A stretch of DNA of 64,000 nt, taken from the NCBI GenBank assembly GCA_018241505.1, contig JAFEDS010000038.1, positions 1-64,000 of the forward strand. Direction: 5' to 3'. Below, piece after piece: positions 1 through 64,000 of the stretch; the first letter of the stretch is position 1, and each line of letters starts with the position of its first letter. Made by a program: the position numbers and the translations under genes. Below the pieces are notes generated by a model that ran no database searches, was not told where the DNA came from, and worked only from the letters and a program-made list of their open reading frames with translations. Origin of the DNA: Pseudomonadota bacterium. GTDB lineage: Bacteria; Pseudomonadota; Gammaproteobacteria; Steroidobacterales; Steroidobacteraceae.

Positions 1-1851
1 CCGCTGTGGCGCGACTGGATCACGAGCATCGATCACAAGAAGATCGGCATCATGTACATCATCCTGGGGGTGGTGATGTTGCTGCGCGGCTTCTCGGACG
101 CGTTGATGATGCGCGCCCAACAGGCGCTGTCGTTTGGCGACTCGATGGGTTACCTGCCGCCGCATCACTATGACCAGGTCTTCACAGCGCATGGCGTGAT
201 CATGATTTTCTTCGTGGCCATGCCGCTGGTCACGGGCCTGATGAACTTCGTGGTGCCGTTGCAGATCGGGGCACGGGACGTGGCGTTTCCCTTCCTCAAC
301 AACTTCAGTTTCTGGATGACGACCTTCGGGGCGGGCCTGGTCATGACGTCCCTGTTTGTTGGTGAGTTCGCCCGGACAGGCTGGCTCGCCTATCCGCCGC
401 TGTCGGGAATCCTCTACAGTCCCGATGTCGGTGTCGACTATTACATATGGTCTCTGCAGATTGCCGGCGTGGGTACCTTGCTTTCGGGAATCAATCTGAT
501 TGCGACCATTGTGAAGATGCGGGCACCGGGCATGAGCCTCATGAAGATGCCTGTGTTCACGTGGACGGCGCTGTGCACGAACGTGCTGATCGTGGCGGCA
601 TTCCCGGTTCTGACCGCGGTGCTGGCCATGTTGTCGCTGGATCGCTATGTCGGTACCAACTTCTTCACGAATGACCTCGGCGGCAACCCGATGATGTACG
701 TCAACCTCATCTGGATATGGGGACATCCGGAGGTGTACATCCTCATTCTGCCCGCGTTCGGTGTCTTCTCGGAGGTAGTGGCGACCTTCTGTGGCAAGCG
801 CCTGTTCGGCTACGCCTCGATGGTGTACGCGACCGTGGTCATCACGATCCTCTCGTATCTCGTCTGGCTGCATCATTTCTTCACCATGGGTTCGGGTGCG
901 AGCGTCAACTCGTTCTTCGGCATCACGACCATGATCATCTCCATTCCCACCGGCGCGAAAATCTTCAACTGGCTGTTCACCATGTATCGGGGCCGGATCC
1001 GCTTCGAGGTCCCGATGCTGTGGACGCTCGGTTTCATGGTTACGTTTGTGATCGGTGGCATGACGGGTGTGTTGCTGGCTGTGCCACCCGCCGACTTTGC
1101 ATTGCATAACAGCCTGTTCCTGGTTGCGCACTTCCACAATGTCATCATTGGCGGCGTCTTGTTCGGGATGATGGCGGGGATCACGTACTGGTTCCCGAAG
1201 GCGTTCGGCTACAAGCTCGACCCGTTCTGGGGGAAATGCTCGTTCTGGTTCTGGCTCGTCGGTTTCTGGTTTGCCTTCATGCCGCTGTACATCCTCGGCC
1301 TGATGGGAGTGACCCGGCGGTTGAGCCATTTCGACGATCCATCGCTGCGGATCTGGTTCCTGATTGCGGCGTTTGGCGCGGGTCTGATTGCCCTCGGCAT
1401 TCTCTCGTTCCTGATCCAGTTGTTTGTCAGCTTCCGCAAGCGTGAAGCACTGCGTGACACCACCGGCGATCCCTGGGATGGCCGCACCTTGGAATGGTCC
1501 ACCTCATCGCCTCCCCCCGCGTACAACTTCGCGTTCACCCCGGTGGTGTACGACAACGACACCTGGGATGACATGAAGAGAGGTGGCTACGAGCGGCCGG
1601 AGAATGGATTTATTCCCATCCACATGCCGAAGAACACCGGCGCGGGGTTTGTGCTGGCGGCGTTGAGTGCGGTGGTTGGGTTCGCGTTGATTTGGCACAT
1701 GTGGCTGATTGCGGGTGTGGGGTTCGCTACGCTGTTGATTGCGATTGTTGTGCATACGTTTAACTACAAGCGGGACTACCACATTCCGGCTGCAGAGGTA
1801 ACGCGCGTGGAGGACATCCGGACACGGGTGCTGGCGGGAAGCCATGTCTAA
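1..1851 (+). CDS. cyoB: Cytochrome bo-type ubiquinol oxidase subunit I (5' partial)
   Basis: Catalytic subunit of the proton-pumping quinol oxidase that reduces oxygen in the inner membrane. The frame is open from base 1 (reads [16 protein letters not shown]), so the start lies upstream; about 45 residues are missing compared with E. coli CyoB. Heme-copper ligands are visible in fragment numbering: GHPEVY with H242 and the cross-linked Y246, the HH pair at 291-292, and HFH at 377 and 379. About a dozen hydrophobic segments follow one another. cyoA is expected just upstream. The stop overlaps the start of cyoC by 8 bases, so the operon is translationally coupled. Quinol rather than cytochrome c oxidase is inferred from similarity to CyoB and the cyoC/cyoD neighbours. 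Confidence 0.97.
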
Positions 1852-2623
1852 GGCTCGCATGTCAGTAATCGACAGGTGTTTCGATGCGGCTTTGACTGCC
1901 GCTACCGGCGATGCGGGGCCGGAGGTTGCGAACCGCCCGGGGCGCGTTGCGGTCGCTTCGAGCGACGGCGCCGCGACTGGCGGTGCGGTTCTCGTTGGAG
2001 CAGGCGGTGCTGTTGCCGGGGCGGCCAATGAGCCGCGCCGGTTCTATATGACTCGCGAGCATCACCCCCAAAACGGCACGCTGTTTGGATTTTGGCTTTA
2101 CCTGATGAGCGACTGCCTGGTGTTCGCGTGCCTCTTCGCGGGGTACGCAGTACTGGGCCGAAGTTACGCGGGCGGTCCGACGGGCGGCGAGCTGTTCGAC
2201 CTACCGCTGGTGGCTGTCAACACGTCGCTGTTGTTGCTCTCGTCGATAACATATGGTTTTGCTATGTTGCAGATGCAGCGCAGCCGTCTCCCAGGCACGT
2301 TGGCGTGGCTGGCCATCACTGGCCTGCTCGGCGCCGGCTTCATCGGCATCGAGCTTACCGAGTTTGCACATCTGATTCATGAAGGCGCAGGCCCTCAGCG
2401 AAGTGCGTTCCTGTCGTCGTTCTTTACGTTGGTCGGTACGCACGGACTCCACGTGACATTCGGCATCGTGTGGCTGATTACGTTGATGATCCAATCGGCC
2501 AAGCACGGACTGATCCCTGAGAACCGCAGACGCCTCATGTGCCTGTCGATGTTCTGGCACTTCTTGGACGTTGTGTGGATCGGCGTGTTTACTTTTGTGT
2601 ATCTGATGGGGGTGTTACCGTGA
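1844..2623 (+). CDS. cyoC: Cytochrome bo ubiquinol oxidase subunit III
   Basis: Five-helix subunit III of the quinol oxidase, which packs on subunit I and stabilises it. The core begins near residue 69 ([16 protein letters not shown]) and carries the conserved [10 protein letters not shown] segment; the rest matches the CyoC length of about 200 residues. The 259-residue reading starts at an ATG overlapping the cyoB stop by 8 bases and adds about 65 Ala/Gly-rich residues that CyoC normally lacks. An internal ATG at 2048 would give a standard 191-residue protein. The stop overlaps the GTG of cyoD by 4 bases. Confidence 0.93.
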
Positions 2624-3042
2624 GCGCGCCGGATCATGCGGCTGATGGTGTTGCTGTTGGCTATGGCGGCGGTGGGCACGGCGGTGACGGCCATGGGCAC
2701 GGCGCGGGCGACACTCACTTTACGCTCCGCGGCTACGCCACAGGATTCTTCGCTGCGGTTTTCCTGACGGCTATCCCGTTCTGGATCGTCATGGGCAAAA
2801 CCTTCGGCAGCTCCACGACAACGGCCGCGGTGATCCTCGCTTTTGCAGCCGTGCAGATAATTGTGCACATGATCTACTTCTTGCACATGAGCCCGAAGTC
2901 CGAAGGAGGTTGGAACCTCCTGGCGCTCCTGTTCACGGTCATGCTCGTAGTGATTGCGCTCAGTGGTTCGCTGTGGGTGATGTATCACTTGAATCACAAT
3001 ATGATGCCGGACTCAATGATGAACATGCACAACATGCCGTGA
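2620..3042 (+). CDS. cyoD: Cytochrome bo ubiquinol oxidase subunit IV
   Basis: Small membrane subunit IV (140 residues), needed for assembly of the CuB site. I chose the GTG at 2620 because it overlaps the cyoC stop (GTGA). The N-terminus is Gly/His-rich (residues 12-30), followed by three hydrophobic helices; HMIYFLHM in the second half is typical of CyoD. The C-terminus is Met/His-rich ([15 protein letters not shown]), a possible copper-interacting tail, although that role is only inferred. It is coupled to the next gene by another GTGA overlap. Confidence 0.92.
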
Positions 3043-4133
3043 CCGCCAGCGGCCGCCCCGCTCGGAATTTCGCGTCGGCTGGCGGCGCCGGTGCTTCGGG
3101 CAATGGTCCGACCGGAGCGCCGCGCGGTGAAGCAACCGGTGGCTTTGACCCGGCCGTCCGGCACCGGTCGCCGCTGTACATGGCGGTTGTCGGCACCATC
3201 GCTGTTCTCCTTTTCGTGTTGTTCATGGCGCTTGGGACTTGGCAGGTTCACCGCCGAGCCTGGAAGCTCGATCTCATCGCACGAGTGGAGCAGCGTGTTC
3301 ACGCGCCCGCGATCCCTGCACCCGGCCCGACACGCTGGCCAAACGTCACAGCCGCTTCGGATGAGTATCGGCACGTCACCGCCACCGGCACGTTCCTCGA
3401 CGCTTCGCAGACCCTTGTACAGGCAGTGACTGACTTCGGCGCTGGCTTCTGGGTGCTTACGCCGTTGAGGGCGGCGGACGGCAGCGTTGTGCTGGTAAAT
3501 CGCGGGTTTATTCGCGCCGACGATCGGGGGCGCGTTCAACCCGGGAACCCGGTGGTCGGAGGCACTTCCACTTCCGTGACGGGCGCAGCGAACGAGGCCA
3601 CTGCCGCGACGGGTGCTACCGCCGCGACAGGTGCCACTGCCGCGACAGGTGCCGCTGCCGCGACGGATGCCGCTGCCGCGACGGGCGCTGCTGCCGCGAC
3701 GGGCGCTGTTGCCGCGACGGGCGCTGTTGCCGCGACGAACCCAGCCAGCCGGGCCGCGTCAACCGCTGGCAATCCGCCGGTGTTGGCGCCGCCGTTGACC
3801 GTCACAGGCTTGCTCCGCATTACCGAGCCACGTGGGGCGTTCCTCCGACACAACAAACCTGACGCGAACCAGTGGTATTCGCGGGATATTCAAGCCATCG
3901 CGGCGGCGCGTGGGCTCACTCACGTAGCACCGTACTTCATCGACGCCGAGGGGCCGCCCGCACCGGCAGGAGCCACCGGCGCCACACCTGCCAGCGGCCC
4001 CACAGGCGTCCTACCCATCCCAGGTCTAACGGTAGTCCGCTTCCACAACAGCCATCTCGTCTACGCCATCACCTGGTATACGCTTGCGCTCATGGTAGCC
4101 ATCGCAATCACCCTGGGTCTGAAGAAGCCATGA
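3039..4133 (+). CDS. SURF1-family oxidase assembly protein with internal repeat
   Basis: SURF1 proteins assist heme-copper oxidase assembly. The protein has an N-terminal transmembrane helix (around residues 47-67, VVGTIAVLLFVLFMALGTWQ), the family motif GTWQxxRRxWK, a periplasmic domain with VLVNRGF-like sequence, and a C-terminal helix ending at the cytoplasm. The start is the GTG at 3039 overlapping the cyoD stop (GTGA), giving 364 residues against roughly 230-250 for most homologues. The extra length is a Pro/Ala/Thr/Gly-rich insertion in the periplasmic domain that contains eight 18-bp tandem repeats, plus a second Ala/Gly/Thr stretch near the C-terminus. A SURF1 gene directly after cyoABCD and before RegB/RegA is a known arrangement in proteobacteria. 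Confidence 0.88.
   Translation: MTASGRPARNFASAGGAGASGNGPTGAPRGEATGGFDPAVRHRSPLYMAVVGTIAVLLFVLFMALGTWQVHRRAWKLDLIARVEQRVHAPAIPAPGPTRWPNVTAASDEYRHVTATGTFLDASQTLVQAVTDFGAGFWVLTPLRAADGSVVLVNRGFIRADDRGRVQPGNPVVGGTSTSVTGAANEATAATGATAATGATAATGAAAATDAAAATGAAAATGAVAATGAVAATNPASRAASTAGNPPVLAPPLTVTGLLRITEPRGAFLRHNKPDANQWYSRDIQAIAAARGLTHVAPYFIDAEGPPAPAGATGATPASGPTGVLPIPGLTVVRFHNSHLVYAITWYTLALMVAIAITLGLKKP
3597..3740 (+). repeat. In-frame 18-bp tandem repeat, 8 copies
   Basis: Eight consecutive 18-bp units, consensus GCYRYYGCCGCGACRGGY, each encoding a hexapeptide of the form A-x-A-A-T-G (x = T, A or V). Units differ by one to four bases, mostly at the third to sixth positions and the last codon, with the last two copies most alike. 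Because the unit is a multiple of three, copy-number change would alter length without shifting the frame. It lies in the periplasmic domain of the SURF1-like gene. Confidence 0.92.
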
Positions 4134-4176
4134 AACGCGGCGATAAACCTGGCGTCTGTATCACAGGCGTCGGTCG

Positions 4177-5478
4177 ATGAAAGGCATCCCTCGGCCGCCG
4201 GAAATGGATCCGCACGTTTTCGAAGACTCCACAGGCCTGGAGAACATGCGGCAGCTCGTCCAGCTTCGCTGGATCGCCGTGGTCGGCCAGATCATCACCA
4301 TCGCCGTAGTTCATTTTGGATTCGACATCCATCTTCCGTTGCGGGAAATGAGCGTCGTCCTCATCTGCCTGGTGGCGTTCAATATCGGCAGCATTTTTCG
4401 TTGGCGGGAACACCACGAAGTTACCAACGGCGAGTTGTTCTTCGCGTTGCTTGTGGACGTGGCAACTTTGACCGCGCAGTTGTATCTGAGCGGAGGCTCA
4501 ACCAACCCGTTCAGCTTCCTGTACCTGTTACAAGTGATCCTTGGCGCCGTTCTTCTCAGGTCGTGGTCTGTGTGGACGATGGTGGTAATTACTGCCGCAT
4601 GTTCCATCGGTTTGAATTTCCTTTACAGACCTCTTGCGGCACCCCCGGGTTACTACATCGACGGTACTCTCATCTGCTTCGTCCTCATCGCCGCGCTCCT
4701 GGTCATTTTCATTACACGCATCAACCGCAATCTCAGGGCGAGGGATGCGCGTCTTGCCGACCTGAGAGAGCGTGCAGCGGAGGAAGAACACATTGTTCGC
4801 ATGGGGTTGTTGGCGTCAGGTGCTGCGCATGAGTTAGGAACGCCTCTGTCGACCGTGTGTGTAATCCTCGGCGACTGGCGTCGAATGAAGTCGATCGCTG
4901 CAGACCCTCAAATGCTCGAAGAAATCGACGAGATGGAAGCGCAGGTCATGCGCTGCAAAACGATTGTCAGCGGGATTCTGCTGTCCGCGGGTGAAGCGCG
5001 GGGCGACTCACCCGTGGAAACCACTGTTCGCAGGTTTGTTGATGATCTCGTGACAGAGTGGCGCGACACGCGGCCTGTGAAGGAGTTTGAGTACGCGAAT
5101 CGGTTCGCTCACGATCTGCCCATTGTCTCTGACTCGGCAATCAAACAGATGGTCCATAACGTCCTCGACAACGCGTTGGAGGCATCTCCGAATTGGGTCG
5201 GATTGGACGTGGCTCACGAAGGTGATGCGCTGAAGCTGACCATCACGGACCAGGGGCCAGGGTTTCCAGAGGAGATGCTTGCGCAGCTCGGCAAGCCGTA
5301 TCAGTCCAGCAAGAACAAACCCGGCTCAGGCCTCGGTCTGTTCCTGGTGTCCAACGTGGCGCGTACCCTGCACGGAAGCGTTTCGGCACATAATCGATCC
5401 GAGGGCGGCGCAATAGTGACGCTGACGCTGCCGCTCGAATCGATTGTAATGGAAGAGAGTCTGGCTGATGGAAACTGA
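4177..5478 (+). CDS. regB: RegB/PrrB-type redox sensor histidine kinase
   Basis: Membrane histidine kinase that senses quinone redox state and phosphorylates RegA. Six hydrophobic segments fill residues 30-185, with the quinone-binding heptad GGSTNPF at 106-112. The dimerisation box reads AAHELGTPLST with phospho-acceptor H218. C260 in MRCKTIV matches the redox-active cysteine of RegB. N, G1 and G2 boxes (HNVLDNALEAS, DQGPGF, GSGLGL) complete the ATPase domain. Length of 433 is normal. The ATG at 4177 was kept; the ATG at 4204 is an equally good start. It overlaps regA by 11 bases. Position next to the Cyo oxidase suggests control of respiratory genes. Confidence 0.93.
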   Translation: MKGIPRPPEMDPHVFEDSTGLENMRQLVQLRWIAVVGQIITIAVVHFGFDIHLPLREMSVVLICLVAFNIGSIFRWREHHEVTNGELFFALLVDVATLTAQLYLSGGSTNPFSFLYLLQVILGAVLLRSWSVWTMVVITAACSIGLNFLYRPLAAPPGYYIDGTLICFVLIAALLVIFITRINRNLRARDARLADLRERAAEEEHIVRMGLLASGAAHELGTPLSTVCVILGDWRRMKSIAADPQMLEEIDEMEAQVMRCKTIVSGILLSAGEARGDSPVETTVRRFVDDLVTEWRDTRPVKEFEYANRFAHDLPIVSDSAIKQMVHNVLDNALEASPNWVGLDVAHEGDALKLTITDQGPGFPEEMLAQLGKPYQSSKNKPGSGLGLFLVSNVARTLHGSVSAHNRSEGGAIVTLTLPLESIVMEESLADGN

Positions 5479-6004
5479 ACGCCTACTTCTCCTGGTCGAG
5501 GATGACGCGGCTTTTGCCCGAACGCTCGCGCGCTCATTCGAGCGTCGCGGATACACCGTGCTGGTAGCGTCGACGATTGAAGAGGTCACCAAGTTACTGG
5601 AGACCCAGACACCGGAATACGCGGTTGTCGACTTGAAGCTGGCAGGTGGAGCATCAGGACTTGCGTGCGTGCAGAAGCTGCATGCGCACGACGAAGAAAT
5701 GCTCATCGTCGTACTCACCGGATTCGCGAGCATTGCGACGGCTGTCGAGGCTATCAAACTGGGTGCCTGTCACTACCTGGCCAAACCGTCCAATACGGAC
5801 GACATCGAAGCAGCGTTCGGTCGCGCGGAAGGTGATGTAGACGTCGGCCTCACGGAGCGGCCCACATCGATCAAAACACTGGAGTGGGAACGTATCCACG
5901 AGACGCTGGCTGAAACGGGATTCAATATATCGGAGACGGCGCGCCGCCTCGGGATGCATCGGCGGACCCTGGCGCGGAAATTGGGGAAGCAGCGGGTCAA
6001 ATAG
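5468..6004 (+). CDS. regA: RegA/PrrA/ActR-type response regulator
   Basis: Partner response regulator of the RegB-type kinase. The receiver domain (1-120) has the acidic pair D12/D13, phospho-acceptor D55, T84 and K106 (AKPSNTDDI). The C-terminal 45 residues form a Fis-type helix-turn-helix (ISETARRLGMHRRTLARKL), the hallmark of the RegA family, which lacks the sigma-54 ATPase domain. Length of 178 residues is typical. The start overlaps the regB stop by 11 bases. It converges on the GH13 gene, 4 bases away. Confidence 0.94.
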   Translation: METERLLLLVEDDAAFARTLARSFERRGYTVLVASTIEEVTKLLETQTPEYAVVDLKLAGGASGLACVQKLHAHDEEMLIVVLTGFASIATAVEAIKLGACHYLAKPSNTDDIEAAFGRAEGDVDVGLTERPTSIKTLEWERIHETLAETGFNISETARRLGMHRRTLARKLGKQRVK

Positions 6005-6008
6005 CCGC

Positions 6009-7718
6009 CTACTGCGCTCCCACCCACACTCCAAACGCCGGCAGCGTAATCGCCGTAGTCGCTTTGGGCAAAGGCATCCCCGCCGGACTCGTCATGAGGG
6101 TCTTCAAGGGCCGGGTGTTCCCGGCATCTAGCGACACAATCTGCGTCTCCCCCGACATATTCAACGCAACCAACACTTTCTGCCCACCCGGGGCCACCCG
6201 CGCATACGACAGTACTTTTTTATTCTGAACGTCCAACATCTGCATCTGTCCCGTCGCCAATGCCCGGTTGGTGCGCCGCAAGGATATCAACTCACGATGC
6301 CAGTTGAGCAATGAGTTGGGATCGGCCCGTTCCGACTGGGCATTGACGCTTTTGTAACCAGGTGGAACAGGCAGCCAGGTCTTTGGATTGGTGCTGAATC
6401 CGGCCTGTGCGTTGGACGCATCCCATTGCATGGGCGTCCGCTCGCCATCCCGGCCTTTCTCCTTCGGCCAACCCGTAATGCCGATCGGATCCCGAACATC
6501 CTCCACGCGGGTGGGTACCGTGGTGACCTGCCCTATTTCCTCGCCTTGGTAGAGCAGGGCAGTGGCGCGCGACGTCAACAGAAGCGTTGCGACGATCTTC
6601 GCAATCTCGGCATTGTGAACGCCATCCCCGTATCGATCCCAACTCCGCACATTGTCGTGGTTGTCGAACACGAGCATGGGCTGAGACCCGTGCACCTGAG
6701 TCTGGACTTCGAGCAGACGACTGCGCAAAGCGGCGACGTCCAGCTTGTTCGTGAATCCAACCAGCATATCCATGGGCAACTGCAACTCGTCGTGGCGCGC
6801 ACCGCCGTACCACTTGTCGAGCTCGGCCGTATCAGGCAGATACGTTTCGCCAATCAACACCCGATCGCCCGGATACGTATCGATCATCGTCCGCATGCGC
6901 CGGATGACGTCATGCACTTCCGGAAGATTGTCCGTGTAGATACGGCTGACGACCGGGTCGCCCTGGGCATTGACACCCGGTTGCTGCGGCTCGTTGCGCA
7001 ATTGCGCATCCTCAAACAAGGTCGTAATGGCATCCAGCCTGAATCCCGCAACGCCGCGGTCCAGCCAGAAGCGCAGGGTATCCATCATGGCCTTCTCAAC
7101 CTGTGGATTGCGCCAGTTCAGGTCCGGCTGGGCACGGTAAAACTCGTGGTAGTAATACTGGTTGACGGCGGGAACCCACTGCCACGCGGATCCACCGAAC
7201 AAGCTGACCCAATTGTTGGGTGGTTGCCGTTTGCCTGCCGAGTCGACGATCCCGTTGTTCCAGACATACCAGTCATGTCTGGGGTCGCTTCGGGATGCGG
7301 CGGCACCTTTGAACCAGGGATGTTGATCGGAGGTGTGGTTGAGCACCATGTCCAGTAGCACGCGGATGCCGTGCCGCCGCGCTTCAGCCGCCAATCGATC
7401 GAAATCCGCGAGCGTGCCGTACTGCGGATCGACGTTCTCGTAGTCGGAGATGTCATAACCGAAATCGACCTGCGGCGAGGGATACATGGGGCCGATCCAG
7501 ATGGCATTCACCCCGAGATCCTTCAGGTAGTCGAGGCGCTGCGTAATGCCGTTCAGGTCGCCAATCCCGTCCCCGTTCGAATCCTGGAAGCTGCGGGGGT
7601 AGATCTCGTAAATAACGGCATTGTTCCACCATTTGCCGCTCGGGGCTTGCGCGCCGAGCACCGGTCCCGCCAACCATAGCAGTACGGCCATCGGCAGCAG
7701 TAACTGTCGGAACGGCAT
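6009..7718 (-). CDS. Secreted GH13 alpha-glucosidase/alpha-amylase family enzyme
   Basis: Glycoside hydrolase of family 13 that cleaves alpha-glucosidic bonds, probably in the periplasm. I start at the ATG at 7718 because it opens a signal peptide (MPFRQLLLPMAVLLWLAG, cleavage near LGA-QA) and lies one base after the stop of the upstream exonuclease gene; the open frame extends further but is antisense to that gene. The four GH13 regions are present: DMVLNH (D123), GFRLD with nucleophile D229, acid/base E291 in GETYL, and FDNHD with D355. Length 569. The sequence style (YEIYPRSFQDSNGDGIGDL) is that of oligo-1,6-glucosidases and alpha-glucosidases rather than of endo-amylases. Confidence 0.92.
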   Translation of the reverse strand: MPFRQLLLPMAVLLWLAGPVLGAQAPSGKWWNNAVIYEIYPRSFQDSNGDGIGDLNGITQRLDYLKDLGVNAIWIGPMYPSPQVDFGYDISDYENVDPQYGTLADFDRLAAEARRHGIRVLLDMVLNHTSDQHPWFKGAAASRSDPRHDWYVWNNGIVDSAGKRQPPNNWVSLFGGSAWQWVPAVNQYYYHEFYRAQPDLNWRNPQVEKAMMDTLRFWLDRGVAGFRLDAITTLFEDAQLRNEPQQPGVNAQGDPVVSRIYTDNLPEVHDVIRRMRTMIDTYPGDRVLIGETYLPDTAELDKWYGGARHDELQLPMDMLVGFTNKLDVAALRSRLLEVQTQVHGSQPMLVFDNHDNVRSWDRYGDGVHNAEIAKIVATLLLTSRATALLYQGEEIGQVTTVPTRVEDVRDPIGITGWPKEKGRDGERTPMQWDASNAQAGFSTNPKTWLPVPPGYKSVNAQSERADPNSLLNWHRELISLRRTNRALATGQMQMLDVQNKKVLSYARVAPGGQKVLVALNMSGETQIVSLDAGNTRPLKTLMTSPAGMPLPKATTAITLPAFGVWVGAQ

Positions 7719-7719
7719 C

Positions 7720-8583
7720 CTATGCGCCGGCGGCCAGCTTCTGGCACCGCTCCAACAACTTGTTGGCGCCGGCGGCCGCACACCAGGCGGCGAATTTCGC
7801 CGTCGGCCCCCTCCAACGCAACTCATCAACCGTCCTGAACACGGCAATGTCCGTTTTGAGAGTGGCGAGCTCCTTGAACTTGAGCGCCAATTCCTGTTGC
7901 TCGCCCAGCACGTCCGGCGGAAATGTCTCAATGGCGCCGTACTTGTTCACCAACCTGGCGGCAGTTGTCTTACCGACTCCGTCGAGGCCGGGGTAACCAT
8001 CCGCGGTATCGCCCACCAGCGCCAGGAAGTCAGGTATCCGCACGGGGCTGACACCAAACTTGTCATGAACTCCCGTTTCATCTCGAATGATCTTGGTCTT
8101 GCGGTCAACCTGTACCACGCGGTCCCCACGTACACATTGCGCCAGGTCCTTATCAGGCGTCCAGATGCAAACCTTCTCGACCCGGGCATCTTCCGCCGCA
8201 AGATGAGCCGCGGAGGCCAGCGCGTCATCCGCCTCTGCCCCCACCATCGGCCAAACCATCACACCCATGGCCGCCAGGGCGTCCTCAAGAGGCCCAAATT
8301 GGGCCATCAGGGCAGGGTCGACTCCTTCGCCGGTTTTGTAGCCGGGCCAGAGCTCATTGCGAAACGACTCGATGACGTGATCGGTGGCAACACCGATATG
8401 GCTGGCCTTCTCCTCGAGCATCTGCAGCACCGTCGTCAGCACACCGGTGACCGCGCCGAGCGGTTTGTCCTGACCTTTGTTGAAGCGCCGCAGTCCGTAA
8501 AAGTGTCGAAACAGCTCGTAGGTTCCGTCAATGAGATGGACAATCACCGGTGAGGGCCTCGGGCGGATTGGCGATGGCGGCAC
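7720..8583 (-). CDS. Stand-alone 5'-3' exonuclease (Pol I N-domain/flap-endonuclease type)
   Basis: Resembles the 5'-nuclease domain of DNA polymerase I, without a polymerase domain (287 residues). Metal-binding acidic clusters are visible in GAEADDALASA and TPDKDLAQ, followed by the helix-3-turn-helix with GDTADGYPGLDGVGKTTA. The first codon used is GTG at 8583; a GTG at 8547, which begins VIVHLIDG and has a GAGG about 10 bases upstream, fits homologous N-termini at least as well. The gene is one base upstream of the GH13 gene and probably co-transcribed, with no obvious functional link. Role in RNA primer or flap removal is inferred from the family. Confidence 0.88.
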   Translation of the reverse strand: MPPSPIRPRPSPVIVHLIDGTYELFRHFYGLRRFNKGQDKPLGAVTGVLTTVLQMLEEKASHIGVATDHVIESFRNELWPGYKTGEGVDPALMAQFGPLEDALAAMGVMVWPMVGAEADDALASAAHLAAEDARVEKVCIWTPDKDLAQCVRGDRVVQVDRKTKIIRDETGVHDKFGVSPVRIPDFLALVGDTADGYPGLDGVGKTTAARLVNKYGAIETFPPDVLGEQQELALKFKELATLKTDIAVFRTVDELRWRGPTAKFAAWCAAAGANKLLERCQKLAAGA

Positions 8584-8622
8584 AAGGGATCATACTCTCT
8601 CATGTATAGAGGGGGGTGTGGC

Positions 8623-8940
8623 ATGAATACCGGGCAATTGACCGATCCGACCGTCAAGGCAGCCGTTGAGGCTCTGCAAAAGGGCGACCGCCAGGCGTGG
8701 GCCGCGCTGTTTGAGCCCGGCGCCCGGTTATATGATGATGGCAATGAGCGTAGCCTCGAGACATTTACACGCGAGGCGCTCGGGCACGAGCGCTTCAAGT
8801 CCATAGATCATGTTGAGAACAACGGACTCGATCTCACCGGTGCGTTTCATTCGGACCACTGGGGTGAGTTCCGCACCTACTTCCGCTTCCACCTGTCCAC
8901 AAAGGGGAAGATTACGCGACTGGACATCGGGCAGGCCTGA
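8623..8940 (+). CDS. NTF2/SnoaL-like small protein
   Basis: A 105-residue soluble protein with the alpha+beta cone pattern of the NTF2/SnoaL-like superfamily (helix-rich start with WAALFEP, then strands ending in FRFHLSTKGKITRLDIGQ). The ATG at 8623 is preferred because AGAGGGGGG lies at 8607-8615, a correctly spaced ribosome binding site; an earlier ATG at 8602 lacks one. It is divergent from the exonuclease and followed 3 bases later by a small membrane protein. The substrate or partner is unknown. Confidence 0.72.
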   Translation: MNTGQLTDPTVKAAVEALQKGDRQAWAALFEPGARLYDDGNERSLETFTREALGHERFKSIDHVENNGLDLTGAFHSDHWGEFRTYFRFHLSTKGKITRLDIGQA

Positions 8941-8943
8941 ACC

Positions 8944-9204
8944 ATGCATACTGTCATGGTTTTGGGAATCGGTTTTGCCCTGCTGGGTGCCTGTCTGATT
9001 GCAGGGCACCTGCTGGGGGCGACCGCAGGTGTGGGGACCAGTGCCCTGGTGTTCCTGCCATTGTGGCTGATTGGCGCGGGTATCAATCTGTACCTGGGAG
9101 TCAAGACAGCCGGATACACGGTCGGCGAAGAGTTGCCGATATTCCTGCTCGTGTTTGCGATTCCGGCCACTGTGGCGCTGCTCGTGTGGTGGAAGCTGTT
9201 CTGA
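8944..9204 (+). CDS. Small membrane protein of unknown function
   Basis: An 86-residue protein made almost entirely of three hydrophobic helices (about residues 3-24, 31-52 and 63-83), with a short charged loop containing KTAGYTVGEE between the second and third. The start lies 3 bases after the stop of the NTF2-like gene, so the two are probably one operon. I do not recognise a functional family. Confidence 0.68.
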   Translation: MHTVMVLGIGFALLGACLIAGHLLGATAGVGTSALVFLPLWLIGAGINLYLGVKTAGYTVGEELPIFLLVFAIPATVALLVWWKLF

Positions 9205-9261
9205 CCAGCAGCGTGCAATGTTGTCGCGGCTCAGCCGGTCTCATCTGGCATGGAGGTCCTC

Positions 9262-9960
9262 ATGAGCCCAAGATGGATTGTGCCGACCCTGCTGCTCGTC
9301 TCAACCGCGGTGGCACATGCCGGTCCGCGGCCCGCCGTGGTCGAGCTGTTCACATCGCAGGGCTGTAGTTCTTGCCCGCCGGCGGACGCCTACGTGGGGC
9401 AACTCAGCAAGCGGCCTGATGTCATTGCGCTGGCATTTCACGTCACCTACTGGGATGACCTCGGCTGGCGGGATCGCTTCGCTCTCACCGAGGCGGTGGA
9501 TCGACAGAATGTGTACGCAAGGAACCTGCGCCGTTCCACTGTCTATACGCCGCAGCTCATTGTTGATGGTCTCGATGACCGGGCGGGCACCGCTGCCCGG
9601 CTGGCGGCATCCGATGGAATTCCGGTGGCTATTACGGTGACTGCCAGCAACTTGCAAGTCGAAGTGGGCACGGGCTCAAACCCCACGGCCACCCATATTC
9701 CTCCGTCGGGTGATGTCGTTCTCGTGTCCTACCTCAGGCACGCTGTGTCGGCGATCGGGCGCGGCGAGAACGCCGGCCGCAAGTTGGAGGAGTTCAACAT
9801 TGTGCGGAGCATCCGCAAGTTAGGCGTGTGGAGTGGGGGCAACGCGAAGTTCTCAGTCGCTGTTGGATCGTTGCCTACGGATGCCACGGATGTAGCGGTG
9901 CTGGTACAGGGGGTGGGGCAGAGAGCTATCGTCGGCGCTGCCGCGCAAGCGCTGCGTTGA
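9262..9960 (+). CDS. DUF1223 secreted thioredoxin-like protein
   Basis: Secreted protein of the DUF1223 family. A signal peptide (residues 1-20, ending VAHA-GP) precedes the family motif VELFTSQGCSSCPPAD, a CxxC in a thioredoxin-like fold, and then FHVTYWDDLGW and YTPQLIVDG, all family-typical. The ATG at 9262 is chosen because GGAGGT at 9252-9257 is a well-placed ribosome binding site inside the longer open frame. Length 232. A thiol-redox role is likely from the motif but the substrate is unknown. Confidence 0.88.
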   Translation: MSPRWIVPTLLLVSTAVAHAGPRPAVVELFTSQGCSSCPPADAYVGQLSKRPDVIALAFHVTYWDDLGWRDRFALTEAVDRQNVYARNLRRSTVYTPQLIVDGLDDRAGTAARLAASDGIPVAITVTASNLQVEVGTGSNPTATHIPPSGDVVLVSYLRHAVSAIGRGENAGRKLEEFNIVRSIRKLGVWSGGNAKFSVAVGSLPTDATDVAVLVQGVGQRAIVGAAAQALR

Positions 9961-10044
9961 CGGCCACGACTGTCGTCGGTTGCGGTTTAGCGCGGTTATC
10001 TACAAACTGAGGGTATGGATATTCGAGGTCGGCGTAGTCATTTC

Positions 10045-10227
10045 ATGTCCGCGTTTTTGGCGGGCCTTGCGGCTCCGACGGGTCTATTTAGGACCCCCGC
10101 TTCCTACCCTTACTATGTTGCCACGGATAGCATCCGACGTAGCTTTGGACAGGTTGCGTGGCACTTAAACAACGCCATGAGTGGACTCCGTGAGCAATCC
10201 GGTCACTCATCCGCCGACGAAAACTAA
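10045..10227 (+). CDS. Possible small protein of unknown function
   Basis: A 60-residue reading beginning MSAFLAGLAAPTGLF, with a short hydrophobic N-terminus and a helical, charged C-terminus (SIRRSFGQVAWHLNNAMSGLREQ). The same frame opens at an ATG at 10015. Neither start has a well-spaced Shine-Dalgarno sequence. It overlaps the start of the DUF2335-like fragment in another frame, an arrangement of short overlapping genes that argues mildly for real coding. No family assignment. Confidence 0.35.
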   Translation: MSAFLAGLAAPTGLFRTPASYPYYVATDSIRRSFGQVAWHLNNAMSGLREQSGHSSADEN

Positions 10228-10426
10228 CCGTACACCGCACGAATCGCTACCTTCACCGACTGGGCCACGGGAGATGGCGGTCAGAGAGTATGAACGATTT
10301 GTACCGGGTACGTGGGATCGACTCCTAAAAATGGCCGAAGAGTCGCACGCCGCGCAAATTTCGACCATGCGAAGCGCGCAGGAATTTTGTCGGCGTGATA
10401 TGTCGGACCCGAACATCGACGCCTAG
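10190..10426 (+). pseudogene. Truncated DUF2335-like reading frame
   Basis: The reading contains YERFVPGTWDRLLKMAEESHAAQ, close to the DUF2335 pattern in which a Pro-Gly motif and a MAEE helix precede a charged helix and then two transmembrane helices. Here the frame stops after about 78 residues at 10426, before any membrane helix. Starts are GTG at 10181 or 10190. Full-length DUF2335 proteins are often phage- or island-borne, so this is probably a decayed remnant. The family call rests on a short segment. Confidence 0.45.
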
Positions 10427-10590
10427 TTCCTCGGATCCGCCAACCACTCGCTCGCGCGCTCACGCCAATCCGGATGCCAGCGGGGCACAGCAGGCCGGTT
10501 CTCCGTGATATCCCCTGCGCTCCACCGCAACCGCCGCTGATCCAAACTACATCTTGGGGATTTGATACGTCGCCGGACACGACGCGGGTG
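10423..10590 (-). pseudogene. C-terminal remnant of an unidentified gene
   Basis: A 55-codon open stretch following an in-frame TGA, with strongly protein-like composition: LDQRRLRWSAGDITE and then PRWHPDWRERASEWLADPRN before the stop at 10423-10425. It has no plausible start codon, so if coding it is the tail of a broken gene. It overlaps the stop of the DUF2335-like fragment by 3 bases on the opposite strand. I cannot name the family. Confidence 0.25.
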
Positions 10591-10870
10591 TCAGCAGCGA
10601 GCTCGGATGCCATTGCCTTCACGCCTGTTCACTAACCATCGACCGTGAACGTCGGCGGTACGGCCGTGACGCTGTAGGAGATGTGCTGGCTGGTTTAGGC
10701 GATGATGTCCTATACACGAAAGGATGACTGCCACGCACTCTGCCAGCATGGGTAGTCAACCACAGTCTCAAGACGTAGAGCACCGGCGCGACCCGACCCG
10801 GGAAGACCATCAGTTGCGGCGTAAGCCGCAGAAGAATCCCCCCGTAAGTGCGCCAGGCTCAGCCTCGCGC

Positions 10871-12277
10871 CTACAGAACCCGATAAATAACCGCCCCATG
10901 CCCCGGCAATGACACCCTGACTTCCGCCGCAGCAGCCGCCGTCTTGCCATCCAACAGATTCCGAACCGAGTGCGATCCCGCACGCAACCCGAGCTCCGCC
11001 CATGAGGCATGTACCGTGGCAGGCTGTGTCGACAGGTTGAACAGAGCAACCACCGAGCCATCGGCAACCCACACCCGGATATTCTCCAGTCGCGCGGGAA
11101 GCTTCGTCACCGGATGCGACGACTGGCTCTTTTGATTGACCTCGATCAGCGCGCGGTTGGTTATCAACACCCGGGTGAACTCATCGAGCTGAGTCAGGTT
11201 GGCGCCGAGAATGAGGGGCGATCGGGCGATGGACCAGAGCAGGAACTGGGTTTGTTGCTCGTCATGAGTCAGCCGGGACTGCCGCGCAGTCCCCCAGCCC
11301 GGATTCGGTTTGAGCGCGCCCCAGGGCAACATGTCGGCGTCGGGCCAGTTACCGGGCCTGCTGTGTGTGGACCACTTGGCGAGGTTGTCGAACGCCGTGA
11401 CGACGCCGTTCGGAAAGTCATCACCCGGCTTGGCGGGAGTGAAGCTCCACCCGTCCCAGATGTCATTCGAAATACGCCACATCTGCGAATACTCGGCAAC
11501 CTCCGCCGCATGTGACAGTTGTGTGGGCCCGGGGGACAGACTGAGCACAATCGGGCGACCGCTGTGTTTGATCGCCGTGGCGATCTGGCGGATTTCAGTA
11601 GCCTCGTACGGATGGTCGGAAATGCAATCCACCTTGATGAAGTCGAGGCCCCAGTCGGCGTACAACTTCAACATCGAGTCGTAATACGCCTGGCCAGCGG
11701 CGTTGTCGCGGACGCCGTAGTTACCGTCGTCCCAGGGACAGACATCGGCGGTATCGGCCGCGTCATTGGCGTGGAAGTTGGATCCCGTGATCGGCACGTT
11801 GTCTTTCACCGCCTGCTTGGGAATGCCGCGCACAATGTGGATTCCGAACTTCAGGCCCTGAGCGTGGGTCCAGGCGGCCAGCGGTGCGAGACCAACGCCG
11901 CCTTTGGAAGAAGGGAAGCGATCCAGTGAGGGCGCGAGCAGGCCGTGAGTATCCAGTTTGTAGTCACGTTGTTCGAGGTTTTCGCCGGCAGGGTTGCCCA
12001 TGTACCAGCCTTCGTCGATGACTGCGTAGGTCCAGCCGAATTGGCGCAGTTGCGCGAGGACTGTGGCGTTGGCTTTGAAATCGGCCTCGGTGAGGGTGAA
12101 GCCATACGCATCCCAACTATTCCAGCCCATCGGAGGCGTGGGAGCCAAGGTGTTCGCCGATGGCCCGGTGGCGGCGGAGGCCGGCGCGCCAGCCATCGCC
12201 GTGGCAGCTACCATCATTGTCGTGGCCACCATCATTGCGGCCATGGTCATCAAATCCAGCGCCGAACGTCTGGCCAT
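10871..12277 (-). CDS. Secreted GH27 alpha-galactosidase
   Basis: Glycoside hydrolase family 27 enzyme that removes terminal alpha-linked galactose. The hydrophobic N-terminus (residues 8-36) is a signal peptide or membrane anchor. The GH27 opening PPMGWNSWDAYG is at 48-59; nucleophile D217 is in FIKVDC and acid/base D272 in RISNDIWDGW. A beta-sandwich domain follows the barrel (VWVADGSVVALFNLS). The ATG at 12277 gives 468 residues; a GTG at 12328 would overlap the upstream gene. Substrate specificity within GH27 (galactose or arabinopyranose) cannot be decided from sequence. Confidence 0.9.
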   Translation of the reverse strand: MARRSALDLMTMAAMMVATTMMVAATAMAGAPASAATGPSANTLAPTPPMGWNSWDAYGFTLTEADFKANATVLAQLRQFGWTYAVIDEGWYMGNPAGENLEQRDYKLDTHGLLAPSLDRFPSSKGGVGLAPLAAWTHAQGLKFGIHIVRGIPKQAVKDNVPITGSNFHANDAADTADVCPWDDGNYGVRDNAAGQAYYDSMLKLYADWGLDFIKVDCISDHPYEATEIRQIATAIKHSGRPIVLSLSPGPTQLSHAAEVAEYSQMWRISNDIWDGWSFTPAKPGDDFPNGVVTAFDNLAKWSTHSRPGNWPDADMLPWGALKPNPGWGTARQSRLTHDEQQTQFLLWSIARSPLILGANLTQLDEFTRVLITNRALIEVNQKSQSSHPVTKLPARLENIRVWVADGSVVALFNLSTQPATVHASWAELGLRAGSHSVRNLLDGKTAAAAAEVRVSLPGHGAVIYRVL

Positions 12278-12309
12278 CGCGCGTACAACACCCCCCACAT
12301 CAACCCCCA

Positions 12310-13839
12310 CTAGACAACCAGCAGCCACTGTCCAAACTCAGCGGTCCCAAACGTAGCACGGAACCCATCCGGCACGCCCTCGTGCAACAGAAACTTCAGC
12401 AACCCATGTACCCCCAACGACCCCAGTTCCTGCCACATAACATCCGTCAGTACGCCATCCGGCGCGGCAACTTGCATGAGCAAAGAAACCAGGTACAAGA
12501 CAATCACAAAGTTCAATGTAGTAGTGAGGTCGAACGGGTACGAGTAGACCTTTGAGAACACCGTGTTCTGGAGGATTCGGACCAGCACGGGAGGTTCGTT
12601 CGCTTCGAAATCCGCAAGTGTGGGCGGAATGACAGAGGGTAGGGCACGCAACGCTGCACGATCCCACGCAACCACTCGCGCAAGCATCCCACGCAGCGCC
12701 TCGCGCAACTCATCCGAGATGGGCACCAAGGATTCACTCACCCATTGATTCGTGTCCAGCGGGTCACCGTCTCGAAGGGACGCCAGGAGACGTGTGCATA
12801 AGTACAGCCGTCGACGAAGGGGAATCGCCTGCTCCGTAAGTAGGTCGCAGAGGGCTTTCTCGACATCACGGAATGTCTGCCAAGGTATTTCCACGTCCGG
12901 AGCCAGGCGAAATGCCTCAGCACGCCGCGCCTCCGACTGCACGAACCGCTCCCGCAGATCCTCTTCCCGATGAAGCGGCGCGACGCCAATGCCGCGACGG
13001 GCGGCACCGCATATGGGGCTCATTGCGACGGACACACCCTCCGGCGTGTGAGCGAAGGAAAAAGGGAATACCGAGCAGGGTCCAAACGGCTGGCGGCCCA
13101 GGGTCTGATGAATCAGGCATTGGCGTTGACTGCCCAGAAATCGGCAATGTTCGTTCAGGGATTTGAGTTGCAGCTTGCCATCCGGCCGAATCGGGAGCTG
13201 CGTCCCCGTCAAGCTGGGTTGGACGCGGGCCCATGGTACTGCGTCGATGAGCATCTGCGCTTCGGGCGGCAGCGTTATTTCGTAGTCGTGCCGGCAGCAG
13301 ACGGTGCTCATCATGCAACTGAAGCGAGCATCGGGGAGAGTCTGGAACGTCACAGGAGCACGCCAGAAGTACCGAAAGAAACTGGCGTCGAGGATAGACC
13401 GTGGTGTCGCCGGGGTCCCGTTACGCATCCAGGGGTAGTTGCCGAATGACTGAAGAAGACCGTCCTGGAATGACCAGTTCTTCACCTGAGGCGATGCCAC
13501 GCACCAATCGACGGCTCCGTCCACAAAGCCCACGGCCACCGGGAAGCTGAGCTTCCCGTGCGCCTCACTGACCTGAAACCACGCTACTGAATTGTCGTCC
13601 GAAGTCTCTAAAAGGCCTTCACGCTGAAATGCGGGGAGCGCTTCCTGCCCGCGCAAGGTGATGTCTCGATGGGCCGCGGCGAATGTCTCCGGCTGCACGT
13701 CGGCGGCACGGCGTATACCTTCTCCGGCCCGGATGGCGGCGCTCGGGGCATGCAGCTCATAAAACCGGCTGCCGCCGTCGGGATCGCTCATCGCCTGTAG
13801 AAAGGCATCGAACAGGCACGAAACATCCAATTTCGCCAT
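12310..13839 (-). CDS. FliB/YkgJ-like cysteine-cluster protein
   Basis: A 509-residue protein with a cysteine pattern in its middle (CMMSTVCC, then EHCRFLG, QCLIH, GPCSVFPF and PICG) similar to the YkgJ/FliB superfamily, in which cysteines bind a metal cluster; FliB is a flagellin lysine methylase. Here the CxxCGxCC element is imperfect (C-x5-CC). The C-terminal third includes one hydrophobic helix (LNFVIVLYLVSLLMQV). No flagellin gene is near. The stop lies 32 bases before the GH27 start. The precise activity is unknown; the family link is by motif only. Confidence 0.6.
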   Translation of the reverse strand: MAKLDVSCLFDAFLQAMSDPDGGSRFYELHAPSAAIRAGEGIRRAADVQPETFAAAHRDITLRGQEALPAFQREGLLETSDDNSVAWFQVSEAHGKLSFPVAVGFVDGAVDWCVASPQVKNWSFQDGLLQSFGNYPWMRNGTPATPRSILDASFFRYFWRAPVTFQTLPDARFSCMMSTVCCRHDYEITLPPEAQMLIDAVPWARVQPSLTGTQLPIRPDGKLQLKSLNEHCRFLGSQRQCLIHQTLGRQPFGPCSVFPFSFAHTPEGVSVAMSPICGAARRGIGVAPLHREEDLRERFVQSEARRAEAFRLAPDVEIPWQTFRDVEKALCDLLTEQAIPLRRRLYLCTRLLASLRDGDPLDTNQWVSESLVPISDELREALRGMLARVVAWDRAALRALPSVIPPTLADFEANEPPVLVRILQNTVFSKVYSYPFDLTTTLNFVIVLYLVSLLMQVAAPDGVLTDVMWQELGSLGVHGLLKFLLHEGVPDGFRATFGTAEFGQWLLVV

Positions 13840-13931
13840 AGCCGGCTCCGCGCGGCCACTGTCGCGCTAATTAGGAAGTATAGACCGGGCCATGGCTACG
13901 CTTATTTCCGGTGTGCGGTACAGTACGGCCA

Positions 13932-14306
13932 ATGACTGTTGATCCCGTACACAAAAACCAGCCGCTGCTGCGCCGATTCCGGTTCGCCTTCCTCGGCCTG
14001 GCCGCGGCTTGGCGGACCGAAGCCAATTTCAGGATTCAACTGGCTGCGTTCCTCTTGGTCGTGATTGTCCTGCTCTTTGTGAAGATCGAGCCGATCTGGT
14101 GGGGGCTCGTCTTACTGACGAGCGGCAGCGTGCTTGCGGCCGAGCTCTTCAACACCGCGCTGGAGCATCTGGCGGATCATTTGCATCCGGACACTCACCC
14201 GCAGATCCAGATTGTGAAGGACTGCGCGGCTGCTGCCGTACTGGTGACGGCCGGGACGGCCTTGGCGGTGGGTGTCGCGCTGGTCGCTCATCTGCTGCAG
14301 CGCTAG
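13932..14306 (+). CDS. dgkA: Diacylglycerol kinase
   Basis: Small membrane kinase that phosphorylates diacylglycerol to phosphatidic acid in phospholipid recycling. At 124 residues it has the normal DgkA length, three transmembrane helices (about 33-52, 55-75, 98-120), the signature ELFNTALEHLAD with the two catalytic glutamates, and KDCAAAAVLV at the third helix. The ATG at 13932 gives the usual short amphipathic N-terminus (LLRRFRFAFLGL). Confidence 0.94.
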   Translation: MTVDPVHKNQPLLRRFRFAFLGLAAAWRTEANFRIQLAAFLLVVIVLLFVKIEPIWWGLVLLTSGSVLAAELFNTALEHLADHLHPDTHPQIQIVKDCAAAAVLVTAGTALAVGVALVAHLLQR

Positions 14307-14447
14307 ACTGCTTTAGCGCCAGCAACCCCTTTCCCTTTCTAGACTCTTTCTCGCGTCGCGCCACCGGCTCGCGACTCGTTCTTGTCGATATCCGCCTTCA
14401 TCCATCTATCGCCAGATCAAAAATCACGCCGGTGGAAAGGCGGTCGA

Positions 14448-14780
14448 CTACATGTTGGCTCTGATTCGCGCATCCGCATGTTGTATCAATACGAGTTGCG
14501 CGACCAGCTCCGGTTGCAGCTCAGCCCACTCGATACCGATACCGTCCTCCGTCACTCGCACAATCTGCCCTTCGAGCATCGGGCCACTCCGACGCGGTCG
14601 TCCCTCGGGCACGATTTGCACGGTTACGTGCAGCAGCGGCCGGCAAGGTAACAGTGTTGAGATAAAGGCGCCGCTTACGCTCAAATCCCTCAAGCGGCCT
14701 CTGGCTGATACCGTCGAACCCCACGTTCGCAGATACACATCTGCATCCGCTACGTGTCGTGATCCGAGACGATGTTCCAT
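14448..14780 (-). CDS. PilZ-domain protein
   Basis: A 110-residue single-domain PilZ protein, a receptor for cyclic di-GMP. The N-terminal RxxxR element reads EHRLGSR (residues 2-8) and the DxSxxG element reads DLSVSGAF (about 33-40); both are needed for ligand binding and both are intact. The start at 14780 has AGGAGGGG nearby upstream. The gene stands alone, so its effector partner is not evident. Confidence 0.87.
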   Translation of the reverse strand: MEHRLGSRHVADADVYLRTWGSTVSARGRLRDLSVSGAFISTLLPCRPLLHVTVQIVPEGRPRRSGPMLEGQIVRVTEDGIGIEWAELQPELVAQLVLIQHADARIRANM

Positions 14781-14905
14781 ACATGCCCCTCCTGCCCATC
14801 ACCCTGACCCAGCAGGAGGAGAATGCGCCTTTTTATATGACAGTGTCAGCCATCTCGTACGATCTTTTCGCGTAGGAAACCTCTGACGCGGCGCTATCTG
14901 ACGGG

Positions 14906-15568
14906 TTATAACCTAAGCGTCAATTCTACGTCGCTTTCGAAAGGTACCGACAGGTAGCCGTTTGCTGCTGCGCGCACTTGCGACAGGTACTCCGGGCACC
15001 AGTCAGCGTTGTCAGCCACGATGAGCGCACCCGGACGCAAACGTGGTTCGAGCAGAGTGAGAATCTGCGGATAGAGCGCCTTCGCGCCGTCCAGCAGCAC
15101 GAGGTCGATGTGCTCCGGCAGGCCGCTCGCCAGCGTCTGCAGTGCATCACCCGCGCGGATCTCGACCAGGTCCGCGAGCCCGGCCGCCGCAATGTTGGCC
15201 TGGGCCTTGGCTATTTTCGAGGCTTCGAATTCGGTGCTGATCACCCGGCCGCCGCCGTTGTCGCGCAGCGCCGCCGCCAGGTGCAGTGTTGATATGCCGA
15301 ACGAAGTACCAAATTCAACAATCCAGCGTGCTTTGCTGGAGCGGGCCAACAAATAGAGAAGCTGGCCGGTCGCCGGCGACACGGCGAGATGAAAGTCCTT
15401 CATGCGTTCATACATCGCGCGGTACTCTGTCTTGCTCGTCATCAGCCGCGAGCGTTCTTCCGCCGACATGTTGACGCTCATCTGTTGCAGTACTGTGCTC
15501 GATTGTTCGGCGTCGGCGAAAAGCTGCGCGAGCAGCGTGGCTACGGGCGGTGTCGTGAGTGTTGTCAT
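14906..15568 (-). CDS. Class I SAM-dependent O-methyltransferase-like protein
   Basis: A 220-residue methyltransferase of the CCoAMT/O-methyltransferase-3 type. The SAM-binding motif I is WIVEFGTSFGISTLHLA (about residues 84-100); later VISTEFEASK, RAGDALQTL and DLVLLDGAKALYPQIL correspond to the acidic SAM ligand and the metal/catalytic strand. It is divergent from the TetR gene, with the putative operator in the 91-base gap, so TetR control is likely. The substrate is unknown. Confidence 0.82.
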   Translation of the reverse strand: MTTLTTPPVATLLAQLFADAEQSSTVLQQMSVNMSAEERSRLMTSKTEYRAMYERMKDFHLAVSPATGQLLYLLARSSKARWIVEFGTSFGISTLHLAAALRDNGGGRVISTEFEASKIAKAQANIAAAGLADLVEIRAGDALQTLASGLPEHIDLVLLDGAKALYPQILTLLEPRLRPGALIVADNADWCPEYLSQVRAAANGYLSVPFESDVELTLRL

Positions 15569-15609
15569 GTAGTGATCCTGTCAGTGGCACGTGGCCTGGA
15601 GTGCGCCTA

Positions 15610-15646
15610 GAATACGAATGATTATTCGCATTCGCCATTCGCATTC
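15610..15646. promoter_or_regulatory. Inverted repeat, probable TetR (or Fur-like) operator
   Basis: GAATACGAAT at 15610-15619 and ATTCGCATTC at 15624-15633 are inverted with 9 of 10 matches around a 4-base spacer; the half-site ATTCGCATTC is repeated exactly at 15637-15646. It lies between the divergent methyltransferase (start 15568) and TetR (start 15660) genes, the usual place for a TetR autoregulatory operator. The AT-rich core also resembles Fur boxes, so iron control is an alternative. Confidence 0.65.
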
Positions 15647-15659
15647 CGGACGCAGCCGC

Positions 15660-16295
15660 ATGAGACTTCCGCAAAAACCCGTAGTTTCCGCCCGAAAGGC
15701 GCCCCGGCAGCGCCGTTCCAGGCAGCTCGTCGAAGACATTCTCGAGGCGGCTATTCGCGTTCTGAGCCGCGAAGGCGCGCAGCGATTCACCACCGCCCGC
15801 GTGGCCGAAACGGCCGGCGTGAGCGTCGGCTCGCTGTATCAATACTTCCCCAACAAGCAAGCCATTCTGTTCCGCCTCCAGACCGATGAATGGAAGCGCA
15901 CGGGCGAGCTCATGGGCTCCATCCTGACCGATACCAGCCGGGCGCCGCTCGAGCGCTTGCGGGCGACCGTCGAGGCCTTCTTTCTATCTGAATGGGAGGA
16001 GGCGTCCCTGCGGGTCGCCTTGGGCGATGCCGCGCCCAGCTACCGGAAGGCACCCGAGGTCAAGGATCACCGCAAGGCCGGACGGGAGCGGGGCCAGCGG
16101 TTCATGGCCGAATTGCTGCCACAGGCATCTCCCAAAGAGCGGCGTTTCGTGACAGACGTGGTGATGACCACGATGTCCGTGGTCGGAAAGAAGGTGTCCG
16201 AGCAGTCGCGCTCCCGGGCCGAAGTCGAAGCCTGGTCCCGGGAGGTCGCCGGGATGTTGTGTGCATATTTATCCCGGCGGGTGGGGGGCATATGA
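15660..16295 (+). CDS. TetR-family transcriptional regulator
   Basis: A 211-residue repressor. The N-terminal helix-turn-helix reads ARVAETAGVSVGSLYQYFPNKQAIL, the TetR signature. The C-terminal ligand domain is not diagnostic. The ATG at 15660 is preferred over the upstream open frame because it starts just after the operator region and gives a short basic N-terminus (KAPRQRRSRQLVEDIL). Its target is probably itself and the divergent methyltransferase, and possibly the Rieske oxygenase downstream. Confidence 0.9.
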   Translation: MRLPQKPVVSARKAPRQRRSRQLVEDILEAAIRVLSREGAQRFTTARVAETAGVSVGSLYQYFPNKQAILFRLQTDEWKRTGELMGSILTDTSRAPLERLRATVEAFFLSEWEEASLRVALGDAAPSYRKAPEVKDHRKAGRERGQRFMAELLPQASPKERRFVTDVVMTTMSVVGKKVSEQSRSRAEVEAWSREVAGMLCAYLSRRVGGI

Positions 16296-16338
16296 TCGAA
16301 AGTGCGCCGGTCCCACTCGCACCTTCGGGGAAGCCCAG

Positions 16339-17574
16339 TTGATCAACGCAGCCAATGTCCTCGCCCGCCTGCAGAAGCGCTCACCCGCGTACGGCCTGCC
16401 CGGTGATTTCTACCGCGATCCGGGCATCTACGCTCTCGAGCTGAACCTGCTTTTCTACCGGGAGTGGCTCTTCGCCGCTCACACCGTCGAGCTCGGCAAA
16501 AGCGGCAGCTACCTGACGTTGCAGGTCGGGGATTATCCGATTCTCCTGACACGCGATCGCGACGGCCAGATCCACGCCTTTGTGAACAGTTGCCGTCATC
16601 GGGGCGCCCGTGTTTGCCAGGAGGCGCACGGGGTGGCTCCCAAGTTGGTATGCCCTTACCACCAGTGGACCTACGAGCTGGATGGACGGCTGTTCGCCGC
16701 CCGGCAGATGGGTGCCGACTTCGACAAAAGTCAGTTCAGTCTGCGCCGCATCCATTGTGAGACGGTGGCGGGCTACATTTTCATCTGCGTGGCCGCGCAG
16801 CCGCCGGACTTCACTGCCACGCGCCGCCACATCGAGGCCTATGTGCAGCCACACCGCCTGGGCGAGGCGCGGCTGGCCTTCGAGTCGACCATTGTCGAGA
16901 ACGGCAACTGGAAGCTGGTGTGGGAAAACAATCGCGAGTGTTACCACTGCGCGCGCAATCATCCGGAGCTGAGCGTCACCTACCCCGACCGGCCCACCAT
17001 TACCAGCACCACGGTTGCCGATCGAGTTGTGTTGGATCACTGGCAAACCTGCGAGGCGGCTGGCCTGCCCAGCGCGTTTCAAATCTCCGCGGATGGACAG
17101 GTGCGGACTTCCCGCGTGCCGCTGTTGGGTGCTGCTGTCAGTTACACGCTGTCGGGGCAGCCGGCGGTTCGCAAGCCGCTGAGCGATGCGCTCGATGCGC
17201 GCCTGAAGGTCGGGGCGCTGTTGATGTTCCACTACCCGAGCACCTGGAATCATTTTCTCGGCGATCATGCGATCTCCTTCCGGGTGCTGCCGCTGGGTCC
17301 CACACAAACTCAACTCACCACCAAGTGGCTCGTGCACCGCGATGCGGTGGCCGGAGTCGACTACGATGTGGATGAGCTGACCCGCGTGTGGCTCGCCACC
17401 AACGAGCAGGACCGGCACATTGTGCAGGAGAACCAGATCGGCATGAACGCGCCGCTGTACGAGCCGGGGCCGTATTCGCAGGTTACGGAGAATGGCGTGC
17501 GGCAGTTCGTGGACTGGTATTCGACCCGGCTGCAGCAGCGCCTGGTGGGAGAAAAGCTGACCGACGTCGCCTGA
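16339..17574 (+). CDS. Rieske non-heme iron oxygenase, alpha subunit
   Basis: Aromatic-ring-hydroxylating or N-demethylating oxygenase large subunit. The Rieske 2Fe-2S ligands are CRHRGARVC and CPYHQW; the mononuclear iron site is in WENNRECYHCARNHPEL. Overall style resembles GbcA and stachydrine demethylase (glycine-betaine type). No ATG is suitably placed; the TTG at 16339 gives 411 residues starting LINAANVLARL, whereas the frame extends back to a GTG at 16261 inside the TetR gene. No reductase gene is adjacent. The substrate is not determinable here. Confidence 0.85.
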   Translation: MINAANVLARLQKRSPAYGLPGDFYRDPGIYALELNLLFYREWLFAAHTVELGKSGSYLTLQVGDYPILLTRDRDGQIHAFVNSCRHRGARVCQEAHGVAPKLVCPYHQWTYELDGRLFAARQMGADFDKSQFSLRRIHCETVAGYIFICVAAQPPDFTATRRHIEAYVQPHRLGEARLAFESTIVENGNWKLVWENNRECYHCARNHPELSVTYPDRPTITSTTVADRVVLDHWQTCEAAGLPSAFQISADGQVRTSRVPLLGAAVSYTLSGQPAVRKPLSDALDARLKVGALLMFHYPSTWNHFLGDHAISFRVLPLGPTQTQLTTKWLVHRDAVAGVDYDVDELTRVWLATNEQDRHIVQENQIGMNAPLYEPGPYSQVTENGVRQFVDWYSTRLQQRLVGEKLTDVA

Positions 17575-17725
17575 GCGGGGGCGTGGCCGGAAGAACTATT
17601 ACAACGACGTGACCGTTGCGTTGCCACGATTTGCGCTTGCGAAGTGTCACCAGGGTATGCTCAAGTGAGACCGGCGTGTTGGTCTCAACACGCGGAACAA
17701 CAAGCATATCCAGGGAGTAGCACTC

Positions 17726-20700
17726 ATGAAGGGGCTTTCGTTTGTAAAGTCATGCGCTTGTATGCTGGCTGTGTCCTTGACGGCGCTTGCCGCACCGGAG
17801 CCCGCTCCGGATGAAGCGCAGGTGATGGCCGAGGGAACACCCAGCGATGTCATTGTCATCCTCAGGGACCAGATGGCGGATGTGCCACCGGTCCGAAGAG
17901 CGATGAGCATGCGATCCTCCGCGTTGGCCACCTCGCAACGTTCCCTCATTGCCCAGTTGCAGCAGGGACGCTCGCGAAAGGTCCACTCTTTCAACACCAT
18001 CAACGCATTTGCCACGAGTGTCTCCGCCGCTGAAGCCGCTCACCTGGCTGCCCAGCCGGAAGTGCTCGCGGTGGTCCCCGACCTGCCGATCCCGCCTAAG
18101 CGGGTGAGAAGTGCGAACAGCGCCGTCGCCGACGCGTTACCGTTCTCCAGTGCCGCTGCCGCTTCGAGCGCGGCGAGCTCGCTGTGCAACACTCTCGAAC
18201 CTGAAGCGCTGCAGCTCACGAACACGGCGTTTGCCAATCCGGTGACTCCCCAAGCCCACCAGGTCATTGATGGGAACGGCTTCCCGGTGACCGGCCGGGG
18301 CGTGAAGGTGGCCTACCTGGCCGATGGTCTCGATCCGACGGTTGCGGGTTTCACCCGGCCCGACGGCTCGAATGTTTTCATCGATTTCCAGGACTTCACG
18401 GGCGATCCGGCTGGCACGCCCACGGGCGCCGCCGAAGCTTTCGGTGATGCGGCTTCCATTGCCGCGCAAGACATGCCCAACGGCAAGCCGCTGCTGTTTG
18501 ATATCAGCAAGTTCGTAGTGCCGCACTATCCACTGCCATCTCCCTGCAACATCCGCATTCGCGGCATGGCTCCGGGGGTCTCGCTGGTGGGCTTGAAAGT
18601 ATTTTCCGCGCTGAAACTCACAACCACCTCCACGTTCGTGCAGGCGATTGAATGGGCGGTTCAGCATGATGACGTCGATGTCATCAACGAGTCCTTTGGC
18701 GGCAATCCCTACCCGGATACGGACAACGATCCCATTTCACTGGCCGACCAGGCCGCCATCAAGGCCGGTGTCACGGTGGTGGTTAGCACGGGCGATGCCG
18801 GGACAGCCGGTACCCTGGGCACCCCGGGGACTGACAATGGGGTGATTGCCGTCGGTGGGACCAACTCCTGGCGGGTGTACGCGCAAACCCACGATGGCGC
18901 CATTCCCCTGACCCCGAAGAAGGGCTTCATCAACAACAATATTTCCGCATTGAGCTCGGGCGGCTTTGCTCAGCACGATGCGCGCAGTGTCGATGTCGTG
19001 GCACCCGGGGACTCCGGGTGGGCGCTGTGCTCGGCGAACACAGACCTCTATACGGAATGCACCGACTTCAACAACGAGCCATCGGCGTTCCAGATTTTCG
19101 GCGGCACGAGTGAATCATCGCCGCTGACCGCGGGCGAGGCAGCGTTGGTCATTCAGGCTTATCGCAGCACTCATCATGGCGCCGATCCCACGCCCGCGCT
19201 CGTGAAGAAGATCATCATGAGCACGGCGACCGACCTGGGCGCACCGTCGCAGGAGCAGGGCGCGGGCCTCATCAACTCGCTGGCGGCTGTCAATGCGGCG
19301 CTGTCAATCGACGACTCGCGCGGCCGGCCGAAAGCACGCGGCACGGCAGTAGTGGCCTCGCCGAACTCCACCACGATCACCGCTGAGGCGGGCTCGCGCC
19401 AGATTCGTTCCTACACTGTCAGCAATCCGGGCTCGACCGCCGTGCAGTTGGCGCCGGCCCTGGAATCTTTGACTGACGTGGTGGCGGGCAGGACGCTGAG
19501 CCTGAACCTGAATCCCGCAAAAGATCCCACCTTCATCAATTCGGGCGGCAATCGGCGCGCCTTTATCAAACAAACCTTCCGGGTCCCGGCGGGTGTGGCG
19601 CATCTGGATGCAGCCATTGCATTCCAGATTGACCTGACCAGCTCCGCGAGCCCTCTGGTTCTGTTCGCATTGTTGGACCCGTCCGGCAACCAGGTTGCGT
19701 ATTCGCTTCCACAAGGCAGCGGCAATGGCTATGGACACGTGGATGTCGTCAACCCGGCCGGCGGCACCTGGACGGTGATCGTCTGGACGCGGCTGGCAGG
19801 GGTGGACGGCAGTTATTCCGGCCCGGTGCAATTCACGTGGAGTGCCGAGAACTATGCGAAGCTGGGGACCGTATCGCCGGCGAAACTGACATTGGCCCCC
19901 GGTCAGAGTCAGACCCTCACGACACAGTTCTTCATGCCCACCCAGGCCGGCGACCTGGGCGCCGCGATCCGCCTACACCCTTCCGCCGGTGTGAAGCTGG
20001 GGCAGATTCCTGTCAGCTTGCGCACGCTGATTCCGACCACGTCCACGGGCGGCAATTTCACCGGATCGCTGACCGGTGGCAATGCGCGCCCGCAAGCCGG
20101 TCCCACGCAGACATTCGCTTTCGATGTGCCGACCGGCGTAACGAACATGAGTCTGACCCTCGATATCGCCGACCCCGGCTATATCCTCGAAGGCGTGTTG
20201 GTGGATCCGAACGGAATGCCATTGAGCGTGCAGACCAACCTCGATCCGTTTGGTACGCCGGTGGGCAACCTGCAGTTGTTCAAGAACAATCCGCAGCCCG
20301 GCCGCTGGCAGTTCGTGTTGTTACTGAACTTCTTCTCATCGGGTAACCAGACGAGCCTGCCGTTTACAGCTCGCATCGGTTTCAATGGTGCGCGCATCGC
20401 CGCGGTGGGAATGCCGCAGAGCAAGAGTGTGATGCTGTCGGCCGGCAGGTCAACCTCCGTGACGGTGAACGTAACCAACACCGGGGCGGTGACGCAAACC
20501 TACTTTGCGGATCCACGGCTCACCGCGTTGGGAACTGTTTCACTGGCCGCCGTCCAGAATCCGACTTGTGCTGTCAGCGCGACACTGCCGGGGACTTGTG
20601 GTCAATTCATACTGCCGCCGGAAACCAGCACCATTCAGTTCACCGCGAAGTCCAGTGCACCCATCAACATGGATGCGTCCAACAACGTCGGCTTCCTGGT

Positions 20701-21133
20701 GGGTTTGACGGGTAGCCCGGATATCTTCGCCAAGAAGACAGGGCCCAATACCGTTGTTGCCTCATTGACGGAGCCGGTGGTTCCCTGGGGTACTTGGAAT
20801 GTCGTGCCGGCCCTCATCGGTCCGTTCGGCGCATCGGGTGCGCTGACCCATCCGGTGACCATGACGGCACTGGCCACCATGAAGAAATTCGATCTGACGA
20901 TGTCCTCGGATACGGGGGATGCCTGGGCCGCCTTTACGCTCGGCGACGGGACGGTCAACCCGCTCGTGTTGGGACCCGGCGAGTCCGGCACGATCAACCT
21001 GACGATCAAACCGTCAGCAGCGTCTGTCGGGAAGTCCGTAACCGGATTCGTCTACATCGACACCTTCAATTCGGCGGTGGGTACGGGTGACGAAGTGGTG
21101 CGGATTCCTTACTCGTACACAGTCACCAGGTAG
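17726..21133 (+). CDS. Large secreted subtilisin-fold peptidase with sedolisin-like catalytic pair
   Basis: Secreted peptidase of 1135 residues. A signal peptide (1-22) is followed by an inhibitor-I9-like propeptide (about 40-110), the catalytic domain (about 180-530) and some 600 residues of beta-rich domains. The nucleophile S462 is in FGGTSESSPL and D200 in YLADGLD. The GHGTH motif of S8 is absent; at its place stands EAFGDAAS, with E237 and D241 spaced four apart as in S53 sedolisins. Similar proteins are known in actinobacteria. A rho-independent terminator follows the gene. The ATG is preceded by a purine-rich stretch (CAGGGAG). Confidence 0.85.
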   Translation: MKGLSFVKSCACMLAVSLTALAAPEPAPDEAQVMAEGTPSDVIVILRDQMADVPPVRRAMSMRSSALATSQRSLIAQLQQGRSRKVHSFNTINAFATSVSAAEAAHLAAQPEVLAVVPDLPIPPKRVRSANSAVADALPFSSAAAASSAASSLCNTLEPEALQLTNTAFANPVTPQAHQVIDGNGFPVTGRGVKVAYLADGLDPTVAGFTRPDGSNVFIDFQDFTGDPAGTPTGAAEAFGDAASIAAQDMPNGKPLLFDISKFVVPHYPLPSPCNIRIRGMAPGVSLVGLKVFSALKLTTTSTFVQAIEWAVQHDDVDVINESFGGNPYPDTDNDPISLADQAAIKAGVTVVVSTGDAGTAGTLGTPGTDNGVIAVGGTNSWRVYAQTHDGAIPLTPKKGFINNNISALSSGGFAQHDARSVDVVAPGDSGWALCSANTDLYTECTDFNNEPSAFQIFGGTSESSPLTAGEAALVIQAYRSTHHGADPTPALVKKIIMSTATDLGAPSQEQGAGLINSLAAVNAALSIDDSRGRPKARGTAVVASPNSTTITAEAGSRQIRSYTVSNPGSTAVQLAPALESLTDVVAGRTLSLNLNPAKDPTFINSGGNRRAFIKQTFRVPAGVAHLDAAIAFQIDLTSSASPLVLFALLDPSGNQVAYSLPQGSGNGYGHVDVVNPAGGTWTVIVWTRLAGVDGSYSGPVQFTWSAENYAKLGTVSPAKLTLAPGQSQTLTTQFFMPTQAGDLGAAIRLHPSAGVKLGQIPVSLRTLIPTTSTGGNFTGSLTGGNARPQAGPTQTFAFDVPTGVTNMSLTLDIADPGYILEGVLVDPNGMPLSVQTNLDPFGTPVGNLQLFKNNPQPGRWQFVLLLNFFSSGNQTSLPFTARIGFNGARIAAVGMPQSKSVMLSAGRSTSVTVNVTNTGAVTQTYFADPRLTALGTVSLAAVQNPTCAVSATLPGTCGQFILPPETSTIQFTAKSSAPINMDASNNVGFLVGLTGSPDIFAKKTGPNTVVASLTEPVVPWGTWNVVPALIGPFGASGALTHPVTMTALATMKKFDLTMSSDTGDAWAAFTLGDGTVNPLVLGPGESGTINLTIKPSAASVGKSVTGFVYIDTFNSAVGTGDEVVRIPYSYTVTR

Positions 21134-21140
21134 TAGAAAC

Positions 21141-21177
21141 GGCCCCGCGGGGTTAAACCCTGCGGGGCCTTCTTTTT
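21141..21177 (+). terminator. Rho-independent terminator
   Basis: GGCCCCGCGGGGT at 21141-21153 pairs with ACCCTGCGGGGCC at 21157-21169 (12 of 13 Watson-Crick, one G-T), followed by TTCTTTTT. It begins 8 bases after the stop of the large peptidase gene and ends at the stop of the convergent msrA gene. Confidence 0.93.
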
Positions 21178-21704
21178 CAGCCGCCGGCCGCAGCCTTCTT
21201 GCGCACCGGCAATTTCCAGTTCGGGCGCACGAAATGGCAGGTATAGCCATTCGGAATCCGCTGCAGGTAGTCCTGGTGCTCCGGCTCCGCTTCCCAGAAG
21301 GCGCCCGCGGGCTTTACTTCCGTGACGACCTTGCCGGGCCATAAACCTGAGGCGTCCACGTCGGCGATCGTGTCTTCAGCCACCTCCTCCTGCTCGGGAC
21401 TGGTGTAGAAAATCGCGGAACGATAGCTCAGGCCGCGGTCATTACCTTGGCGATTGGGGGTGCTGGGATCGTGGATCTGGAAGAAAAACTCCAGCAAGGT
21501 CCGGAAACTGATCTGGCCGGGATTGAAAATGATCTCAATCGCCTCGGCATGGGTCCCGTGGTTGCGATACGTGGCGTTCGGTACGTCGCCGCCGGAATAG
21601 CCGACGCGCGTTGAGATCACGCCGGGCAGCTTGCGGACCAGCTCCTGTACGCCCCAGAAACAGCCGCCGGCGAGAATTGCACGTTCCGTGGATGGGGTGG
21701 TCAC
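21177..21704 (-). CDS. msrA: Peptide-methionine (S)-S-oxide reductase MsrA
   Basis: Repairs oxidised methionine in proteins using thioredoxin. The active-site motif GCFWG puts the catalytic cysteine at residue 15; [18 protein letters not shown]-like sequence (here [15 protein letters not shown]) and [16 protein letters not shown] are family-typical. I chose the GTG at 21704, which has AGGAGG 7 bases upstream and gives 175 residues; the open frame reaches back to 21776 without a better signal. It has a C-terminal Lys/Ala-rich tail. Confidence 0.95.
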
Positions 21705-21772
21705 TGGGAGCCTCCTGGATTGGCCATAAAGGGTGGAACTGGCGGGTAATCTGGGCCCGAGCCGAGCCGGGT

Positions 21773-22390
21773 TCAAGTGGCCAGTGAGGGGAAACCGGCG
21801 TAGTGGCGGCTATGATCCCCCTCGTGATTGGCCATCCCCGGCTTGGTCAACACTCCCCTCGGCTCCACGAAGCTGCTGATGTACCGCTTCGGCGCCTCGT
21901 GCCAGGCGATGTTGAAGGCAGACAGCTTCGGAAAGAACTGCAGCTCACTGTAGGGCAGATGATCGTGAATCCACCAGGCCATGGATTGCCAGGAGGTCTT
22001 CGGGCCGAGGCGGTCGATCAGCCACGGTATGACAATCGTCGTCATGGCTCCCAGGTGTCCGGCGGAGTCACGCTGATCCCAGATGTGCCGCGCCCGGTCG
22101 CGCTCATTGGAGGCGCAGCTCAGGTTGTGCTCGTTGCCGAACCCGTTGACCTCGGGAGAACGGTAAGCCGAGCGGATGGCAATGCGGCCGAAAGTGGCTT
22201 GAAGGGGTTCGAGCAGCTCCTCGCACAAGTGGCGTCCGGCCTCAATGGCAAGATCCGGGTGGTCGGGTAAATTGCGCATGCCTTCAATGGCGGCGATTTC
22301 ACTGAACAGGAAATCGCGCATGAAAAAGGTTCGTGACAGGCGGGTACGACTGAAGTCTTCCGCGCTTCGGACCGTCCGGGGTGACCGCAT
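21773..22390 (-). CDS. Peptidase M15-like (DD-peptidase fold) protein
   Basis: A 205-residue protein whose [19 protein letters not shown] and later HIWDQRD and [12 protein letters not shown] resemble the Hedgehog/DD-peptidase fold of M15-like proteins. Canonical zinc ligands (HxxxxxxD, H) are not obvious; candidates are H93 in NEHNLSC and D104 in HIWDQRD. No signal peptide is seen, so cell-wall access is doubtful. It is divergent from the AlkA fusion gene with only 30 bases between starts. A later ATG at 22321 ([15 protein letters not shown]) is a possible true start. Confidence 0.55.
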
Positions 22391-22420
22391 GTTGGGACGA
22401 CCTCACTGTAAAATGGGATT

Positions 22421-23626
22421 GTGATTGAAATAAACACCGATCTTGCCGTGTTTCACGCCTTGCTCGCGCGGGTGTCTTCGGATCCTGCTGCGTTTCCGGA
22501 CACTGCTTCAATGGCCCGGAGCGCCGGCATTCCCCTCAAGAAGCTGCGCGAGCTCCTGAGCGAGCACGCCCATCTAGCCCCGGAGAGCTGGCTCGGACGA
22601 CTGCGCGCGCGAAAAGCAGCGGCCAATCTGCTGGCAACCCGCCGTAAGCTGGCGGAAATCGCGGCCGACGCAGGCTTTGCCAACGAGAGCGAATTCGAGG
22701 CGGAGTTCGTCCATGAAATGAGGCTGACGCCGGCGGCGTACCGGGCTCTCGGGCGCTCCACCACATTCCAGATTCCGCTGCCGAAAGGGTACCGGCCCGG
22801 TGAGGTGCTCGCCTACCATGCGCGCGATCCGGAAGGGCTCACTGAACGATCGGCAGGCAATCAGATCTGGAAGGCATTGACCACCGCGGATGGGCCCGTG
22901 GTGCTGCAACTTACTCTCGGCAGCCATCTCGTGTCGGTCCAGGTCAATGCCGAGCGCAAAATCGGGCACGAGGCCATGGCGGCACTGCACTCGGATGCGT
23001 TGCATATGTTGGGTCTGGTCAATCGCATCGACCAGTTTGAGCGGCAACACGCCGCGTTCGTGAAACCGCGCCGGGGCCTGCGCCTGCCGCTCATTCCGCG
23101 AGGGTTCGATGCGTTGTGTTGGGCGATCACCGGACAACAGATCAATCTCGCGTTCGCCACCGCTCTGCGCCGGGCCATGATCGGGCTGGCCGGCGCGAAG
23201 GTGGGCCACATGATCACCCATCCCACCGCGGCCGCGCTGGCTAACATCACAGTGCCTGCCCTGGCAGCCTTACGCTATTCCGGCTCGAAGGCGCGTTACC
23301 TGATCGATGCCGCGGGTGCCGTGGCGAACGGGGAGTTGGACATCGAGAATCTCACCCTGGGATCGGCAGTAGCCGCACAGGAAGCACTCATTTCACAACG
23401 AGGTGTGGGAATTTGGACGGCCCGTTATGTGTTGATGCGACGCGGATTCGCCGATTCGGCGCCTGTGGGGGATAGTGCGTTGGCCACGGCCCTGCAGCGG
23501 CTGCACGCCTTGGCCGAACGGCCCGACGCCCAGGAAACCGAACGCCTCATGAGCCGATTTGCCCCCAACCGCAGCCTGGCCAGCATGCATTTATGGACGT
23601 TGTTGAAGGAAGCGCGCCAGGTGTAG
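22421..23626 (+). CDS. AraC-type HTH fused to AlkA-like 3-methyladenine DNA glycosylase
   Basis: Alkylation-repair enzyme that excises alkylated bases. Residues about 25-105 form an AraC-type DNA-binding domain (LAEIAADAGFANESEFEAEF); the rest is AlkA, with the helix-hairpin-helix segment ISQRGVGIWTARYVL and catalytic aspartate in PVGDSALATAL. Ada-AlkA fusions usually carry an N-terminal Cys4 zinc domain that accepts methyl groups; it is absent here, so methyl-triggered activation is not expected by that route. Start is GTG at 22421. Length 401. Confidence 0.88.
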   Translation: MIEINTDLAVFHALLARVSSDPAAFPDTASMARSAGIPLKKLRELLSEHAHLAPESWLGRLRARKAAANLLATRRKLAEIAADAGFANESEFEAEFVHEMRLTPAAYRALGRSTTFQIPLPKGYRPGEVLAYHARDPEGLTERSAGNQIWKALTTADGPVVLQLTLGSHLVSVQVNAERKIGHEAMAALHSDALHMLGLVNRIDQFERQHAAFVKPRRGLRLPLIPRGFDALCWAITGQQINLAFATALRRAMIGLAGAKVGHMITHPTAAALANITVPALAALRYSGSKARYLIDAAGAVANGELDIENLTLGSAVAAQEALISQRGVGIWTARYVLMRRGFADSAPVGDSALATALQRLHALAERPDAQETERLMSRFAPNRSLASMHLWTLLKEARQV

Positions 23627-23663
23627 GCTGACTGCGTTCTATCCGCGGCGGGGGGATGCATAC

Positions 23664-24446
23664 ATGAGCTCGGTCACTCTCGACATTGCGAATTCAGTAG
23701 CGACGATCACGCTGCAGGCGCCGAAAAGCCGTAACGCCATCAACGTAACCATGGTGCGCGAGATGCATCGCGTACTCGATCAAATTCAGAAAGAGGGCTC
23801 CGCCATTCGTGCGCTGGTCCTCACCGGTACGGATGGTGTTTTCTGCAGCGGCGTTGACCTGCACTCCGTGGACTTGAGCGATGTTCAAGCGCGCCAGTCC
23901 GCGCACCTCGAGCTGCGCAAATTCATGGATCCTTTGGTGATGCGCTTCAGCGAGCTTCGGCATCCCATGGTGGCGGCTGTCAACGGAGCTGCCGCCGGTG
24001 CGGGACTGAGCCTGGCGCTCGTGTGCGATATCATCGTAGTCTCCGAGAATGCCTATTTCTGGCCGTCATTTGCCCGCGTAGGGCTGGTGCCTGACGCCGG
24101 TGTTACGTTTCGTTTGGCGCGGCGAATCGGCGGCGGACGATCGCTGTCAGCGTTACTTCTGGCGGAGAAAATCAGCGCCGCACAGGCGGTGGAGTGGGGG
24201 CTCGCCTACTCGGTTGCACCTGAGGCGCAGGTGCTGTCCATCTCACAGGAAATAGCCCAACGGCTTGCCGCGGGCCCGCGCTCGGTCCTGGCGCAGATTC
24301 GTCAACTCAGTGCCTCGACGTTCGATCACTCGTTGGCAGAACAATTGCGTGCCGAGCGCAGTGCCCAGGAGCGGGTGCTGGCGGCACACGAGTGTGTCGA
24401 AGGTGTGCGCGCTTTTTTCGAAAAACGCGAACCGGATTTTCAATAG
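23664..24446 (+). CDS. Enoyl-CoA hydratase/isomerase (crotonase) family protein
   Basis: Crotonase-fold protein of 260 residues acting on acyl-CoA thioesters. The oxyanion-hole elements are FCSGVDL (about residues 59-65) and NGAAAGAGLSLAL (about 107-119). The second catalytic glutamate of true hydratases is replaced in GLVPDAG by aspartate, as in PaaG-type isomerases, so isomerase activity is as likely as hydration. The start at 23664 has GGCGGGGGG upstream. It follows the AlkA gene by 37 bases. Confidence 0.9.
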   Translation: MSSVTLDIANSVATITLQAPKSRNAINVTMVREMHRVLDQIQKEGSAIRALVLTGTDGVFCSGVDLHSVDLSDVQARQSAHLELRKFMDPLVMRFSELRHPMVAAVNGAAAGAGLSLALVCDIIVVSENAYFWPSFARVGLVPDAGVTFRLARRIGGGRSLSALLLAEKISAAQAVEWGLAYSVAPEAQVLSISQEIAQRLAAGPRSVLAQIRQLSASTFDHSLAEQLRAERSAQERVLAAHECVEGVRAFFEKREPDFQ

Positions 24447-24469
24447 AGACCCGCCACTGTGTTGAGTTT

Positions 24470-24500
24470 CAGCGCGGTTGCGGCTGCAACGGCCGCGCTG
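24470..24500. terminator. Stable hairpin after the crotonase gene
   Basis: CAGCGCGG at 24470-24477 is complementary to CCGCGCTG at 24493-24500, with an inner stem GTTGC/GCAAC. No T-tract follows, so it is at best a weak or factor-dependent terminator in the 194-base gap before the S53 peptidase. The rest of that gap shows nothing I can name. Confidence 0.45.
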
Positions 24501-24640
24501 GCGATACAGGCGTGACACAAGGATTTACAACGCGCCGGGAACGGGAATAGTATCGGGACTCATGTCACGTTCGGGAACACGCACGGCAAACAACTAACGC
24601 GCGCGCCCGCCTCATAACGAAATTCGGGGAGACCATCCAA

Positions 24641-26761
24641 ATGATTGGCCGTAGGCTAGGGATTCTCATTGCTTGTGGTTTGACAGTGACGCTGTCTGGC
24701 CTGGGATCGACGCCCAGCAGCGCCTATTCGCCGGGACCGCGACACAACGTGTCGAACTGGGTTGGCAAGGCTCAACGAATTGGCAGTGCGGATGAGCGTA
24801 AGTCCGTGCGCTTCACGGTGTATCTGAGCTTCCGCAATCTAACTCAACTCCAGTCACTGATTGCCGAGCAGTCCAATCCGAAGAGCTCGCAATATGGTAA
24901 ATACCTGACGCCCAATGAATTCCGCGCCCGGTTCGCGCCGCCTGCCGCGGATGTCGCCAAGGTTCAAAGCGAGCTGCGCAAGATGGGCTTCGCGGTCGAC
25001 TTCACTCCCGAAAGTGGCCTGTTCATCCAGGCGCGGGGGTCGGTTGCCCAGGTCAAATATCATTTTGGGGTGACCCAGGAGCTGTATGCGTACAAGGGCA
25101 AGGTGCTGCGCGCGAACGTTGAAACGCCGCGGCTGCCGGCTTCGATTGCGAACCTCGTGACGTACGTGGCGGGTCTCGATGACACGGCGGCGCTGCGTAC
25201 CCCGGCGAGTGTGCGTCTGGGAATGCACCAGAGCCGCAAGATCAATGCAGGCGATGAGGCGTCTCCCGATGCTCCACCGCCTCCGCAGGAGGGCATCAAC
25301 AGCCCAGTGTGCAGCGACTACTGGGGCGATCACTCGGCGACGCTTTCAACGGCTCCGGGACCGTATCCAAAGACGCTTCCCTGGTTGATCTGCGGCTACA
25401 CCCCGCAACAGATCCGCCAGGCCTATGGCGCCGACGATGTCAAGCAGGATGGCACGGGTGTTACGGTCGGTATTGTCGATATCTACGCTTCACCGACAAT
25501 TGTCGACGATGTGAATCGCTACTCCGCCAACCATCGCCTGCCGAAGCTCACCCACAAGAACTTCAAGCAGTACGTGCCGAAGGGCCTGTACGATGTTCCG
25601 GCGGATGACCCGTGCGGACCCCAGGGTTGGTACGGCGAGCAGACACTCGACGTCGAAGCCGTGCATTCGATGGCGCCCGGCGCGAAGATCATCTACGGTG
25701 GAATCGAGTGCACCGATCCGGGTAACGCCGCGCTGTACGACTTTATTGATCACCGCCGCGCCGATATCGTGACCAACAGCTACGGCTTCAACGGCGAGTC
25801 GCTGCCGGCCGATTTCATTGACGCGGAGAATCAATATTTCATGCAGGCCGCGGCCGAAGGCATGAGCATTCTGTTCTCGACCGGTGACGACGGCGACCTG
25901 GCCGCGCAGAATGGCATCGCCTCCGGTCAGTTTGAATCCACCAGCCCGTGGGTAACCGCAGTCGGTGGAACCAGCCTGGCGCTGTTCAACAAGTCGGGTG
26001 CCAAGGCCGAGTGGGGTTGGGGCACCTATCGCGCCTCCCTCAACAACGCCACGGTCGCAGCGAATGGCAAGACGATTGTGACCAGCGGCGCGACGCCGTA
26101 CACCTTCTACGCCGGCGCCGGCGGTGGCCCAAGCCTGTCTATGTTGGCTCCGTTCTATCAAGCCGACGTACCGTATTCGCTTTCGGGCTACACCACGTTG
26201 GCAGACGGTTCGGTGGTACCGCTCGAGTCGCCGCATCGCGTGACGCCCGATATCTCCATGGTCGGTGACCCGTACACTGGGTTTATTGTCGGCGAGACTT
26301 ACACCATCACCGGCGATCCGATCCTCGATGTCGGTTGCGTGAAGATCTCGAAGACCAACGAGTACTGCGAGGAATCGGTGGGTGGCACGAGTCTGTCGTC
26401 GCCGCTGTTTGCCGGCGTGCTCGCGTTGGTCAACCAGGGACGCTTTGAGAAGCACCGGCATGCTGTTGGATTCGTGAATCCGGCGCTGTACCTCCTCAAC
26501 GTGGGTGCTCCTGGGTCAACGTACGCCCCGATCATCGACGTCCGGGCGCCGACGGCACCGACGGCGGTCCTTCGCGGATACCTGGGTGATAACACCCGAG
26601 TGCGTGTGGTGACCATGAATTCGGTGCCTTCGGACACGGATCCGACGAAGGTCATCGAAGGAGCGAACACTTCGTTCCGGACGACGACTGGCTATGACAA
26701 CGTGACAGGCCTCGGTGTGCCAAATGTGCCTGCCATGATCAGGGCGTTCCAGATCTTCTGA
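24641..26761 (+). CDS. Secreted S53 sedolisin (kumamolisin-like) peptidase
   Basis: Acid-active serine-carboxyl peptidase. A signal peptide (1-28) is followed by the Pro-kumamolisin activation domain (about 40-185; YGKYLTPNEFRARFAP is typical) and the catalytic domain. Catalytic E333 and D337 sit in YGEQTLDVEAVHSMAPGA, the oxyanion aspartate probably in FSTGDDGD, and nucleophile S584 in GGTSLSSPLFAG. Calcium-binding residues are expected at the C-terminus. Length 706. It stands alone, followed by a hairpin. Confidence 0.93.
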   Translation: MIGRRLGILIACGLTVTLSGLGSTPSSAYSPGPRHNVSNWVGKAQRIGSADERKSVRFTVYLSFRNLTQLQSLIAEQSNPKSSQYGKYLTPNEFRARFAPPAADVAKVQSELRKMGFAVDFTPESGLFIQARGSVAQVKYHFGVTQELYAYKGKVLRANVETPRLPASIANLVTYVAGLDDTAALRTPASVRLGMHQSRKINAGDEASPDAPPPPQEGINSPVCSDYWGDHSATLSTAPGPYPKTLPWLICGYTPQQIRQAYGADDVKQDGTGVTVGIVDIYASPTIVDDVNRYSANHRLPKLTHKNFKQYVPKGLYDVPADDPCGPQGWYGEQTLDVEAVHSMAPGAKIIYGGIECTDPGNAALYDFIDHRRADIVTNSYGFNGESLPADFIDAENQYFMQAAAEGMSILFSTGDDGDLAAQNGIASGQFESTSPWVTAVGGTSLALFNKSGAKAEWGWGTYRASLNNATVAANGKTIVTSGATPYTFYAGAGGGPSLSMLAPFYQADVPYSLSGYTTLADGSVVPLESPHRVTPDISMVGDPYTGFIVGETYTITGDPILDVGCVKISKTNEYCEESVGGTSLSSPLFAGVLALVNQGRFEKHRHAVGFVNPALYLLNVGAPGSTYAPIIDVRAPTAPTAVLRGYLGDNTRVRVVTMNSVPSDTDPTKVIEGANTSFRTTTGYDNVTGLGVPNVPAMIRAFQIF

Positions 26762-26774
26762 TTGCGACCTGGGC

Positions 26775-26801
26775 GGGGCTGGCTCTTTGTGAGCCAGCCC
26801 C
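26775..26801. terminator. Hairpin between convergent genes, probable terminator
   Basis: GGGGCTGGCTC at 26775-26785 and GAGCCAGCCCC at 26791-26801 form a perfect 11-bp stem with a 5-base loop, 13 bases after the S53 stop and before the convergent 26858-27430 gene. No T-run follows on either strand, so termination efficiency is uncertain. Confidence 0.6.
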
Positions 26802-26857
26802 GGCTGACGCCAGCCGCCGTGAGCCGCCCCAGCGGTCGCCAGTGTCGCCCCTGCCTG

Positions 26858-27430
26858 TCAGGGCACCGCCAGCGACATGTCGTAGGTGATCCTGACTGCC
26901 TCGCGCTTCGTTTCCGTCTGGGTGATCCGAAACTGGGTCACGCTCACCGGAATGCCCAGCGCATTGATCGACCGGTCCTTCACCAGCGCCAGCAGGTCGA
27001 AGCTGAAGGCCTTTGGCAACGCCTGCGGGGCCATCTGTTGGATCAGGTTGATTGCATCCCTCGAGGTGTTGTCATCGACATGATCGAAGCGGATGTCATC
27101 CAGGGTCAGAGATGAGCCTTTGCCCACCGGCCTGGCTGACATGGTGACATTCGATGCCATGTCGGTTCCCGCGCAGCTATCGCCGATCTGAATGCCGATT
27201 CGCGCCGACAAGCGCGCGTTGAGGACCAGCCGGCCGTCCGTGAGAAGTGTTTTGGGGCGGTCGAAAAAGGCGTAGCAAGGGCCGTTGTCAACCAGGTACC
27301 ACCGGCCTTGCTGATTGAATAGCTGCTCGGCGACGAGCTTTTGAATGGCCGCCGGGCCGAGGGAAAGGTCGGAAGCTTCTGAGGTGATGACGGACGTCAT
27401 CGCCAGTACGGCGAACGCGTAGCGGATCAA
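26858..27430 (-). CDS. Secreted protein of unknown function
   Basis: A 190-residue protein with an N-terminal signal peptide (MIRYAFAVLAMTSVITSEAS). The mature part alternates strands and amphipathic helices (IQKLVAEQL, LVLNARLSARIGIQ, ITQTETKREAVRITYDMSL), a pattern resembling the lipid-binding-like DUF1439/TULIP proteins, but this is a weak impression. The start is TTG at 27430 with GGGGAG upstream. It is divergent from the DUF167 gene with a 34-base gap. Confidence 0.6.
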   Translation of the reverse strand: MIRYAFAVLAMTSVITSEASDLSLGPAAIQKLVAEQLFNQQGRWYLVDNGPCYAFFDRPKTLLTDGRLVLNARLSARIGIQIGDSCAGTDMASNVTMSARPVGKGSSLTLDDIRFDHVDDNTSRDAINLIQQMAPQALPKAFSFDLLALVKDRSINALGIPVSVTQFRITQTETKREAVRITYDMSLAVP

Positions 27431-27464
27431 TATCGTGGCTCCCCGGATCTGTCATGCTGAGGTG

Positions 27465-27749
27465 ATGATGGACCATATTCCTCATTCATCGCACGCGAGG
27501 ATCAACGTGTACGTCCAGCCTCGCGCGTCCAAAAACGAGATTGCCGGTATGCACGGTGATGCGCTGAAAATCCGGCTCACCGCGCCGCCCGTGGACAACG
27601 CGGCGAATGCAGCCTTGGTCGAATTCATCGCCGGCAAGGTGGGCGTGCCTAAAGGCCGGGTCCGGGTAGTGGCTGGAGCCACAGCTCGTCGGAAGGTCGT
27701 CGAAATCGCGGGCATGACCTTGGATGCCGTAAACGCAGTTTTGCGCTGA
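27465..27749 (+). CDS. DUF167 (YggU-type) protein
   Basis: Small cytoplasmic protein of the widespread DUF167 family, here about 94 residues. VYVQPRASKNEI, KIRLTAPPVDNAANAALVEF and GATARRKVVEI are the conserved blocks. GAGGTG lies just upstream of the paired ATGs at 27465 and 27468. Its function is not established. The nitrile hydratase genes start 41 bases later and might be co-transcribed. Confidence 0.9.
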   Translation: MMDHIPHSSHARINVYVQPRASKNEIAGMHGDALKIRLTAPPVDNAANAALVEFIAGKVGVPKGRVRVVAGATARRKVVEIAGMTLDAVNAVLR

Positions 27750-27790
27750 CCGGTTCGCGTGCGGCCCCCGCGGTGAACTAAAATCGGGGT

Positions 27791-28429
27791 ATGCCGCATG
27801 ACCACGACCACTCCGGCGAACCGGGCGCGCTTGGTGAAATGGAGCTCCACGTCCGCGCGTTGCGGACTGTTCTGGAGCAGAAGGGCTATATCGACCCCGC
27901 CGCGCTCGATGTCCTGATCGACACCTACGAGACGAAGGTTGGCCCACGAAACGGGGCGCGCGTGGTCGCAAAGGCGTGGACGGACGACGCCTACCGAAAA
28001 TGGCTGTTTAAGGATGCGACCGCCGCGATTTCCTCACTCGGTTACCACGGCCGGCAGGGGGAGATGATCGTTGCCCTGGAGAACACCGAGTCGATTCACA
28101 ACCTGGTGGTGTGCACGCTTTGTAGCTGCTACCCCTGGCCCGTCCTCGGCCTGCCGCCAACCTGGTACAAGAGCGCGCCTTTCCGGTCGCGCGCAGTGAA
28201 AGATCCGCGCGGAGTACTGGCTGACTTTGGCGTCCAGTTGCCTGCATCGGTTTCCATCCGGGTGTGGGACTCCACGGCTGAGGTGCGCTACCTCGTGATT
28301 CCGAAGCGGCCGAAGGGCAGTGAGCGTCTCACTGAAGAACAACTGGCAGACTTGGTTACGCGCGATTCGATGATCGGTACAGGGTTGGCGAAGATACCCA
28401 CACCGTCCGACTCCCATCACGGGCCATGA
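27791..28429 (+). CDS. nthA: Nitrile hydratase alpha subunit, cobalt type
   Basis: Alpha subunit of nitrile hydratase, which hydrates nitriles to amides. The metal-binding claw is C108-T-L-C-S-C113 followed by [10 protein letters not shown]; threonine after the first cysteine marks the cobalt class (iron enzymes have serine). C111 and C113 are the cysteines that become sulfinic and sulfenic acid. Length 212 is normal. An N-terminal HDHDH stretch might bind metal. It is followed by the beta subunit and activator; an amidase gene, the usual partner, is not within this window's cluster. Confidence 0.95.
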
Positions 28430-28492
28430 GCAACCCGTTCCACACCCTCAACACCTTAACCCGCGGCAATGCGACCGCTGGCCCCACGGCAT

Positions 28493-29155
28493 ATGACCTA
28501 CGTGTCCCACGCTGATCTAGGCGGGCGAGACGGCCACGGTGCCGTGACGCCTGAACCCGAAGGTGAGTTGTTCCACGCGAACTGGGAGCGCATGGCTTTA
28601 GCGGTAACGCTGGCCATGGGCGCCACCGGCACATGGAACATTGATGAAAGCCGGAGTGTTCGTGAGACGCTCTCAGATTACCCCTCACTCACCTACTACC
28701 AGCTTTGGATCAAGGGTTTGATTGAGCTCCTCAAGAGGCATGATCTGGTTGCCGCGGATGAATTTGCCGCGGGCGCAATGCTTCACCCCGCGCGGCCGGT
28801 GAAGCGTGTGCTGCGGGCGGCTGACGTGCCTGCAGCTCTAGCGCAGGGGGCGCCTACGCTGCGCTCGACTCACTCGCGCGCGCGGTTTGCCGTTGGGGAC
28901 CGTGTGGTAACTCGCGCCACGGGGGCGAATCACCACACTCGATTGCCCGCGTATGCGCGCGGGAAGAAGGGACGCATTGCGCACGTTTACGGGGCGCATG
29001 TGTTCGCTGACACTCACGCGCAAGGGCTGGGGGAGCAACCCCAGTGGCTGTACAACGTGGTATTCACAGCGCCTGAGTTGTGGGGGGCGAGTTGTGACGC
29101 AACCTCCACTGTGTCGATCGACGCCTGGGAGTCGTATTTGGAGCCCGCTCCGTGA
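28493..29155 (+). CDS. nthB: Nitrile hydratase beta subunit
   Basis: Beta subunit that completes the nitrile hydratase active site. The N-terminal motif DLGGRDGHGAV and YQLWIKGLIELL are typical, and the C-terminal SH3-like barrel carries RFAVGDRVVTR, HTRLPAYARGKKG and YNVVFTAPELWG. The ATG at 28493 is preferred over 28469 because homologues begin a few residues before DLGG. Length 220. It overlaps the activator gene by 4 bases (GTGA). Confidence 0.93.
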   Translation: MTYVSHADLGGRDGHGAVTPEPEGELFHANWERMALAVTLAMGATGTWNIDESRSVRETLSDYPSLTYYQLWIKGLIELLKRHDLVAADEFAAGAMLHPARPVKRVLRAADVPAALAQGAPTLRSTHSRARFAVGDRVVTRATGANHHTRLPAYARGKKGRIAHVYGAHVFADTHAQGLGEQPQWLYNVVFTAPELWGASCDATSTVSIDAWESYLEPAP

Positions 29156-29502
29156 GTGGTGAAGGACCGCCTGAGCCTGTGTTTCGCGAGCCGTGGGAGG
29201 CGCAGGCGTTTGCCATGACCGTACTCTTGCACGAGCGCGGACTGTTCACGTGGGGTGAGTGGGCGCAAGCACTTGGGGCACAAATCGCCAGTGCCGCGGG
29301 ACCCCGCACCGCCGCGTGCGATCCCGCGGCTGAGAAGTCTTACTACCAACATTGGCTGGCCGCACTTGAGTCGCTGGTGGCTGCGAAGGGCGTGAGCTCG
29401 GCGGACGAGCTCACGCGCTACCAACGCGCGTGGGAGCACGCCGCGCATCGGACGCCTCATGGGCAATCCATTGACCTGCAGCCACAGGACCTCGGCGGGT
29501 AA
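29152..29502 (+). CDS. Nitrile hydratase activator/accessory protein (P14K type)
   Basis: A 116-residue protein similar to the N-terminal half of the beta subunit (EPWEAQAFAMTVLLHERGLFTWGEWAQAL, YYQHWLAALESLV). Such proteins help load cobalt into the alpha subunit by subunit swapping. The start is GTG at 29152 overlapping the nthB stop; its own stop shares one base with the ATG of the following barrel gene (TAATG), so the four genes are probably one transcript. Confidence 0.85.
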   Translation: MSGEGPPEPVFREPWEAQAFAMTVLLHERGLFTWGEWAQALGAQIASAAGPRTAACDPAAEKSYYQHWLAALESLVAAKGVSSADELTRYQRAWEHAAHRTPHGQSIDLQPQDLGG

Positions 29503-30248
29503 TGCGCCCAGGCTGGCCCGCGGTGCTCGCGGCGCTGTTGGCCGCCACACTAGGCTGGAACGCCCAATGCCGCGCGGCGGATGCAGCAATGGCGGACGAC
29601 TCTACCTCCAAGGACCTCCGCTGGAAGCTAACCCTCGGTGAGTACACGTACTCAGGCTACGCCGGTACGGACGCCAATTTGCGCTGGCGCGCCAACGGCA
29701 CGAGTGCCTGGGTTGGCATCTATACTGACCAGGCCTTCGGTACCCAAGGCCGAACGGGCGCTGATACCTCGATCAACCTCGGTCAATACGTTCAGTTGCA
29801 ACCATCAATTCAGCTAGCCACGCGTGGCTTCGCAGGTGGTAGCTTGAACATTCAGGTGGGCGGCCCCTGGTACGTGGTCGCCGGGCTCGGGCGGACGGAT
29901 GCGCGACCCTATTTCAATCTCAACTTCGACCCCAACGATGCGGTTACGCTGGGTGTCGGACACCAATCCGACACATCCGCGAGTTACACCCTCTTTGTCG
30001 TCGCGGACAATCGCTTCCACACCCAACAACGCGATTGGCACGCCAATCTCAAGATTCCGGTGGGCAACACGCGCGGGACGTTCGATGTATTGCGCAAAAC
30101 CGGCATGAGTGACGTGGGGTACATCAGGGCGTGGGGATTCAGTGCCAACTGGGATTGGCCGCGTTGGTTTGCGCGCGTGGCGTACGACCCGTACCAGAAT
30201 TTTTCAGCGCACAATGCCTGGCGATTTGCCGGCGGCATGCGGTTCTGA
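29502..30248 (+). CDS. Probable outer-membrane beta-barrel protein
   Basis: A 248-residue protein with a signal peptide (1-26), alternating aromatic/polar strands throughout the mature part, and a C-terminal phenylalanine (WRFAGGMRF), the assembly signature of outer-membrane barrels. Its start is coupled to the nitrile hydratase activator by a TAATG overlap, suggesting a role in entry of nitriles or amides; that is inference. The last 64 bases of the gene are duplicated at 32095-32158. Confidence 0.7.
   Translation: MRPGWPAVLAALLAATLGWNAQCRAADAAMADDSTSKDLRWKLTLGEYTYSGYAGTDANLRWRANGTSAWVGIYTDQAFGTQGRTGADTSINLGQYVQLQPSIQLATRGFAGGSLNIQVGGPWYVVAGLGRTDARPYFNLNFDPNDAVTLGVGHQSDTSASYTLFVVADNRFHTQQRDWHANLKIPVGNTRGTFDVLRKTGMSDVGYIRAWGFSANWDWPRWFARVAYDPYQNFSAHNAWRFAGGMRF
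30185..30248 (+). repeat. 64-bp direct repeat, left copy (3' end of barrel gene)
   Basis: Bases 30185-30248, which encode the end of the barrel protein including its stop codon, match 32095-32158 at 63 of 64 positions (C versus G in the codon that reads H here and Q there). The two copies are in the same orientation, 1910 bp apart, and enclose the nuclease and PrcB-like genes. This resembles duplicated attachment sites left by site-specific integration at a gene 3' end. Confidence 0.93.
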
Positions 30249-30355
30249 GCGATTACATGTAGGCCCGTAGCACTGACGATTGTCTGTTGATCGAGGGGGT
30301 CAAAGGTGGCGAATCTTCGCGACTTGTCTATCCCTGTAGACTCAACGACTCTCTC

Positions 30356-31501
30356 ATGGTTCATAGAACGAAGATCCGCAACAGGTCTCAGACAGAAACT
30401 CAATCGGCAAGGAGCGGTCCCTATCTTCCTGCTGACTATACGCAGTGGCTGTCGACCCTCAAGGTGCGTATACGTGGCGCTCGTCAACGGGCGCTACTTT
30501 CGGTGAATCAGGAGCAGATTCGTCTCTACCACGAAATTGGGCAGGAGATACTCGACCGCCAGCGGCGGCAAGGGTGGGGAGCCAAAGTCATTGACCGTCT
30601 GTCGTCGGATCTAAGGGCAGAGTTTCCAGAGATGAAGGGGCTGTCAGCGTCAAATCTCAAATACATGCGATTCTTCGCCTCGGAATGCCCAGGGCGGCAA
30701 ATTGGTCAGCAATCTGCTGACCAATTACCCTGGTTCCACGTGGTCACCCTCATTACGAGGTTGCGAGATACGGCCCTTCGCGAATGGTACGCGCGTGAAG
30801 CCGTAGTGCAGTCATGGCCGCGTGAGATGCTGGCTCTGCACATCAAAAACCAGCTTCACCTGCGACAGGGCGCCGCCGTCACAAATTTCAAACGCCGCCT
30901 TACCAATCGCGAGGCGACCCTGGCTAACCAGATCCTGAAGGACCCCTATCATTTCGACTTCCTGGGTCTAGGGGGCGAGGCACAAGAACACGACATAGAA
31001 AATGCACTGATGCGTCACATCACCCGATTCCTACTGGAGCTTGGATTTGGATTCGCATTCGTCGCCCGACAGTACCGACTGGAGGTTGGCGGAGACGAGT
31101 TTTTCATTGATCTGCTGTTCTATCACACCCGGTTGAAGTGTTACATCGTAGTTGAGCTGAAAGCTCAGCCCTTCAGGCCTGAACACGCCGGCCAGCTAAA
31201 CTTCTATCTGAGCGCCGTGGATGCTCAAATCAAAGGGTCTGACGACGCTCCCACGATCGGACTGCTGCTTTGTCGATCGCAGAATCGTCTGATCGCCGAA
31301 TACGCGCTTGCGGGAATCGAAAAGCCGATCGGGGTCTGCGAATACCGGCTGGTCCGCGCGCTACCTGAGCCGCTCGACACCAACTTGCCGACCATCGAAG
31401 AGATCGAAGCGGTGCTGTCGCGGGATCTTCAGGACGATGTGCACACAGACGACGATGCCCAGAGCAAAGAGCATTGTGCTGATAAAGACCTATCGAGTTA
31501 G
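30356..31501 (+). CDS. PDDEXK nuclease domain protein (DUF1016/YhcG family)
   Basis: A 381-residue protein of the YhcG family. The N-terminal DUF1016 domain (about 25-170) contains LYHEIGQEILDRQRRQGWG and LSASNLKYMRFFA; the C-terminal nuclease domain has FFIDLLFYH followed by CYIVVELKA, the D and ExK of the PD-(D/E)xK fold. Members are often found in mobile islands and near restriction systems; the substrate is not established. The ATG at 30356 is the first plausible start. The gene is inside the 64-bp repeats and by eye is less GC-rich than its surroundings. Confidence 0.87.
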   Translation: MVHRTKIRNRSQTETQSARSGPYLPADYTQWLSTLKVRIRGARQRALLSVNQEQIRLYHEIGQEILDRQRRQGWGAKVIDRLSSDLRAEFPEMKGLSASNLKYMRFFASECPGRQIGQQSADQLPWFHVVTLITRLRDTALREWYAREAVVQSWPREMLALHIKNQLHLRQGAAVTNFKRRLTNREATLANQILKDPYHFDFLGLGGEAQEHDIENALMRHITRFLLELGFGFAFVARQYRLEVGGDEFFIDLLFYHTRLKCYIVVELKAQPFRPEHAGQLNFYLSAVDAQIKGSDDAPTIGLLLCRSQNRLIAEYALAGIEKPIGVCEYRLVRALPEPLDTNLPTIEEIEAVLSRDLQDDVHTDDDAQSKEHCADKDLSS

Positions 31502-31547
31502 TTCGATGCTATCTATGCTATCAGTCCTGGGTCAGTCGGAGCTGGGA

Positions 31548-32063
31548 ATGGGTCAAGCACAACGTTTGCGCTATTTGATTTCGTTGAGCCTGGTCTGGAT
31601 TTTTTCGGCGACAGCTACAGCGAGCGAGCCGGACATCCACTTAGTGGAGTATCAGGCCTTCCGGCCCAATCTGGATTTTGGCCTTAACGATGGCCCTGAC
31701 ACTGCCACCTTCACCGCTATCCAATCCCTGCGGGAGTGGAAGACTCTCTGGTCGCAAATAGAGCCGCGGATGGCGCGAGAGATGTCTCAACAAGGCCCAC
31801 ACGCCTTTCCATCCATCGACTTCACACGAAACACGCTGCTCGTGGCGGCACTGGGATCTAAGCCAACTGGTGGTTACGCTGTCGCGATCCATTCTGTCGT
31901 AGAATACCCTACCAGCATCACGGTCAATGTGATCGCGCAAAGCCCAGCGAAAGACTGCGTCCTCACGATGGCAGAGACTCATCCGATAGTATTAGTACTA
32001 ATTCCGAGAATGCCCAAGCCCATAGAATTCAGTACTACGCATGCGGTGCACACCTGCGGCTAG
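31548..32063 (+). CDS. Secreted PrcB-like domain protein
   Basis: A 171-residue exported protein. The ATG at 31548 has GGAG 6 bases upstream and opens a signal peptide (LRYLISLSLVWIFSATATA-SE). The C-terminal part (SKPTGGYAVAIHSV and the strands that follow) matches the PrcB_C domain, named from a protein that stabilises the PrtP protease of Treponema. Its role here is unknown. It lies within the 64-bp repeat pair, 46 bases after the nuclease gene. Confidence 0.72.
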   Translation: MGQAQRLRYLISLSLVWIFSATATASEPDIHLVEYQAFRPNLDFGLNDGPDTATFTAIQSLREWKTLWSQIEPRMAREMSQQGPHAFPSIDFTRNTLLVAALGSKPTGGYAVAIHSVVEYPTSITVNVIAQSPAKDCVLTMAETHPIVLVLIPRMPKPIEFSTTHAVHTCG

Positions 32064-32094
32064 CTTTAGGGTAGTGGGCGTCCACCTGGGCATT

Positions 32095-32158
32095 CGACCC
32101 GTACCAGAATTTTTCAGCGCAGAATGCCTGGCGATTTGCCGGCGGCATGCGGTTCTGA
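32095..32158 (+). repeat. 64-bp direct repeat, right copy
   Basis: Near-identical copy of the 3' end of the outer-membrane barrel gene, including the stop codon. In the barrel reading frame the copy is preceded by only a few codons (WAFDPYQNF against VAYDPYQNF in the gene), so the resemblance fades at once upstream. It is not part of an intact gene here and ends 3 bases before the stop of the convergent GFA-type gene. Confidence 0.93.
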
Positions 32159-32161
32159 CGC

Positions 32162-32572
32162 CTATGGCAACGAAACGCTATGTTCCCCGCCCTGAGATAT
32201 CGCCACCCCAGGCTCAATCGCGTAGTAATCCCCAGCCTCCGCCAAAAAAATGTGCGCGGCTATCTTGAGCCCCTGCGGCTCATCCAGGCTACCCGCGGCG
32301 ATAGACACCCGCTCGCCACCCACCTCTTCAAAAAACAATGACGACCCGCATTCGCTGCAAAACCCGCGTCGAAATCCCGGAACGGCCACAAACCATTTCA
32401 GCGTCGCGCTTTTTGGCAAGCTGAATGCGCTGCGCCGGCAGGCGGTCGCGGCAACAAAGTGTCCGCTGGTGCGCCGGCATTGTTCGCAATGGCACGCAAT
32501 GACATCGCGAAGCGGCCCGCGCACCTCATAGCGGACGCCTCCGCATGCACACCCACCCGTAACCACGTTCAT
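32162..32572 (-). CDS. GFA/CENP-V-type zinc protein
   Basis: A 136-residue protein of the glutathione-dependent formaldehyde-activating (GFA) family. Zinc-binding cysteines occur as GGCACGGVRY, CHCEQCRRTSG and FCSECGSSLFF. The ATG at 32572 has GAGGG at a good distance and starts right before the zinc motif; the longer open frame to 32764 is antisense to the next gene. Most members are carbon-sulfur lyase-like, with unknown substrates. Confidence 0.9.
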   Translation of the reverse strand: MNVVTGGCACGGVRYEVRGPLRDVIACHCEQCRRTSGHFVAATACRRSAFSLPKSATLKWFVAVPGFRRGFCSECGSSLFFEEVGGERVSIAAGSLDEPQGLKIAAHIFLAEAGDYYAIEPGVAISQGGEHSVSLP

Positions 32573-32615
32573 TCCGGGACCCTCGCCAAGAGTGTCGATT
32601 GCGCTAACATAAGGC

Positions 32616-33464
32616 ATGCGAACCCTCAGTGCATTCCTTGTTTGCCTTGCCTTTGCAGCAGCGGCCCTGGCCGCCGCGCCCGCGCCGGCGCCGGCACCTG
32701 TGAAACTATGGCGGCTCGATTGCGGTGCCCTCCAGGAGTCGGATCTGAACGACTTTTCCGACATCGAGGCCTACACCGGTCAGTCCCGGCACTTCACCGT
32801 GAGTTGTTATCTCATCCAGCACGGCGATACCTACATGTTGTGGGATACAGGATTGCCTGACGAGGATCTCGGTCTGCCACTCGAGGGGCCGCGCTCGACG
32901 GGCGAGACCGTTTCGAAGCTGCTTCCGGACGAGCTGGCCGCCATCGGGGTCAAACCCCAACAGATTGCGATTGTCGGGATCAGTCACTACCACACCGATC
33001 ACACCGGCCAGGCGCATCATTTCCCCCAGGCGCGTTTGTTGATTGGCAAAGGGGACATTGTCGCTCTGCGAACCGGGACCGAGGCGTTCGTAAAGGAGCA
33101 CGCGAAGCCGCTGGAGCATTGGCTCAATGGGGGCGCCAAGCTGGAAGAGGTGGACGGAGACAAGGACGTGTTCAAGGACAATTCCGTCGTGATGTTGAGT
33201 CTGCCGGGTCACACGGCCGGCCATCACGGCCTGTTGGTCAGATTGGCGGGGAAGGGCGCGGTGTTGCTGTCAGGGGATGTTGCACACTTCCGCGAGAACT
33301 ACGAGAACAGCGGTGTGCCCAAGTTCAATGTGGATCGGGCGCAGTCGCTCGCCTCAATAGATCGCTTCAAGGGGCTGGCGAAGAACTTGCACGCGACGGT
33401 GGTAATTCAGCATGAGACGGGGGACATCGGGAAGCTGCCCGCCTTCCCGAATTTCGCCCAATAG
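32616..33464 (+). CDS. Secreted metallo-beta-lactamase-fold hydrolase (AHL lactonase family)
   Basis: A 282-residue enzyme with a signal peptide (1-20) and Pro/Ala linker. The zinc-binding motif reads SHYHTDHTG, with later ligands in PGHTAGHHG and LSGDVAHF. The arrangement LWDTGL near the N-terminus is that of the N-acyl homoserine lactonase branch. Because the enzyme is exported, it may act on extracellular lactones; quorum quenching is a possibility, not a demonstrated role. Confidence 0.85.
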   Translation: MRTLSAFLVCLAFAAAALAAAPAPAPAPVKLWRLDCGALQESDLNDFSDIEAYTGQSRHFTVSCYLIQHGDTYMLWDTGLPDEDLGLPLEGPRSTGETVSKLLPDELAAIGVKPQQIAIVGISHYHTDHTGQAHHFPQARLLIGKGDIVALRTGTEAFVKEHAKPLEHWLNGGAKLEEVDGDKDVFKDNSVVMLSLPGHTAGHHGLLVRLAGKGAVLLSGDVAHFRENYENSGVPKFNVDRAQSLASIDRFKGLAKNLHATVVIQHETGDIGKLPAFPNFAQ

Positions 33465-33527
33465 CCGCCGGGCCCCCACGAGCCTGGCGCCGCGGGCCCA
33501 CAGAACTCGCGGCAGCGGATGAGGCCT

Positions 33528-34112
33528 CTACAAAAACTGCGGCGTCAGCGCCACCCCCGGCTCGAGCGTGTCTATCAGCACCTCCCGCCGCACAATCGCA
33601 AACGACCGATCCGTCACCCGCAACCGGTCGCGCCGCTCGGCACTCCACGCCGAGTTGGCCGACCCCTCGTGACTGATATGCATCACGCGCAAATAACTCA
33701 CCACGTCATACTCATTGCGGCAATGCGCAAATGACACACTGACGTTCGTTACGAACCGGCGGGTGGCCGGAAGGTTGGCGCCCGCGCCCCGCAGCTCGCG
33801 CCCGGTCCGCTGCAGCAGTGCGTCCCGTCCCTGGTCAACATATTCCGAGGCACCGCAGCCATCGCATTGCCGTTGCCCGAGGCAATTGCACACACTGTAG
33901 GCGATGTCGCGCGACAGCAAACCCGCCCACTGATCAAAGCAGCGGTGATCCAATAGGAGTGCTTCGTAGATGAGAAACTGTTGAATTTCCGAGTAAATCT
34001 GTGGATTCACAGGCATGAAGGGCTGTGGCTTCCACGGCTTGGGTTGAATGGCTACCGCCGTCTGCTGCATCGACTTCGAACCCCCATTCCACGGTCCTGA
34101 CGGACTCTTCAT
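33528..34112 (-). CDS. Aromatic-ring-hydroxylating dioxygenase beta subunit
   Basis: A 194-residue NTF2-fold small subunit of ring-hydroxylating oxygenases. IQQFLIYEALLLDHRCFDQWAGLLS, RRFVTNVSV and REVLIDTLEPG-like C-terminus are family-typical. The central insertion has an unusual cysteine group (VCNCLGQRQCDGCG) not normal for this family. No alpha subunit is adjacent; the only Rieske alpha gene in the window is 16 kb away and of a type that usually works without a beta subunit. Start is 34112 or, equally likely, the ATG at 34070. Confidence 0.78.
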   Translation of the reverse strand: MKSPSGPWNGGSKSMQQTAVAIQPKPWKPQPFMPVNPQIYSEIQQFLIYEALLLDHRCFDQWAGLLSRDIAYSVCNCLGQRQCDGCGASEYVDQGRDALLQRTGRELRGAGANLPATRRFVTNVSVSFAHCRNEYDVVSYLRVMHISHEGSANSAWSAERRDRLRVTDRSFAIVRREVLIDTLEPGVALTPQFL

Positions 34113-34223
34113 CAGAATGTAACAGTGCGCGCGCCGCCTCGCTACTATCGATGATATGGATGGAAACTATTCAGGACCCCAATGCATTGACCGCCGCGAA
34201 ATGCCGATGATATCGTTTACATC

Positions 34224-35216
34224 ATGATCCGGCGCGGCATCTCCATCTACAGCTTTCAGGAAAAGTACTACCGGGGCGAGATGTCGCTGCAGGACTGCCT
34301 CGCGGCGACCGCGAAAATGGGCGTCCGCGGGTTCGAGATGCTGTCGGACCAGATGATCCCGGGTTATCCCAGCATCACCTACAACCTGTCGGATGAGTTC
34401 CTGGACGCCTGGGGTGGCTGGCTGGAGCAGTATCGCGTCGAGCCGATCGCGTTCGATGTCTACGGCGAAACCAAGCTCTACAAGAACCGCAGAGTCAGCA
34501 ATAACGAGGTCGTCAGCGAGCTGCGCGAGTTGTTGAAGACGGCGCAGGCCCTCGGTTTCAAGATCCTGCGGCTCACATTCCACCTGCCGATTGAAGTGGT
34601 GGAGATGATGATCCCGTACGCGGAAGAGGCCGGGATCAAGCTCGCGATTGAAGTGCACGCACCGCATCTGCTGACCGGGGAGTGGGTGCAGAAGAACATC
34701 GAGCTGGCGCAACGCAAGAACACCAAAAACCTGGGTCTCATGCCGGACCTGGGCATCTTCTGCAAAAGCATCCCCCACCTGGTCATCGCCGAGGCGCTGC
34801 GCGAAGGCGCCACACCACGCATTGTCGACTACCTGGGCAAGGTGTACCACGAGCGCCCGCTACCCACCGACCTGATGGAAAAGATCGATGCGTTGGGTGC
34901 CAACGAGGTAGACCGGTGGTTGGCATTGCGTATCCAGATCGGGGTGTGGACCTGGCACGACCCGAAGAACCTGTTGACCTACATGCCCTACACATTCCAC
35001 ATCCACGGCAAGTTCTATGAAATGAACGCCAATCTGGTCGAGCCCGAAGTGGCGTACGAACAGATCATGCCGACACTGATTGCCGGCGGCTACAACGGTT
35101 ACATCATGAGCGAGTACGAAGGCCAGCGGCTCACTCACGGTGTCGACATGGGTTACGACGAAGTCGAACAGGTGCGCAGGCACCAGGCCATGTTAGCCAA
35201 CTACCTGGAGCAGTGA
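34224..35216 (+). CDS. C-glycoside deglycosidase-like alpha subunit, set 1 (TIM barrel)
   Basis: A 330-residue cytoplasmic TIM barrel of the sugar phosphate isomerase/epimerase superfamily. Metal-site residues appear in order: E143 and H145 (IEVHAP), D175 (MPDLGIF), H259 and H261 (HIHGKFY), E297 and E299 (SEYEGQ). Together with the small DUF6379-type gene that overlaps it by 4 bases, it resembles the two-subunit DgpB/DgpC and CarB/CarC enzymes that cleave the sugar-aglycone C-C bond of 3-oxo-C-glycosides. No Shine-Dalgarno is obvious before the ATG. Substrate is inferred, not shown. Confidence 0.8.
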   Translation: MIRRGISIYSFQEKYYRGEMSLQDCLAATAKMGVRGFEMLSDQMIPGYPSITYNLSDEFLDAWGGWLEQYRVEPIAFDVYGETKLYKNRRVSNNEVVSELRELLKTAQALGFKILRLTFHLPIEVVEMMIPYAEEAGIKLAIEVHAPHLLTGEWVQKNIELAQRKNTKNLGLMPDLGIFCKSIPHLVIAEALREGATPRIVDYLGKVYHERPLPTDLMEKIDALGANEVDRWLALRIQIGVWTWHDPKNLLTYMPYTFHIHGKFYEMNANLVEPEVAYEQIMPTLIAGGYNGYIMSEYEGQRLTHGVDMGYDEVEQVRRHQAMLANYLEQ

Positions 35217-35629
35217 TCGTGGCCGCGGGAAACGTATTCGGATACGGCAGCTACATGCTTTGCGACGACGGTTTCCGTAACGTCGAGGAGAATGGCAGGC
35301 GGATCGGATTTCAACTGCGCATGCGGCTTGCGAATTATCGCGGTTACCTGCTCTCCCAGATCGAGGATATCCGCATCAGCGTGGATGGCGACGCGATTCC
35401 CCGTAAGGACATCCGGTTCGCCATCGGCGGCAAGACCTATACGCTCGATGAGATGGAAGAGGTGGTTGATAACCGCTGGGAACTGCGGCAGGTCGCTACA
35501 GTGACCTGTCTGAAGCCCGGTGGACTGACTGCAGGCGAGCACGAAGTCAGTGCCGAAGAGCACATCCGCGCGTCTTATATTCCAATGGTTGCCGTAGCGC
35601 GGCTCACCAGGACCCTGCGCCTCGCCTGA
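35213..35629 (+). CDS. C-glycoside deglycosidase-like beta subunit, set 1 (DUF6379 type)
   Basis: A 138-residue beta-rich protein starting at GTG 35213 inside the alpha stop (GTGA). The pattern GFQLRMRLANYRGYLLSQIEDIRISVDG, then RKDIRFAIGGKTYTLDEMEE, then LKPGGLTAGEHEV is that of the small subunit of C-glycoside deglycosidases. Two paralogues in this window (36879-37253 and 38477-38938) share the same frame of motifs. It probably binds the alpha barrel and shapes the active site. An inverted repeat covers its stop codon. Confidence 0.8.
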   Translation: MIVAAGNVFGYGSYMLCDDGFRNVEENGRRIGFQLRMRLANYRGYLLSQIEDIRISVDGDAIPRKDIRFAIGGKTYTLDEMEEVVDNRWELRQVATVTCLKPGGLTAGEHEVSAEEHIRASYIPMVAVARLTRTLRLA

Positions 35630-35654
35630 CGCTTACGACACCTGAGGCGCAGGG
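35613..35654. terminator. Inverted repeat across the set 1 stop codon
   Basis: CCCTGCGCCTC at 35613-35623 and GAGGCGCAGGG at 35644-35654 are perfect 11-base inverted arms around a 20-base loop containing the stop codon of the beta gene. No T-tract follows. It may end the set 1 transcript or stabilise its 3' end. The remaining 245 bases to the convergent set 2 alpha gene contain only a weak short frame. Confidence 0.5.
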
Positions 35655-35899
35655 CCGGAACAGCAGGCGGCGTAGTCCCGCGAGCAGCGCGCCGGCAACC
35701 AGCCCTGCCAGGCCGAAACGCTGCACGGCGCTAACGATGCGGGGATCGGGCTCATCTCGAAGCGGATTGTCGAATACCATGTTCATGGCGCGACTGTGCT
35801 TCTCGGCGCGGCGAACGCCCAGTGTCCTTAGTCACAGTCGCCGCAGGATGGTCCCCCGCCCACCTAGGGGGCGTGGCGAGCGGGGGACCGGGGGGACCT

Positions 35900-36877
35900 T
35901 CAGTGCGCGGCTAGAATCCTCCGGCACATGGCCTGGTGACTCTCGATCATCTGGAACGCATCCGCGTCCGAATACATGTGACCTTCCCATTCGCTCGACA
36001 TGTAACCTGTGAATCCGCCGTCGCGGAATAACGGCAGCAGGGCGGGGTAGTCGATCGCTTCCTCATTGCCCTGGGCATCGAAGCCGAAGAACTTCCCGTG
36101 GATGTGCACGACTTCGGGCATCAACTCCAGCCAACTGCGCGGCGCCTGCTTGCCGAACATCGGGAAAATCAGGCTCAACTCATTGAGCTGGGCATCATCG
36201 AAGCCGCTGGCACGCGCCTTCTCCTTGTACTGCATCATCCGCTTGTAGGCATCGCCCTCGCCGTGCCAGGTGTCCATGGCCATGGCAATGAGGTCCGCGG
36301 GCACACCCTTGGCGCGGACGAACTCGAGGAAGCTGGGAGGAACGGTGCGCGCCGTCGAGCTGAAATCCGGAATCCATCCCAGGTAGGGTGAGCGAACCTG
36401 CGCGTACATCTCGCGATACTGGAGGACATCGGGGTGGTTCGCGTGTTGCGGAGCGTGGATCTCCAGACCCAACTTCACGTTGAGCTTCTCGGCCAGCGGC
36501 ACCAGGCGGCGGATGACATCCGGTCCGGCGCCATACTGATAACGCGCCACCGGAAAGCCGAGTTTTGCCGCGGCACGGATCTGCGGCTCGTGATAGGCCA
36601 CCATTTCATCATCCGACATGACACGCCCGCGGCGGATTTCCTGATCGGCGTTGATGGCGAGCGAGGTGGGCACGAGCTGGTATTGTGCCACGAGCTCCTT
36701 GAAGCGGGCCGCAAACTCATCGGTGACGACGGGAAAGCCGCGGATGCTCTGAAAGCCCACAATCTCCAGGCCCGGGCCGGTGCCGCGGGCGGCGGTCTGG
36801 GCCAACAGATCCTCGAAGCTGTAGCGGCGTGACAGATACTCGTTGGTCAGCGCGTACAGAGTCGTTCCGAGCTTCAT
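35900..36877 (-). CDS. C-glycoside deglycosidase-like alpha subunit, set 2 (TIM barrel)
   Basis: A 325-residue paralogue of the set 1 alpha subunit with the same metal-site order: E139 and H141 (LEIHAP), D171 (IPDFSS), H258 and H260 (HIHGKFF), E296 and E298 (SEWEGH). There is no signal peptide. It follows its beta gene with one intervening base, the reverse of the set 1 order. The pair is read from a promoter region carrying a TGTAATCCATTACA operator, so it is probably induced by the LacI-type regulator's ligand. Confidence 0.8.
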   Translation of the reverse strand: MKLGTTLYALTNEYLSRRYSFEDLLAQTAARGTGPGLEIVGFQSIRGFPVVTDEFAARFKELVAQYQLVPTSLAINADQEIRRGRVMSDDEMVAYHEPQIRAAAKLGFPVARYQYGAGPDVIRRLVPLAEKLNVKLGLEIHAPQHANHPDVLQYREMYAQVRSPYLGWIPDFSSTARTVPPSFLEFVRAKGVPADLIAMAMDTWHGEGDAYKRMMQYKEKARASGFDDAQLNELSLIFPMFGKQAPRSWLELMPEVVHIHGKFFGFDAQGNEEAIDYPALLPLFRDGGFTGYMSSEWEGHMYSDADAFQMIESHQAMCRRILAAH

Positions 36878-36878
36878 A

Positions 36879-37253
36879 TCAGCGTGCCTGCAGGTTTTTA
36901 CGATCGCGGGACACCCGCTTCAGGCCCCGGATGTAAGGCGGATACAGGTTGAGAGTCACGCTGACTTCATGCTCGCCGCCGCGCGGGGCGGCGGTCTCAA
37001 CGTTGAGGTAGGCCGAATCCAACACAAACCACACTTTGTCGACCTGCTCCGCCATGTCGGCGAGGGCATAGGCGCGCCCCTCCAGCTCAAAGGTAACTTG
37101 GGAAGGATCGATTACCTGGCCGTCGATGGCGACTTCGCCCACCTCAACCGTCGACACCGGCAGGGAACGGTACCAGGGCAGGCGGACATCAATGCGATAG
37201 CCGCGGGCAGTTGTTTTGAGCCCGTTGTCGCTGATGACCCGTGAAGTTTGCAT
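36879..37253 (-). CDS. C-glycoside deglycosidase-like beta subunit, set 2 (DUF6379 type)
   Basis: A 124-residue small subunit starting at the ATG at 37253, just below the operator at 37262-37275. Conserved elements are ARGYRIDVRLPWYRSLPVSTVEVGEVAIDGQ, VTFELEGRAYALADM and GGEHEVSVTLNL. The open frame runs back to 37502 but would cross the operator and the lacI start, so that extension is rejected. It has a basic C-terminus (VSRDRKNLQAR). It is transcribed before the alpha gene. Confidence 0.8.
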   Translation of the reverse strand: MQTSRVISDNGLKTTARGYRIDVRLPWYRSLPVSTVEVGEVAIDGQVIDPSQVTFELEGRAYALADMAEQVDKVWFVLDSAYLNVETAAPRGGEHEVSVTLNLYPPYIRGLKRVSRDRKNLQAR

Positions 37254-37261
37254 GGCGTCAA

Positions 37262-37275
37262 TGTAATCCATTACA
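37262..37275. promoter_or_regulatory. LacI-family operator 1
   Basis: TGTAATCCATTACA, a palindrome with perfect 6-base arms and a two-base centre. It lies 8 bases before the set 2 beta ATG and 114 bases before the divergent lacI ATG, so binding would block the beta/alpha transcript and could also autoregulate lacI. Identical sequence recurs at 38423, 43686 and 43783. Confidence 0.88.
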
Positions 37276-37389
37276 CGATCTGCTACAAGCTTCGTATGTG
37301 GCTGCCTGAACAAAGGCTTATACTTGTGCATCGCGGCGTAATCCGGCCGGACACCGGACCCGGCCGCGGCACACTGAACGGACCTAACG

Positions 37390-38406
37390 ATGCCAACGAT
37401 CCATGATGTCGCAGCACGAGCTGAAGTCTCGACTGCCACCGTTTCGCGCGTACTGAGCAATCCCGAGAAGGTCTCCGAGGCCACGCGCCGCCGTGTGCTC
37501 AAAGCGGTCGATCAGCTCGGATATTCACCCAACGCGGCCGCCAAGAGCCTGCGCACCCTGACCACACGGAAGCTGCTCGTTACGGTGCCGGATATCGCCA
37601 ATCCCTTCTTCTCGCTCATCATCCAGGGCATCGAGGAAGCCGCTTTGCGCGAGGGTTACTCGGTCATGCTGGGCGACACTCACCACGATCCGCAACGTGA
37701 GGAACGGTATGGCGAAATGCTCCTACGCCGCGAGGTCGATGGCCTGATCTTCCTGGGCCACAGCATGAGCAAGTCGGTGGGCGGCATGATGAAGAAAAAT
37801 CAGCTCGCTCCCATTGTCAACGGCTGCGAGTACAGCCCCAGCCTCGGCGTGCCGAGCGCGCATGTTGATAACGAGGCGGCGGCGTATGAGGCCATGAATC
37901 ATCTGTATGGGCTCGGCCATCGTCAGATCGGTGTCCTCACGGGGCCCCTCGCCAGCCCGTTGAGTCGCGATCGCCTGCGAGGTGTCCAGGCCTGTGCGAA
38001 GGAAAACGGCGCCGCCAAGCAGGTGATGGTGGTCAACGGCGATTTTTCCATTGAATCCGGTATTGCGGGGGCAGCGCGCCTGTTTGCGCAACAGACACCG
38101 CCGACCGCGGTTTTCTGCTTCAACGACGAAATGGCGATCGGCGTATTGGACTATGCCAGCCGGGTGGGCCGCTCCGTGCCGGAGTCGCTGTCGGTCATCG
38201 GCTTTGACGATATCCGTTTCTCGCGTTACATGCGGCCGGCGTTGACCACCATCAGTCAACCCATGCTGGATATCGGGCGTGAGACGGTCCGTTTGTTGCT
38301 TGGAGTGTTGCAAGGTACGGTGACCACTCCCGTGTCCATCACATTGCCGCACAAGTTGGAAATCCGCTCGAGCACCGGCGCGCCGCCCCGGCCGCCCAAG
38401 CCCTGA
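37390..38406 (+). CDS. LacI-family transcriptional regulator
   Basis: A 338-residue sugar-responsive repressor. The N-terminal helix-turn-helix (TIHDVAARAEVSTATVSRVLSNPEKVS, residues 3-29) and hinge helix (PNAAAKSLRT) are intact, followed by a periplasmic-binding-protein-like ligand domain (IANPFFSLIIQGIE, FCFNDEMAIGVLD, IGFDDIRFSRY). Operators at 37262 and 38423 flank it on both sides, and three more lie further right. The inducer is probably a sugar or 3-oxo-sugar released by the locus. Confidence 0.95.
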   Translation: MPTIHDVAARAEVSTATVSRVLSNPEKVSEATRRRVLKAVDQLGYSPNAAAKSLRTLTTRKLLVTVPDIANPFFSLIIQGIEEAALREGYSVMLGDTHHDPQREERYGEMLLRREVDGLIFLGHSMSKSVGGMMKKNQLAPIVNGCEYSPSLGVPSAHVDNEAAAYEAMNHLYGLGHRQIGVLTGPLASPLSRDRLRGVQACAKENGAAKQVMVVNGDFSIESGIAGAARLFAQQTPPTAVFCFNDEMAIGVLDYASRVGRSVPESLSVIGFDDIRFSRYMRPALTTISQPMLDIGRETVRLLLGVLQGTVTTPVSITLPHKLEIRSSTGAPPRPPKP

Positions 38407-38422
38407 GGCTCGACAACCGCCG

Positions 38423-38436
38423 TGTAATGGATTACA
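38423..38436. promoter_or_regulatory. LacI-family operator 2
   Basis: TGTAATGGATTACA, the exact reverse complement of operator 1, located 17 bases after the lacI stop and 40 bases before the ATG of the set 3 beta gene. It should control the run beta 3, alpha 3, MFS transporter and Gfo-type dehydrogenase. Confidence 0.88.
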
Positions 38437-38476
38437 TTCCGGCGCGTCAACAGAGCTCTCGTGCCGAAGGTGAGCG

Positions 38477-38938
38477 ATGCAAGATCCATACGTGATCATG
38501 AACACCGGGTTCAAGAACACGGTGGCCGGGGGAACGGCGAGGGGTTATCAGCTCGACATCCGCATTCCCTACTACCGCAGTGTGTACCTGTCCGCCATCC
38601 ATTCCCTCGACCTCGCAATGGACGGCACCCCCGTCCCCCAACAAGACATCCGCATCGTCGTTGCCGGAAAGACCTTCACCATCGCCGAGATGTTTGAAGC
38701 CGACAGCGTACGGTGGGGATTCGGCGACCCCGCCACGTTGCTGGTGACAAAGGCCGGCGGCCTGACGCCCGGCATTCACACCGTCAAGGTGGGTATCGTC
38801 GTGCGCAAGTCCTACCTGCCTGCCACCGACCCGGAACATCTGTACGCGGATTTCCCGGGACTGTGGGAAAACGGCAAGTACCACACCTACATCGAAGGTC
38901 CGACTGTCGTTACCCGCAAGATGACGTTGGTGCAGTGA
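38477..38938 (+). CDS. C-glycoside deglycosidase-like beta subunit, set 3 (DUF6379 type)
   Basis: A 153-residue small subunit, slightly longer than its paralogues at the C-terminus (YHTYIEGPTVVTRKMTLVQ). Family elements are ARGYQLDIRIPYYRSVYLSAIHSLDLAMDG, QQDIRIVVAGKTFTIAEM, RWGFGDPATLLVTKAGGL and GIHTVKVGI. AAGGTGAG precedes the ATG. It has no signal peptide although its partner alpha 3 has a Tat-like one. First gene of an operator-controlled run of four. Confidence 0.82.
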   Translation: MQDPYVIMNTGFKNTVAGGTARGYQLDIRIPYYRSVYLSAIHSLDLAMDGTPVPQQDIRIVVAGKTFTIAEMFEADSVRWGFGDPATLLVTKAGGLTPGIHTVKVGIVVRKSYLPATDPEHLYADFPGLWENGKYHTYIEGPTVVTRKMTLVQ

Positions 38939-38948
38939 GGGCAAGCGA

Positions 38949-40040
38949 ATGATTTCACGCAGAGATTTCATGGGCGGCGTGGCCGCCGCGGGCGCGGTGG
39001 CGGCATCCTCGGCGGCACTCGCGGCCACGAAGAAGGCCGGCAGCCCGGCGCCCGCCGCTGCCGCCGGCAAGATCCGCCGCGGCGTCGCGACCTATTCCTA
39101 CCAGGAAGAAGTGTTTGTCCACACCATGACCGTGGAAGACTGCATGCGCGAGATGTCCGACATCGGCGCGAAGCACTTCGAGCTCATTGCCGAGATGTTG
39201 GTTCCCAACTTCCCCAATCCCAGCACCCAGTGGGTGGATCAGTGGCACGGTTGGATGCAGAAGTACGACCTGCATCCGGCCTGCTACACCCAGTTCATTG
39301 ACAGCTTGCGCACCAAGACTCACGTCCTGGACGTGGAAGAGGGCGTCCAGACGATGATGCGTGACATTCGTCTCGCCAAGCTGCTGGGCATTCCGCGGAT
39401 CCGCGCCCTGGTCGGCACGCCAATCGACATTCTCGAAGCCACCATTGCGCACCTCGAGAAAGAAGACATCTGGATGGGCGTGGAAATTCACTTCCCCATT
39501 CCCCTCGAGGGTCACCTGGTGGAGCGCTTGCGCAAGCTCGCGGAAAAGACCGACCATTTCGGCTTCGTGCCGGATTTCGGCATCTTCCAGAACAAACCCA
39601 ACCCCTACCTGCGCGAGCGCATGATCCGGGACGGGGCCATCACCGCCGAGGCGGCTCACTTCGTGGAAAACTCCTGGGAGAACAAGGTTCCCAAGGACAA
39701 AGTGAAGGCCGATATCGCCAAGATGTCGGCGGGCCCCGGCGCCAACGGCTTCACTGAAGTCACCTACATGATCCAGCCGCAGGATCCCCGTGACCTGCTG
39801 CCTTTCATTTCCAAGTGCCGCCACATCCACGGCAAGACCTGGGGGCTCACCGAGGACTGTGTGGACCCGGCGATCGATCTGACCCAGGTCATCCCGGTGC
39901 TGCAGAAGGGCGGCTACGACGGCGCCATTGCCACTGAATACGAAGGCCAGCGCATGGTGCAGGACGTGTATCCTTTCAGCTCAGTGGAGATGGTCCGCCG
40001 TCACCAGGTGATGTTGCGGAGGCTGTTGGGAGAGATCTGA
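38949..40040 (+). CDS. C-glycoside deglycosidase-like alpha subunit, set 3, with Tat signal
   Basis: A 363-residue TIM barrel with N-terminal SRRDFMGG and a hydrophobic Ala-rich stretch to about residue 27, a twin-arginine export signal. Metal-site residues match sets 1 and 2: E179 and H181 (VEIHFP), D209 (VPDFGIF), H292 and H294 (HIHGKTW), E330 and E332 (TEYEGQ). It starts 10 bases after beta 3 and is followed 4 bases later by the MFS gene. Export through Tat fits metal insertion in the cytoplasm before folding. Localisation of the alpha/beta complex is an open question. Confidence 0.8.
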   Translation: MISRRDFMGGVAAAGAVAASSAALAATKKAGSPAPAAAAGKIRRGVATYSYQEEVFVHTMTVEDCMREMSDIGAKHFELIAEMLVPNFPNPSTQWVDQWHGWMQKYDLHPACYTQFIDSLRTKTHVLDVEEGVQTMMRDIRLAKLLGIPRIRALVGTPIDILEATIAHLEKEDIWMGVEIHFPIPLEGHLVERLRKLAEKTDHFGFVPDFGIFQNKPNPYLRERMIRDGAITAEAAHFVENSWENKVPKDKVKADIAKMSAGPGANGFTEVTYMIQPQDPRDLLPFISKCRHIHGKTWGLTEDCVDPAIDLTQVIPVLQKGGYDGAIATEYEGQRMVQDVYPFSSVEMVRRHQVMLRRLLGEI

Positions 40041-40044
40041 TCGC

Positions 40045-41259
40045 ATGAAGGTCCGGCTGAGCTTGATGATGTTCCTGGAGTTCTTCATCTGGGGCGGCTG
40101 GTTCGTCACCATGGGGAGCTACCTGGGGACAACCCTGTCGGCGAGTGGCTCGCAGATCGGGCTCGCGTATGCGACTCAGTCGTGGGGCGCAATCATTGCG
40201 CCGTTCATCTTTGGTCTGATTGCCGATCGCTACTTCAACGCTGAACGGGTACTCGCGGTAACCCACCTGGTGGGCGGCCTGCTGTTGCTGGCCGTGGCGC
40301 GCTCCGCAAATTTCTCCGCGTTCTACCCGCTGTTGCTCGTCTACATGGTCCTGTACATGCCGACGCTCGCGTTGGTGAATGCGGTCGCATTTCGCCAGCT
40401 TCGCGATCCCTCGCGCGAGTTCTCCACCATCCGTGTGTGGGGCACGGTGGGTTGGATCGTCGCTGGCCTGTGCATCAGCTTCGTCTTCGGCTGGGACTCA
40501 TCCGCGTCGATCTCACAGGGCGCGTTGCGCAACACGTTCGTGATGTGCGGTATTGCTTCGTTGCTGCTGGGTGTCTACAGCTTGACGCTGCCGAAAACAC
40601 CGCCGGTCAGTGGACCCAATCCGCAACTACGTGACATCCTGGGACTGGAAGCGCTGCGTCTGCTGGCGAACCGCAACTTCCTGATCTTCTTTGTCAGCTC
40701 CATTCTCATCTGCATACCCCTGGCGTTCTACTACCAGAACGCCAACCTGTTCCTCACCGAGCTGCACGTTCCCAACGCCACCGGTAAACAGACCCTGGGC
40801 CAGATGTCAGAAGTATTGTTCATGCTGCTGATTCCGGTGTTCCTCAATCGCTTCGGCATGAAGACGACACTGCTGGTGGGCATGCTGGCGTGGGCCGTAC
40901 GCTACCTGCTGTTTGCATTCGGCAATGCCGGTGACCTGGTGAGCCTGCTGCTGATCGGCATCGCCCTGCATGGGGTGTGCTATGACTTCTTCTTTGTCTC
41001 CGGCCAGATCTATATTGATTCCAAGGCCGGACCGCAGATCAAGAGCGCGGCACAGGGATTGATCACGTTGGCGACGTACGGCGCGGGCATGTTGATCGGG
41101 TTCTGGGCCGCCGGGAAAATCACGGATGCGTATCTTGCCGCAGGGGGCGGGCACGATTGGCAGGCCATCTGGCAATTCCCGGCCGCGTTCGCCGCGGCGG
41201 TGTTTGTACTGTTCGCGCTGGCGTTCCGCAATGAGAATGTGCGCTATGAGAAATCGTGA
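40045..41259 (+). CDS. MFS transporter, nucleoside:proton symporter (NupG) type
   Basis: A 404-residue permease with 12 predicted helices. The N-terminus (LSLMMFLEFFIWGGWFVTMGSYLGTTL) and the first loop (GLIADRYFNAERVLAVTHL) are typical of the NupG/XapB subfamily, whose members move nucleosides or other sugar-containing compounds with protons. Set between alpha 3 and the dehydrogenase gene, it probably imports the glycoside or a liberated sugar across the inner membrane. Its stop overlaps the GTG of the next gene (GTGA). Confidence 0.85.
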   Translation: MKVRLSLMMFLEFFIWGGWFVTMGSYLGTTLSASGSQIGLAYATQSWGAIIAPFIFGLIADRYFNAERVLAVTHLVGGLLLLAVARSANFSAFYPLLLVYMVLYMPTLALVNAVAFRQLRDPSREFSTIRVWGTVGWIVAGLCISFVFGWDSSASISQGALRNTFVMCGIASLLLGVYSLTLPKTPPVSGPNPQLRDILGLEALRLLANRNFLIFFVSSILICIPLAFYYQNANLFLTELHVPNATGKQTLGQMSEVLFMLLIPVFLNRFGMKTTLLVGMLAWAVRYLLFAFGNAGDLVSLLLIGIALHGVCYDFFFVSGQIYIDSKAGPQIKSAAQGLITLATYGAGMLIGFWAAGKITDAYLAAGGGHDWQAIWQFPAAFAAAVFVLFALAFRNENVRYEKS

Positions 41260-42392
41260 AACCTGACAGAATCAAGTGGGCCTTGCTCGGTGGCGGCGCG
41301 GACTCACTCATCGGCATCGTGCATCGCATAGCGGCCGGCATGGGAGATGACTACCAGCTCACCGGCGGCGCATTCAACTTCGATTTTCGCAAGAGTCAAC
41401 AGTTTGCGCGCGAATTGGGCCTCGACCCGCGGCGCATCTACGCCAACCTGGATGCCCTGATCGCCGCCGAGAGCGCCTTACCCGCGGCCGAGCGAGTCAA
41501 GCTGGTGACGGTGGCGACTCCGAACTACCTCCATTTTGACATGGCGTCCCGGCTCATCCAGGCGGGATTCCACGTGCTTTGCGAGAAGCCGGTCACGTCG
41601 ACGGCTGCGGAGGCCGAGACCCTGGCCAATCTGCTGAAAGCGCGCCAGCAGGTTTTCGCGGTTGCTCACACTTACACCGGGTACCCGATGGTGCGCCAGA
41701 TGCGCGGCATGATCGCCGCGGGCGCCATCGGCCCTATCCAGAAAGTGGCTGCGCAGTATTACCAGGGTTGGATCAACGCCGTCATTCACGACCCGGTGAA
41801 GCGCAAGACGGTCTGGCGCCTGGACCCGGCGAAGAGCGGGCAGAGCAGTTGTATCGGCGATATTGGCGTGCACGCCTTCAATCTGCTCGAGTACACCACC
41901 GGCCTGCAGATTGAGCAGGCGCTGTCGGATATCGATACGCTCTATCCCGACAATTCACTCGATGTGGATGGCACGGTGCTGCTGCGGCTAGGTCCCCACG
42001 TGAAAGGCGTTTTGTGCGCCAGCCAGATTGCGACTGCGGAAGAAAACAACTTGACCCTCGCCGTGTACGGCCGGACCGGTGCGCTCAAATGGGCGCAGGA
42101 GAATCCCAACCAGCTCGAGTTCCTGCAGGAAGGCAAGCCGCTCACGCTCCTGAAGGCCGGACACGAATACAACCTGCCGCCGGCGCGCGCGGCCACGAAG
42201 CTGCCGGCCGGGCATCCGGAAGGGTTTATTGATGCCATGGGCAACTTGTATCGCGGCGTTGCCAAGGCGATCAACGGCCAGGCGGTGGATGCGGGCGCAT
42301 ACCCCGGGATCGATTCCGGCGTGCGCGGAATGCGGTTTATCGAGGCCGTTCTGCGCTCGTCGCGGAACGGCAATGTCTGGGTGAAGTTGTAG
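41256..42392 (+). CDS. Gfo/Idh/MocA-family sugar dehydrogenase
   Basis: A 378-residue NAD(P)-dependent oxidoreductase. The Rossmann motif is WALLGGGADSLIG, the catalytic lysine lies in CEKPVTS, and the substrate-site D and H in GDIGVHAFNLLE. The GTG start overlaps the MFS stop. In characterised puerarin degradation a Gfo/Idh/MocA enzyme (DgpA) oxidises the sugar 3-hydroxyl before C-C cleavage, so this gene is the best candidate for that step here; specificity is inferred from context. Confidence 0.86.
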   Translation: MKPDRIKWALLGGGADSLIGIVHRIAAGMGDDYQLTGGAFNFDFRKSQQFARELGLDPRRIYANLDALIAAESALPAAERVKLVTVATPNYLHFDMASRLIQAGFHVLCEKPVTSTAAEAETLANLLKARQQVFAVAHTYTGYPMVRQMRGMIAAGAIGPIQKVAAQYYQGWINAVIHDPVKRKTVWRLDPAKSGQSSCIGDIGVHAFNLLEYTTGLQIEQALSDIDTLYPDNSLDVDGTVLLRLGPHVKGVLCASQIATAEENNLTLAVYGRTGALKWAQENPNQLEFLQEGKPLTLLKAGHEYNLPPARAATKLPAGHPEGFIDAMGNLYRGVAKAINGQAVDAGAYPGIDSGVRGMRFIEAVLRSSRNGNVWVKL

Positions 42393-42397
42393 AGGCC

Positions 42398-43639
42398 TCA
42401 GCTTCGATACGGCTGCCGGCCGAAGCCCTGTACCGCGATTCCCTGCGATCCCAACACATCATGTTGTAGGGAGTACATGGCGGCGGCGGCGGCATCGATC
42501 GCTCGCACGAAGGCCAACGAGCCCGCCAGGATGGGCGCCAGGCGCTCCTTGTCCTGCAGGCGCGCCTGTGGATACTCGTGCTCCAGGACGAGCACGGTCC
42601 TTGCCGGGTCGATATCCAACAACTCGCGGGCCGCCAACTGATGGTCGAGCCAGTCCACCGTCCGGTTTTGCAGGTAACCCAGCGGGTCGTGCCGGGCGGT
42701 GCCGGGCAGCTCGTGCTCGGCAAACACCGTCTGTTTCTTCCAGGCGTTCACCTGGTCGGCCGGGTTGGGGGAGGGCCGGCCCTTGATCCAGTCGCCCCGT
42801 TGCAGCGTCTGGCCGCCATAACCCCAGGCCGAAATACCGCGGGCATCGATGACCTGTCCCTTGACATGAAAGCCGTCAATGAGGAATCCGTAACCCTCGT
42901 CCTTCAGGTACTGAAAGATGGAACGGCTGTCCTGGCCCATCAGGATGGCGTGGGACGGGTCGTAGTGGATCCGGAACTGGTCACCGACCCCGTGACGCTC
43001 GCAGATGCGGTGTAAGGCAATCCACGGGCCGGGTGCGTAAGCCAGGTTGTTGTGCCACTTGTCGGTGGTGGTCCAACCCGGCATGGGGCAATGCTCCACC
43101 CGGAACACCAGGCCGCGGGCCTTGGCTTCGGCCAGCAGCGGCACGAACTCGGATTCGAACATCTCCAGGTTGGCGTCCATTTCAATGTCGGGATTGCGGC
43201 CCACGAAGCCGCAGACAGCCGTAGTACCCAGCAGCACGGCGGCATCGAAGACCCGCAGCATGAATTCCTTCTTGCGCGCCCGGGCGCCGGCATCCGCCGC
43301 CAGCATATTGTCGAAGTAGCCGAGGTCCGACAGGCCAACTCCGGTTTGCCGCATGGCGGCCGCCACTCGCGCGGCGCGCGCCTTCGTGAACGGCTCGCGC
43401 AGGTCGAGCGTGTTGGCGACCGGGTCGAGCATCGCCTCCGGCGGCACGTCGCTCCGGCTCGGATGCAAAGCGGCCGAGAGCTGAATGTTCGGGCTGCCAA
43501 TGTCGCGGGCGAACTGCAACCATTCTTCGACTGCAACATCGGGATCCGCGTCCCGCCTGTCCCGCGCTGTCAATTCCTGCAGTGCCGCCGTCAACAGGCT
43601 CAACTGCATGATTCTGGGCTGAAATTGCTGTACCGCCAT
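42398..43639 (-). CDS. Sugar isomerase/epimerase-like TIM barrel, large form
   Basis: A 413-residue cytoplasmic TIM barrel of the xylose-isomerase-like superfamily. Putative metal-site segments are [11 protein letters not shown] (E, H), [10 protein letters not shown] (D, H), IDGFHVKGQ (H) and LVLEHEYP (E). It diverges from the deglycosidase alpha group in length and motifs. The ATG at 43639 has AAGGA upstream; the frame reaches 43672 at a TTG. It is divergent from the TonB receptor, with operator 3 lying 46 bases before its start. Likely acts on a keto-sugar product. Confidence 0.78.
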
Positions 43640-43685
43640 GCGTCCTTCGTCTCCTGTTTTGACCGGGTCCAAAATCCCCGTTTAC

Positions 43686-43699
43686 TGTAATCCATTACA
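43686..43699. promoter_or_regulatory. LacI-family operator 3
   Basis: TGTAATCCATTACA, identical to operator 1, 46 bases before the minus-strand TIM-barrel gene (42398-43639). Its centre is 97 bases from that of operator 4, so one divergent control region carries two sites, one for each direction. Confidence 0.88.
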
Positions 43700-43743
43700 G
43701 AATGGAATGGCCGGCCCGTCCGCAGCGTATGAAAACACTGTAT

Positions 43744-43772
43744 TTGCGTATCGTGTCACCTGATTGTATAGT
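43744..43772 (+). promoter_or_regulatory. Sigma-70-like promoter of the TonB receptor
   Basis: TTGCGT at 43744-43749 and TATAGT at 43767-43772 separated by 17 bases. Predicted transcription start near 43779, immediately before operator 4, which fits simple repression by a LacI-family protein. Confidence 0.6.
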
Positions 43773-43782
43773 CCTTCTGCCA

Positions 43783-43796
43783 TGTAATCCATTACA
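43783..43796. promoter_or_regulatory. LacI-family operator 4
   Basis: TGTAATCCATTACA, identical to operators 1 and 3, positioned over the first transcribed bases of the TonB receptor gene and 48 bases before its ATG. Confidence 0.88.
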
Positions 43797-43844
43797 AATG
43801 ATGTTGGTGCACGGCCTGTTCGAAAACACGAGGGGGTTTGAGCC

Positions 43845-46118
43845 ATGAAGCGTAGTTCCGTGGGTGCGGCTGTCATATTTGCCCTGTGGGGCATCCAGGC
43901 CGGAGCGCAGACCGAAACCGCGGAAAGCGCCGCGGCGCCCGCCGAAGGCGGCCTCGCCGAAGTCGTGGTCACCGCCGAGAAGCGCGTCGAGTCCGAGCAG
44001 AAGACGCCCATTTCCATGAATGTCATTTCCGCCGCGGAAATCGCGCAGAAGGGCATTTCGGACTTCGCTTCGCTCGCCACCAATGATACGAGTGTCAACT
44101 TCTCCTCCAACGGCTCCGAGGGCTACCTGACCGTGCGCGGCATCTCGAGCCACGACGTCACCGAAATCGGCGATCCCGCCGTTCCGGTGGTCATCGACGG
44201 CTTCACGACGATTCGCGCCTACGATCTCACGACTTCGCTCTATGACCTGCAGCGGATCGAAGTCCTGCGCGGGCCCCAGGGCACTCTGTACGGACGCAAT
44301 GCCGAGGGCGGCCTCGTCAATGTCATCAGCCAGAAGCCGACGAAGGAGTTCGGTGCCGGCGGCAGCGCCGAGCTGGGCAACTTCAACACGAACAACTTCA
44401 CGGGCTATCTGAATCTGCCGGTGTTTGACAACCTGCAGTTGCGTGTCTCCGGTTCGTCCCGCCGGCACGATGGCTACCGCACCATTACCGCCGAGAACGG
44501 GATCCCCGAATACAAGGCGGATGACGAAGATTCACACTCCCTGCGCGTCCAGGCGAATTATACGCCGTTCGACAATTTCAACGCCTGGTTCCTGTTCCAG
44601 TCCACGCAACTAGGTGGCACCGGCTCCGCCAGCGAAAACATCCTGTTCAACCCGGGCCCGCCGTGCACGGTTGCGACCGCCTACAATCCGACGTGTGCGC
44701 AAGACATTTCGCACGATCGCCCCAATCTGGGCGATCCGCGCCGGTTCCCGCTGTATGCACGCCTGTCCCAGGACATTGACGATAAAGTTTATAAATGGCA
44801 GTTCAGCTACAGTGCGCTGCCATTCGGTACCACTGTCACGTATCTCGGTGGCTACAACAACGTGCAGTGGCACCATGTGTCGCCGATTCCGACCCTGTTC
44901 GGCGCGGACGTCGGCACGCCGACCGTCTTTTTCCAGAACGAGTATCCCAAGACCACCAATCACGAGCTGCGTTTCTCGTCCGACTCCAGCGGCCCGTTGT
45001 TGTGGCAGGCGGGCCTCTACTACTTCGAAGAGCGCAGCACCAATCTCAACAGCTACGGCCAGACCAATCCGGATGGCCCGGATGCCGCGAACCTGCTGTC
45101 CTTTTTCTTCCCGCTGGTGGACACGAAGTCGCACGCCGCGTTCGGCCAGGCTTCGTACAACCTCAACGACGAGAACAAGATCACGGCCGGTGCCCGCTAC
45201 AGCCGCGACACGAAGTCCCGTAACGGAGTCTTCAACCTGGATGCCTTCGGCATCTTCGGCCTCGATCAGACCAATTCATCGGAAAGCAGCAAGACAACCT
45301 TCCACGTGGGTTACGACTGGACGCCCACGAACCGGAACCTGGTGTATGCCAAGTTTGATACAGGCTACAAGCCGGGCGGCTTCACAACCTGCGCTCCGTA
45401 CGATCCGGAGACTGTGAAGGCCGTTGAGGTCGGTTCCAAGAACCGCTTCAGCGGCAACCGAATCCAGGTGAACGCGGCGGCGTTCTACAACAAGTACGAA
45501 AACCAGCAGGTGGCCGCGCTGAGTGCCAGTTGCTCGAGCGGTACGGTGGTGCAGAACGCCGGCTCGTCCAAGATCTATGGCCTGGAAGCGTCGATGAACG
45601 CGCTAGTCACGGAAGATGACAAGGTCGACCTGGGTCTCACCCTGTTGCACGCCCGGTTCGATGACTTCCTTGCTTCCCCGACCAACGGGGCCGCGGCCCT
45701 CCACATGCGGCCCGTGCAGGCGGCTACGGGTGCCGATGGCACGGTGGTCTACAACAATCAGCTCAAGGGCTACATGCTGCCGCAGGCACCGGATGTCACC
45801 CTGGCCCTGGGCTACGAGCACACCTGGAAGCTGACTGCCGACAACGGCCTCAATTTCCGGGCGGAGGCCAAGTACCAGAGCAAGCAGTTCTTCGACTCGT
45901 TCAACTACAACGATTCGGAGCAGGAAGGCTACGCAACGATCAACGCCTACTTCGGCTACTCAACCGAGAAGTGGCGTGTGAACGTGTTCGGTCGCAACCT
46001 CGCCGACAAGGTCTACCTGGTCGATGCTGCTGAAGTAACTACCGGAAGTGCACACACCTATCGCTACGGCTTCGGCGCCCCGCGTACGTTCGGTATCCAC
46101 TTCGAAGGCAACCTCTAA
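43845..46118 (+). CDS. TonB-dependent outer-membrane receptor
   Basis: A 757-residue receptor that takes up substrates across the outer membrane using TonB energy. A signal peptide (1-23) is followed by a TonB-box-like region (GLAEVVVTAEKR), the plug domain (RGISSHDVTEIGDPAVPVVIDG, IEVLRGPQGTLYGRNAEGG) and the 22-strand barrel ending in FGIHFEGNL. GAGGGGG precedes the ATG. Under operator 4 and followed by a Tat-exported sugar-isomerase-like gene, it is the probable entry port for the glycoside. Confidence 0.93.
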   Translation: MKRSSVGAAVIFALWGIQAGAQTETAESAAAPAEGGLAEVVVTAEKRVESEQKTPISMNVISAAEIAQKGISDFASLATNDTSVNFSSNGSEGYLTVRGISSHDVTEIGDPAVPVVIDGFTTIRAYDLTTSLYDLQRIEVLRGPQGTLYGRNAEGGLVNVISQKPTKEFGAGGSAELGNFNTNNFTGYLNLPVFDNLQLRVSGSSRRHDGYRTITAENGIPEYKADDEDSHSLRVQANYTPFDNFNAWFLFQSTQLGGTGSASENILFNPGPPCTVATAYNPTCAQDISHDRPNLGDPRRFPLYARLSQDIDDKVYKWQFSYSALPFGTTVTYLGGYNNVQWHHVSPIPTLFGADVGTPTVFFQNEYPKTTNHELRFSSDSSGPLLWQAGLYYFEERSTNLNSYGQTNPDGPDAANLLSFFFPLVDTKSHAAFGQASYNLNDENKITAGARYSRDTKSRNGVFNLDAFGIFGLDQTNSSESSKTTFHVGYDWTPTNRNLVYAKFDTGYKPGGFTTCAPYDPETVKAVEVGSKNRFSGNRIQVNAAAFYNKYENQQVAALSASCSSGTVVQNAGSSKIYGLEASMNALVTEDDKVDLGLTLLHARFDDFLASPTNGAAALHMRPVQAATGADGTVVYNNQLKGYMLPQAPDVTLALGYEHTWKLTADNGLNFRAEAKYQSKQFFDSFNYNDSEQEGYATINAYFGYSTEKWRVNVFGRNLADKVYLVDAAEVTTGSAHTYRYGFGAPRTFGIHFEGNL

Positions 46119-46132
46119 CGGGAGAGCACCGC

Positions 46133-47059
46133 ATGCTGCGCCGGGAATTCCTGCAACTTACGGCTGCAGCAGCGGGTACCGCTGCCGTGGGCACCTCGGC
46201 CGTCTGGCCGAGGCTGGCCCAGGCAGCAGCGCATCGTCCGATCGGCCTGCAGCTTTTTACGGTCATGGCCAACCTCGAACAGGACTTCGAGGGCACGCTC
46301 AAAACGGTCGCGCAAATCGGTTACAAGGAAGTGGAAACCATCGGCGCGTTCGGCCGCGACCCTAAGGTGGTGCGCGGCCTGCTCGACAAATACGGGCTCG
46401 TGACCCCGTCGCAGCACCTCGTGCCGGGCAAGCTGTACGAGCTGTTCAACCAGTTCGTGCAACACAAGGTCTCCGGCCCCGAGATCCAGAAGCTCTGGCA
46501 GCAGACCATGGCCATTGAACGCATCAAACCGGTCATTGAAGAGGGCATCGAGCGCGCGAAAATACTCGGACAGAAGTACATCTGTCTGCAAATCATCTGG
46601 CCCGAGCAGATGGCCACCCGCGAGCTCATGGACGAGTTCTGTAAAGGGTTGAATCTCGCCGGCGAGTTGTGCGCGAAGGCCGGAATGGTGTTCAACTTCC
46701 ACAATCACAGCGACGAATTCAAGCCCATTAACGGCTATGTTCCGTACGACCTGATTGTGAAGAACACCGATCCGAAGACGGTCAAACTCGAGATGGACCT
46801 GTACTGGATCTCCCACGCCGGCCAGGATCCGCTCAAATACCTGGCGGACAATCCGGGGCGTTACAAGCAATGCCACCTGAAGGACAGCACGCCTTCGGGT
46901 GACTTTGAAACGGTCGGCAAGGGCACATTGAACTTTCCGGTGCTGCTGGCGGCCGCGCAGAAAGCCGGCATCGAACATTTCTACGTGGAGTTTGATCGCT
47001 CCACGGACCCGATGCGTGTGACACGCGACTCCTACGAGTATTTGAAGACGGTCATGTAG
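46133..47059 (+). CDS. Exported sugar isomerase/epimerase-like TIM barrel
   Basis: A 308-residue TIM barrel with a twin-arginine-type signal (LRREFLQLTAAAAG, to about residue 32). Putative metal-site residues fall in EVETIGAFG (E), NFHNHSDEF (H), EMDLYW (D), CHLKDST (H) and YVEFDRS (E). It starts 14 bases after the TonB receptor and probably shares its operator-controlled transcript. Likely a periplasmic isomerase, epimerase or lyase on a keto-glycoside; no DUF6379 partner is adjacent. Its last 8 bases overlap the convergent MFS gene. Confidence 0.82.
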   Translation: MLRREFLQLTAAAAGTAAVGTSAVWPRLAQAAAHRPIGLQLFTVMANLEQDFEGTLKTVAQIGYKEVETIGAFGRDPKVVRGLLDKYGLVTPSQHLVPGKLYELFNQFVQHKVSGPEIQKLWQQTMAIERIKPVIEEGIERAKILGQKYICLQIIWPEQMATRELMDEFCKGLNLAGELCAKAGMVFNFHNHSDEFKPINGYVPYDLIVKNTDPKTVKLEMDLYWISHAGQDPLKYLADNPGRYKQCHLKDSTPSGDFETVGKGTLNFPVLLAAAQKAGIEHFYVEFDRSTDPMRVTRDSYEYLKTVM

Positions 47060-48263
47060 GGACGGCTTTTCGTCCCAGCAACGCTTCTCCAAACAGACTG
47101 ATCGGTACGGCCGCGGCACAGACCAGCGCGAAAACAATCATCACGCCACCGATACCGCCCGCCGGACCGGTGGCCAGCGATACCAATGTGGTGCTCGCAA
47201 ACTGACCTATGAAGAATACCGAGGTCCAAATACCCACACCGCGCGCCCTGACCCGGAAGTGGAGCTTGCTTTGACACCAGGTGCTCAACAGCGGGTAGGT
47301 GATTCCACAGGCGAACTGCGCAAGGCTCGCGCCCGCTATGACAGTCAACACATTCGCCGCGTGGCCCAGGATCCAGAAGCTGACGGCAAAGAACGCCAGC
47401 GCCAGCGCAAACAGATAGCCGACGCGAAGCTGCTTTGCCCGCCCCAACACGTAGGCTCCCAGCGGCAGCGCAAACCCGGTGCCGGCGCTGACGAGCCCGA
47501 TCGTATCCGGCCGGCCCGCGCCGATGGAATTCATCACCAGCCCCAACTGCAGCACTTCAATGAAGAAGATGATGGCGCCAAACAGGGTGACGGCGTAGAC
47601 GAGAGTCATGGCTGCGACGGGGAAGGGCGCATCCAGGGGAATTTCCCCGCCAGTCTCCTGCTCGTCGGTGTGCGGCTCGGGCTCCCAGGTAAACGCGAGG
47701 ACGGCCAGGAAAATCGGCACTGCCAGGGCGTACATGGCGAACGGTCCGCGCCAACTGATCGTACCCAGGACTCCACCCACAATGATCAGTCCGGTGGCCA
47801 ACAGGGAGCCGATGGCGTTCTGCCAGGCCAGCCACTTACGGCGCACGGCGCCCTGGAAGTAGTCCCCCATCAATGTGTTCACGTTCGTGTAGATGATCGC
47901 CTCGGTAATGCCAAGGCACACTCGCGAGGCGATGATCTGGCCGAGGTCATTCAACAACAGGGGCGCGCAGCCGAAAACGGCATAGACGAGCAGGGCAGCC
48001 AGCAGCATTCGGCGGCGGCCGATGCGGTCGGCAATCGTGCCGGCGACGGGGGACAACAGTGCTATGCAGATGGACGGCGCGGTGATGATGGCCGGCACCA
48101 GGAACTGTGCATGGGGCGCCGCGTGAAAGTGCCCGAAGAGCTGTGGCAATACGGGAATCAGTGAAACGATGCCCATGGTTGGCAACACGTTGGCCACAAT
48201 GAGCAACATCGCCTGGAGGGTTCCGGCGGTACGGCTGGTTTGTGTCATAGGGTTGGTTTGCAT
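47052..48263 (-). CDS. MFS transporter
   Basis: A 403-residue, 12-helix major facilitator. The MFS loop motif appears as GTIADRIGRRRMLL, and a central cytoplasmic loop is rich in acidic residues (EPEPHTDEQE). The ATG at 48263 gives a sensible N-terminus; the open frame to 48440 would run into the divergent gene. It is a paralogue of the next gene, which diverges from it across 36 bases. Substrate unknown; an aromatic acid or sugar exporter/importer is plausible from context. Confidence 0.85.
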   Translation of the reverse strand: MQTNPMTQTSRTAGTLQAMLLIVANVLPTMGIVSLIPVLPQLFGHFHAAPHAQFLVPAIITAPSICIALLSPVAGTIADRIGRRRMLLAALLVYAVFGCAPLLLNDLGQIIASRVCLGITEAIIYTNVNTLMGDYFQGAVRRKWLAWQNAIGSLLATGLIIVGGVLGTISWRGPFAMYALAVPIFLAVLAFTWEPEPHTDEQETGGEIPLDAPFPVAAMTLVYAVTLFGAIIFFIEVLQLGLVMNSIGAGRPDTIGLVSAGTGFALPLGAYVLGRAKQLRVGYLFALALAFFAVSFWILGHAANVLTVIAGASLAQFACGITYPLLSTWCQSKLHFRVRARGVGIWTSVFFIGQFASTTLVSLATGPAGGIGGVMIVFALVCAAAVPISLFGEALLGRKAVPT

Positions 48264-48299
48264 GATGATGGGCGCAGTGTAGCGCGAGGTAACGTCCGA

Positions 48300-49460
48300 A
48301 TGTTGCATTCGTTGGAGCGCAGGTCGGCGATCACGCAGGGGGTGGTGCTGACCTTGGCGCCGATTCTGGCTGTCATGGGATTTGTGCTGGTGGCCCCCAT
48401 CCTGGCCAGCATGCAGGCCCATTTCCAAGGCGTGGCCCACAGCGAGATCTGGGTGCCGCTGGTGATGACCGCACCGGCGTTGTGTATTGCACTGCTTTCA
48501 CCGCTGGCCGGGGTGCTTGCCGATCGCTTCGGGGCGCGCCGTGTGTTGTTGATTTCGTTGGCTATATACGCGGTGTTCGGTACCGCACCCCTGTACCTGG
48601 AGTCCCTGTACGCCATTGTGGCAACACGCTTCGGCGTTGGGATTGCCGAGGCCGGCATTTTGACCTGCACAATGACGTTGGTAGGTGTGTTGTTCCAGGG
48701 CGATGAGAGGCAGCGCTGGCTCGCATACCAGTCCGGCACGGCTCCGGCGGCCGCGGCATTGCTGTTGTTGGCGGGCGGTATCATTGGCAGCGGCGGTTGG
48801 CGCTTTCCCTTCTGGGGATATTCGCTGAGCGTAGTCGTGTTCGTCGGTGTGCTGTTCAAGGTCATTGAGCCGGAGCCGCGGCAGCGCGATGTCATCAACG
48901 GGCCGCCGCTTCCCTGGCCTCACCTGGTGAAGGTGTGCATTTTCGCCCTGTTTGCGTCACTGATTTTCTACCTGGTACCGGCCGAGCTCGCGTTCGTTCT
49001 GTTTGGACGCGGCATCCAGTCGCCGAGCGTGATAGGGCTCACCATTGCCATAGGAACACTCGCGGTGCCTGTCGGTACACTGACCTCCCGGCGGCTTACC
49101 CGGATGCCGGTGGGGCGAGTGTTGTCCGCGGCAATGGTGATCATGGGTTTGGGCTTGATTGTGATTGCGCTCGGGGCAACCCTGCCTGTGATTGCGGCGG
49201 GCACCGTCCTTCATCAGTTCGGCGGTGGCATCATGTTGCCCACGGCCATGAACTACGCTTTGAGCCGCTTGCCACCCGAGTCACAGGGGAGGGGTACCGG
49301 AGTGTGGTGGTCTGCGTATTTCATTGCGCAATTCCTGACACCGTTGAGTGTGACCGCACTGAGTGCGGGCCTGGGCACCCTGGCGGCGGCTCTGCTGGGC
49401 TTTGCGGTAGCCTGTTTCCTGTTCTGTATTCCGGTTCTCGCGGTCACCCGCAGGGAGTGA
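48300..49460 (+). CDS. MFS transporter
   Basis: A 386-residue, 12-helix major facilitator with loop motif GVLADRFGARRVLL and FQGVAHSEIWVPLVMTAP, clearly related to the divergent neighbour at 47052-48263. The ATG at 48300 follows GAGGT by 10 bases. One base after its stop begins the LysR gene, so the two probably share a transcript. Substrate unknown. Confidence 0.85.
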   Translation: MLHSLERRSAITQGVVLTLAPILAVMGFVLVAPILASMQAHFQGVAHSEIWVPLVMTAPALCIALLSPLAGVLADRFGARRVLLISLAIYAVFGTAPLYLESLYAIVATRFGVGIAEAGILTCTMTLVGVLFQGDERQRWLAYQSGTAPAAAALLLLAGGIIGSGGWRFPFWGYSLSVVVFVGVLFKVIEPEPRQRDVINGPPLPWPHLVKVCIFALFASLIFYLVPAELAFVLFGRGIQSPSVIGLTIAIGTLAVPVGTLTSRRLTRMPVGRVLSAAMVIMGLGLIVIALGATLPVIAAGTVLHQFGGGIMLPTAMNYALSRLPPESQGRGTGVWWSAYFIAQFLTPLSVTALSAGLGTLAAALLGFAVACFLFCIPVLAVTRRE

Positions 49461-49461
49461 T

Positions 49462-50370
49462 ATGCGCTTCAAGGGATTAGACCTGAACCTGTTGATTGCG
49501 CTCGATGCACTGCTCACGGAGCGCAACGTCTCGGTAGCCGCCCGGAAGGTGTTTCTCAGTCAGTCCGCCATGAGTGGTGCCCTGGCTCGGCTGCGCGAGC
49601 ACTTCGGAGACGAGCTGCTGGTTCCAGTGGGCCGCAAGATGGTGCTGACATCGGCCGCTGAATTGCTGGCCGAGCCCCTGCGCCGGCTCGTGTTGCAGAT
49701 CGAGGCAACGGTAGGCGCCAGTCTGCGGTTCGATCCCGCCACGTCGACACGCACGTTCGTGGTTCACGCATCGGACTACATAACCGAAGTCGTGCTCAAT
49801 CAGGTGGTACCGATGGTTGCGCGGGAGGCGCCCGGTGTCGTCCTCGAAATCGTGCCCCCCATGGGCGATCCCGCCGTCTCACTGGAATCAGGCGACGTCG
49901 ATCTGCTGATTACGCCGGAGTCGTATGCTTCAGGTCATCATCCAACGGAGCTGCTATACGAAGAACAGCATGTTGTGGTTGGTTGGCGGGACAACCCGGC
50001 ACTGGCTGCGCCCTTGACGGTCGATAGGTTCTTCTCGCTGGGTCACGTGGTGACTCGGTTTGCTGCGGCGCGGGCGGCTGCCTTCTCAGACACGGAGATC
50101 GCACGCATGAACCGCCTCCGCAAAATCGAGCTGGTGGCGCCGTCGTTTACCGCGGTTCCCAAGCTCCTGATCGGCACTCATCGCATTGGCGTGATGCATC
50201 AACGGTTGGCACGGAACTACGCGCTCACGCTTCCGCTCATTGTGCAGCCTCTGCCTTTTGAAATGAGCCCGTTACGCGAGGTCATCCAGTATCACCAGGT
50301 CCGGGCGGCCGATGCCGGGGTTCACTGGCTGAAGGGCCTGGTTCACCAGGCATCGGGGAGACGGATATGA
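49462..50370 (+). CDS. LysR-family transcriptional regulator
   Basis: A 302-residue regulator with the LysR helix-turn-helix (LDLNLLIALDALLTERNVSVAARKV, LSQSAMSGALARLREHF) and an effector domain. The opening MRFKGLDLNLL is typical of the NodD/NahR-like branch, which often responds to aromatic compounds. It precedes a four-gene run for ring cleavage and lower catabolism on the same strand, the probable target; no clear T-N11-A operator was identified in the 77-base gap. Confidence 0.92.
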   Translation: MRFKGLDLNLLIALDALLTERNVSVAARKVFLSQSAMSGALARLREHFGDELLVPVGRKMVLTSAAELLAEPLRRLVLQIEATVGASLRFDPATSTRTFVVHASDYITEVVLNQVVPMVAREAPGVVLEIVPPMGDPAVSLESGDVDLLITPESYASGHHPTELLYEEQHVVVGWRDNPALAAPLTVDRFFSLGHVVTRFAAARAAAFSDTEIARMNRLRKIELVAPSFTAVPKLLIGTHRIGVMHQRLARNYALTLPLIVQPLPFEMSPLREVIQYHQVRAADAGVHWLKGLVHQASGRRI

Positions 50371-50447
50371 CGACATTGGAATAAACGATTTTCCGGATGA
50401 CTGGCATCGGCCTACCATCATGCGAAAATCGCGCAAGGGGTGTTGGC

Positions 50448-51452
50448 ATGGCCATTCTGGGCGTAGCGGAGATCATTTTCGGGGTGGACGATCTGGCGCT
50501 GTGCAGCCGGTTCTGGAGCGACTTCGGGCTCGTACCGCTCTCGCGCGATGACAGTGAGTCGCTGTTTGAAGTGGCCTCCGGCTCGCGCGTTCGCGTGCGC
50601 TCGAACGGCGATTCGCGCTTGCCGCCGCGCTACTACGACTGGAATGGGATTCGCGAGACCATCTGGGGCGTTGATACAGCCGAGAACCTGGAACACCTGG
50701 TGGCGGATCTCGCGCGGGACCGCAAGGTCACCCGCTCCGATGACGGCACCGCGCATCTGTTTGCCGATGACGGGCAGCCGATCGGTTTGCGGGTCTGGAA
50801 CAAGCGTCCGGTGCTCTCCCAACCCGATGCGGTCAATGCCCCCGGGTGCATCCAGCGCCTGAATCAACATCGCAAGTGGCGCAGGCGCGCGGCTCCCAAG
50901 ACCATCAATCACGTCGTGTTCTTTTCCAAGGACTATGTGGGGTCGTTTGATTTCTATCGCCACCGGTTGGGTTTCCGGCTGGCGGATCACAGCAAGGGGC
51001 TCGGCGTGTTCGCTCGCGCGGATGGCACTAACGAGCATCACAGCATCTTCTGGGTCAACGCGGACCTGCCCTTCACGCCCCAGAAGAATGGTTACATGCA
51101 CACTGCCTTCGGTCTCGAGGACATTGACGAGGTGATGTTGGGCGCTAACCAGATGAGCGAAAAGGGCTGGGTCAACGAGTCCGTGAACAGCTCCGGCGGC
51201 CTGTCGCGACATCGCATTTCCTCGGCAATCTACTACTACCTGGACAATCCGAACGGCGGCGAGGCGGAATATCACGCCGACACGGACTACCTGGATGACA
51301 ACTGGGTGCCGCGCGCCTGGGATTGGAAGTTCGGCTCCCTGCTGTGGGCGCACAAGGTGCCCGCCTTCTTTCGTACGGATAACGACAACTGGGATATGAC
51401 TTTCGACCCCGAAGGCAAGTCCCTGGAGCCGTTCAGGAAGCGTAATGTTTGA
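50448..51452 (+). CDS. Two-domain VOC protein, probable extradiol ring-cleavage dioxygenase
   Basis: A 334-residue protein with two vicinal-oxygen-chelate domains. The second domain has candidate iron ligands H in TINHVVFF, H in NEHHSIFW, and E in GEAEYHAD, the 2-His-1-Glu facial triad of type I extradiol dioxygenases. The ATG at 50448 follows AAGGGG by 8 bases; the longer frame to 50397 lacks such a site. First gene of an overlapping set with a C-C hydrolase, cupin and FAH-family enzyme, which together look like an aromatic meta-cleavage pathway. Confidence 0.82.
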   Translation: MAILGVAEIIFGVDDLALCSRFWSDFGLVPLSRDDSESLFEVASGSRVRVRSNGDSRLPPRYYDWNGIRETIWGVDTAENLEHLVADLARDRKVTRSDDGTAHLFADDGQPIGLRVWNKRPVLSQPDAVNAPGCIQRLNQHRKWRRRAAPKTINHVVFFSKDYVGSFDFYRHRLGFRLADHSKGLGVFARADGTNEHHSIFWVNADLPFTPQKNGYMHTAFGLEDIDEVMLGANQMSEKGWVNESVNSSGGLSRHRISSAIYYYLDNPNGGEAEYHADTDYLDDNWVPRAWDWKFGSLLWAHKVPAFFRTDNDNWDMTFDPEGKSLEPFRKRNV

Positions 51453-52593
51453 ATACTTCCCGAACAACTATGTCTGGAACCTGTCGGTCTGCATAGCGAT
51501 CGAGTCGGGCGCGCAGGTCGGTGAGATCGATGAGATGTGCCGGCCACTGCGGGACGCCGCGGCACGTGGTGAGGATGCAGGTACCGCGGAGTTCTTCGCG
51601 AGTTGGGTGGCGATGGCAGACAAGCTCGTGGCGCTTGCGGCAGAGGACCAGGCGAAGGGCCGCGATCGGTCCGCCTCCGTGAAGCTGAATCGAGCCGCTC
51701 TGTACTACCAGACTGCTGAGCGAATGCAGGCGCATGGCTTCGAGCCTCGCCAGGTTGTCTTCCTCAAGGGCCAGGACGCGTTTCGCAATTCCATGCGCCT
51801 CGGCCGCGAGAACTATGAGCGCGTAGAGATTCCCTACCAGGGCGGAATCATCCCCGGCGTGTTTGTCAACGCGGGCGCGCCGGGGCGGCCAGCCCCGGTA
51901 ATGGTCTATGTCAACGGCCTGGACAGCTCCAAGGAGATGCTCTACTGGTCGGGTCTGGCGCGCGAATGGTTGAAGCGCGGCATCTCGACGTTGCATATCG
52001 ATCAGCCGGGATCGGGTGAGGCATTGCGCGCCCATGGGTTGATTGCGACGTTTGATACTGAGCGTTGGGCTTCGAGGGTCGTTGATGCCGTGGAGAAGCG
52101 GCACGATGTCGATCCGCGTCGCATTGGAATAGTGGGCATATCGCTGGGTGGGTACTACGCGCCGCGAGCAGTAGCCTTTGAGCCGCGCTTTGCGCTAGGC
52201 GTGTGTTGGGGTGCCAATCACAACTGGGGTGAGGTGCAAAAGAAGCGATTGGCGCGTGAGGGCGACCGGCCCGTTCCCCACTACTGGGAACATGTGCGGT
52301 GGGTTTGGGGCGCTCGCGATATGGATGAATTCATGCAGATATCCTCGAAGGTCACTCTCGATGGTGTGCTGGATCGTGTGCGCGTGCCGTTCCTGGTTAC
52401 CCATGGCTCGAAGGACCGGCAGATCCCGGTAGAATACGCACATCGAACCTATGACCAACTGATCAACAGCCCGAAGCGTGAGCTCGAGCTGTTTGACGAG
52501 CGCACAGGAGGCGTGGAACACGTGAGCGTGGACAACATGTCATTCGGTCGAAGCTACATTGCGGACTGGGTTGCGGAGACATTCCATGTCTAA
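51445..52593 (+). CDS. Alpha/beta hydrolase of the C-C bond hydrolase (DHPON hydrolase-like) type
   Basis: A 382-residue hydrolase with an N-terminal helical domain (about 1-110) before the alpha/beta core, the layout of 2,6-dihydroxypseudooxynicotine hydrolase and FrsA-like enzymes. Nucleophile serine is in VGISLGGYY, the acid in GSKDRQIP and the histidine in GGVEHVSVDN. It overlaps the VOC gene by 8 bases (ATGTTTGA) and the cupin gene by 8. Probable cleavage of an aryl ketone or ring-fission product; the exact substrate is unknown. Confidence 0.82.
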   Translation: MFEYFPNNYVWNLSVCIAIESGAQVGEIDEMCRPLRDAAARGEDAGTAEFFASWVAMADKLVALAAEDQAKGRDRSASVKLNRAALYYQTAERMQAHGFEPRQVVFLKGQDAFRNSMRLGRENYERVEIPYQGGIIPGVFVNAGAPGRPAPVMVYVNGLDSSKEMLYWSGLAREWLKRGISTLHIDQPGSGEALRAHGLIATFDTERWASRVVDAVEKRHDVDPRRIGIVGISLGGYYAPRAVAFEPRFALGVCWGANHNWGEVQKKRLAREGDRPVPHYWEHVRWVWGARDMDEFMQISSKVTLDGVLDRVRVPFLVTHGSKDRQIPVEYAHRTYDQLINSPKRELELFDERTGGVEHVSVDNMSFGRSYIADWVAETFHV

Positions 52594-53146
52594 AGCCTTC
52601 CGCCGGGTGGTGACCGGCCATAACGCGCAGGGCCTGGCGATCATTCAGTCGGATTCTCCGCCGCCGCGCGTCAAACAGCTCGGCGTGGATGGCCCCACGT
52701 TCTACGAAGTCTGGAACACCACGGATACACCTGCGCCGATTGATCGCGCCTCCGGAGAGCCACCGGAGCAGGATCTGACACTCGCGCCGCCGAAGCGGGG
52801 CACGCGGATTCGGGTGCTCGACTTTCCGCCGGAGACCGAGCGGATGCGCAATATCAGCTCGGACGAAGCGAAGCAGCATTTCGCGGAAATCGGGGCTGAG
52901 GCAGCATCGCGCCACGGCAGCGGGCCCGCCGCTCATCCGTTCATGCATCGCACCGAGACGGTTGACTACGGGATCGTTCTCGAGGGCGAGATTGTGTTGA
53001 TTATGGACGAGGGGGAGACGCTGGTTGAGGCGGGTGACATTGTCATCCAGCGGGGAACCAACCACGGCTGGGCCAACCGCTCGGGCAAGAACTGCCGCGT
53101 AGCCTTCATTCTCATTGACGGCAAGTTCACAGATGGCCTGACGTGA
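52586..53146 (+). CDS. Cupin-domain protein
   Basis: A 186-residue protein with a C-terminal cupin barrel (about 105-180): HPFMHRTETVDYGIVLEGEI, with histidines and glutamate as likely metal ligands, and GDIVIQRGTNHGWANRS for the second motif. The ATG at 52586 overlaps the hydrolase stop by 8 bases and matches a ribosome-coupled start. It may be a dioxygenase, isomerase or accessory enzyme in the aromatic branch; no reaction can be assigned. Confidence 0.82.
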   Translation: MSKAFRRVVTGHNAQGLAIIQSDSPPPRVKQLGVDGPTFYEVWNTTDTPAPIDRASGEPPEQDLTLAPPKRGTRIRVLDFPPETERMRNISSDEAKQHFAEIGAEAASRHGSGPAAHPFMHRTETVDYGIVLEGEIVLIMDEGETLVEAGDIVIQRGTNHGWANRSGKNCRVAFILIDGKFTDGLT

Positions 53147-54129
53147 AGCTGGCCACCCTCAAATCGCAGCAACCGGATGGCAGGCTCGTGATTGTGAGCC
53201 GGGACGCTCGTCGGGGCGTCGCGGCGGATGATCTATTTCCCAATCTGCAGTCTGCATTGGATGAGTGGTCGCAGGCATTGCCATTGCTGCGCGAGCGTTC
53301 GGATGCGTTGAATTCGGGGCGCGCGCCCGGGACATTTCCATTCGACCCGAAGGCCGCCGCCGCGCCGTTGCCGCGTTGTTATCAATGGCTCGACGGGTCC
53401 GCCTTCCAGTCGCATGGCGATCTGATGTCCAAGGTCTTCAAGATTGAAAACCCCCAGTCGGATCGTCCCCTGATGTACCAGGGGATGTCGCATGAGTTTC
53501 TCAGTGGCAGTGATGAGGTCGTGTTGCCATCTGAGGCCGACGGAATCGATTTCGAAGGCGAGTTCGGCGTCATTACCGACGACGTGCCAATGGCTGTGGG
53601 GGTGGCCGAGGCCGCCGGTCACATCAGGTTGATTGTACAGATCAACGACTGGTCGTTACGGACCCTGGCGCCTATTGAAATGAAGACAGGGTTCGGCTGG
53701 ATCCAGGCGAAACCCGCCTGCAGCGTGGCGCCTCTTGCGGTAACTCCCGACGAGTTGGGGCCCGCATGGATTGAAGGGCGGGTGGCCCTGCCGCTGAATG
53801 TCCAGTGGAATGGCAAGCAGTTTGGGGCTGCCAACGGTCAGGCGATGGCCTTCGGCTTCCCGGAGTTGGTGGCGCACGCCGCCCGCACTCGGAAGTTATG
53901 TGCTGGAACAATCATTGGCTCGGGGACCGTGTCGAACAACAACTATCGGGAGATTGGGTCGAGCTGCATCGCTGAGCGACGCGCTATCGAGCTGCTGGAC
54001 AGCGGCCACCCCGTCACCGAATACATGCGTTTCGGCGACAGCGTGTCCATGAGAGCCACCGCCTCTGATGGATCGGCACCGTTCGGAACCATCGACCAGC
54101 GAGTTACAGCGAGCGCCGCGCGCGCATAA
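53143..54129 (+). CDS. Fumarylacetoacetate hydrolase (FAH) family protein
   Basis: A 328-residue FAH-superfamily enzyme. The magnesium ligands are in SEADGIDFEGEFGVITDD (E, E, D), and the oxyanion/His element probably in the segment before it. Members hydrolyse or decarboxylate acylpyruvates and hydroxymuconate derivatives in aromatic degradation. The GTG start overlaps the cupin stop (GTGA). The last 187 bases overlap the convergent TIM-barrel gene. Confidence 0.87.
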   Translation: MKLATLKSQQPDGRLVIVSRDARRGVAADDLFPNLQSALDEWSQALPLLRERSDALNSGRAPGTFPFDPKAAAAPLPRCYQWLDGSAFQSHGDLMSKVFKIENPQSDRPLMYQGMSHEFLSGSDEVVLPSEADGIDFEGEFGVITDDVPMAVGVAEAAGHIRLIVQINDWSLRTLAPIEMKTGFGWIQAKPACSVAPLAVTPDELGPAWIEGRVALPLNVQWNGKQFGAANGQAMAFGFPELVAHAARTRKLCAGTIIGSGTVSNNNYREIGSSCIAERRAIELLDSGHPVTEYMRFGDSVSMRATASDGSAPFGTIDQRVTASAARA

Positions 54130-54986
54130 GCGAGGCACTTGCCGACTTCTTCCGTGGCGGTTCCGCTTCCGGAGTATTCGTATTCAATGTAGGCGGGAAT
54201 GGGATAGTGCTCGCGCTTCAAGAGCTGCAGTACGGCCGTGATGGGTGTATCGCCCTGTCCAAACGGCATGTTGGGACCGTCATTCTTCTTGCGATCCTTG
54301 ATGTGGAGGTTGGTAATCCGGTCGTGATGGGTGTGAATGAATTCGACCGCATCAAAGCCGCCGGCCGTGAAGTGACCGATGTCGAGATTCACCCGATACC
54401 GGCGCGACATGGCCAGTCCCGCTGTGAAGCTCGCGGGCGTGGCGAATTGATTCGGATCCGACACATTGGAATGACCGTGCAATGCGAGGATGAGGCCGTC
54501 CTTCTCAAAGAACGGAACCGCTCGTTTGGCCATGGTCAGGGTCGTGGACACGGTCATGACCTTGGCGCCGAGCGCGTGTGTCATCTCGATGCCGCGGTTG
54601 ACTTCCTCATCGGTGCACTGATCGTCGAGGCCGTAGTTGAACGCGAATACCCGGATTCCGGCGGCTGTCAATCTGGCCGCATGCGCTTTGATGTCATCGA
54701 GTCCGGAACCCAGCCGCCACTTGCGGACCCCTTCCCGATACGCATCGCCTGAGCTCGGTGGCAAGAGAGCGGGAGGCTGAAGGGTCGGCTCCCACATCTC
54801 GCACTCGGTGATGCCGAGCTGACGCATTGCCGCGATTAACTCGTCGGTAATATCGCCGGGTTTGCCCAGCCACTCACGGAAGCTGTACGTCTGCACGCCC
54901 AGGCGCACGCCTGGGGCCGCCGCCAGCGCCGCGCACCCTGGCACACTCATCGCCGCCAGCCGCAGGAAAGTCCTTCTCGACTGCAT
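53943..54986 (-). CDS. Exported sugar isomerase/epimerase-like TIM barrel
   Basis: A 347-residue protein with a twin-arginine signal (QSRRTFLRLAAM). Putative metal-site residues occur in ITECEMWEP (E), LALHGHS (H), VNLDIGHF (D, H), LHIKDRKK (H) and AYIEYEY (E). The ATG at 54986 has GGGAGG a few bases upstream. The barrel seems to end around residue 290 (CLAYARAALA); the last 60 or so residues are antisense to the FAH gene and probably a read-through tail after loss of an earlier stop. Related to 46133-47059 in design. Confidence 0.8.
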   Translation of the reverse strand: MQSRRTFLRLAAMSVPGCAALAAAPGVRLGVQTYSFREWLGKPGDITDELIAAMRQLGITECEMWEPTLQPPALLPPSSGDAYREGVRKWRLGSGLDDIKAHAARLTAAGIRVFAFNYGLDDQCTDEEVNRGIEMTHALGAKVMTVSTTLTMAKRAVPFFEKDGLILALHGHSNVSDPNQFATPASFTAGLAMSRRYRVNLDIGHFTAGGFDAVEFIHTHHDRITNLHIKDRKKNDGPNMPFGQGDTPITAVLQLLKREHYPIPAYIEYEYSGSGTATEEVGKCLAYARAALAVTRWSMVPNGADPSEAVALMDTLSPKRMYSVTGWPLSSSSIARRSAMQLDPISR

Positions 54987-55082
54987 CGCGTCCTCCCTCA
55001 ATATTTGTCGGCCGCCCGGCGCGTCCGCGGCGGCAAAATACTGTACGCTGCAACCGATTTCACAACAACGCGCCCGCGGTAA

Positions 55083-56336
55083 ATGACCTCCAGCAAAGCT
55101 TCTCTCCGATTTGGTGAATTCGTCACCTTGACCGCCGTGCTGATGGCCATTCAGGCCATTGCGATCGATGCGATGCTGCCCGCGCTACCGGGCATCGGCG
55201 GCGAATTGCTCACGGCGGGCGACAACCGGGTGCAATGGGTGGTCACCGCCTACGTGCTGGGGCTCGGCGCCGGTCAGTTGTTCTGGGGCTCACTGTCGGA
55301 TCGCTTCGGCCGCCGTCCCGTGTTGGTGACGGGTTTGACCGTGTACGGTATCGCTGCCCTGGCCTGCGCGCTCACGCGAAGCTTTGAGACGCTGTTGGTG
55401 TTGCGTCTCGTGAACGGCCTGGCGGCAGCCTGCGCGGTGGTCGTTCGATCCGTCATCCGCGACCTGTACTCGGGGCGGTCGATGGCCCGCGTCATGTCAC
55501 TGACCTTCATTGTTTTCATGGTCATTCCAATCCTGGCGCCGACCCTGGGTCAGCTCATTCTCATGGCGTGGCCCTGGCGTGCCATCTTCGTGCTCTTCAG
55601 TGTGTTCTCCACGCTGGCGCTGGTATGGGCCATGTTGCGCCTGCCGGAAACACTTCCCATCGAGCGGCGCCAATCCCTTTCACCGCGGCACCTGGTTGCG
55701 GCGACCGGCATCGCTCTGGGCAACCGGATTTCGCTGGGCTACACGTTGGCTGTTGCCGTAACGTTTGGCTCTGTTTTGTCCTACGTGGGGACCGCACCGC
55801 AAATCTTCGGTACGACTTTCGGCCGGCTGAGCTGGCTGCCCGGTATGTTCGCTCTATGCGCCATGTCCATGAGTGTTGCCTCGTACGTCAACTCGCGGCT
55901 GGTTGAGCGGCTGGGCATGCGTTTCATTTCGCATTCGGCGTCGCTCGTGTCCCTGGCGGTGGCGTTGGCGCACTGGCTCGTCGTGCTGGAAGGCCATGAG
56001 CGGCTGTGGACCTTCGTGCTGTTTCAGTCGCTGTCCATGGGTTGTTTCGGGCTCATGGTGTCGAATTTCGGGGCCATGGCCATGGAGCCGGCGGGTGCCG
56101 TGGCCGGGGCGGCCGCCTCCCTGCAGGGATTTGTGACCACCTCCGGCGCCGCGGTGATTGGTGCGGCTATCGGCAAGGCGTTCGACAACTCTACGCTGCC
56201 TTTCACAGTAGGGGCGTTGTGTTGCAGCGTGGCTTGCCTCGTGTTTGTGTTGGCCGCTGAAAGGTGGCGGCTCTTCCAGCCGCAAGCAGGCCCCCCGCAC
56301 GCCGCAATAGCCGGCGGCGCACCTGTCGTTGACTAG
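55083..56336 (+). CDS. MFS transporter, Bcr/CflA-type
   Basis: A 417-residue, 12-helix drug:proton antiporter-like protein. The signature loops WGSLSDRFGRRPVLV and RLVNGLAAACAVVVRSVIRDLY match the Bcr/CflA family, which exports small hydrophobic or phenolic compounds. In this setting it may expel toxic aglycones; that is inference. Its stop codon overlaps the -35 box of the next promoter. Confidence 0.88.
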   Translation: MTSSKASLRFGEFVTLTAVLMAIQAIAIDAMLPALPGIGGELLTAGDNRVQWVVTAYVLGLGAGQLFWGSLSDRFGRRPVLVTGLTVYGIAALACALTRSFETLLVLRLVNGLAAACAVVVRSVIRDLYSGRSMARVMSLTFIVFMVIPILAPTLGQLILMAWPWRAIFVLFSVFSTLALVWAMLRLPETLPIERRQSLSPRHLVAATGIALGNRISLGYTLAVAVTFGSVLSYVGTAPQIFGTTFGRLSWLPGMFALCAMSMSVASYVNSRLVERLGMRFISHSASLVSLAVALAHWLVVLEGHERLWTFVLFQSLSMGCFGLMVSNFGAMAMEPAGAVAGAAASLQGFVTTSGAAVIGAAIGKAFDNSTLPFTVGALCCSVACLVFVLAAERWRLFQPQAGPPHAAIAGGAPVVD

Positions 56337-56356
56337 CGGCTGCCCAATGGTATAGT
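56329..56356 (+). promoter_or_regulatory. Sigma-70-like promoter of the cytochrome c/PQQ operon
   Basis: TTGACT at 56329-56334 and TATAGT at 56351-56356 with a 16-base spacer. Predicted start near 56363, directly before operator 5, the same geometry and the same -10 box as at the TonB receptor. Confidence 0.68.
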
Positions 56357-56366
56357 TTGCGCCGAA

Positions 56367-56380
56367 TGTAAAGCATTACA
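56367..56380. promoter_or_regulatory. LacI-family operator 5 (variant)
   Basis: TGTAAAGCATTACA, matching the locus operator in 12 of 14 positions with five of six arm bases paired. It lies 20 bases before the cytochrome c ATG and just downstream of a good promoter, so it extends the LacI regulon to the cytochrome c/PQQ dehydrogenase pair. Confidence 0.75.
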
Positions 56381-56400
56381 TCCGTGGTGGGCGGACCCCT

Positions 56401-57252
56401 ATGGCAAATCTCGCGCGCACTGGGCTGCTGGCGGCAGTGACAGTGCTGGTGATGGCACTGACATCGGTTTCCGGGGCGGCCGATGAGCCTCCGGCCGGCG
56501 CCGCAAAGCCCAATCCCTTTGAGAGTCACGACTTCGACCGGCCTCCGGATGACCCCGCGGCGGTCGCGCGCGGCAAGCAAGTGTTCAGTGTCAACTGTGC
56601 GTTCTGCCATGGCTCGGATGGGCGCGGCGGCGAGGGAGGCCCGAATCTGCTGCGTTCGCCGATTGTCCTGAATGACAGGAAGGGCGAGATTATTGCCGCT
56701 GTTGTGTTGAATGGGCGCGCCGAGAAGGGCATGCCGAAGTTCAACTTACCCATGGAGAGCATCGCCGACATTGCCGCCTACGTACACAGCATCAAGGTCG
56801 GTGCCGCCAGCAGTTTCACTCCGCGAATGGTCCTGGTCGGCAATGCAGCGGCGGGCAAGGCCTACTTCAATGGGAAGGGTGGCTGCACGAAGTGCCACTC
56901 GGTAACGAAGGATCTGGCCGGCGTTGGCGCAATGGACCCGAAGACTCTACAGGACACGATTTTTACCGGCGGCGGCACCGGCATGCTGGGCATACCGTCT
57001 CCCACCGCGCCACCGCGCACAGTGACAGTCACCTTTCCAACGGGCGAGACCGTCAAAGGCAAGCTGGTGAGCATTGATGACTTCGTGGTGGTGCTCACCG
57101 ATGCCGATGGCAACCGCCGTTCCATCCGGCGCGAGGGCGAGGCCCCCAAGGTTGAAATCGTGAACCCCCTGCAGGCTCATCTCGATAGGGTCCGCAATTG
57201 GGAGGATCGGGATCTGCGCAATGTCACGGCCTACCTGGAAACACTGAAATGA
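56401..57252 (+). CDS. Periplasmic diheme-type cytochrome c
   Basis: A 283-residue exported cytochrome. A signal peptide (1-26) precedes two heme-binding motifs, C66AFCH70 and C162TKCH166. A short beta-rich insert (VTVTFPTGETVKGKLVSIDDFVVVLTDADGN) lies between the second heme motif and the C-terminal helix (RNVTAYLETLK). It is coupled to the PQQ dehydrogenase by an ATGA overlap and is its probable electron acceptor. Confidence 0.9.
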   Translation: MANLARTGLLAAVTVLVMALTSVSGAADEPPAGAAKPNPFESHDFDRPPDDPAAVARGKQVFSVNCAFCHGSDGRGGEGGPNLLRSPIVLNDRKGEIIAAVVLNGRAEKGMPKFNLPMESIADIAAYVHSIKVGAASSFTPRMVLVGNAAAGKAYFNGKGGCTKCHSVTKDLAGVGAMDPKTLQDTIFTGGGTGMLGIPSPTAPPRTVTVTFPTGETVKGKLVSIDDFVVVLTDADGNRRSIRREGEAPKVEIVNPLQAHLDRVRNWEDRDLRNVTAYLETLK

Positions 57253-58934
57253 ATGTCGCCATGAAGCTGCTGCTGGCAGGCCTGTGCGCGGTTCCGCTAC
57301 TCGCGACCGCCGAAACCTCCGATCCAACGCTTCCGCCGCTGGGGAATTCCTGGCCCACCTACTCGGGAGACTACAGCGGCAGGCGTTTCAGCTCGCTCAC
57401 TCAGATCGACCAAGCCAACGTCAAACATCTCACGCTCGCATGGGCCGCGCGCCTTAAGGGCGGATTGGACCAAGGCGGTGGAATCCTGGCGCCTCCCGGG
57501 CCGCCGCAAATCGTAGGCGGCGAGGCCAAGGAGGCTGTGGTTACCGGCGGACTGTTCTCATCCGACGCTCCTATCAGCGTTCGTGGCTCGGTATTGCAGG
57601 TAAATGGTGTGTTGTATGCCACGGCGCCGGACAACGCCTGGGCAGTGGACGCTCGTACCGGCACGGTCCTCTGGCATTACTTCTGGAAGACCAAAGGCGG
57701 CACCCATACCGCGAACAAGGGCATGGGCATGTACAAGGACTTCCTTTTCTTCGAGACCGCCGACGACTATCTCGTCTCGCTGGATGCTCGTACCGGCAAG
57801 GAGCGCTGGCACAAGGAAATAGAGAGCTTTCCGGAGCAGTATTTTTCCGAAGCCGCCCCCATAGTCATTGGTAACCACGTGTTGGTGGGGGCAGGCAACG
57901 ACTCGGACGAGCCGGGCTCGCTGCGCGCGCTCGATCCGGAAACCGGTGAAGTGCAGTGGAAGTTCCACACGACGCCCATGAACCCGGGCGATCCCGGCGC
58001 CGACACCTGGCCCAACATCGAGGCTTCGCGCCACGGCGGTGGAAATGTCTGGGTGACGGGCTCCTATGATGAGGAGACGCACCTGTATATCTTCGGCACA
58101 GGCAATCCATCGCCTGCGTACGGCTCCAACAGTCGCAAGGGCGACAATCTCTTCACCTGTTCGCTGGTGGCCGTCAACGTGGATACCGGCAAAATGGCCT
58201 GGTATTACCAGACATCCCCACACGATACACACGACTGGGATTCGGCACAGACTCCAGTATTGGTAAATGGTGAATTCAACGGCAAGCCGCGAAAGCTGGT
58301 GCTGCAGGCGGCACGCAATGGCCACTTCTTTGTGCTCGACCGCGTGACCGGCGAGCATCTGCTTACCAAACGCTACACTCCGTGGGGTAAGTGGACGAAG
58401 GGAATCAACGAGAAGGGTCAGCCGATCCGCGATCCGGATCGCGATCCTCACGTCGGCGGTGTCATAGTGAATATCGACGGCTGGGCCAACTGGCCGCCAC
58501 CGGCCTACAGTCCGCAGACAGGCCTGTTCTATTTCCGCGGTTATGAGAGCTACGGCCTCCTGTATTTCACCGAAACGGATCCGCGCGGTGCCATGGGAAT
58601 GGGCGGTATTGCGAGGGGCGGGCAGGTGTCATTGGGGACCGTGATTCGCGCTATTGACTACAAGACGGGACAGACTGTTTGGGAGCGGCCATTTGAAGCG
58701 GGTGAGGGCTTGGTGGGCGCGATCGGATCGGGCCTGTTGGCCACCGCGGGCAAGCTCCTGTTCGGCGCGGACAAAGGTGAGAATCTCGTGGCTTTTGCTG
58801 CCGAAAACGGCAAGCCCCTGTGGAATACGCGGTTGCACGGAGTTTCCAATGCTCCGGAGACTTACATGCTCGACGACCATCAATACGTGATGGTGGCGGC
58901 GGGAGATACGCTCTACGCATTCACCTTGTATTGA
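57249..58934 (+). CDS. PQQ-dependent dehydrogenase (quinoprotein)
   Basis: A 561-residue periplasmic eight-bladed propeller enzyme that oxidises alcohols or sugars with PQQ. A signal peptide (1-20) is followed by WPTYSGDYSGRRFSSLTQI, several W-motif repeats (for example GEVQWKFHTTPMNPGD, GKMAWYYQTSPHDTHDWD), and a conserved aspartate in HDWDS as likely base. No own heme domain is present; electrons should go to the preceding cytochrome c. The ATG at 57249 overlaps its stop (ATGA); ATG 57261 is an alternative. Substrate unknown; its operator suggests a glycoside or a derived alcohol. Confidence 0.88.
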   Translation: MNVAMKLLLAGLCAVPLLATAETSDPTLPPLGNSWPTYSGDYSGRRFSSLTQIDQANVKHLTLAWAARLKGGLDQGGGILAPPGPPQIVGGEAKEAVVTGGLFSSDAPISVRGSVLQVNGVLYATAPDNAWAVDARTGTVLWHYFWKTKGGTHTANKGMGMYKDFLFFETADDYLVSLDARTGKERWHKEIESFPEQYFSEAAPIVIGNHVLVGAGNDSDEPGSLRALDPETGEVQWKFHTTPMNPGDPGADTWPNIEASRHGGGNVWVTGSYDEETHLYIFGTGNPSPAYGSNSRKGDNLFTCSLVAVNVDTGKMAWYYQTSPHDTHDWDSAQTPVLVNGEFNGKPRKLVLQAARNGHFFVLDRVTGEHLLTKRYTPWGKWTKGINEKGQPIRDPDRDPHVGGVIVNIDGWANWPPPAYSPQTGLFYFRGYESYGLLYFTETDPRGAMGMGGIARGGQVSLGTVIRAIDYKTGQTVWERPFEAGEGLVGAIGSGLLATAGKLLFGADKGENLVAFAAENGKPLWNTRLHGVSNAPETYMLDDHQYVMVAAGDTLYAFTLY

Positions 58935-59800
58935 GGCTGCTCAAACCTTTGATCGCGACCGAACCTTTGAGCGGTCCACCAGCCGACGAGCGCTACTACA
59001 ACTCCCGCGACAATGTCCACAAAGTAGTGGAAGCGCAGGTACATTGTGGACATCCAGAGTACGCAGCACGGCGTCAGAACCCACCAAAAGCGCTGGCGCC
59101 AGTGCTTCCAGTCAAACAGCAGTAAATACAATGACGCTGCCACGTGAACGCTGGGGAACACGTCCACTGTGTTACTCCCCCGGTTGATGAGGCCCAAGGT
59201 TGAGTCGAGCAGCAGCGGTCCCCGCAAAGCGGTGTGAAAAGTCATGAACAAGTGCGGGCCGCCGGCTGGCAGAAACGTGTAGCTCAGCAAAGCGATCCCA
59301 TAGATCGTGAACAAGCCCACAATCGACTTGCGGAACAGGGCGACGTCCCGGAAACAGTAGTGGCCCGGCCCGGCCAGCAGGTAGTAGAAGAAAAACAGGT
59401 AGCCCGCCATGGCCACGTTTTCCAGCCATGGCCGAAGCAGGGGTTCCCAGAGTACCGCGGGTGTTTCGCCTAACAGGTCGCGGTCCCATCGCAGCAGCAG
59501 AGGATCCACCCGGGCCGTTCCCAACAGCGGCACGGCGGTTCCCATCGAGAAAAAGCAGATTCCCATGGCTACGTAGTAGAACGCCAGCCGGATCCGCCAG
59601 CGATCCTCGGTTGGGTTGCGTTCCGTCCAGCTCACCATGCAAATGCAGGCGGCCAGACAGACAAAGAACACGGCTGCCCAATCCCGGGTGACACTGTCTG
59701 CAAGCAGGCGCAGGCCCGTAATGACCAGGAATGCACCGAACACCCATTCATGCGGCAATACCGCCGCGGCTTTCAGCCGCCTTTCATCCGCGAGTACCAA
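58913..59800 (-). CDS. PAP2-family membrane phosphatase/inositolphosphotransferase-like protein
   Basis: A 295-residue protein with about seven membrane helices. The lipid-phosphatase motifs FPSVHVAAS and RFHYFVDIVAG are intact, along with GGPHLF between helices, the layout of inositol phosphorylceramide synthase/PAP2 proteins. The frame opens at TTG 59800, 8 bases after the stop of the anti-sigma gene. Its 3' end overlaps the convergent PQQ gene by 22 bases. Lipid head-group transfer or dephosphorylation is likely; substrate unknown. Confidence 0.82.
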   Translation of the reverse strand: MVLADERRLKAAAVLPHEWVFGAFLVITGLRLLADSVTRDWAAVFFVCLAACICMVSWTERNPTEDRWRIRLAFYYVAMGICFFSMGTAVPLLGTARVDPLLLRWDRDLLGETPAVLWEPLLRPWLENVAMAGYLFFFYYLLAGPGHYCFRDVALFRKSIVGLFTIYGIALLSYTFLPAGGPHLFMTFHTALRGPLLLDSTLGLINRGSNTVDVFPSVHVAASLYLLLFDWKHWRQRFWWVLTPCCVLWMSTMYLRFHYFVDIVAGVVVALVGWWTAQRFGRDQRFEQPQYKVNA

Positions 59801-59808
59801 TCAAGCGT

Positions 59809-60528
59809 CTACTTTGAGTGTTGCCATTTCTGGGCGCGAGCGTTGGCCTCGTCCTTGGCATCCAACGGGCCGCCGGCGATGGTATCTGTTACCGCCTGCA
59901 GGATGGCGGGCGGTATGTTGGATCCGGCCTGGCGGTATTCGGTGCCGGACGCACCGGTACGCGCCAACACCTGTACTTTCCAGTCACCGGCGTCGTTGCA
60001 AGCGAGCCCCGCGAGGGATTGCAGCGTAAATGTGCGGCAATACTGACCTGATTTGGACAGAAAGCTCACGCCGATTGTGAGCCCGGTCTGAGGCGCTTCG
60101 GTACTGGCCAGTTGGTTCGACAGCGCCTGTTGAAGGTCTCCCGGGATCAGAATTTGCCCGCGCGCCGTATAAACGGGGGAGTAGAGAAAATGCTGCCCCA
60201 TCTGCAAGGCGAGCGCACCGAGAACAAAGCTGGCCGCGAGCGCGATCCATCCAGGTCGCGACCGTACGGGAACGCGGTGGCCACGCAGGGGGACTACGTT
60301 GGATTTGGTATCCGCCCGTGAGCGAGCCATTGCGACCAGCCGGTCAGGCACGGGCTCTCCGAGCACTGGGTCAAAGCTCGCCCGCAGCGAATCTCTCAAC
60401 GCCCGATGAGCGTCCACCCGCCGCGCGACTTCCGGGTCTCGGCTGATAGCGCCCTGTATCTGCTGGCGCCTGGCCTCATCGAGCTCGCCATCGGCGTAGG
60501 CCATGAGCTCTTCGTCAGTAAAAGTCAT
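59809..60528 (-). CDS. Anti-sigma factor (membrane-anchored)
   Basis: A 239-residue regulator paired with the ECF sigma factor. The N-terminal anti-sigma domain (DEELMAYADGELDEARRQQIQGAI) is of the zinc-free type, followed by one transmembrane helix (WIALAASFVLGALALQMG, about residues 93-110) and a periplasmic sensor domain. Start overlaps the sigma stop by 4 bases. It should hold the sigma factor at the membrane until a periplasmic signal arrives. Confidence 0.9.
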   Translation of the reverse strand: MTFTDEELMAYADGELDEARRQQIQGAISRDPEVARRVDAHRALRDSLRASFDPVLGEPVPDRLVAMARSRADTKSNVVPLRGHRVPVRSRPGWIALAASFVLGALALQMGQHFLYSPVYTARGQILIPGDLQQALSNQLASTEAPQTGLTIGVSFLSKSGQYCRTFTLQSLAGLACNDAGDWKVQVLARTGASGTEYRQAGSNIPPAILQAVTDTIAGGPLDAKDEANARAQKWQHSK

Positions 60529-61019
60529 GCCGGCGCTCCGAGCATTGCCTGAAGTGAATCTCGACCCCGCGCCAGGCGGCTCGTGATGGTTCCAATCGGA
60601 ACGCCGACGATTTCCGCCGCCTCCTTGTACGAGAGACCCTCCACCAGGACGAGACCGATGACCTCCCGTTGCTCAGCGGGGAGGCGTGCCATGGCATCCT
60701 GAACGGAAAGGGCGTCTGCCTGGCTGTTGGCAGCGGGATCCGCAACGTTCTCACCCAGCTCCTCCGCAGCGAACAGCCGTGTGCGCCGGCCCCTTGCACG
60801 CCCCTCGTCAATCCAGGCGTTGGGCAGGATTCCGAACAGCCAGCTCGACAGTTGCGCTCCCGGGCGTAGCTGGTCGGAGCGTGACAAGGCTCTTTCAATC
60901 GCCAATTGCACCAGATCGTCGGCATCCGGGACGTTGTTGGCGAGGGAACGTGCAAAGCGCCGAAGTCGGGGTAGTAGCTGCACAATTTGCTCACCCAGGT
61001 CGTCTGTAGCTGTGGGCAT
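60525..61019 (-). CDS. ECF-type RNA polymerase sigma factor
   Basis: A 164-residue extracytoplasmic-function sigma factor. Region 2 reads ARSLANNVPDADDLVQLAIERAL and SSWLFGILPNAWIDEGRAR; region 4 reads LPAEQREVIGLVLVEGLSYKEAAEIVGVPIGTITSRLARGR. It is translationally coupled to the anti-sigma gene and divergent from the S8 peptidase gene, a combination that suggests joint regulation. Confidence 0.93.
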   Translation of the reverse strand: MPTATDDLGEQIVQLLPRLRRFARSLANNVPDADDLVQLAIERALSRSDQLRPGAQLSSWLFGILPNAWIDEGRARGRRTRLFAAEELGENVADPAANSQADALSVQDAMARLPAEQREVIGLVLVEGLSYKEAAEIVGVPIGTITSRLARGRDSLQAMLGAPA

Positions 61020-61032
61020 TCGCTTATGTCAG

Positions 61033-61061
61033 CAATACGAACCGTGATGCACGTTTCTTCC
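61033..61061 (-). promoter_or_regulatory. Candidate ECF-type promoter of the sigma operon
   Basis: On the minus strand GGAAGAAA (61061-61054) and CGTATTG (61039-61033) are separated by 14 bases, a spacing and composition compatible with an autoregulated ECF promoter. The short distance to the start codon at 61019 and the lack of a second example in the window make this tentative. Confidence 0.28.
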
Positions 61062-61093
61062 CGCGCGCCGTGTGCTGATCTAGATTGGCTAGC

Positions 61094-62428
61094 ATGATGA
61101 GGCCGGCGTCCATTCTGTTGATGATACTGATCCCAGTGGCCCAGGCGCAGGTGGGATTACCCAATGTTCGCCTTCCCGTGCTGCCACAGGTTCCGCTGAC
61201 GGGCGCCGCGGTGACAGACGACGCCAGGGCCGACCTCCGGATGCTCCGAGACGTGCGCCGGCTCGCCGTTCGAGACCTCATCCGCCGCAACAAAGCCGTT
61301 ATCCAGGCGGATCATAACGGGGCTGCAATTGTCCGCGGAGAGATTCTGGCGGTCTCGCCGGGCCAGGCCGCAATCGACGCGGCCACCGCGGCTGGATTCA
61401 CGGTATTGAGAACCCGGATTCTGGAAGGGCTGGACGCTCAGATTGTGGTGCTGGCTGTGCCGGCGGGTATGGATACGCTCCGCGCGCTCGAGCGGGTGAG
61501 AGCGCTGGCGCCCGCGACCCGGTTTGATTTCAACCATGTTTATACCAGCAGTGGAGTTGTTGTTGGCGGCGGCGCGGCTGTTGACATCGAGGGCCACGTG
61601 GCTGTTGAGCCGCGTGCTGGTAGCGAGGCGGGAGTGGCGGTTGACGCCGGGACCACTGTGGCAACCCGCATCGGGCTGATTGACGGCGGCGTGGACTCGG
61701 CGCACCCCGTGTTTGCGGGCACCAGCATCCACCAACATGGCTGCCCATCCGGCCCTGTTCCTGACACCCATGGAACTGCTGTTGCGTCCCTACTGATCGG
61801 CCGATCCGTTGATTTTCGCGGCTCGGCGCCCGGGGCAGAGTTATACGCGGCTGATGTCTACTGTGGGTTACCCACCGGCGGCGCGGCCGACGCAGTCGCC
61901 GATGCGTTTTCCTGGCTCGCTCGTGAGCACGTGCCTGTCATCAACGTAAGTTTGGTCGGCCCACCCAATGTAACGCTGGAAACGGTGATCCGTCTGGTTA
62001 TCGCACGCGGCCACCTAGTTGTAGCCGCCGTCGGCAACGACGGGCCCGCTGCACGTCCTTTGTATCCAGCGTCGTATCCGGGGGTTGTGGGCGTAACCGC
62101 GGTTGACGCTCACCGCCGGGCGTTGTTCGAAGCGGGCCGCGGCCCGCAAGTGCGATTCGCGGCCCCGGGCGCGGACATGACGGCAGCGAAGTCGGTGCAG
62201 ACTTTCGAGTTGGTGCGCGGCACATCCTTCGCAGCGCCAATTGTTGCCGGACTTCTCGCTGCGCGACTACCGACGCCTGATCCAACAGCAGCGCAGCGGG
62301 CGGTCGACAGTCTCGCACGCGAGGCTGTTGATTTGGGGGCGGCAGGGCCCGACCCAGTTTATGGCGCGGGATTGGTGGGGGTTGGGTTGGCACCCGAGGC
62401 GCGGTTGGCGGGGCAGCGGAGGCGATAG
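61094..62428 (+). CDS. Secreted S8 (subtilisin) serine peptidase
   Basis: A peptidase of about 444 residues with a signal peptide (MMRPASILLMILIPVAQA). The complete S8 triad is present: D in IGLIDGGVD, H in DTHGTAVASLL, S in RGTSFAAPIVAG. An N-terminal propeptide-like region (about 25-150) precedes it. The frame opens at TTG 61085; the ATGs at 61094 and 61097 are better starts. It faces the sigma/anti-sigma pair across 74 bases, an arrangement that suggests control by that sigma factor or a role in its activation. Confidence 0.88.
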   Translation: MMRPASILLMILIPVAQAQVGLPNVRLPVLPQVPLTGAAVTDDARADLRMLRDVRRLAVRDLIRRNKAVIQADHNGAAIVRGEILAVSPGQAAIDAATAAGFTVLRTRILEGLDAQIVVLAVPAGMDTLRALERVRALAPATRFDFNHVYTSSGVVVGGGAAVDIEGHVAVEPRAGSEAGVAVDAGTTVATRIGLIDGGVDSAHPVFAGTSIHQHGCPSGPVPDTHGTAVASLLIGRSVDFRGSAPGAELYAADVYCGLPTGGAADAVADAFSWLAREHVPVINVSLVGPPNVTLETVIRLVIARGHLVVAAVGNDGPAARPLYPASYPGVVGVTAVDAHRRALFEAGRGPQVRFAAPGADMTAAKSVQTFELVRGTSFAAPIVAGLLAARLPTPDPTAAQRAVDSLAREAVDLGAAGPDPVYGAGLVGVGLAPEARLAGQRRR

Positions 62429-62550
62429 TCCAAAGCCTTGAACGCGTCCAAGTGCTGCGAGGCAACGCAACGGCCACAGGCGCTAGGCACTTGAATCAGC
62501 GGGCTGCGCCGCAGCCGCTCCCACTGACATGAAATTCACCGGTGAAGTCG

Positions 62551-62760
62551 ATGAGCGAGTGGCAGTCCAACAAGGGCTACAAGGGTTGGACGTGGGGGAT
62601 CGTGGATGTTCCAATCGAGCGCCTCTTCGGTCCGGCGGAGAAGATCAATATCACTGTTCCAGGTCGGCTGTTGAAACAGATCGACGACTACGCCAAATCG
62701 CACGGCCAGACGCGCAGCGGGTTTCTGACTAACGCGGCCGTGGAAGCGATGCGGAAGTAG
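62551..62760 (+). CDS. HicB-like ribbon-helix-helix fragment
   Basis: A 69-residue reading whose C-terminal half (KINITVPGRLLKQIDDYAKSHGQTRSGFLTNAAVEAM) is a ribbon-helix-helix of the HicB antitoxin C-terminal type, preceded by VDVPIERLFGP as in HicB. The N-terminal RNase-H-like domain of HicB is missing, and no HicA toxin gene is visible on either side. Either a truncated antitoxin remnant or a small stand-alone DNA-binding protein. Confidence 0.55.
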   Translation: MSEWQSNKGYKGWTWGIVDVPIERLFGPAEKINITVPGRLLKQIDDYAKSHGQTRSGFLTNAAVEAMRK

Positions 62761-62769
62761 TCATCATGT

Positions 62770-62791
62770 GGCGGGCATGACGTCGCCCGCC
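62770..62791. terminator. Short hairpin after the HicB-like frame
   Basis: GGCGGGC at 62770-62776 and GCCCGCC at 62785-62791 form a perfect 7-bp stem with an 8-base loop, 10 bases after the stop. No T-run follows, so termination is only possible. Confidence 0.35.
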
Positions 62792-62913
62792 GCTGCCCCG
62801 TCCGCATTATGGCAAGTCGCAAATTGATTGCCTCGGCGGGAAGGATTCGCGCGGGCCGGTCGTAGTTCCTCCTGAAGGTCGCGGATAGGCCGCGGCTAAC
62901 GGGAGAGATACTC

Positions 62914-63375
62914 ATGAAAGCGAATCATCTGATGGTGAGTGCCGTAGCGGCCGCGGGTCTGATTTTCAGCGCGGGCGTCCAGGCGGGTGGATTGGCCGGT
63001 GGGTTGGGTGGCGGCGTCGGCGGCGCGCTTGGCGGCGGCTTCGCGTCCGGCATGGGCAACTTCGGCGGTGGGCTGCACGGCGGCGCCATGAATAGTGGCT
63101 TCGGCGCCGATGCGATGGGTAATGGCTCGATGAGCGCCAGCTCCAATGCGTTGGGGCGCGCAAAGCGGGAGGCCGGCAGCGCTAAGAGTGCCGCTGCGTC
63201 AGACGCCGCTCATGGGAAGGAGTCTGCAACGCGGGGTGTTACCGCCAAGTCCACCACCGCCTCCAACACAAAAACCGACAACTCAAAGCAACCAACGTCG
63301 GCCTCACCCCCGCGCCCGTCGGCGTCGGTGAAAGGTAACGCCGACCTCGATGCAACCGCGACTACCAGTCCCTGA
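62914..63375 (+). CDS. Glycine-rich secreted protein of unknown function
   Basis: A 153-residue protein with a signal peptide (1-24, ending GVQA-GG), a glycine-rich segment (about 25-72) and a Ser/Ala/Thr/Lys-rich tail with no hydrophobic core, so probably disordered or surface-associated. A purine-rich GGGAGAGA precedes the ATG. I do not recognise a family. Confidence 0.62.
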   Translation: MKANHLMVSAVAAAGLIFSAGVQAGGLAGGLGGGVGGALGGGFASGMGNFGGGLHGGAMNSGFGADAMGNGSMSASSNALGRAKREAGSAKSAAASDAAHGKESATRGVTAKSTTASNTKTDNSKQPTSASPPRPSASVKGNADLDATATTSP

Positions 63376-63484
63376 ACAACATAGCCGCCGGCAAGGACGC
63401 TGGCGGCTACCCTTGGAAGCGCATGTATCCGCGCTTTGACGCTGCTACTATCCCTGGCCTGAGAGCTACAGGCTGGTTGAATCC

Positions 63485-64000
63485 ATGAACATCAAAGCGA
63501 TGATCCTGTGTGCGCTGGGTGTGTCGGCCGTTTCCACGGCCTGGGCGGATGCCGCCTCCAAGGCGGCGAAAATCGCCGAGTTGATGCACTTGACTGGAGC
63601 ACGCCAAACACTGCACGAGTTAGACGGCAAGTTTGATCAGGAAGACGCTGCCCGTGCATGGGAACGGTTCTATTCAGAGAACGTAACCGAGTCCGACCTG
63701 GATGCGATTTTGGCGTATTACCGGTCTCCAGCCGGACAAGCGGATGTGAGTGCGTCGCGGGCTGCGTTGGGGCGGGTTCAACACTACATGGTGGAAAAGC
63801 GTTCCGCCGCACAGGTGGGGCGTGGTGTTGGGTCGGCGCCCGACGCTCAGGGCGGAGGCGTAACACGTCCCGCCGTCGGTGGGACCACCGCTGGGTCGGC
63901 CGCTGGCAGTGGAACTGGCGCCGGTGCCCCGATTGTGGGCACAGTCGGTTCAGCGTCCAACCGAGCATCATCCGCCACCGCAACACCTGCGCGCCCGTGG
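63485..64000 (+). CDS. DUF2059-like secreted protein (3' partial)
   Basis: An open frame from the ATG at 63485 to the window end, 172 codons without a stop. A signal peptide (MNIKAMILCALGVSAVSTAWA) precedes a helical domain (AAKIAELMHLTGARQTL, FYSENVTESDLDAILAYYRSPAGQADV) that resembles the DUF2059 core but is shorter than usual. The last 55 or so codons are Gly/Ala/Ser/Thr-rich low complexity. Function unknown; the end is outside the window. Confidence 0.6.
   Translation, partial: MNIKAMILCALGVSAVSTAWADAASKAAKIAELMHLTGARQTLHELDGKFDQEDAARAWERFYSENVTESDLDAILAYYRSPAGQADVSASRAALGRVQHYMVEKRSAAQVGRGVGSAPDAQGGGVTRPAVGGTTAGSAAGSGTGAGAPIVGTVGSASNRASSATATPARPW

Follow-up and report, generated by a model that had tools for sequence, protein, structure and literature searches.

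C-glycosides withstand ordinary hydrolysis, and their environmental fate is little known (PMC12724307, excerpt). Three gene pairs in a Steroidobacteraceae contig raise the question of whether this bacterium cleaves such compounds with several enzymes and, if so, in which compartment. We analyzed the 64,000-nucleotide stretch of DNA that carries them (the window). An initial annotation had described the pairs as a locus specialised for several aryl C-glycosides. We consider it probable, with considerable reservation, that the locus is a glycoside-use island with three non-redundant C-glycoside deglycosidases (CGDs), the third pair being periplasmic, and with a LacI-controlled regulon; activity, export and binding are predictions. 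Families, residues, a signal motif and a palindrome were read from the DNA, and the reactions, export, co-transport of beta3, regulator and substrates are predicted from them.

Three pairs of CGD subunits

Three CGD-family alpha/beta pairs, at 34224-35629, 35900-37253 and 38477-40040, lie within 6 kb (Table 1). Beta subunits were identified with the Pfam CGDB profile (PF19906, cut-off of 27.6 bits), a family that we take to be the former DUF6379. All three small genes scored above the cut-off, in line with their earlier description as DUF6379-type, and they were the only CGDB matches in the 7.88-Mb assembly. None of 14 control genomes had a match. All three alphas passed the AP_endonuc_2 cut-off of 31.1 bits (38.6, 33 and 31.7 bits for alpha1, alpha2 and alpha3, respectively), and a PDB sequence search returned CGD alpha chains as the nearest chains of each. 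The AF2 model of alpha3 had a pLDDT of 94.8, and its best 16 Foldseek chains were CGDs without exception. An NCBIfam search gave no useful name for the alphas or the TIM-barrel proteins. The CGDB, AP_endonuc_2 and PDB matches bear out the claim of three CGD-like modules in a row.

Table 1. Genes and candidate operator sites of the locus
Feature	Coordinates	Strand	Evidence or position
alpha1, CGD alpha subunit (TIM barrel)	34224..35216	+	AP_endonuc_2 38.6 bits; PDB 8qvc E 1.4e-73
beta1, CGDB subunit	35213..35629	+	CGDB 138.3 bits; start overlaps alpha1 stop
alpha2, CGD alpha subunit	35900..36877	-	PDB 7dnm E 7.1e-74; clade holding AgCGD2
beta2, CGDB subunit	36879..37253	-	CGDB 70.5 bits; upstream of alpha2; ATG at 37253
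Candidate operator TGTAATCCATTACA	37262..37275	.	Exact; 8 bp upstream of beta2, in the gap to lacI
LacI-family regulator	37390..38406	+	Pfam LacI 74.4 bits
Candidate operator	38423..38436	.	Exact match; 40 bp before beta3
beta3, CGDB subunit	38477..38938	+	CGDB 117.1 bits
alpha3, CGD alpha subunit, Tat signal	38949..40040	+	PDB 8qvc E 3.2e-64; TIGR01409 19.5 bits
MFS transporter, Nuc_H_symport family	40045..41259	+	407.3 bits
Gfo/Idh/MocA oxidoreductase	41256..42392	+	PDB 3v5n E 1.4e-90
TIM-barrel protein (AP_endonuc_2)	42398..43639	-	Pfam 46.2 bits (scored with two extra codons)
Candidate operator	43686..43699	.	Exact match; between TIM-barrel gene and TonB receptor
Candidate operator	43783..43796	.	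Exact match; 48 bp before TonB receptor
TonB-dependent receptor	43845..46118	+	Pfam 126.1 bits
Tat-signal TIM-barrel protein	46133..47059	+	PDB 8tcd E 2.5e-24; TIGR01409 over cut-off
Variant candidate operator TGTAAAGCATTACA	56367..56380	.	20 bp before cytochrome c gene
Cytochrome c and PQQ-type dehydrogenase genes	56401..58934	+	

The motif series E-x-H, PD, HIHGK and S/T-E-x-E, reported in the initial annotation, was found in all three alphas. Seven residues were invariant in a 10-sequence alignment: E143, H145, D175, H261, K263, E297 and E299 (alpha1 numbering). In the register of the alpha2-7dnm alignment, they correspond to E147, H149, D179, H269, K271, E305 and E307, the active-site residues of AgCGD2 (PMC8563793, excerpt). 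The metal ligands (E, D, H, K and E) and the catalytic His/Glu are kept in all three alphas. The equivalent of beta Tyr39 of PuCGE, whose replacement by Phe lowers activity on C-glycosides by >99% and on O-glycosides by 59% (PMC10628242, excerpt), is retained in the alignments of all three betas, with Tyr42 of beta1 falling at this position.

Adjacent genes for an alpha TIM barrel and a CGDB beta are common to DgpBC/PuCGD, DfgAB/EuCGD, CarBC/MiCGD, AgCGD1/2, PurBC and the Deinococcus aerius CGD (PMC8563793, PMC12724307, excerpts), which share the metal site, the His/Glu pair and the beta tyrosine with the present pairs. The present locus differs from them in bringing three lineages together, in the Tat signal on one alpha and in a palindrome common to CGD genes and a TonB receptor gene.

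Divergence of the pairs and occurrence of multi-pair loci

Pairs lying side by side could be redundant products of a recent local duplication. However, the three alphas are only 23-30% identical to one another and are placed apart in the tree, where alpha1 forms a solitary long branch, alpha2 groups with AgCGD2 (support 99/99) and alpha3 groups with its counterparts in G331, an assembly from another genus, and in locus L076; the branches of alpha2 and alpha3 are both starred. The pairs also differ in gene order and strand, which, like the difference in export signals, was seen in the gene reading as previously claimed. The identity values and tree positions contradict recent local duplication, and we give redundancy of this kind almost no credence.

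Three pairs per locus are uncommon and already known. At least 6 of 80 related CGD loci carry three or more pairs, and the gut bacteria Catenibacillus scindens and C. decagia possess 4 and 6 dgpBC sets, respectively (PMC11170127, excerpt). These counts contradict any uniqueness of three-pair loci, and the earlier statement that known hosts have one or two sets is outdated. The set of 80 counts loci rather than genomes and includes duplicates on the same contigs (L024/L039 and L026/L048) as well as loci with a common contig or genome (L050/L067, L063/L064 and L092/L104), a few of its "fused" pairs sit in over-long reading frames, and its pair counts per locus are lower bounds, since many contigs are cut. 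Two CGD pairs lie near a glycoside 3-oxidase gene in P. siccitolerans (PMC10646112, excerpt), which thus likewise has several sets per genome. In contrast to these three species, which belong to other bacterial groups, the present locus has three divergent pairs in 6 kb, a TonB receptor gene and a Tat-signal alpha. A plasmid search with alpha1 and alpha3 yielded 23 records each, every one below 60% identity.

A palindrome shared by genes of the cluster

The 14-bp palindrome TGTAATCCATTACA occurs exactly four times in the 7.88-Mb assembly, always inside the cluster, as opposed to about 0.011 sites expected at 61% GC; the backward control gave 0. A wider form of the pattern, defined post hoc from data already seen, has 6 sites, five of them before CGD, TonB or lyase-like genes and one upstream of the cytochrome c/PQQ-dehydrogenase genes. 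The 14-mer at the latter site, TGTAAAGCATTACA, also precedes the GLDH3-GMC genes in G331. LacI genes 80% and 74% identical to the one described here are found in the CGD regions of G331 and of assembly G079, respectively. In G331, a wider-form site lies beside lacI and another, with one mismatch, before beta2. Hence, a common palindrome stands before the member genes and is conserved in a relative.

Pair 1 has no operator upstream: its only site has three mismatches, and 5.96 such or better sites are expected in the window. The L027 region, whose LacI is 74% identical, contains no palindrome site. The assembly scan also recorded a site with one mismatch at position 86274 of contig C6.

The distribution of sites places pairs 2 and 3 in one putative regulon with the TonB receptor and two TIM-barrel genes, on which a LacI-type repressor would probably act through TGTAATCCATTACA. 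Judged from its position only, the LacI-family protein is the likely regulator of the cluster. Neither the shared palindrome nor the signal-less partner of a putatively exported alpha figured in the initial annotation.

A predicted periplasmic pair

Alpha3 begins with a twin-arginine (Tat) signal, which passes the TIGR01409 cut-off of 16.7 bits narrowly, and the genome encodes TatC (E 5.8e-72), so that both a signal and a genomic Tat system are present. No export signal was seen on alpha1. Beta3 cannot have a signal peptide, because an in-frame stop codon lies directly upstream. In our reading, pair 3 is a C-deglycosidase of the periplasm whose export is predicted: alpha3 would leave folded via Tat, with beta3 carried by the alpha3 signal, and the pair would cleave 3-keto-glycosides made in the periplasm by GMC/GLDH3 enzymes, to which the order of genes in G331 points, or, in the present genome, perhaps by the cytochrome c/PQQ dehydrogenase encoded behind the variant operator. 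We give even weight for and against such a CGD outside the cytoplasm, belonging to a distinct exported clade with an enlarged beta loop and a TonB-receptor regulon.

Alternatively, the N-terminus of alpha3 may not function as an export signal, or alpha3 may be exported without beta3, leaving no periplasmic C-deglycosidase. The narrow TIGR01409 pass speaks for this, as does the Gfo enzyme, the last gene of the apparent alpha3 operon, which starts without a signal. Subunits split by export would be at best weak on O-glycosides, since the PuCGE alpha without its beta has no activity on C-glycosides (PMC10628242, excerpt). Nevertheless, we regard this alternative as rather unlikely, given the comparison with other loci. 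In G331, the genes for GLDH3, GMC, beta3, alpha3 and the Nuc_H_symport protein are consecutive on a single strand, GLDH3 has a twin-arginine start and alpha3 an RR signal. The G331 alpha3 gives no TIGR01409 match, which again favors a non-functional signal; signal conservation there thus depends on the RR-plus-hydrophobic motif, present in two genera. All three alphas of a Bryobacterales locus begin with R-K-type signal-like starts. Across CGD loci, a wider RR/R-K scan found export-type starts in 5 of 139 alphas and in 0 of 135 betas; an RR-only scan finds 2 of 139, the R-K-type starts of L076 falling outside it. Tat hitchhiking is established in other complexes (PMC4273604, excerpt).

Beta3 has an enlarged C-terminal loop, a length class held by 3 of 124 unfused betas. 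In the present assembly (93.9% complete), the G331 GMC has no close relative, the best match being 38% identical, and a literature search on GLDH3 dehydrogenases was unproductive. As far as a limited literature search reaches, an exported CGD would be new to the family: the word "signal" is absent from the main text of PMC8563793, and "periplasm" and "signal peptide" are both absent from PMC10628242.

Neighboring genes and the proposed pathway

The initial annotation placed a DgpA-like dehydrogenase directly downstream of the pairs. However, an MFS gene (40045-41259), possibly for sugar or glycoside uptake, sits between alpha3 and the Gfo/Idh/MocA gene. Kinship of the latter with DgpA holds at the superfamily level only (DgpA 7xr9, E 6.4e-7, versus 1.4e-90 for 3v5n in the PDB sequence search), and DgpA identity was rejected. 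The enzyme, with a homologue in 24 of 80 CGD loci, is predicted to be either a glycoside 3-dehydrogenase or a 3-keto-sugar reductase. The notion of a specialised locus stands with regard to CGD family, pairing, intact active sites, likely 3-oxo-glycoside use and the TonB receptor, and falls with regard to the kind and placement of the dehydrogenase.

The TonB receptor likely serves outer-membrane glycoside uptake. The TIM-barrel protein at 42398-43639, without a PDB sequence match at E 0.01, is possibly a keto-sugar hydratase or isomerase. The protein at 46133-47059 has 8tcd, the 3-Keto-beta-glucopyranoside-1,2-Lyase AL1 of Alistipes, as its closest PDB entry; the kinship is distant and, unlike AL1, the protein has a Tat signal and is encoded downstream of a TonB receptor. 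The cytochrome c/PQQ-type dehydrogenase genes, the PQQ dehydrogenase gene being at 57198, might conceivably supply a periplasmic oxidase of the pathway.

In the pathway we propose, the TonB receptor would admit the glycosides, and a 3-dehydrogenase would convert them to 3-keto sugars. The alpha/beta pairs would act as metal-dependent 3-keto-C-glycoside beta-eliminases, pairs 1 and 2 in the cytoplasm and pair 3 in the periplasm. The alpha His at the metal site would take off the C2 proton and the beta tyrosine would stabilise the aglycone oxyanion; cleavage of the C-C bond would yield the aglycone and 2-hydroxy-3-keto-glucal. The latter might be hydrated by other TIM-barrel gene products and reduced by the Gfo enzyme. 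The same logic of oxidation, elimination, hydration and reduction is found in the GlycDH/AtOGE operon of Agrobacterium tumefaciens, which we liken to the GMC and GLDH3 genes adjoining pair 3 in G331, GlycDH presumably being a GMC enzyme.

The Agrobacterium operon serves O-glycosides: AtOGE is described as O-glycoside-specific and unrelated in sequence to CGDs, and GlycDH was expressed together with a "TAT-pathway signal protein" (PMC10628242, excerpt). At least one of the present pairs could by analogy be a 3-keto eliminase for O-glycosides or other keto sugars rather than C-glycosides. The Gfo and lyase-like neighbors are compatible with O-glycoside pathways, and PuCGE itself cleaves a 3-keto-O-glycoside (PMC10628242, excerpt). 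We hold this to be improbable, as the beta subunit and its tyrosine, most needed for C-glycoside cleavage, are present in all three pairs. An alpha/beta-hydrolase gene at 51445 fits aromatic aglycones, if weakly. Its nearest PDB entry is 2jbw, 2,6-dihydroxy-pseudo-oxynicotine hydrolase, and its homologues occur in 9 of 80 CGD loci. Relatives were found in 33 of 43 CGD-bearing genomes searched and are thus a weak pointer to aromatic aglycones.

Implications

As C-glycoside deglycosidases, the three divergent pairs provide candidates for cleavage at different positions of glycosylation or from different aglycones. The palindrome opens the regulon, and hence the inducing compound, to direct testing. 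If pair 3 is indeed exported, C-C cleavage shifts to the periplasm, beside cytochrome-linked oxidases, which suggests that bulky aryl glycosides would be usable by a Gram-negative cell without whole uptake into the cytoplasm.

Three C-glycoside deglycosidase pairs of separate descent

The locus is a real, well-formed C-glycoside deglycosidase (CGD) locus. The three gene pairs described in the initial annotation are present where it had placed them, and a profile search assigned all three small genes to the Pfam family CGDB (PF19906, "C-glycoside deglycosidase beta subunit"), with 138.3 (beta1), 70.5 (beta2), and 117.1 bits (beta3) against a cutoff of 27.6 bits. These are the only CGDB matches in the 7.88-Mb assembly. 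Solved relatives of beta1 carry the names DgpB, DfgB, or "DUF6379 domain-containing protein." The alphas are TIM barrels whose top solved relatives in a PDB sequence search are CGD alpha chains, the closest being 8qvc (Foldseek title, Deinococcus aerius C-glucosyl deglycosidase) for alpha1 and alpha3 and 7dnm (AgCarB2-C2) for alpha2. The AF2 model of alpha3, built without the first 31 residues from a 48-row alignment, had a mean pLDDT of 94.8 and a pTM of 0.91; Foldseek aligned it to 8qvc with a TM of 0.92, ranks 1 to 16 were all CGD chains, and the top non-CGD protein reached a TM of 0.61.

Coordinates of features in the window and in related loci
Position	Strand	Feature
27791-29502		Nitrile hydratase alpha, beta, and small beta-N-domain gene, consecutive
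33528-34112	-	Small ring-hydroxylating dioxygenase beta-type protein, divergent from alpha1
34224-35629		Pair 1 (alpha1/beta1)
35900-37253		Pair 2 (alpha2/beta2)
37390-38406		LacI gene
38477-40040		Pair 3 (beta3/alpha3)
41256		Gfo/Idh/MocA gene
42398		TIM-barrel gene
43845-46118		TonB receptor
46133		TIM-barrel gene
49462-53146		LysR regulator, extradiol-type dioxygenase (Glyoxalase fold), alpha/beta hydrolase near 2jbw (51445), cupin
53943-55001	-	Further AP_endonuc_2 TIM barrel, divergent from MFS gene
56367		TGTAANSSNTTACA site
56401-58934		Cytochrome c/PQQ-dehydrogenase genes
		TGTAATCCATTACA sites: upstream of beta2; upstream of beta3; two between the 42398 gene and the TonB receptor
L140 1501-1514		TGTAANSSNTTACA site on contig 17 of the same genome
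C7:688000-704000		L032, same genome, likely a second 3-keto-glycoside locus
L023 6038-7203	-	Second GMC gene of G331, seemingly split across two reading frames (partly by eye)
L025 3181-4593		Naturally fused beta-alpha CGD (470 aa) following a TonB receptor gene in a genome from the same family

The alphas share 23 to 30% identity. In a 65-row tree, alpha2 grouped with AgCGD2 (support, 99/99), alpha3 joined its counterpart from G331, a genome of another genus in the family (100/100), and next a Bryobacterales protein (100/98), and alpha1 formed a solitary long branch (1.15) and had no partner with support. Judged from their sequences, the three alphas are distinct lineages assembled in one place; an origin of the three pairs by recent duplication is contradicted by the low identity and the separate tree positions.

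Around this genome, CGDB is rare. The order has it in 5 genomes out of 396 searched, the family in 6 of 217, and the phylum in 4 of 398 (3 above the cutoff), the window's own genome being included each time. At an E value of 1e-20, alpha3 matched no genome besides its own among 369 of the class. The assembly (completeness, 93.9%; contamination, 5.67%) is bigger than its listed congeners, and the origin of the contig is therefore worth a check. Among the 80 loci retained from 244 encoding a relative, 27 had at least two pairs, 6 at least three, and one had five; three pairs in one locus are therefore not without precedent. The supposition that known systems stop at one or two sets is contradicted by genomes with four and six sets in PMC11170127. 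A script counted five pairs in the Goekera deserti locus L073, one flagged as alpha and beta in a single reading frame.

Substrate class

When ten alphas, among them the three of the window, are aligned, residues E143, H145, D175, H261, K263, E297, and E299 (alpha1 numbering) do not vary. Aligning alpha2 with AgCGD2 maps these residues to the metal ligands E147, D179, H269, K271, and E305 and to H149 and E307, mutation of either of which reduces activity, according to PMC8563793. For PuCGE, PMC10628242 reports that the beta substitution Tyr39 to Phe removes >99% of C-glycoside activity versus 59% of O-glycoside activity, and that alpha without beta has no activity toward C-glycosides. The counterpart of Tyr39 is invariant in six aligned betas, including all three from the window (register taken from the PDB match of beta1). 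This kept tyrosine is the best sequence evidence favoring C-glycosides over other keto sugars, and for substrate class it matters more than the alpha active-site residues.

Beta3 has an enlarged loop following the "SYLP" motif. Only 3 of 124 unfused paired betas have at least 150 residues: beta3 and those of G331 and of the Bryobacterales locus L076. By its position, the loop may be the one near the aglycone described in PMC8563793.

Neighboring genes

The genes at 49462-53146 look like a block for aromatic (aglycone) breakdown close to the CGD genes. The hydrolase at 51445 is closest to 2,6-dihydroxy-pseudo-oxynicotine hydrolase (2jbw), and its homologues in 9 of the 80 loci (seven with at least 50% identity) fit with breakdown of a hydroxyaromatic aglycone. 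Such a gene occurs somewhere in 33 of 43 CGD-bearing genomes and is therefore not locus specific. The protein at 33528-34112 scored above the cutoff of Pfam Ring_hydroxyl_B and below those of the NCBIfam HcaF models; no alpha subunit was seen next to its gene.

Apparent export of pair 3

The third enzyme is apparently exported, judging by its signal-like start. The alpha3 N terminus, MISRRDFMGGVAAAGAVAASSAALAA, scored 19.5 bits with TIGR01409 (cutoff, 16.7), and the genome encodes TatC. Beta3 cannot carry a signal because an in-frame stop lies two codons upstream of its ATG. G331 encodes orthologues (alpha3, 64% identical; beta3, 70%) with the same split, a signal-like start on alpha3 and none on beta3; TIGR01409 did not match the G331 alpha3. 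In L076, with three pairs, R-K-type signal-like starts are on the alphas and not on the betas. Overall, RR or R-K signal-like starts were found on 5 of 139 alphas and on none of 135 betas (duplicates included). Co-export of signal-less partners by Tat is established in other systems (PMC4273604). In a search of mainly open-access papers on C-glycoside deglycosylation with twin-arginine or periplasmic location, no exported CGD was found, a weak negative. By eye, the protein at 53943-55001 has an RR signal-like start; TIGR01409 did not list it.

In G331, GLDH3 (twin-arginine start), a GMC oxidoreductase, beta3, alpha3, and a Nuc_H_symport transporter follow one another on one strand with gaps of 9 to 22 bp. 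GlycDH and its "TAT-pathway signal protein" are reportedly a GMC plus GLDH3 pair. Co-expression of this 3-dehydrogenase with that protein is described in PMC10628242. Relatives of the G331 GMC that align over at least 300 columns occur in 18 of the 80 loci. The best match in the window's own genome is no close copy, at 38%, yet this genome carries six GLDH3 genes, each adjoining a GMC gene and five with a twin-arginine start by eye; the pair 3 oxidase could therefore be encoded elsewhere in the genome, or be the PQQ dehydrogenase. L032 combines a GMC and GLDH3 with both a Gfo/Idh/MocA homologue (38%) and a TIM barrel that is lyase-like (28%).

The Gfo/Idh/MocA gene at 41256, initially taken as DgpA-like, proved far from DgpA. 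With homologues in 24 of the 80 loci, it looks like a regular companion that may act as either a glycoside oxidase or a keto-sugar reductase. The 46133 protein is closest to 3-keto-glucopyranoside lyases.

A candidate regulon

The palindrome TGTAATCCATTACA has exactly four copies genome-wide, all within the cluster, versus ~0.011 expected at the window's 61% GC and 0 in the whole-genome backward control; two more sites have one mismatch. A wider form, TGTAANSSNTTACA, drawn up only after the sites had been seen, has six sites genome-wide (0.57 expected; 1 in the backward control), namely the four exact copies, 56367, which is 20 bp upstream of the cytochrome c/PQQ-dehydrogenase genes, and one on contig 17. 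The latter lies 28 bp upstream of a gene for a Tat-type TIM barrel that shares 31% identity with the 46133 protein. This gene is far from the window and may be an outlying member of the regulon. Pair 1 has no palindrome site upstream.

On the 10-kb G331 contig, TGTAANSSNTTACA occurs once exactly, 55 bp upstream of GLDH3 and identical in every letter to 56367, and a one-mismatch copy lies 36 bp upstream of beta2. With up to two mismatches allowed, 0.23 sites were expected, and two were reached in 3 of 200 shuffles. Beyond G331, exact TGTAANSSNTTACA was found among 145 fetched loci only in those of the window's own genome. The LacI gene has an 80% identical counterpart in G331 and is flanked by pairs 2 and 3 in both genomes, and its product is therefore the likely regulator. 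The region of a related genome, G079, with a 74% identical LacI, contained no palindrome site. For specialists, the interest lies in two points, an apparently exported third enzyme and a sharply defined candidate regulon.
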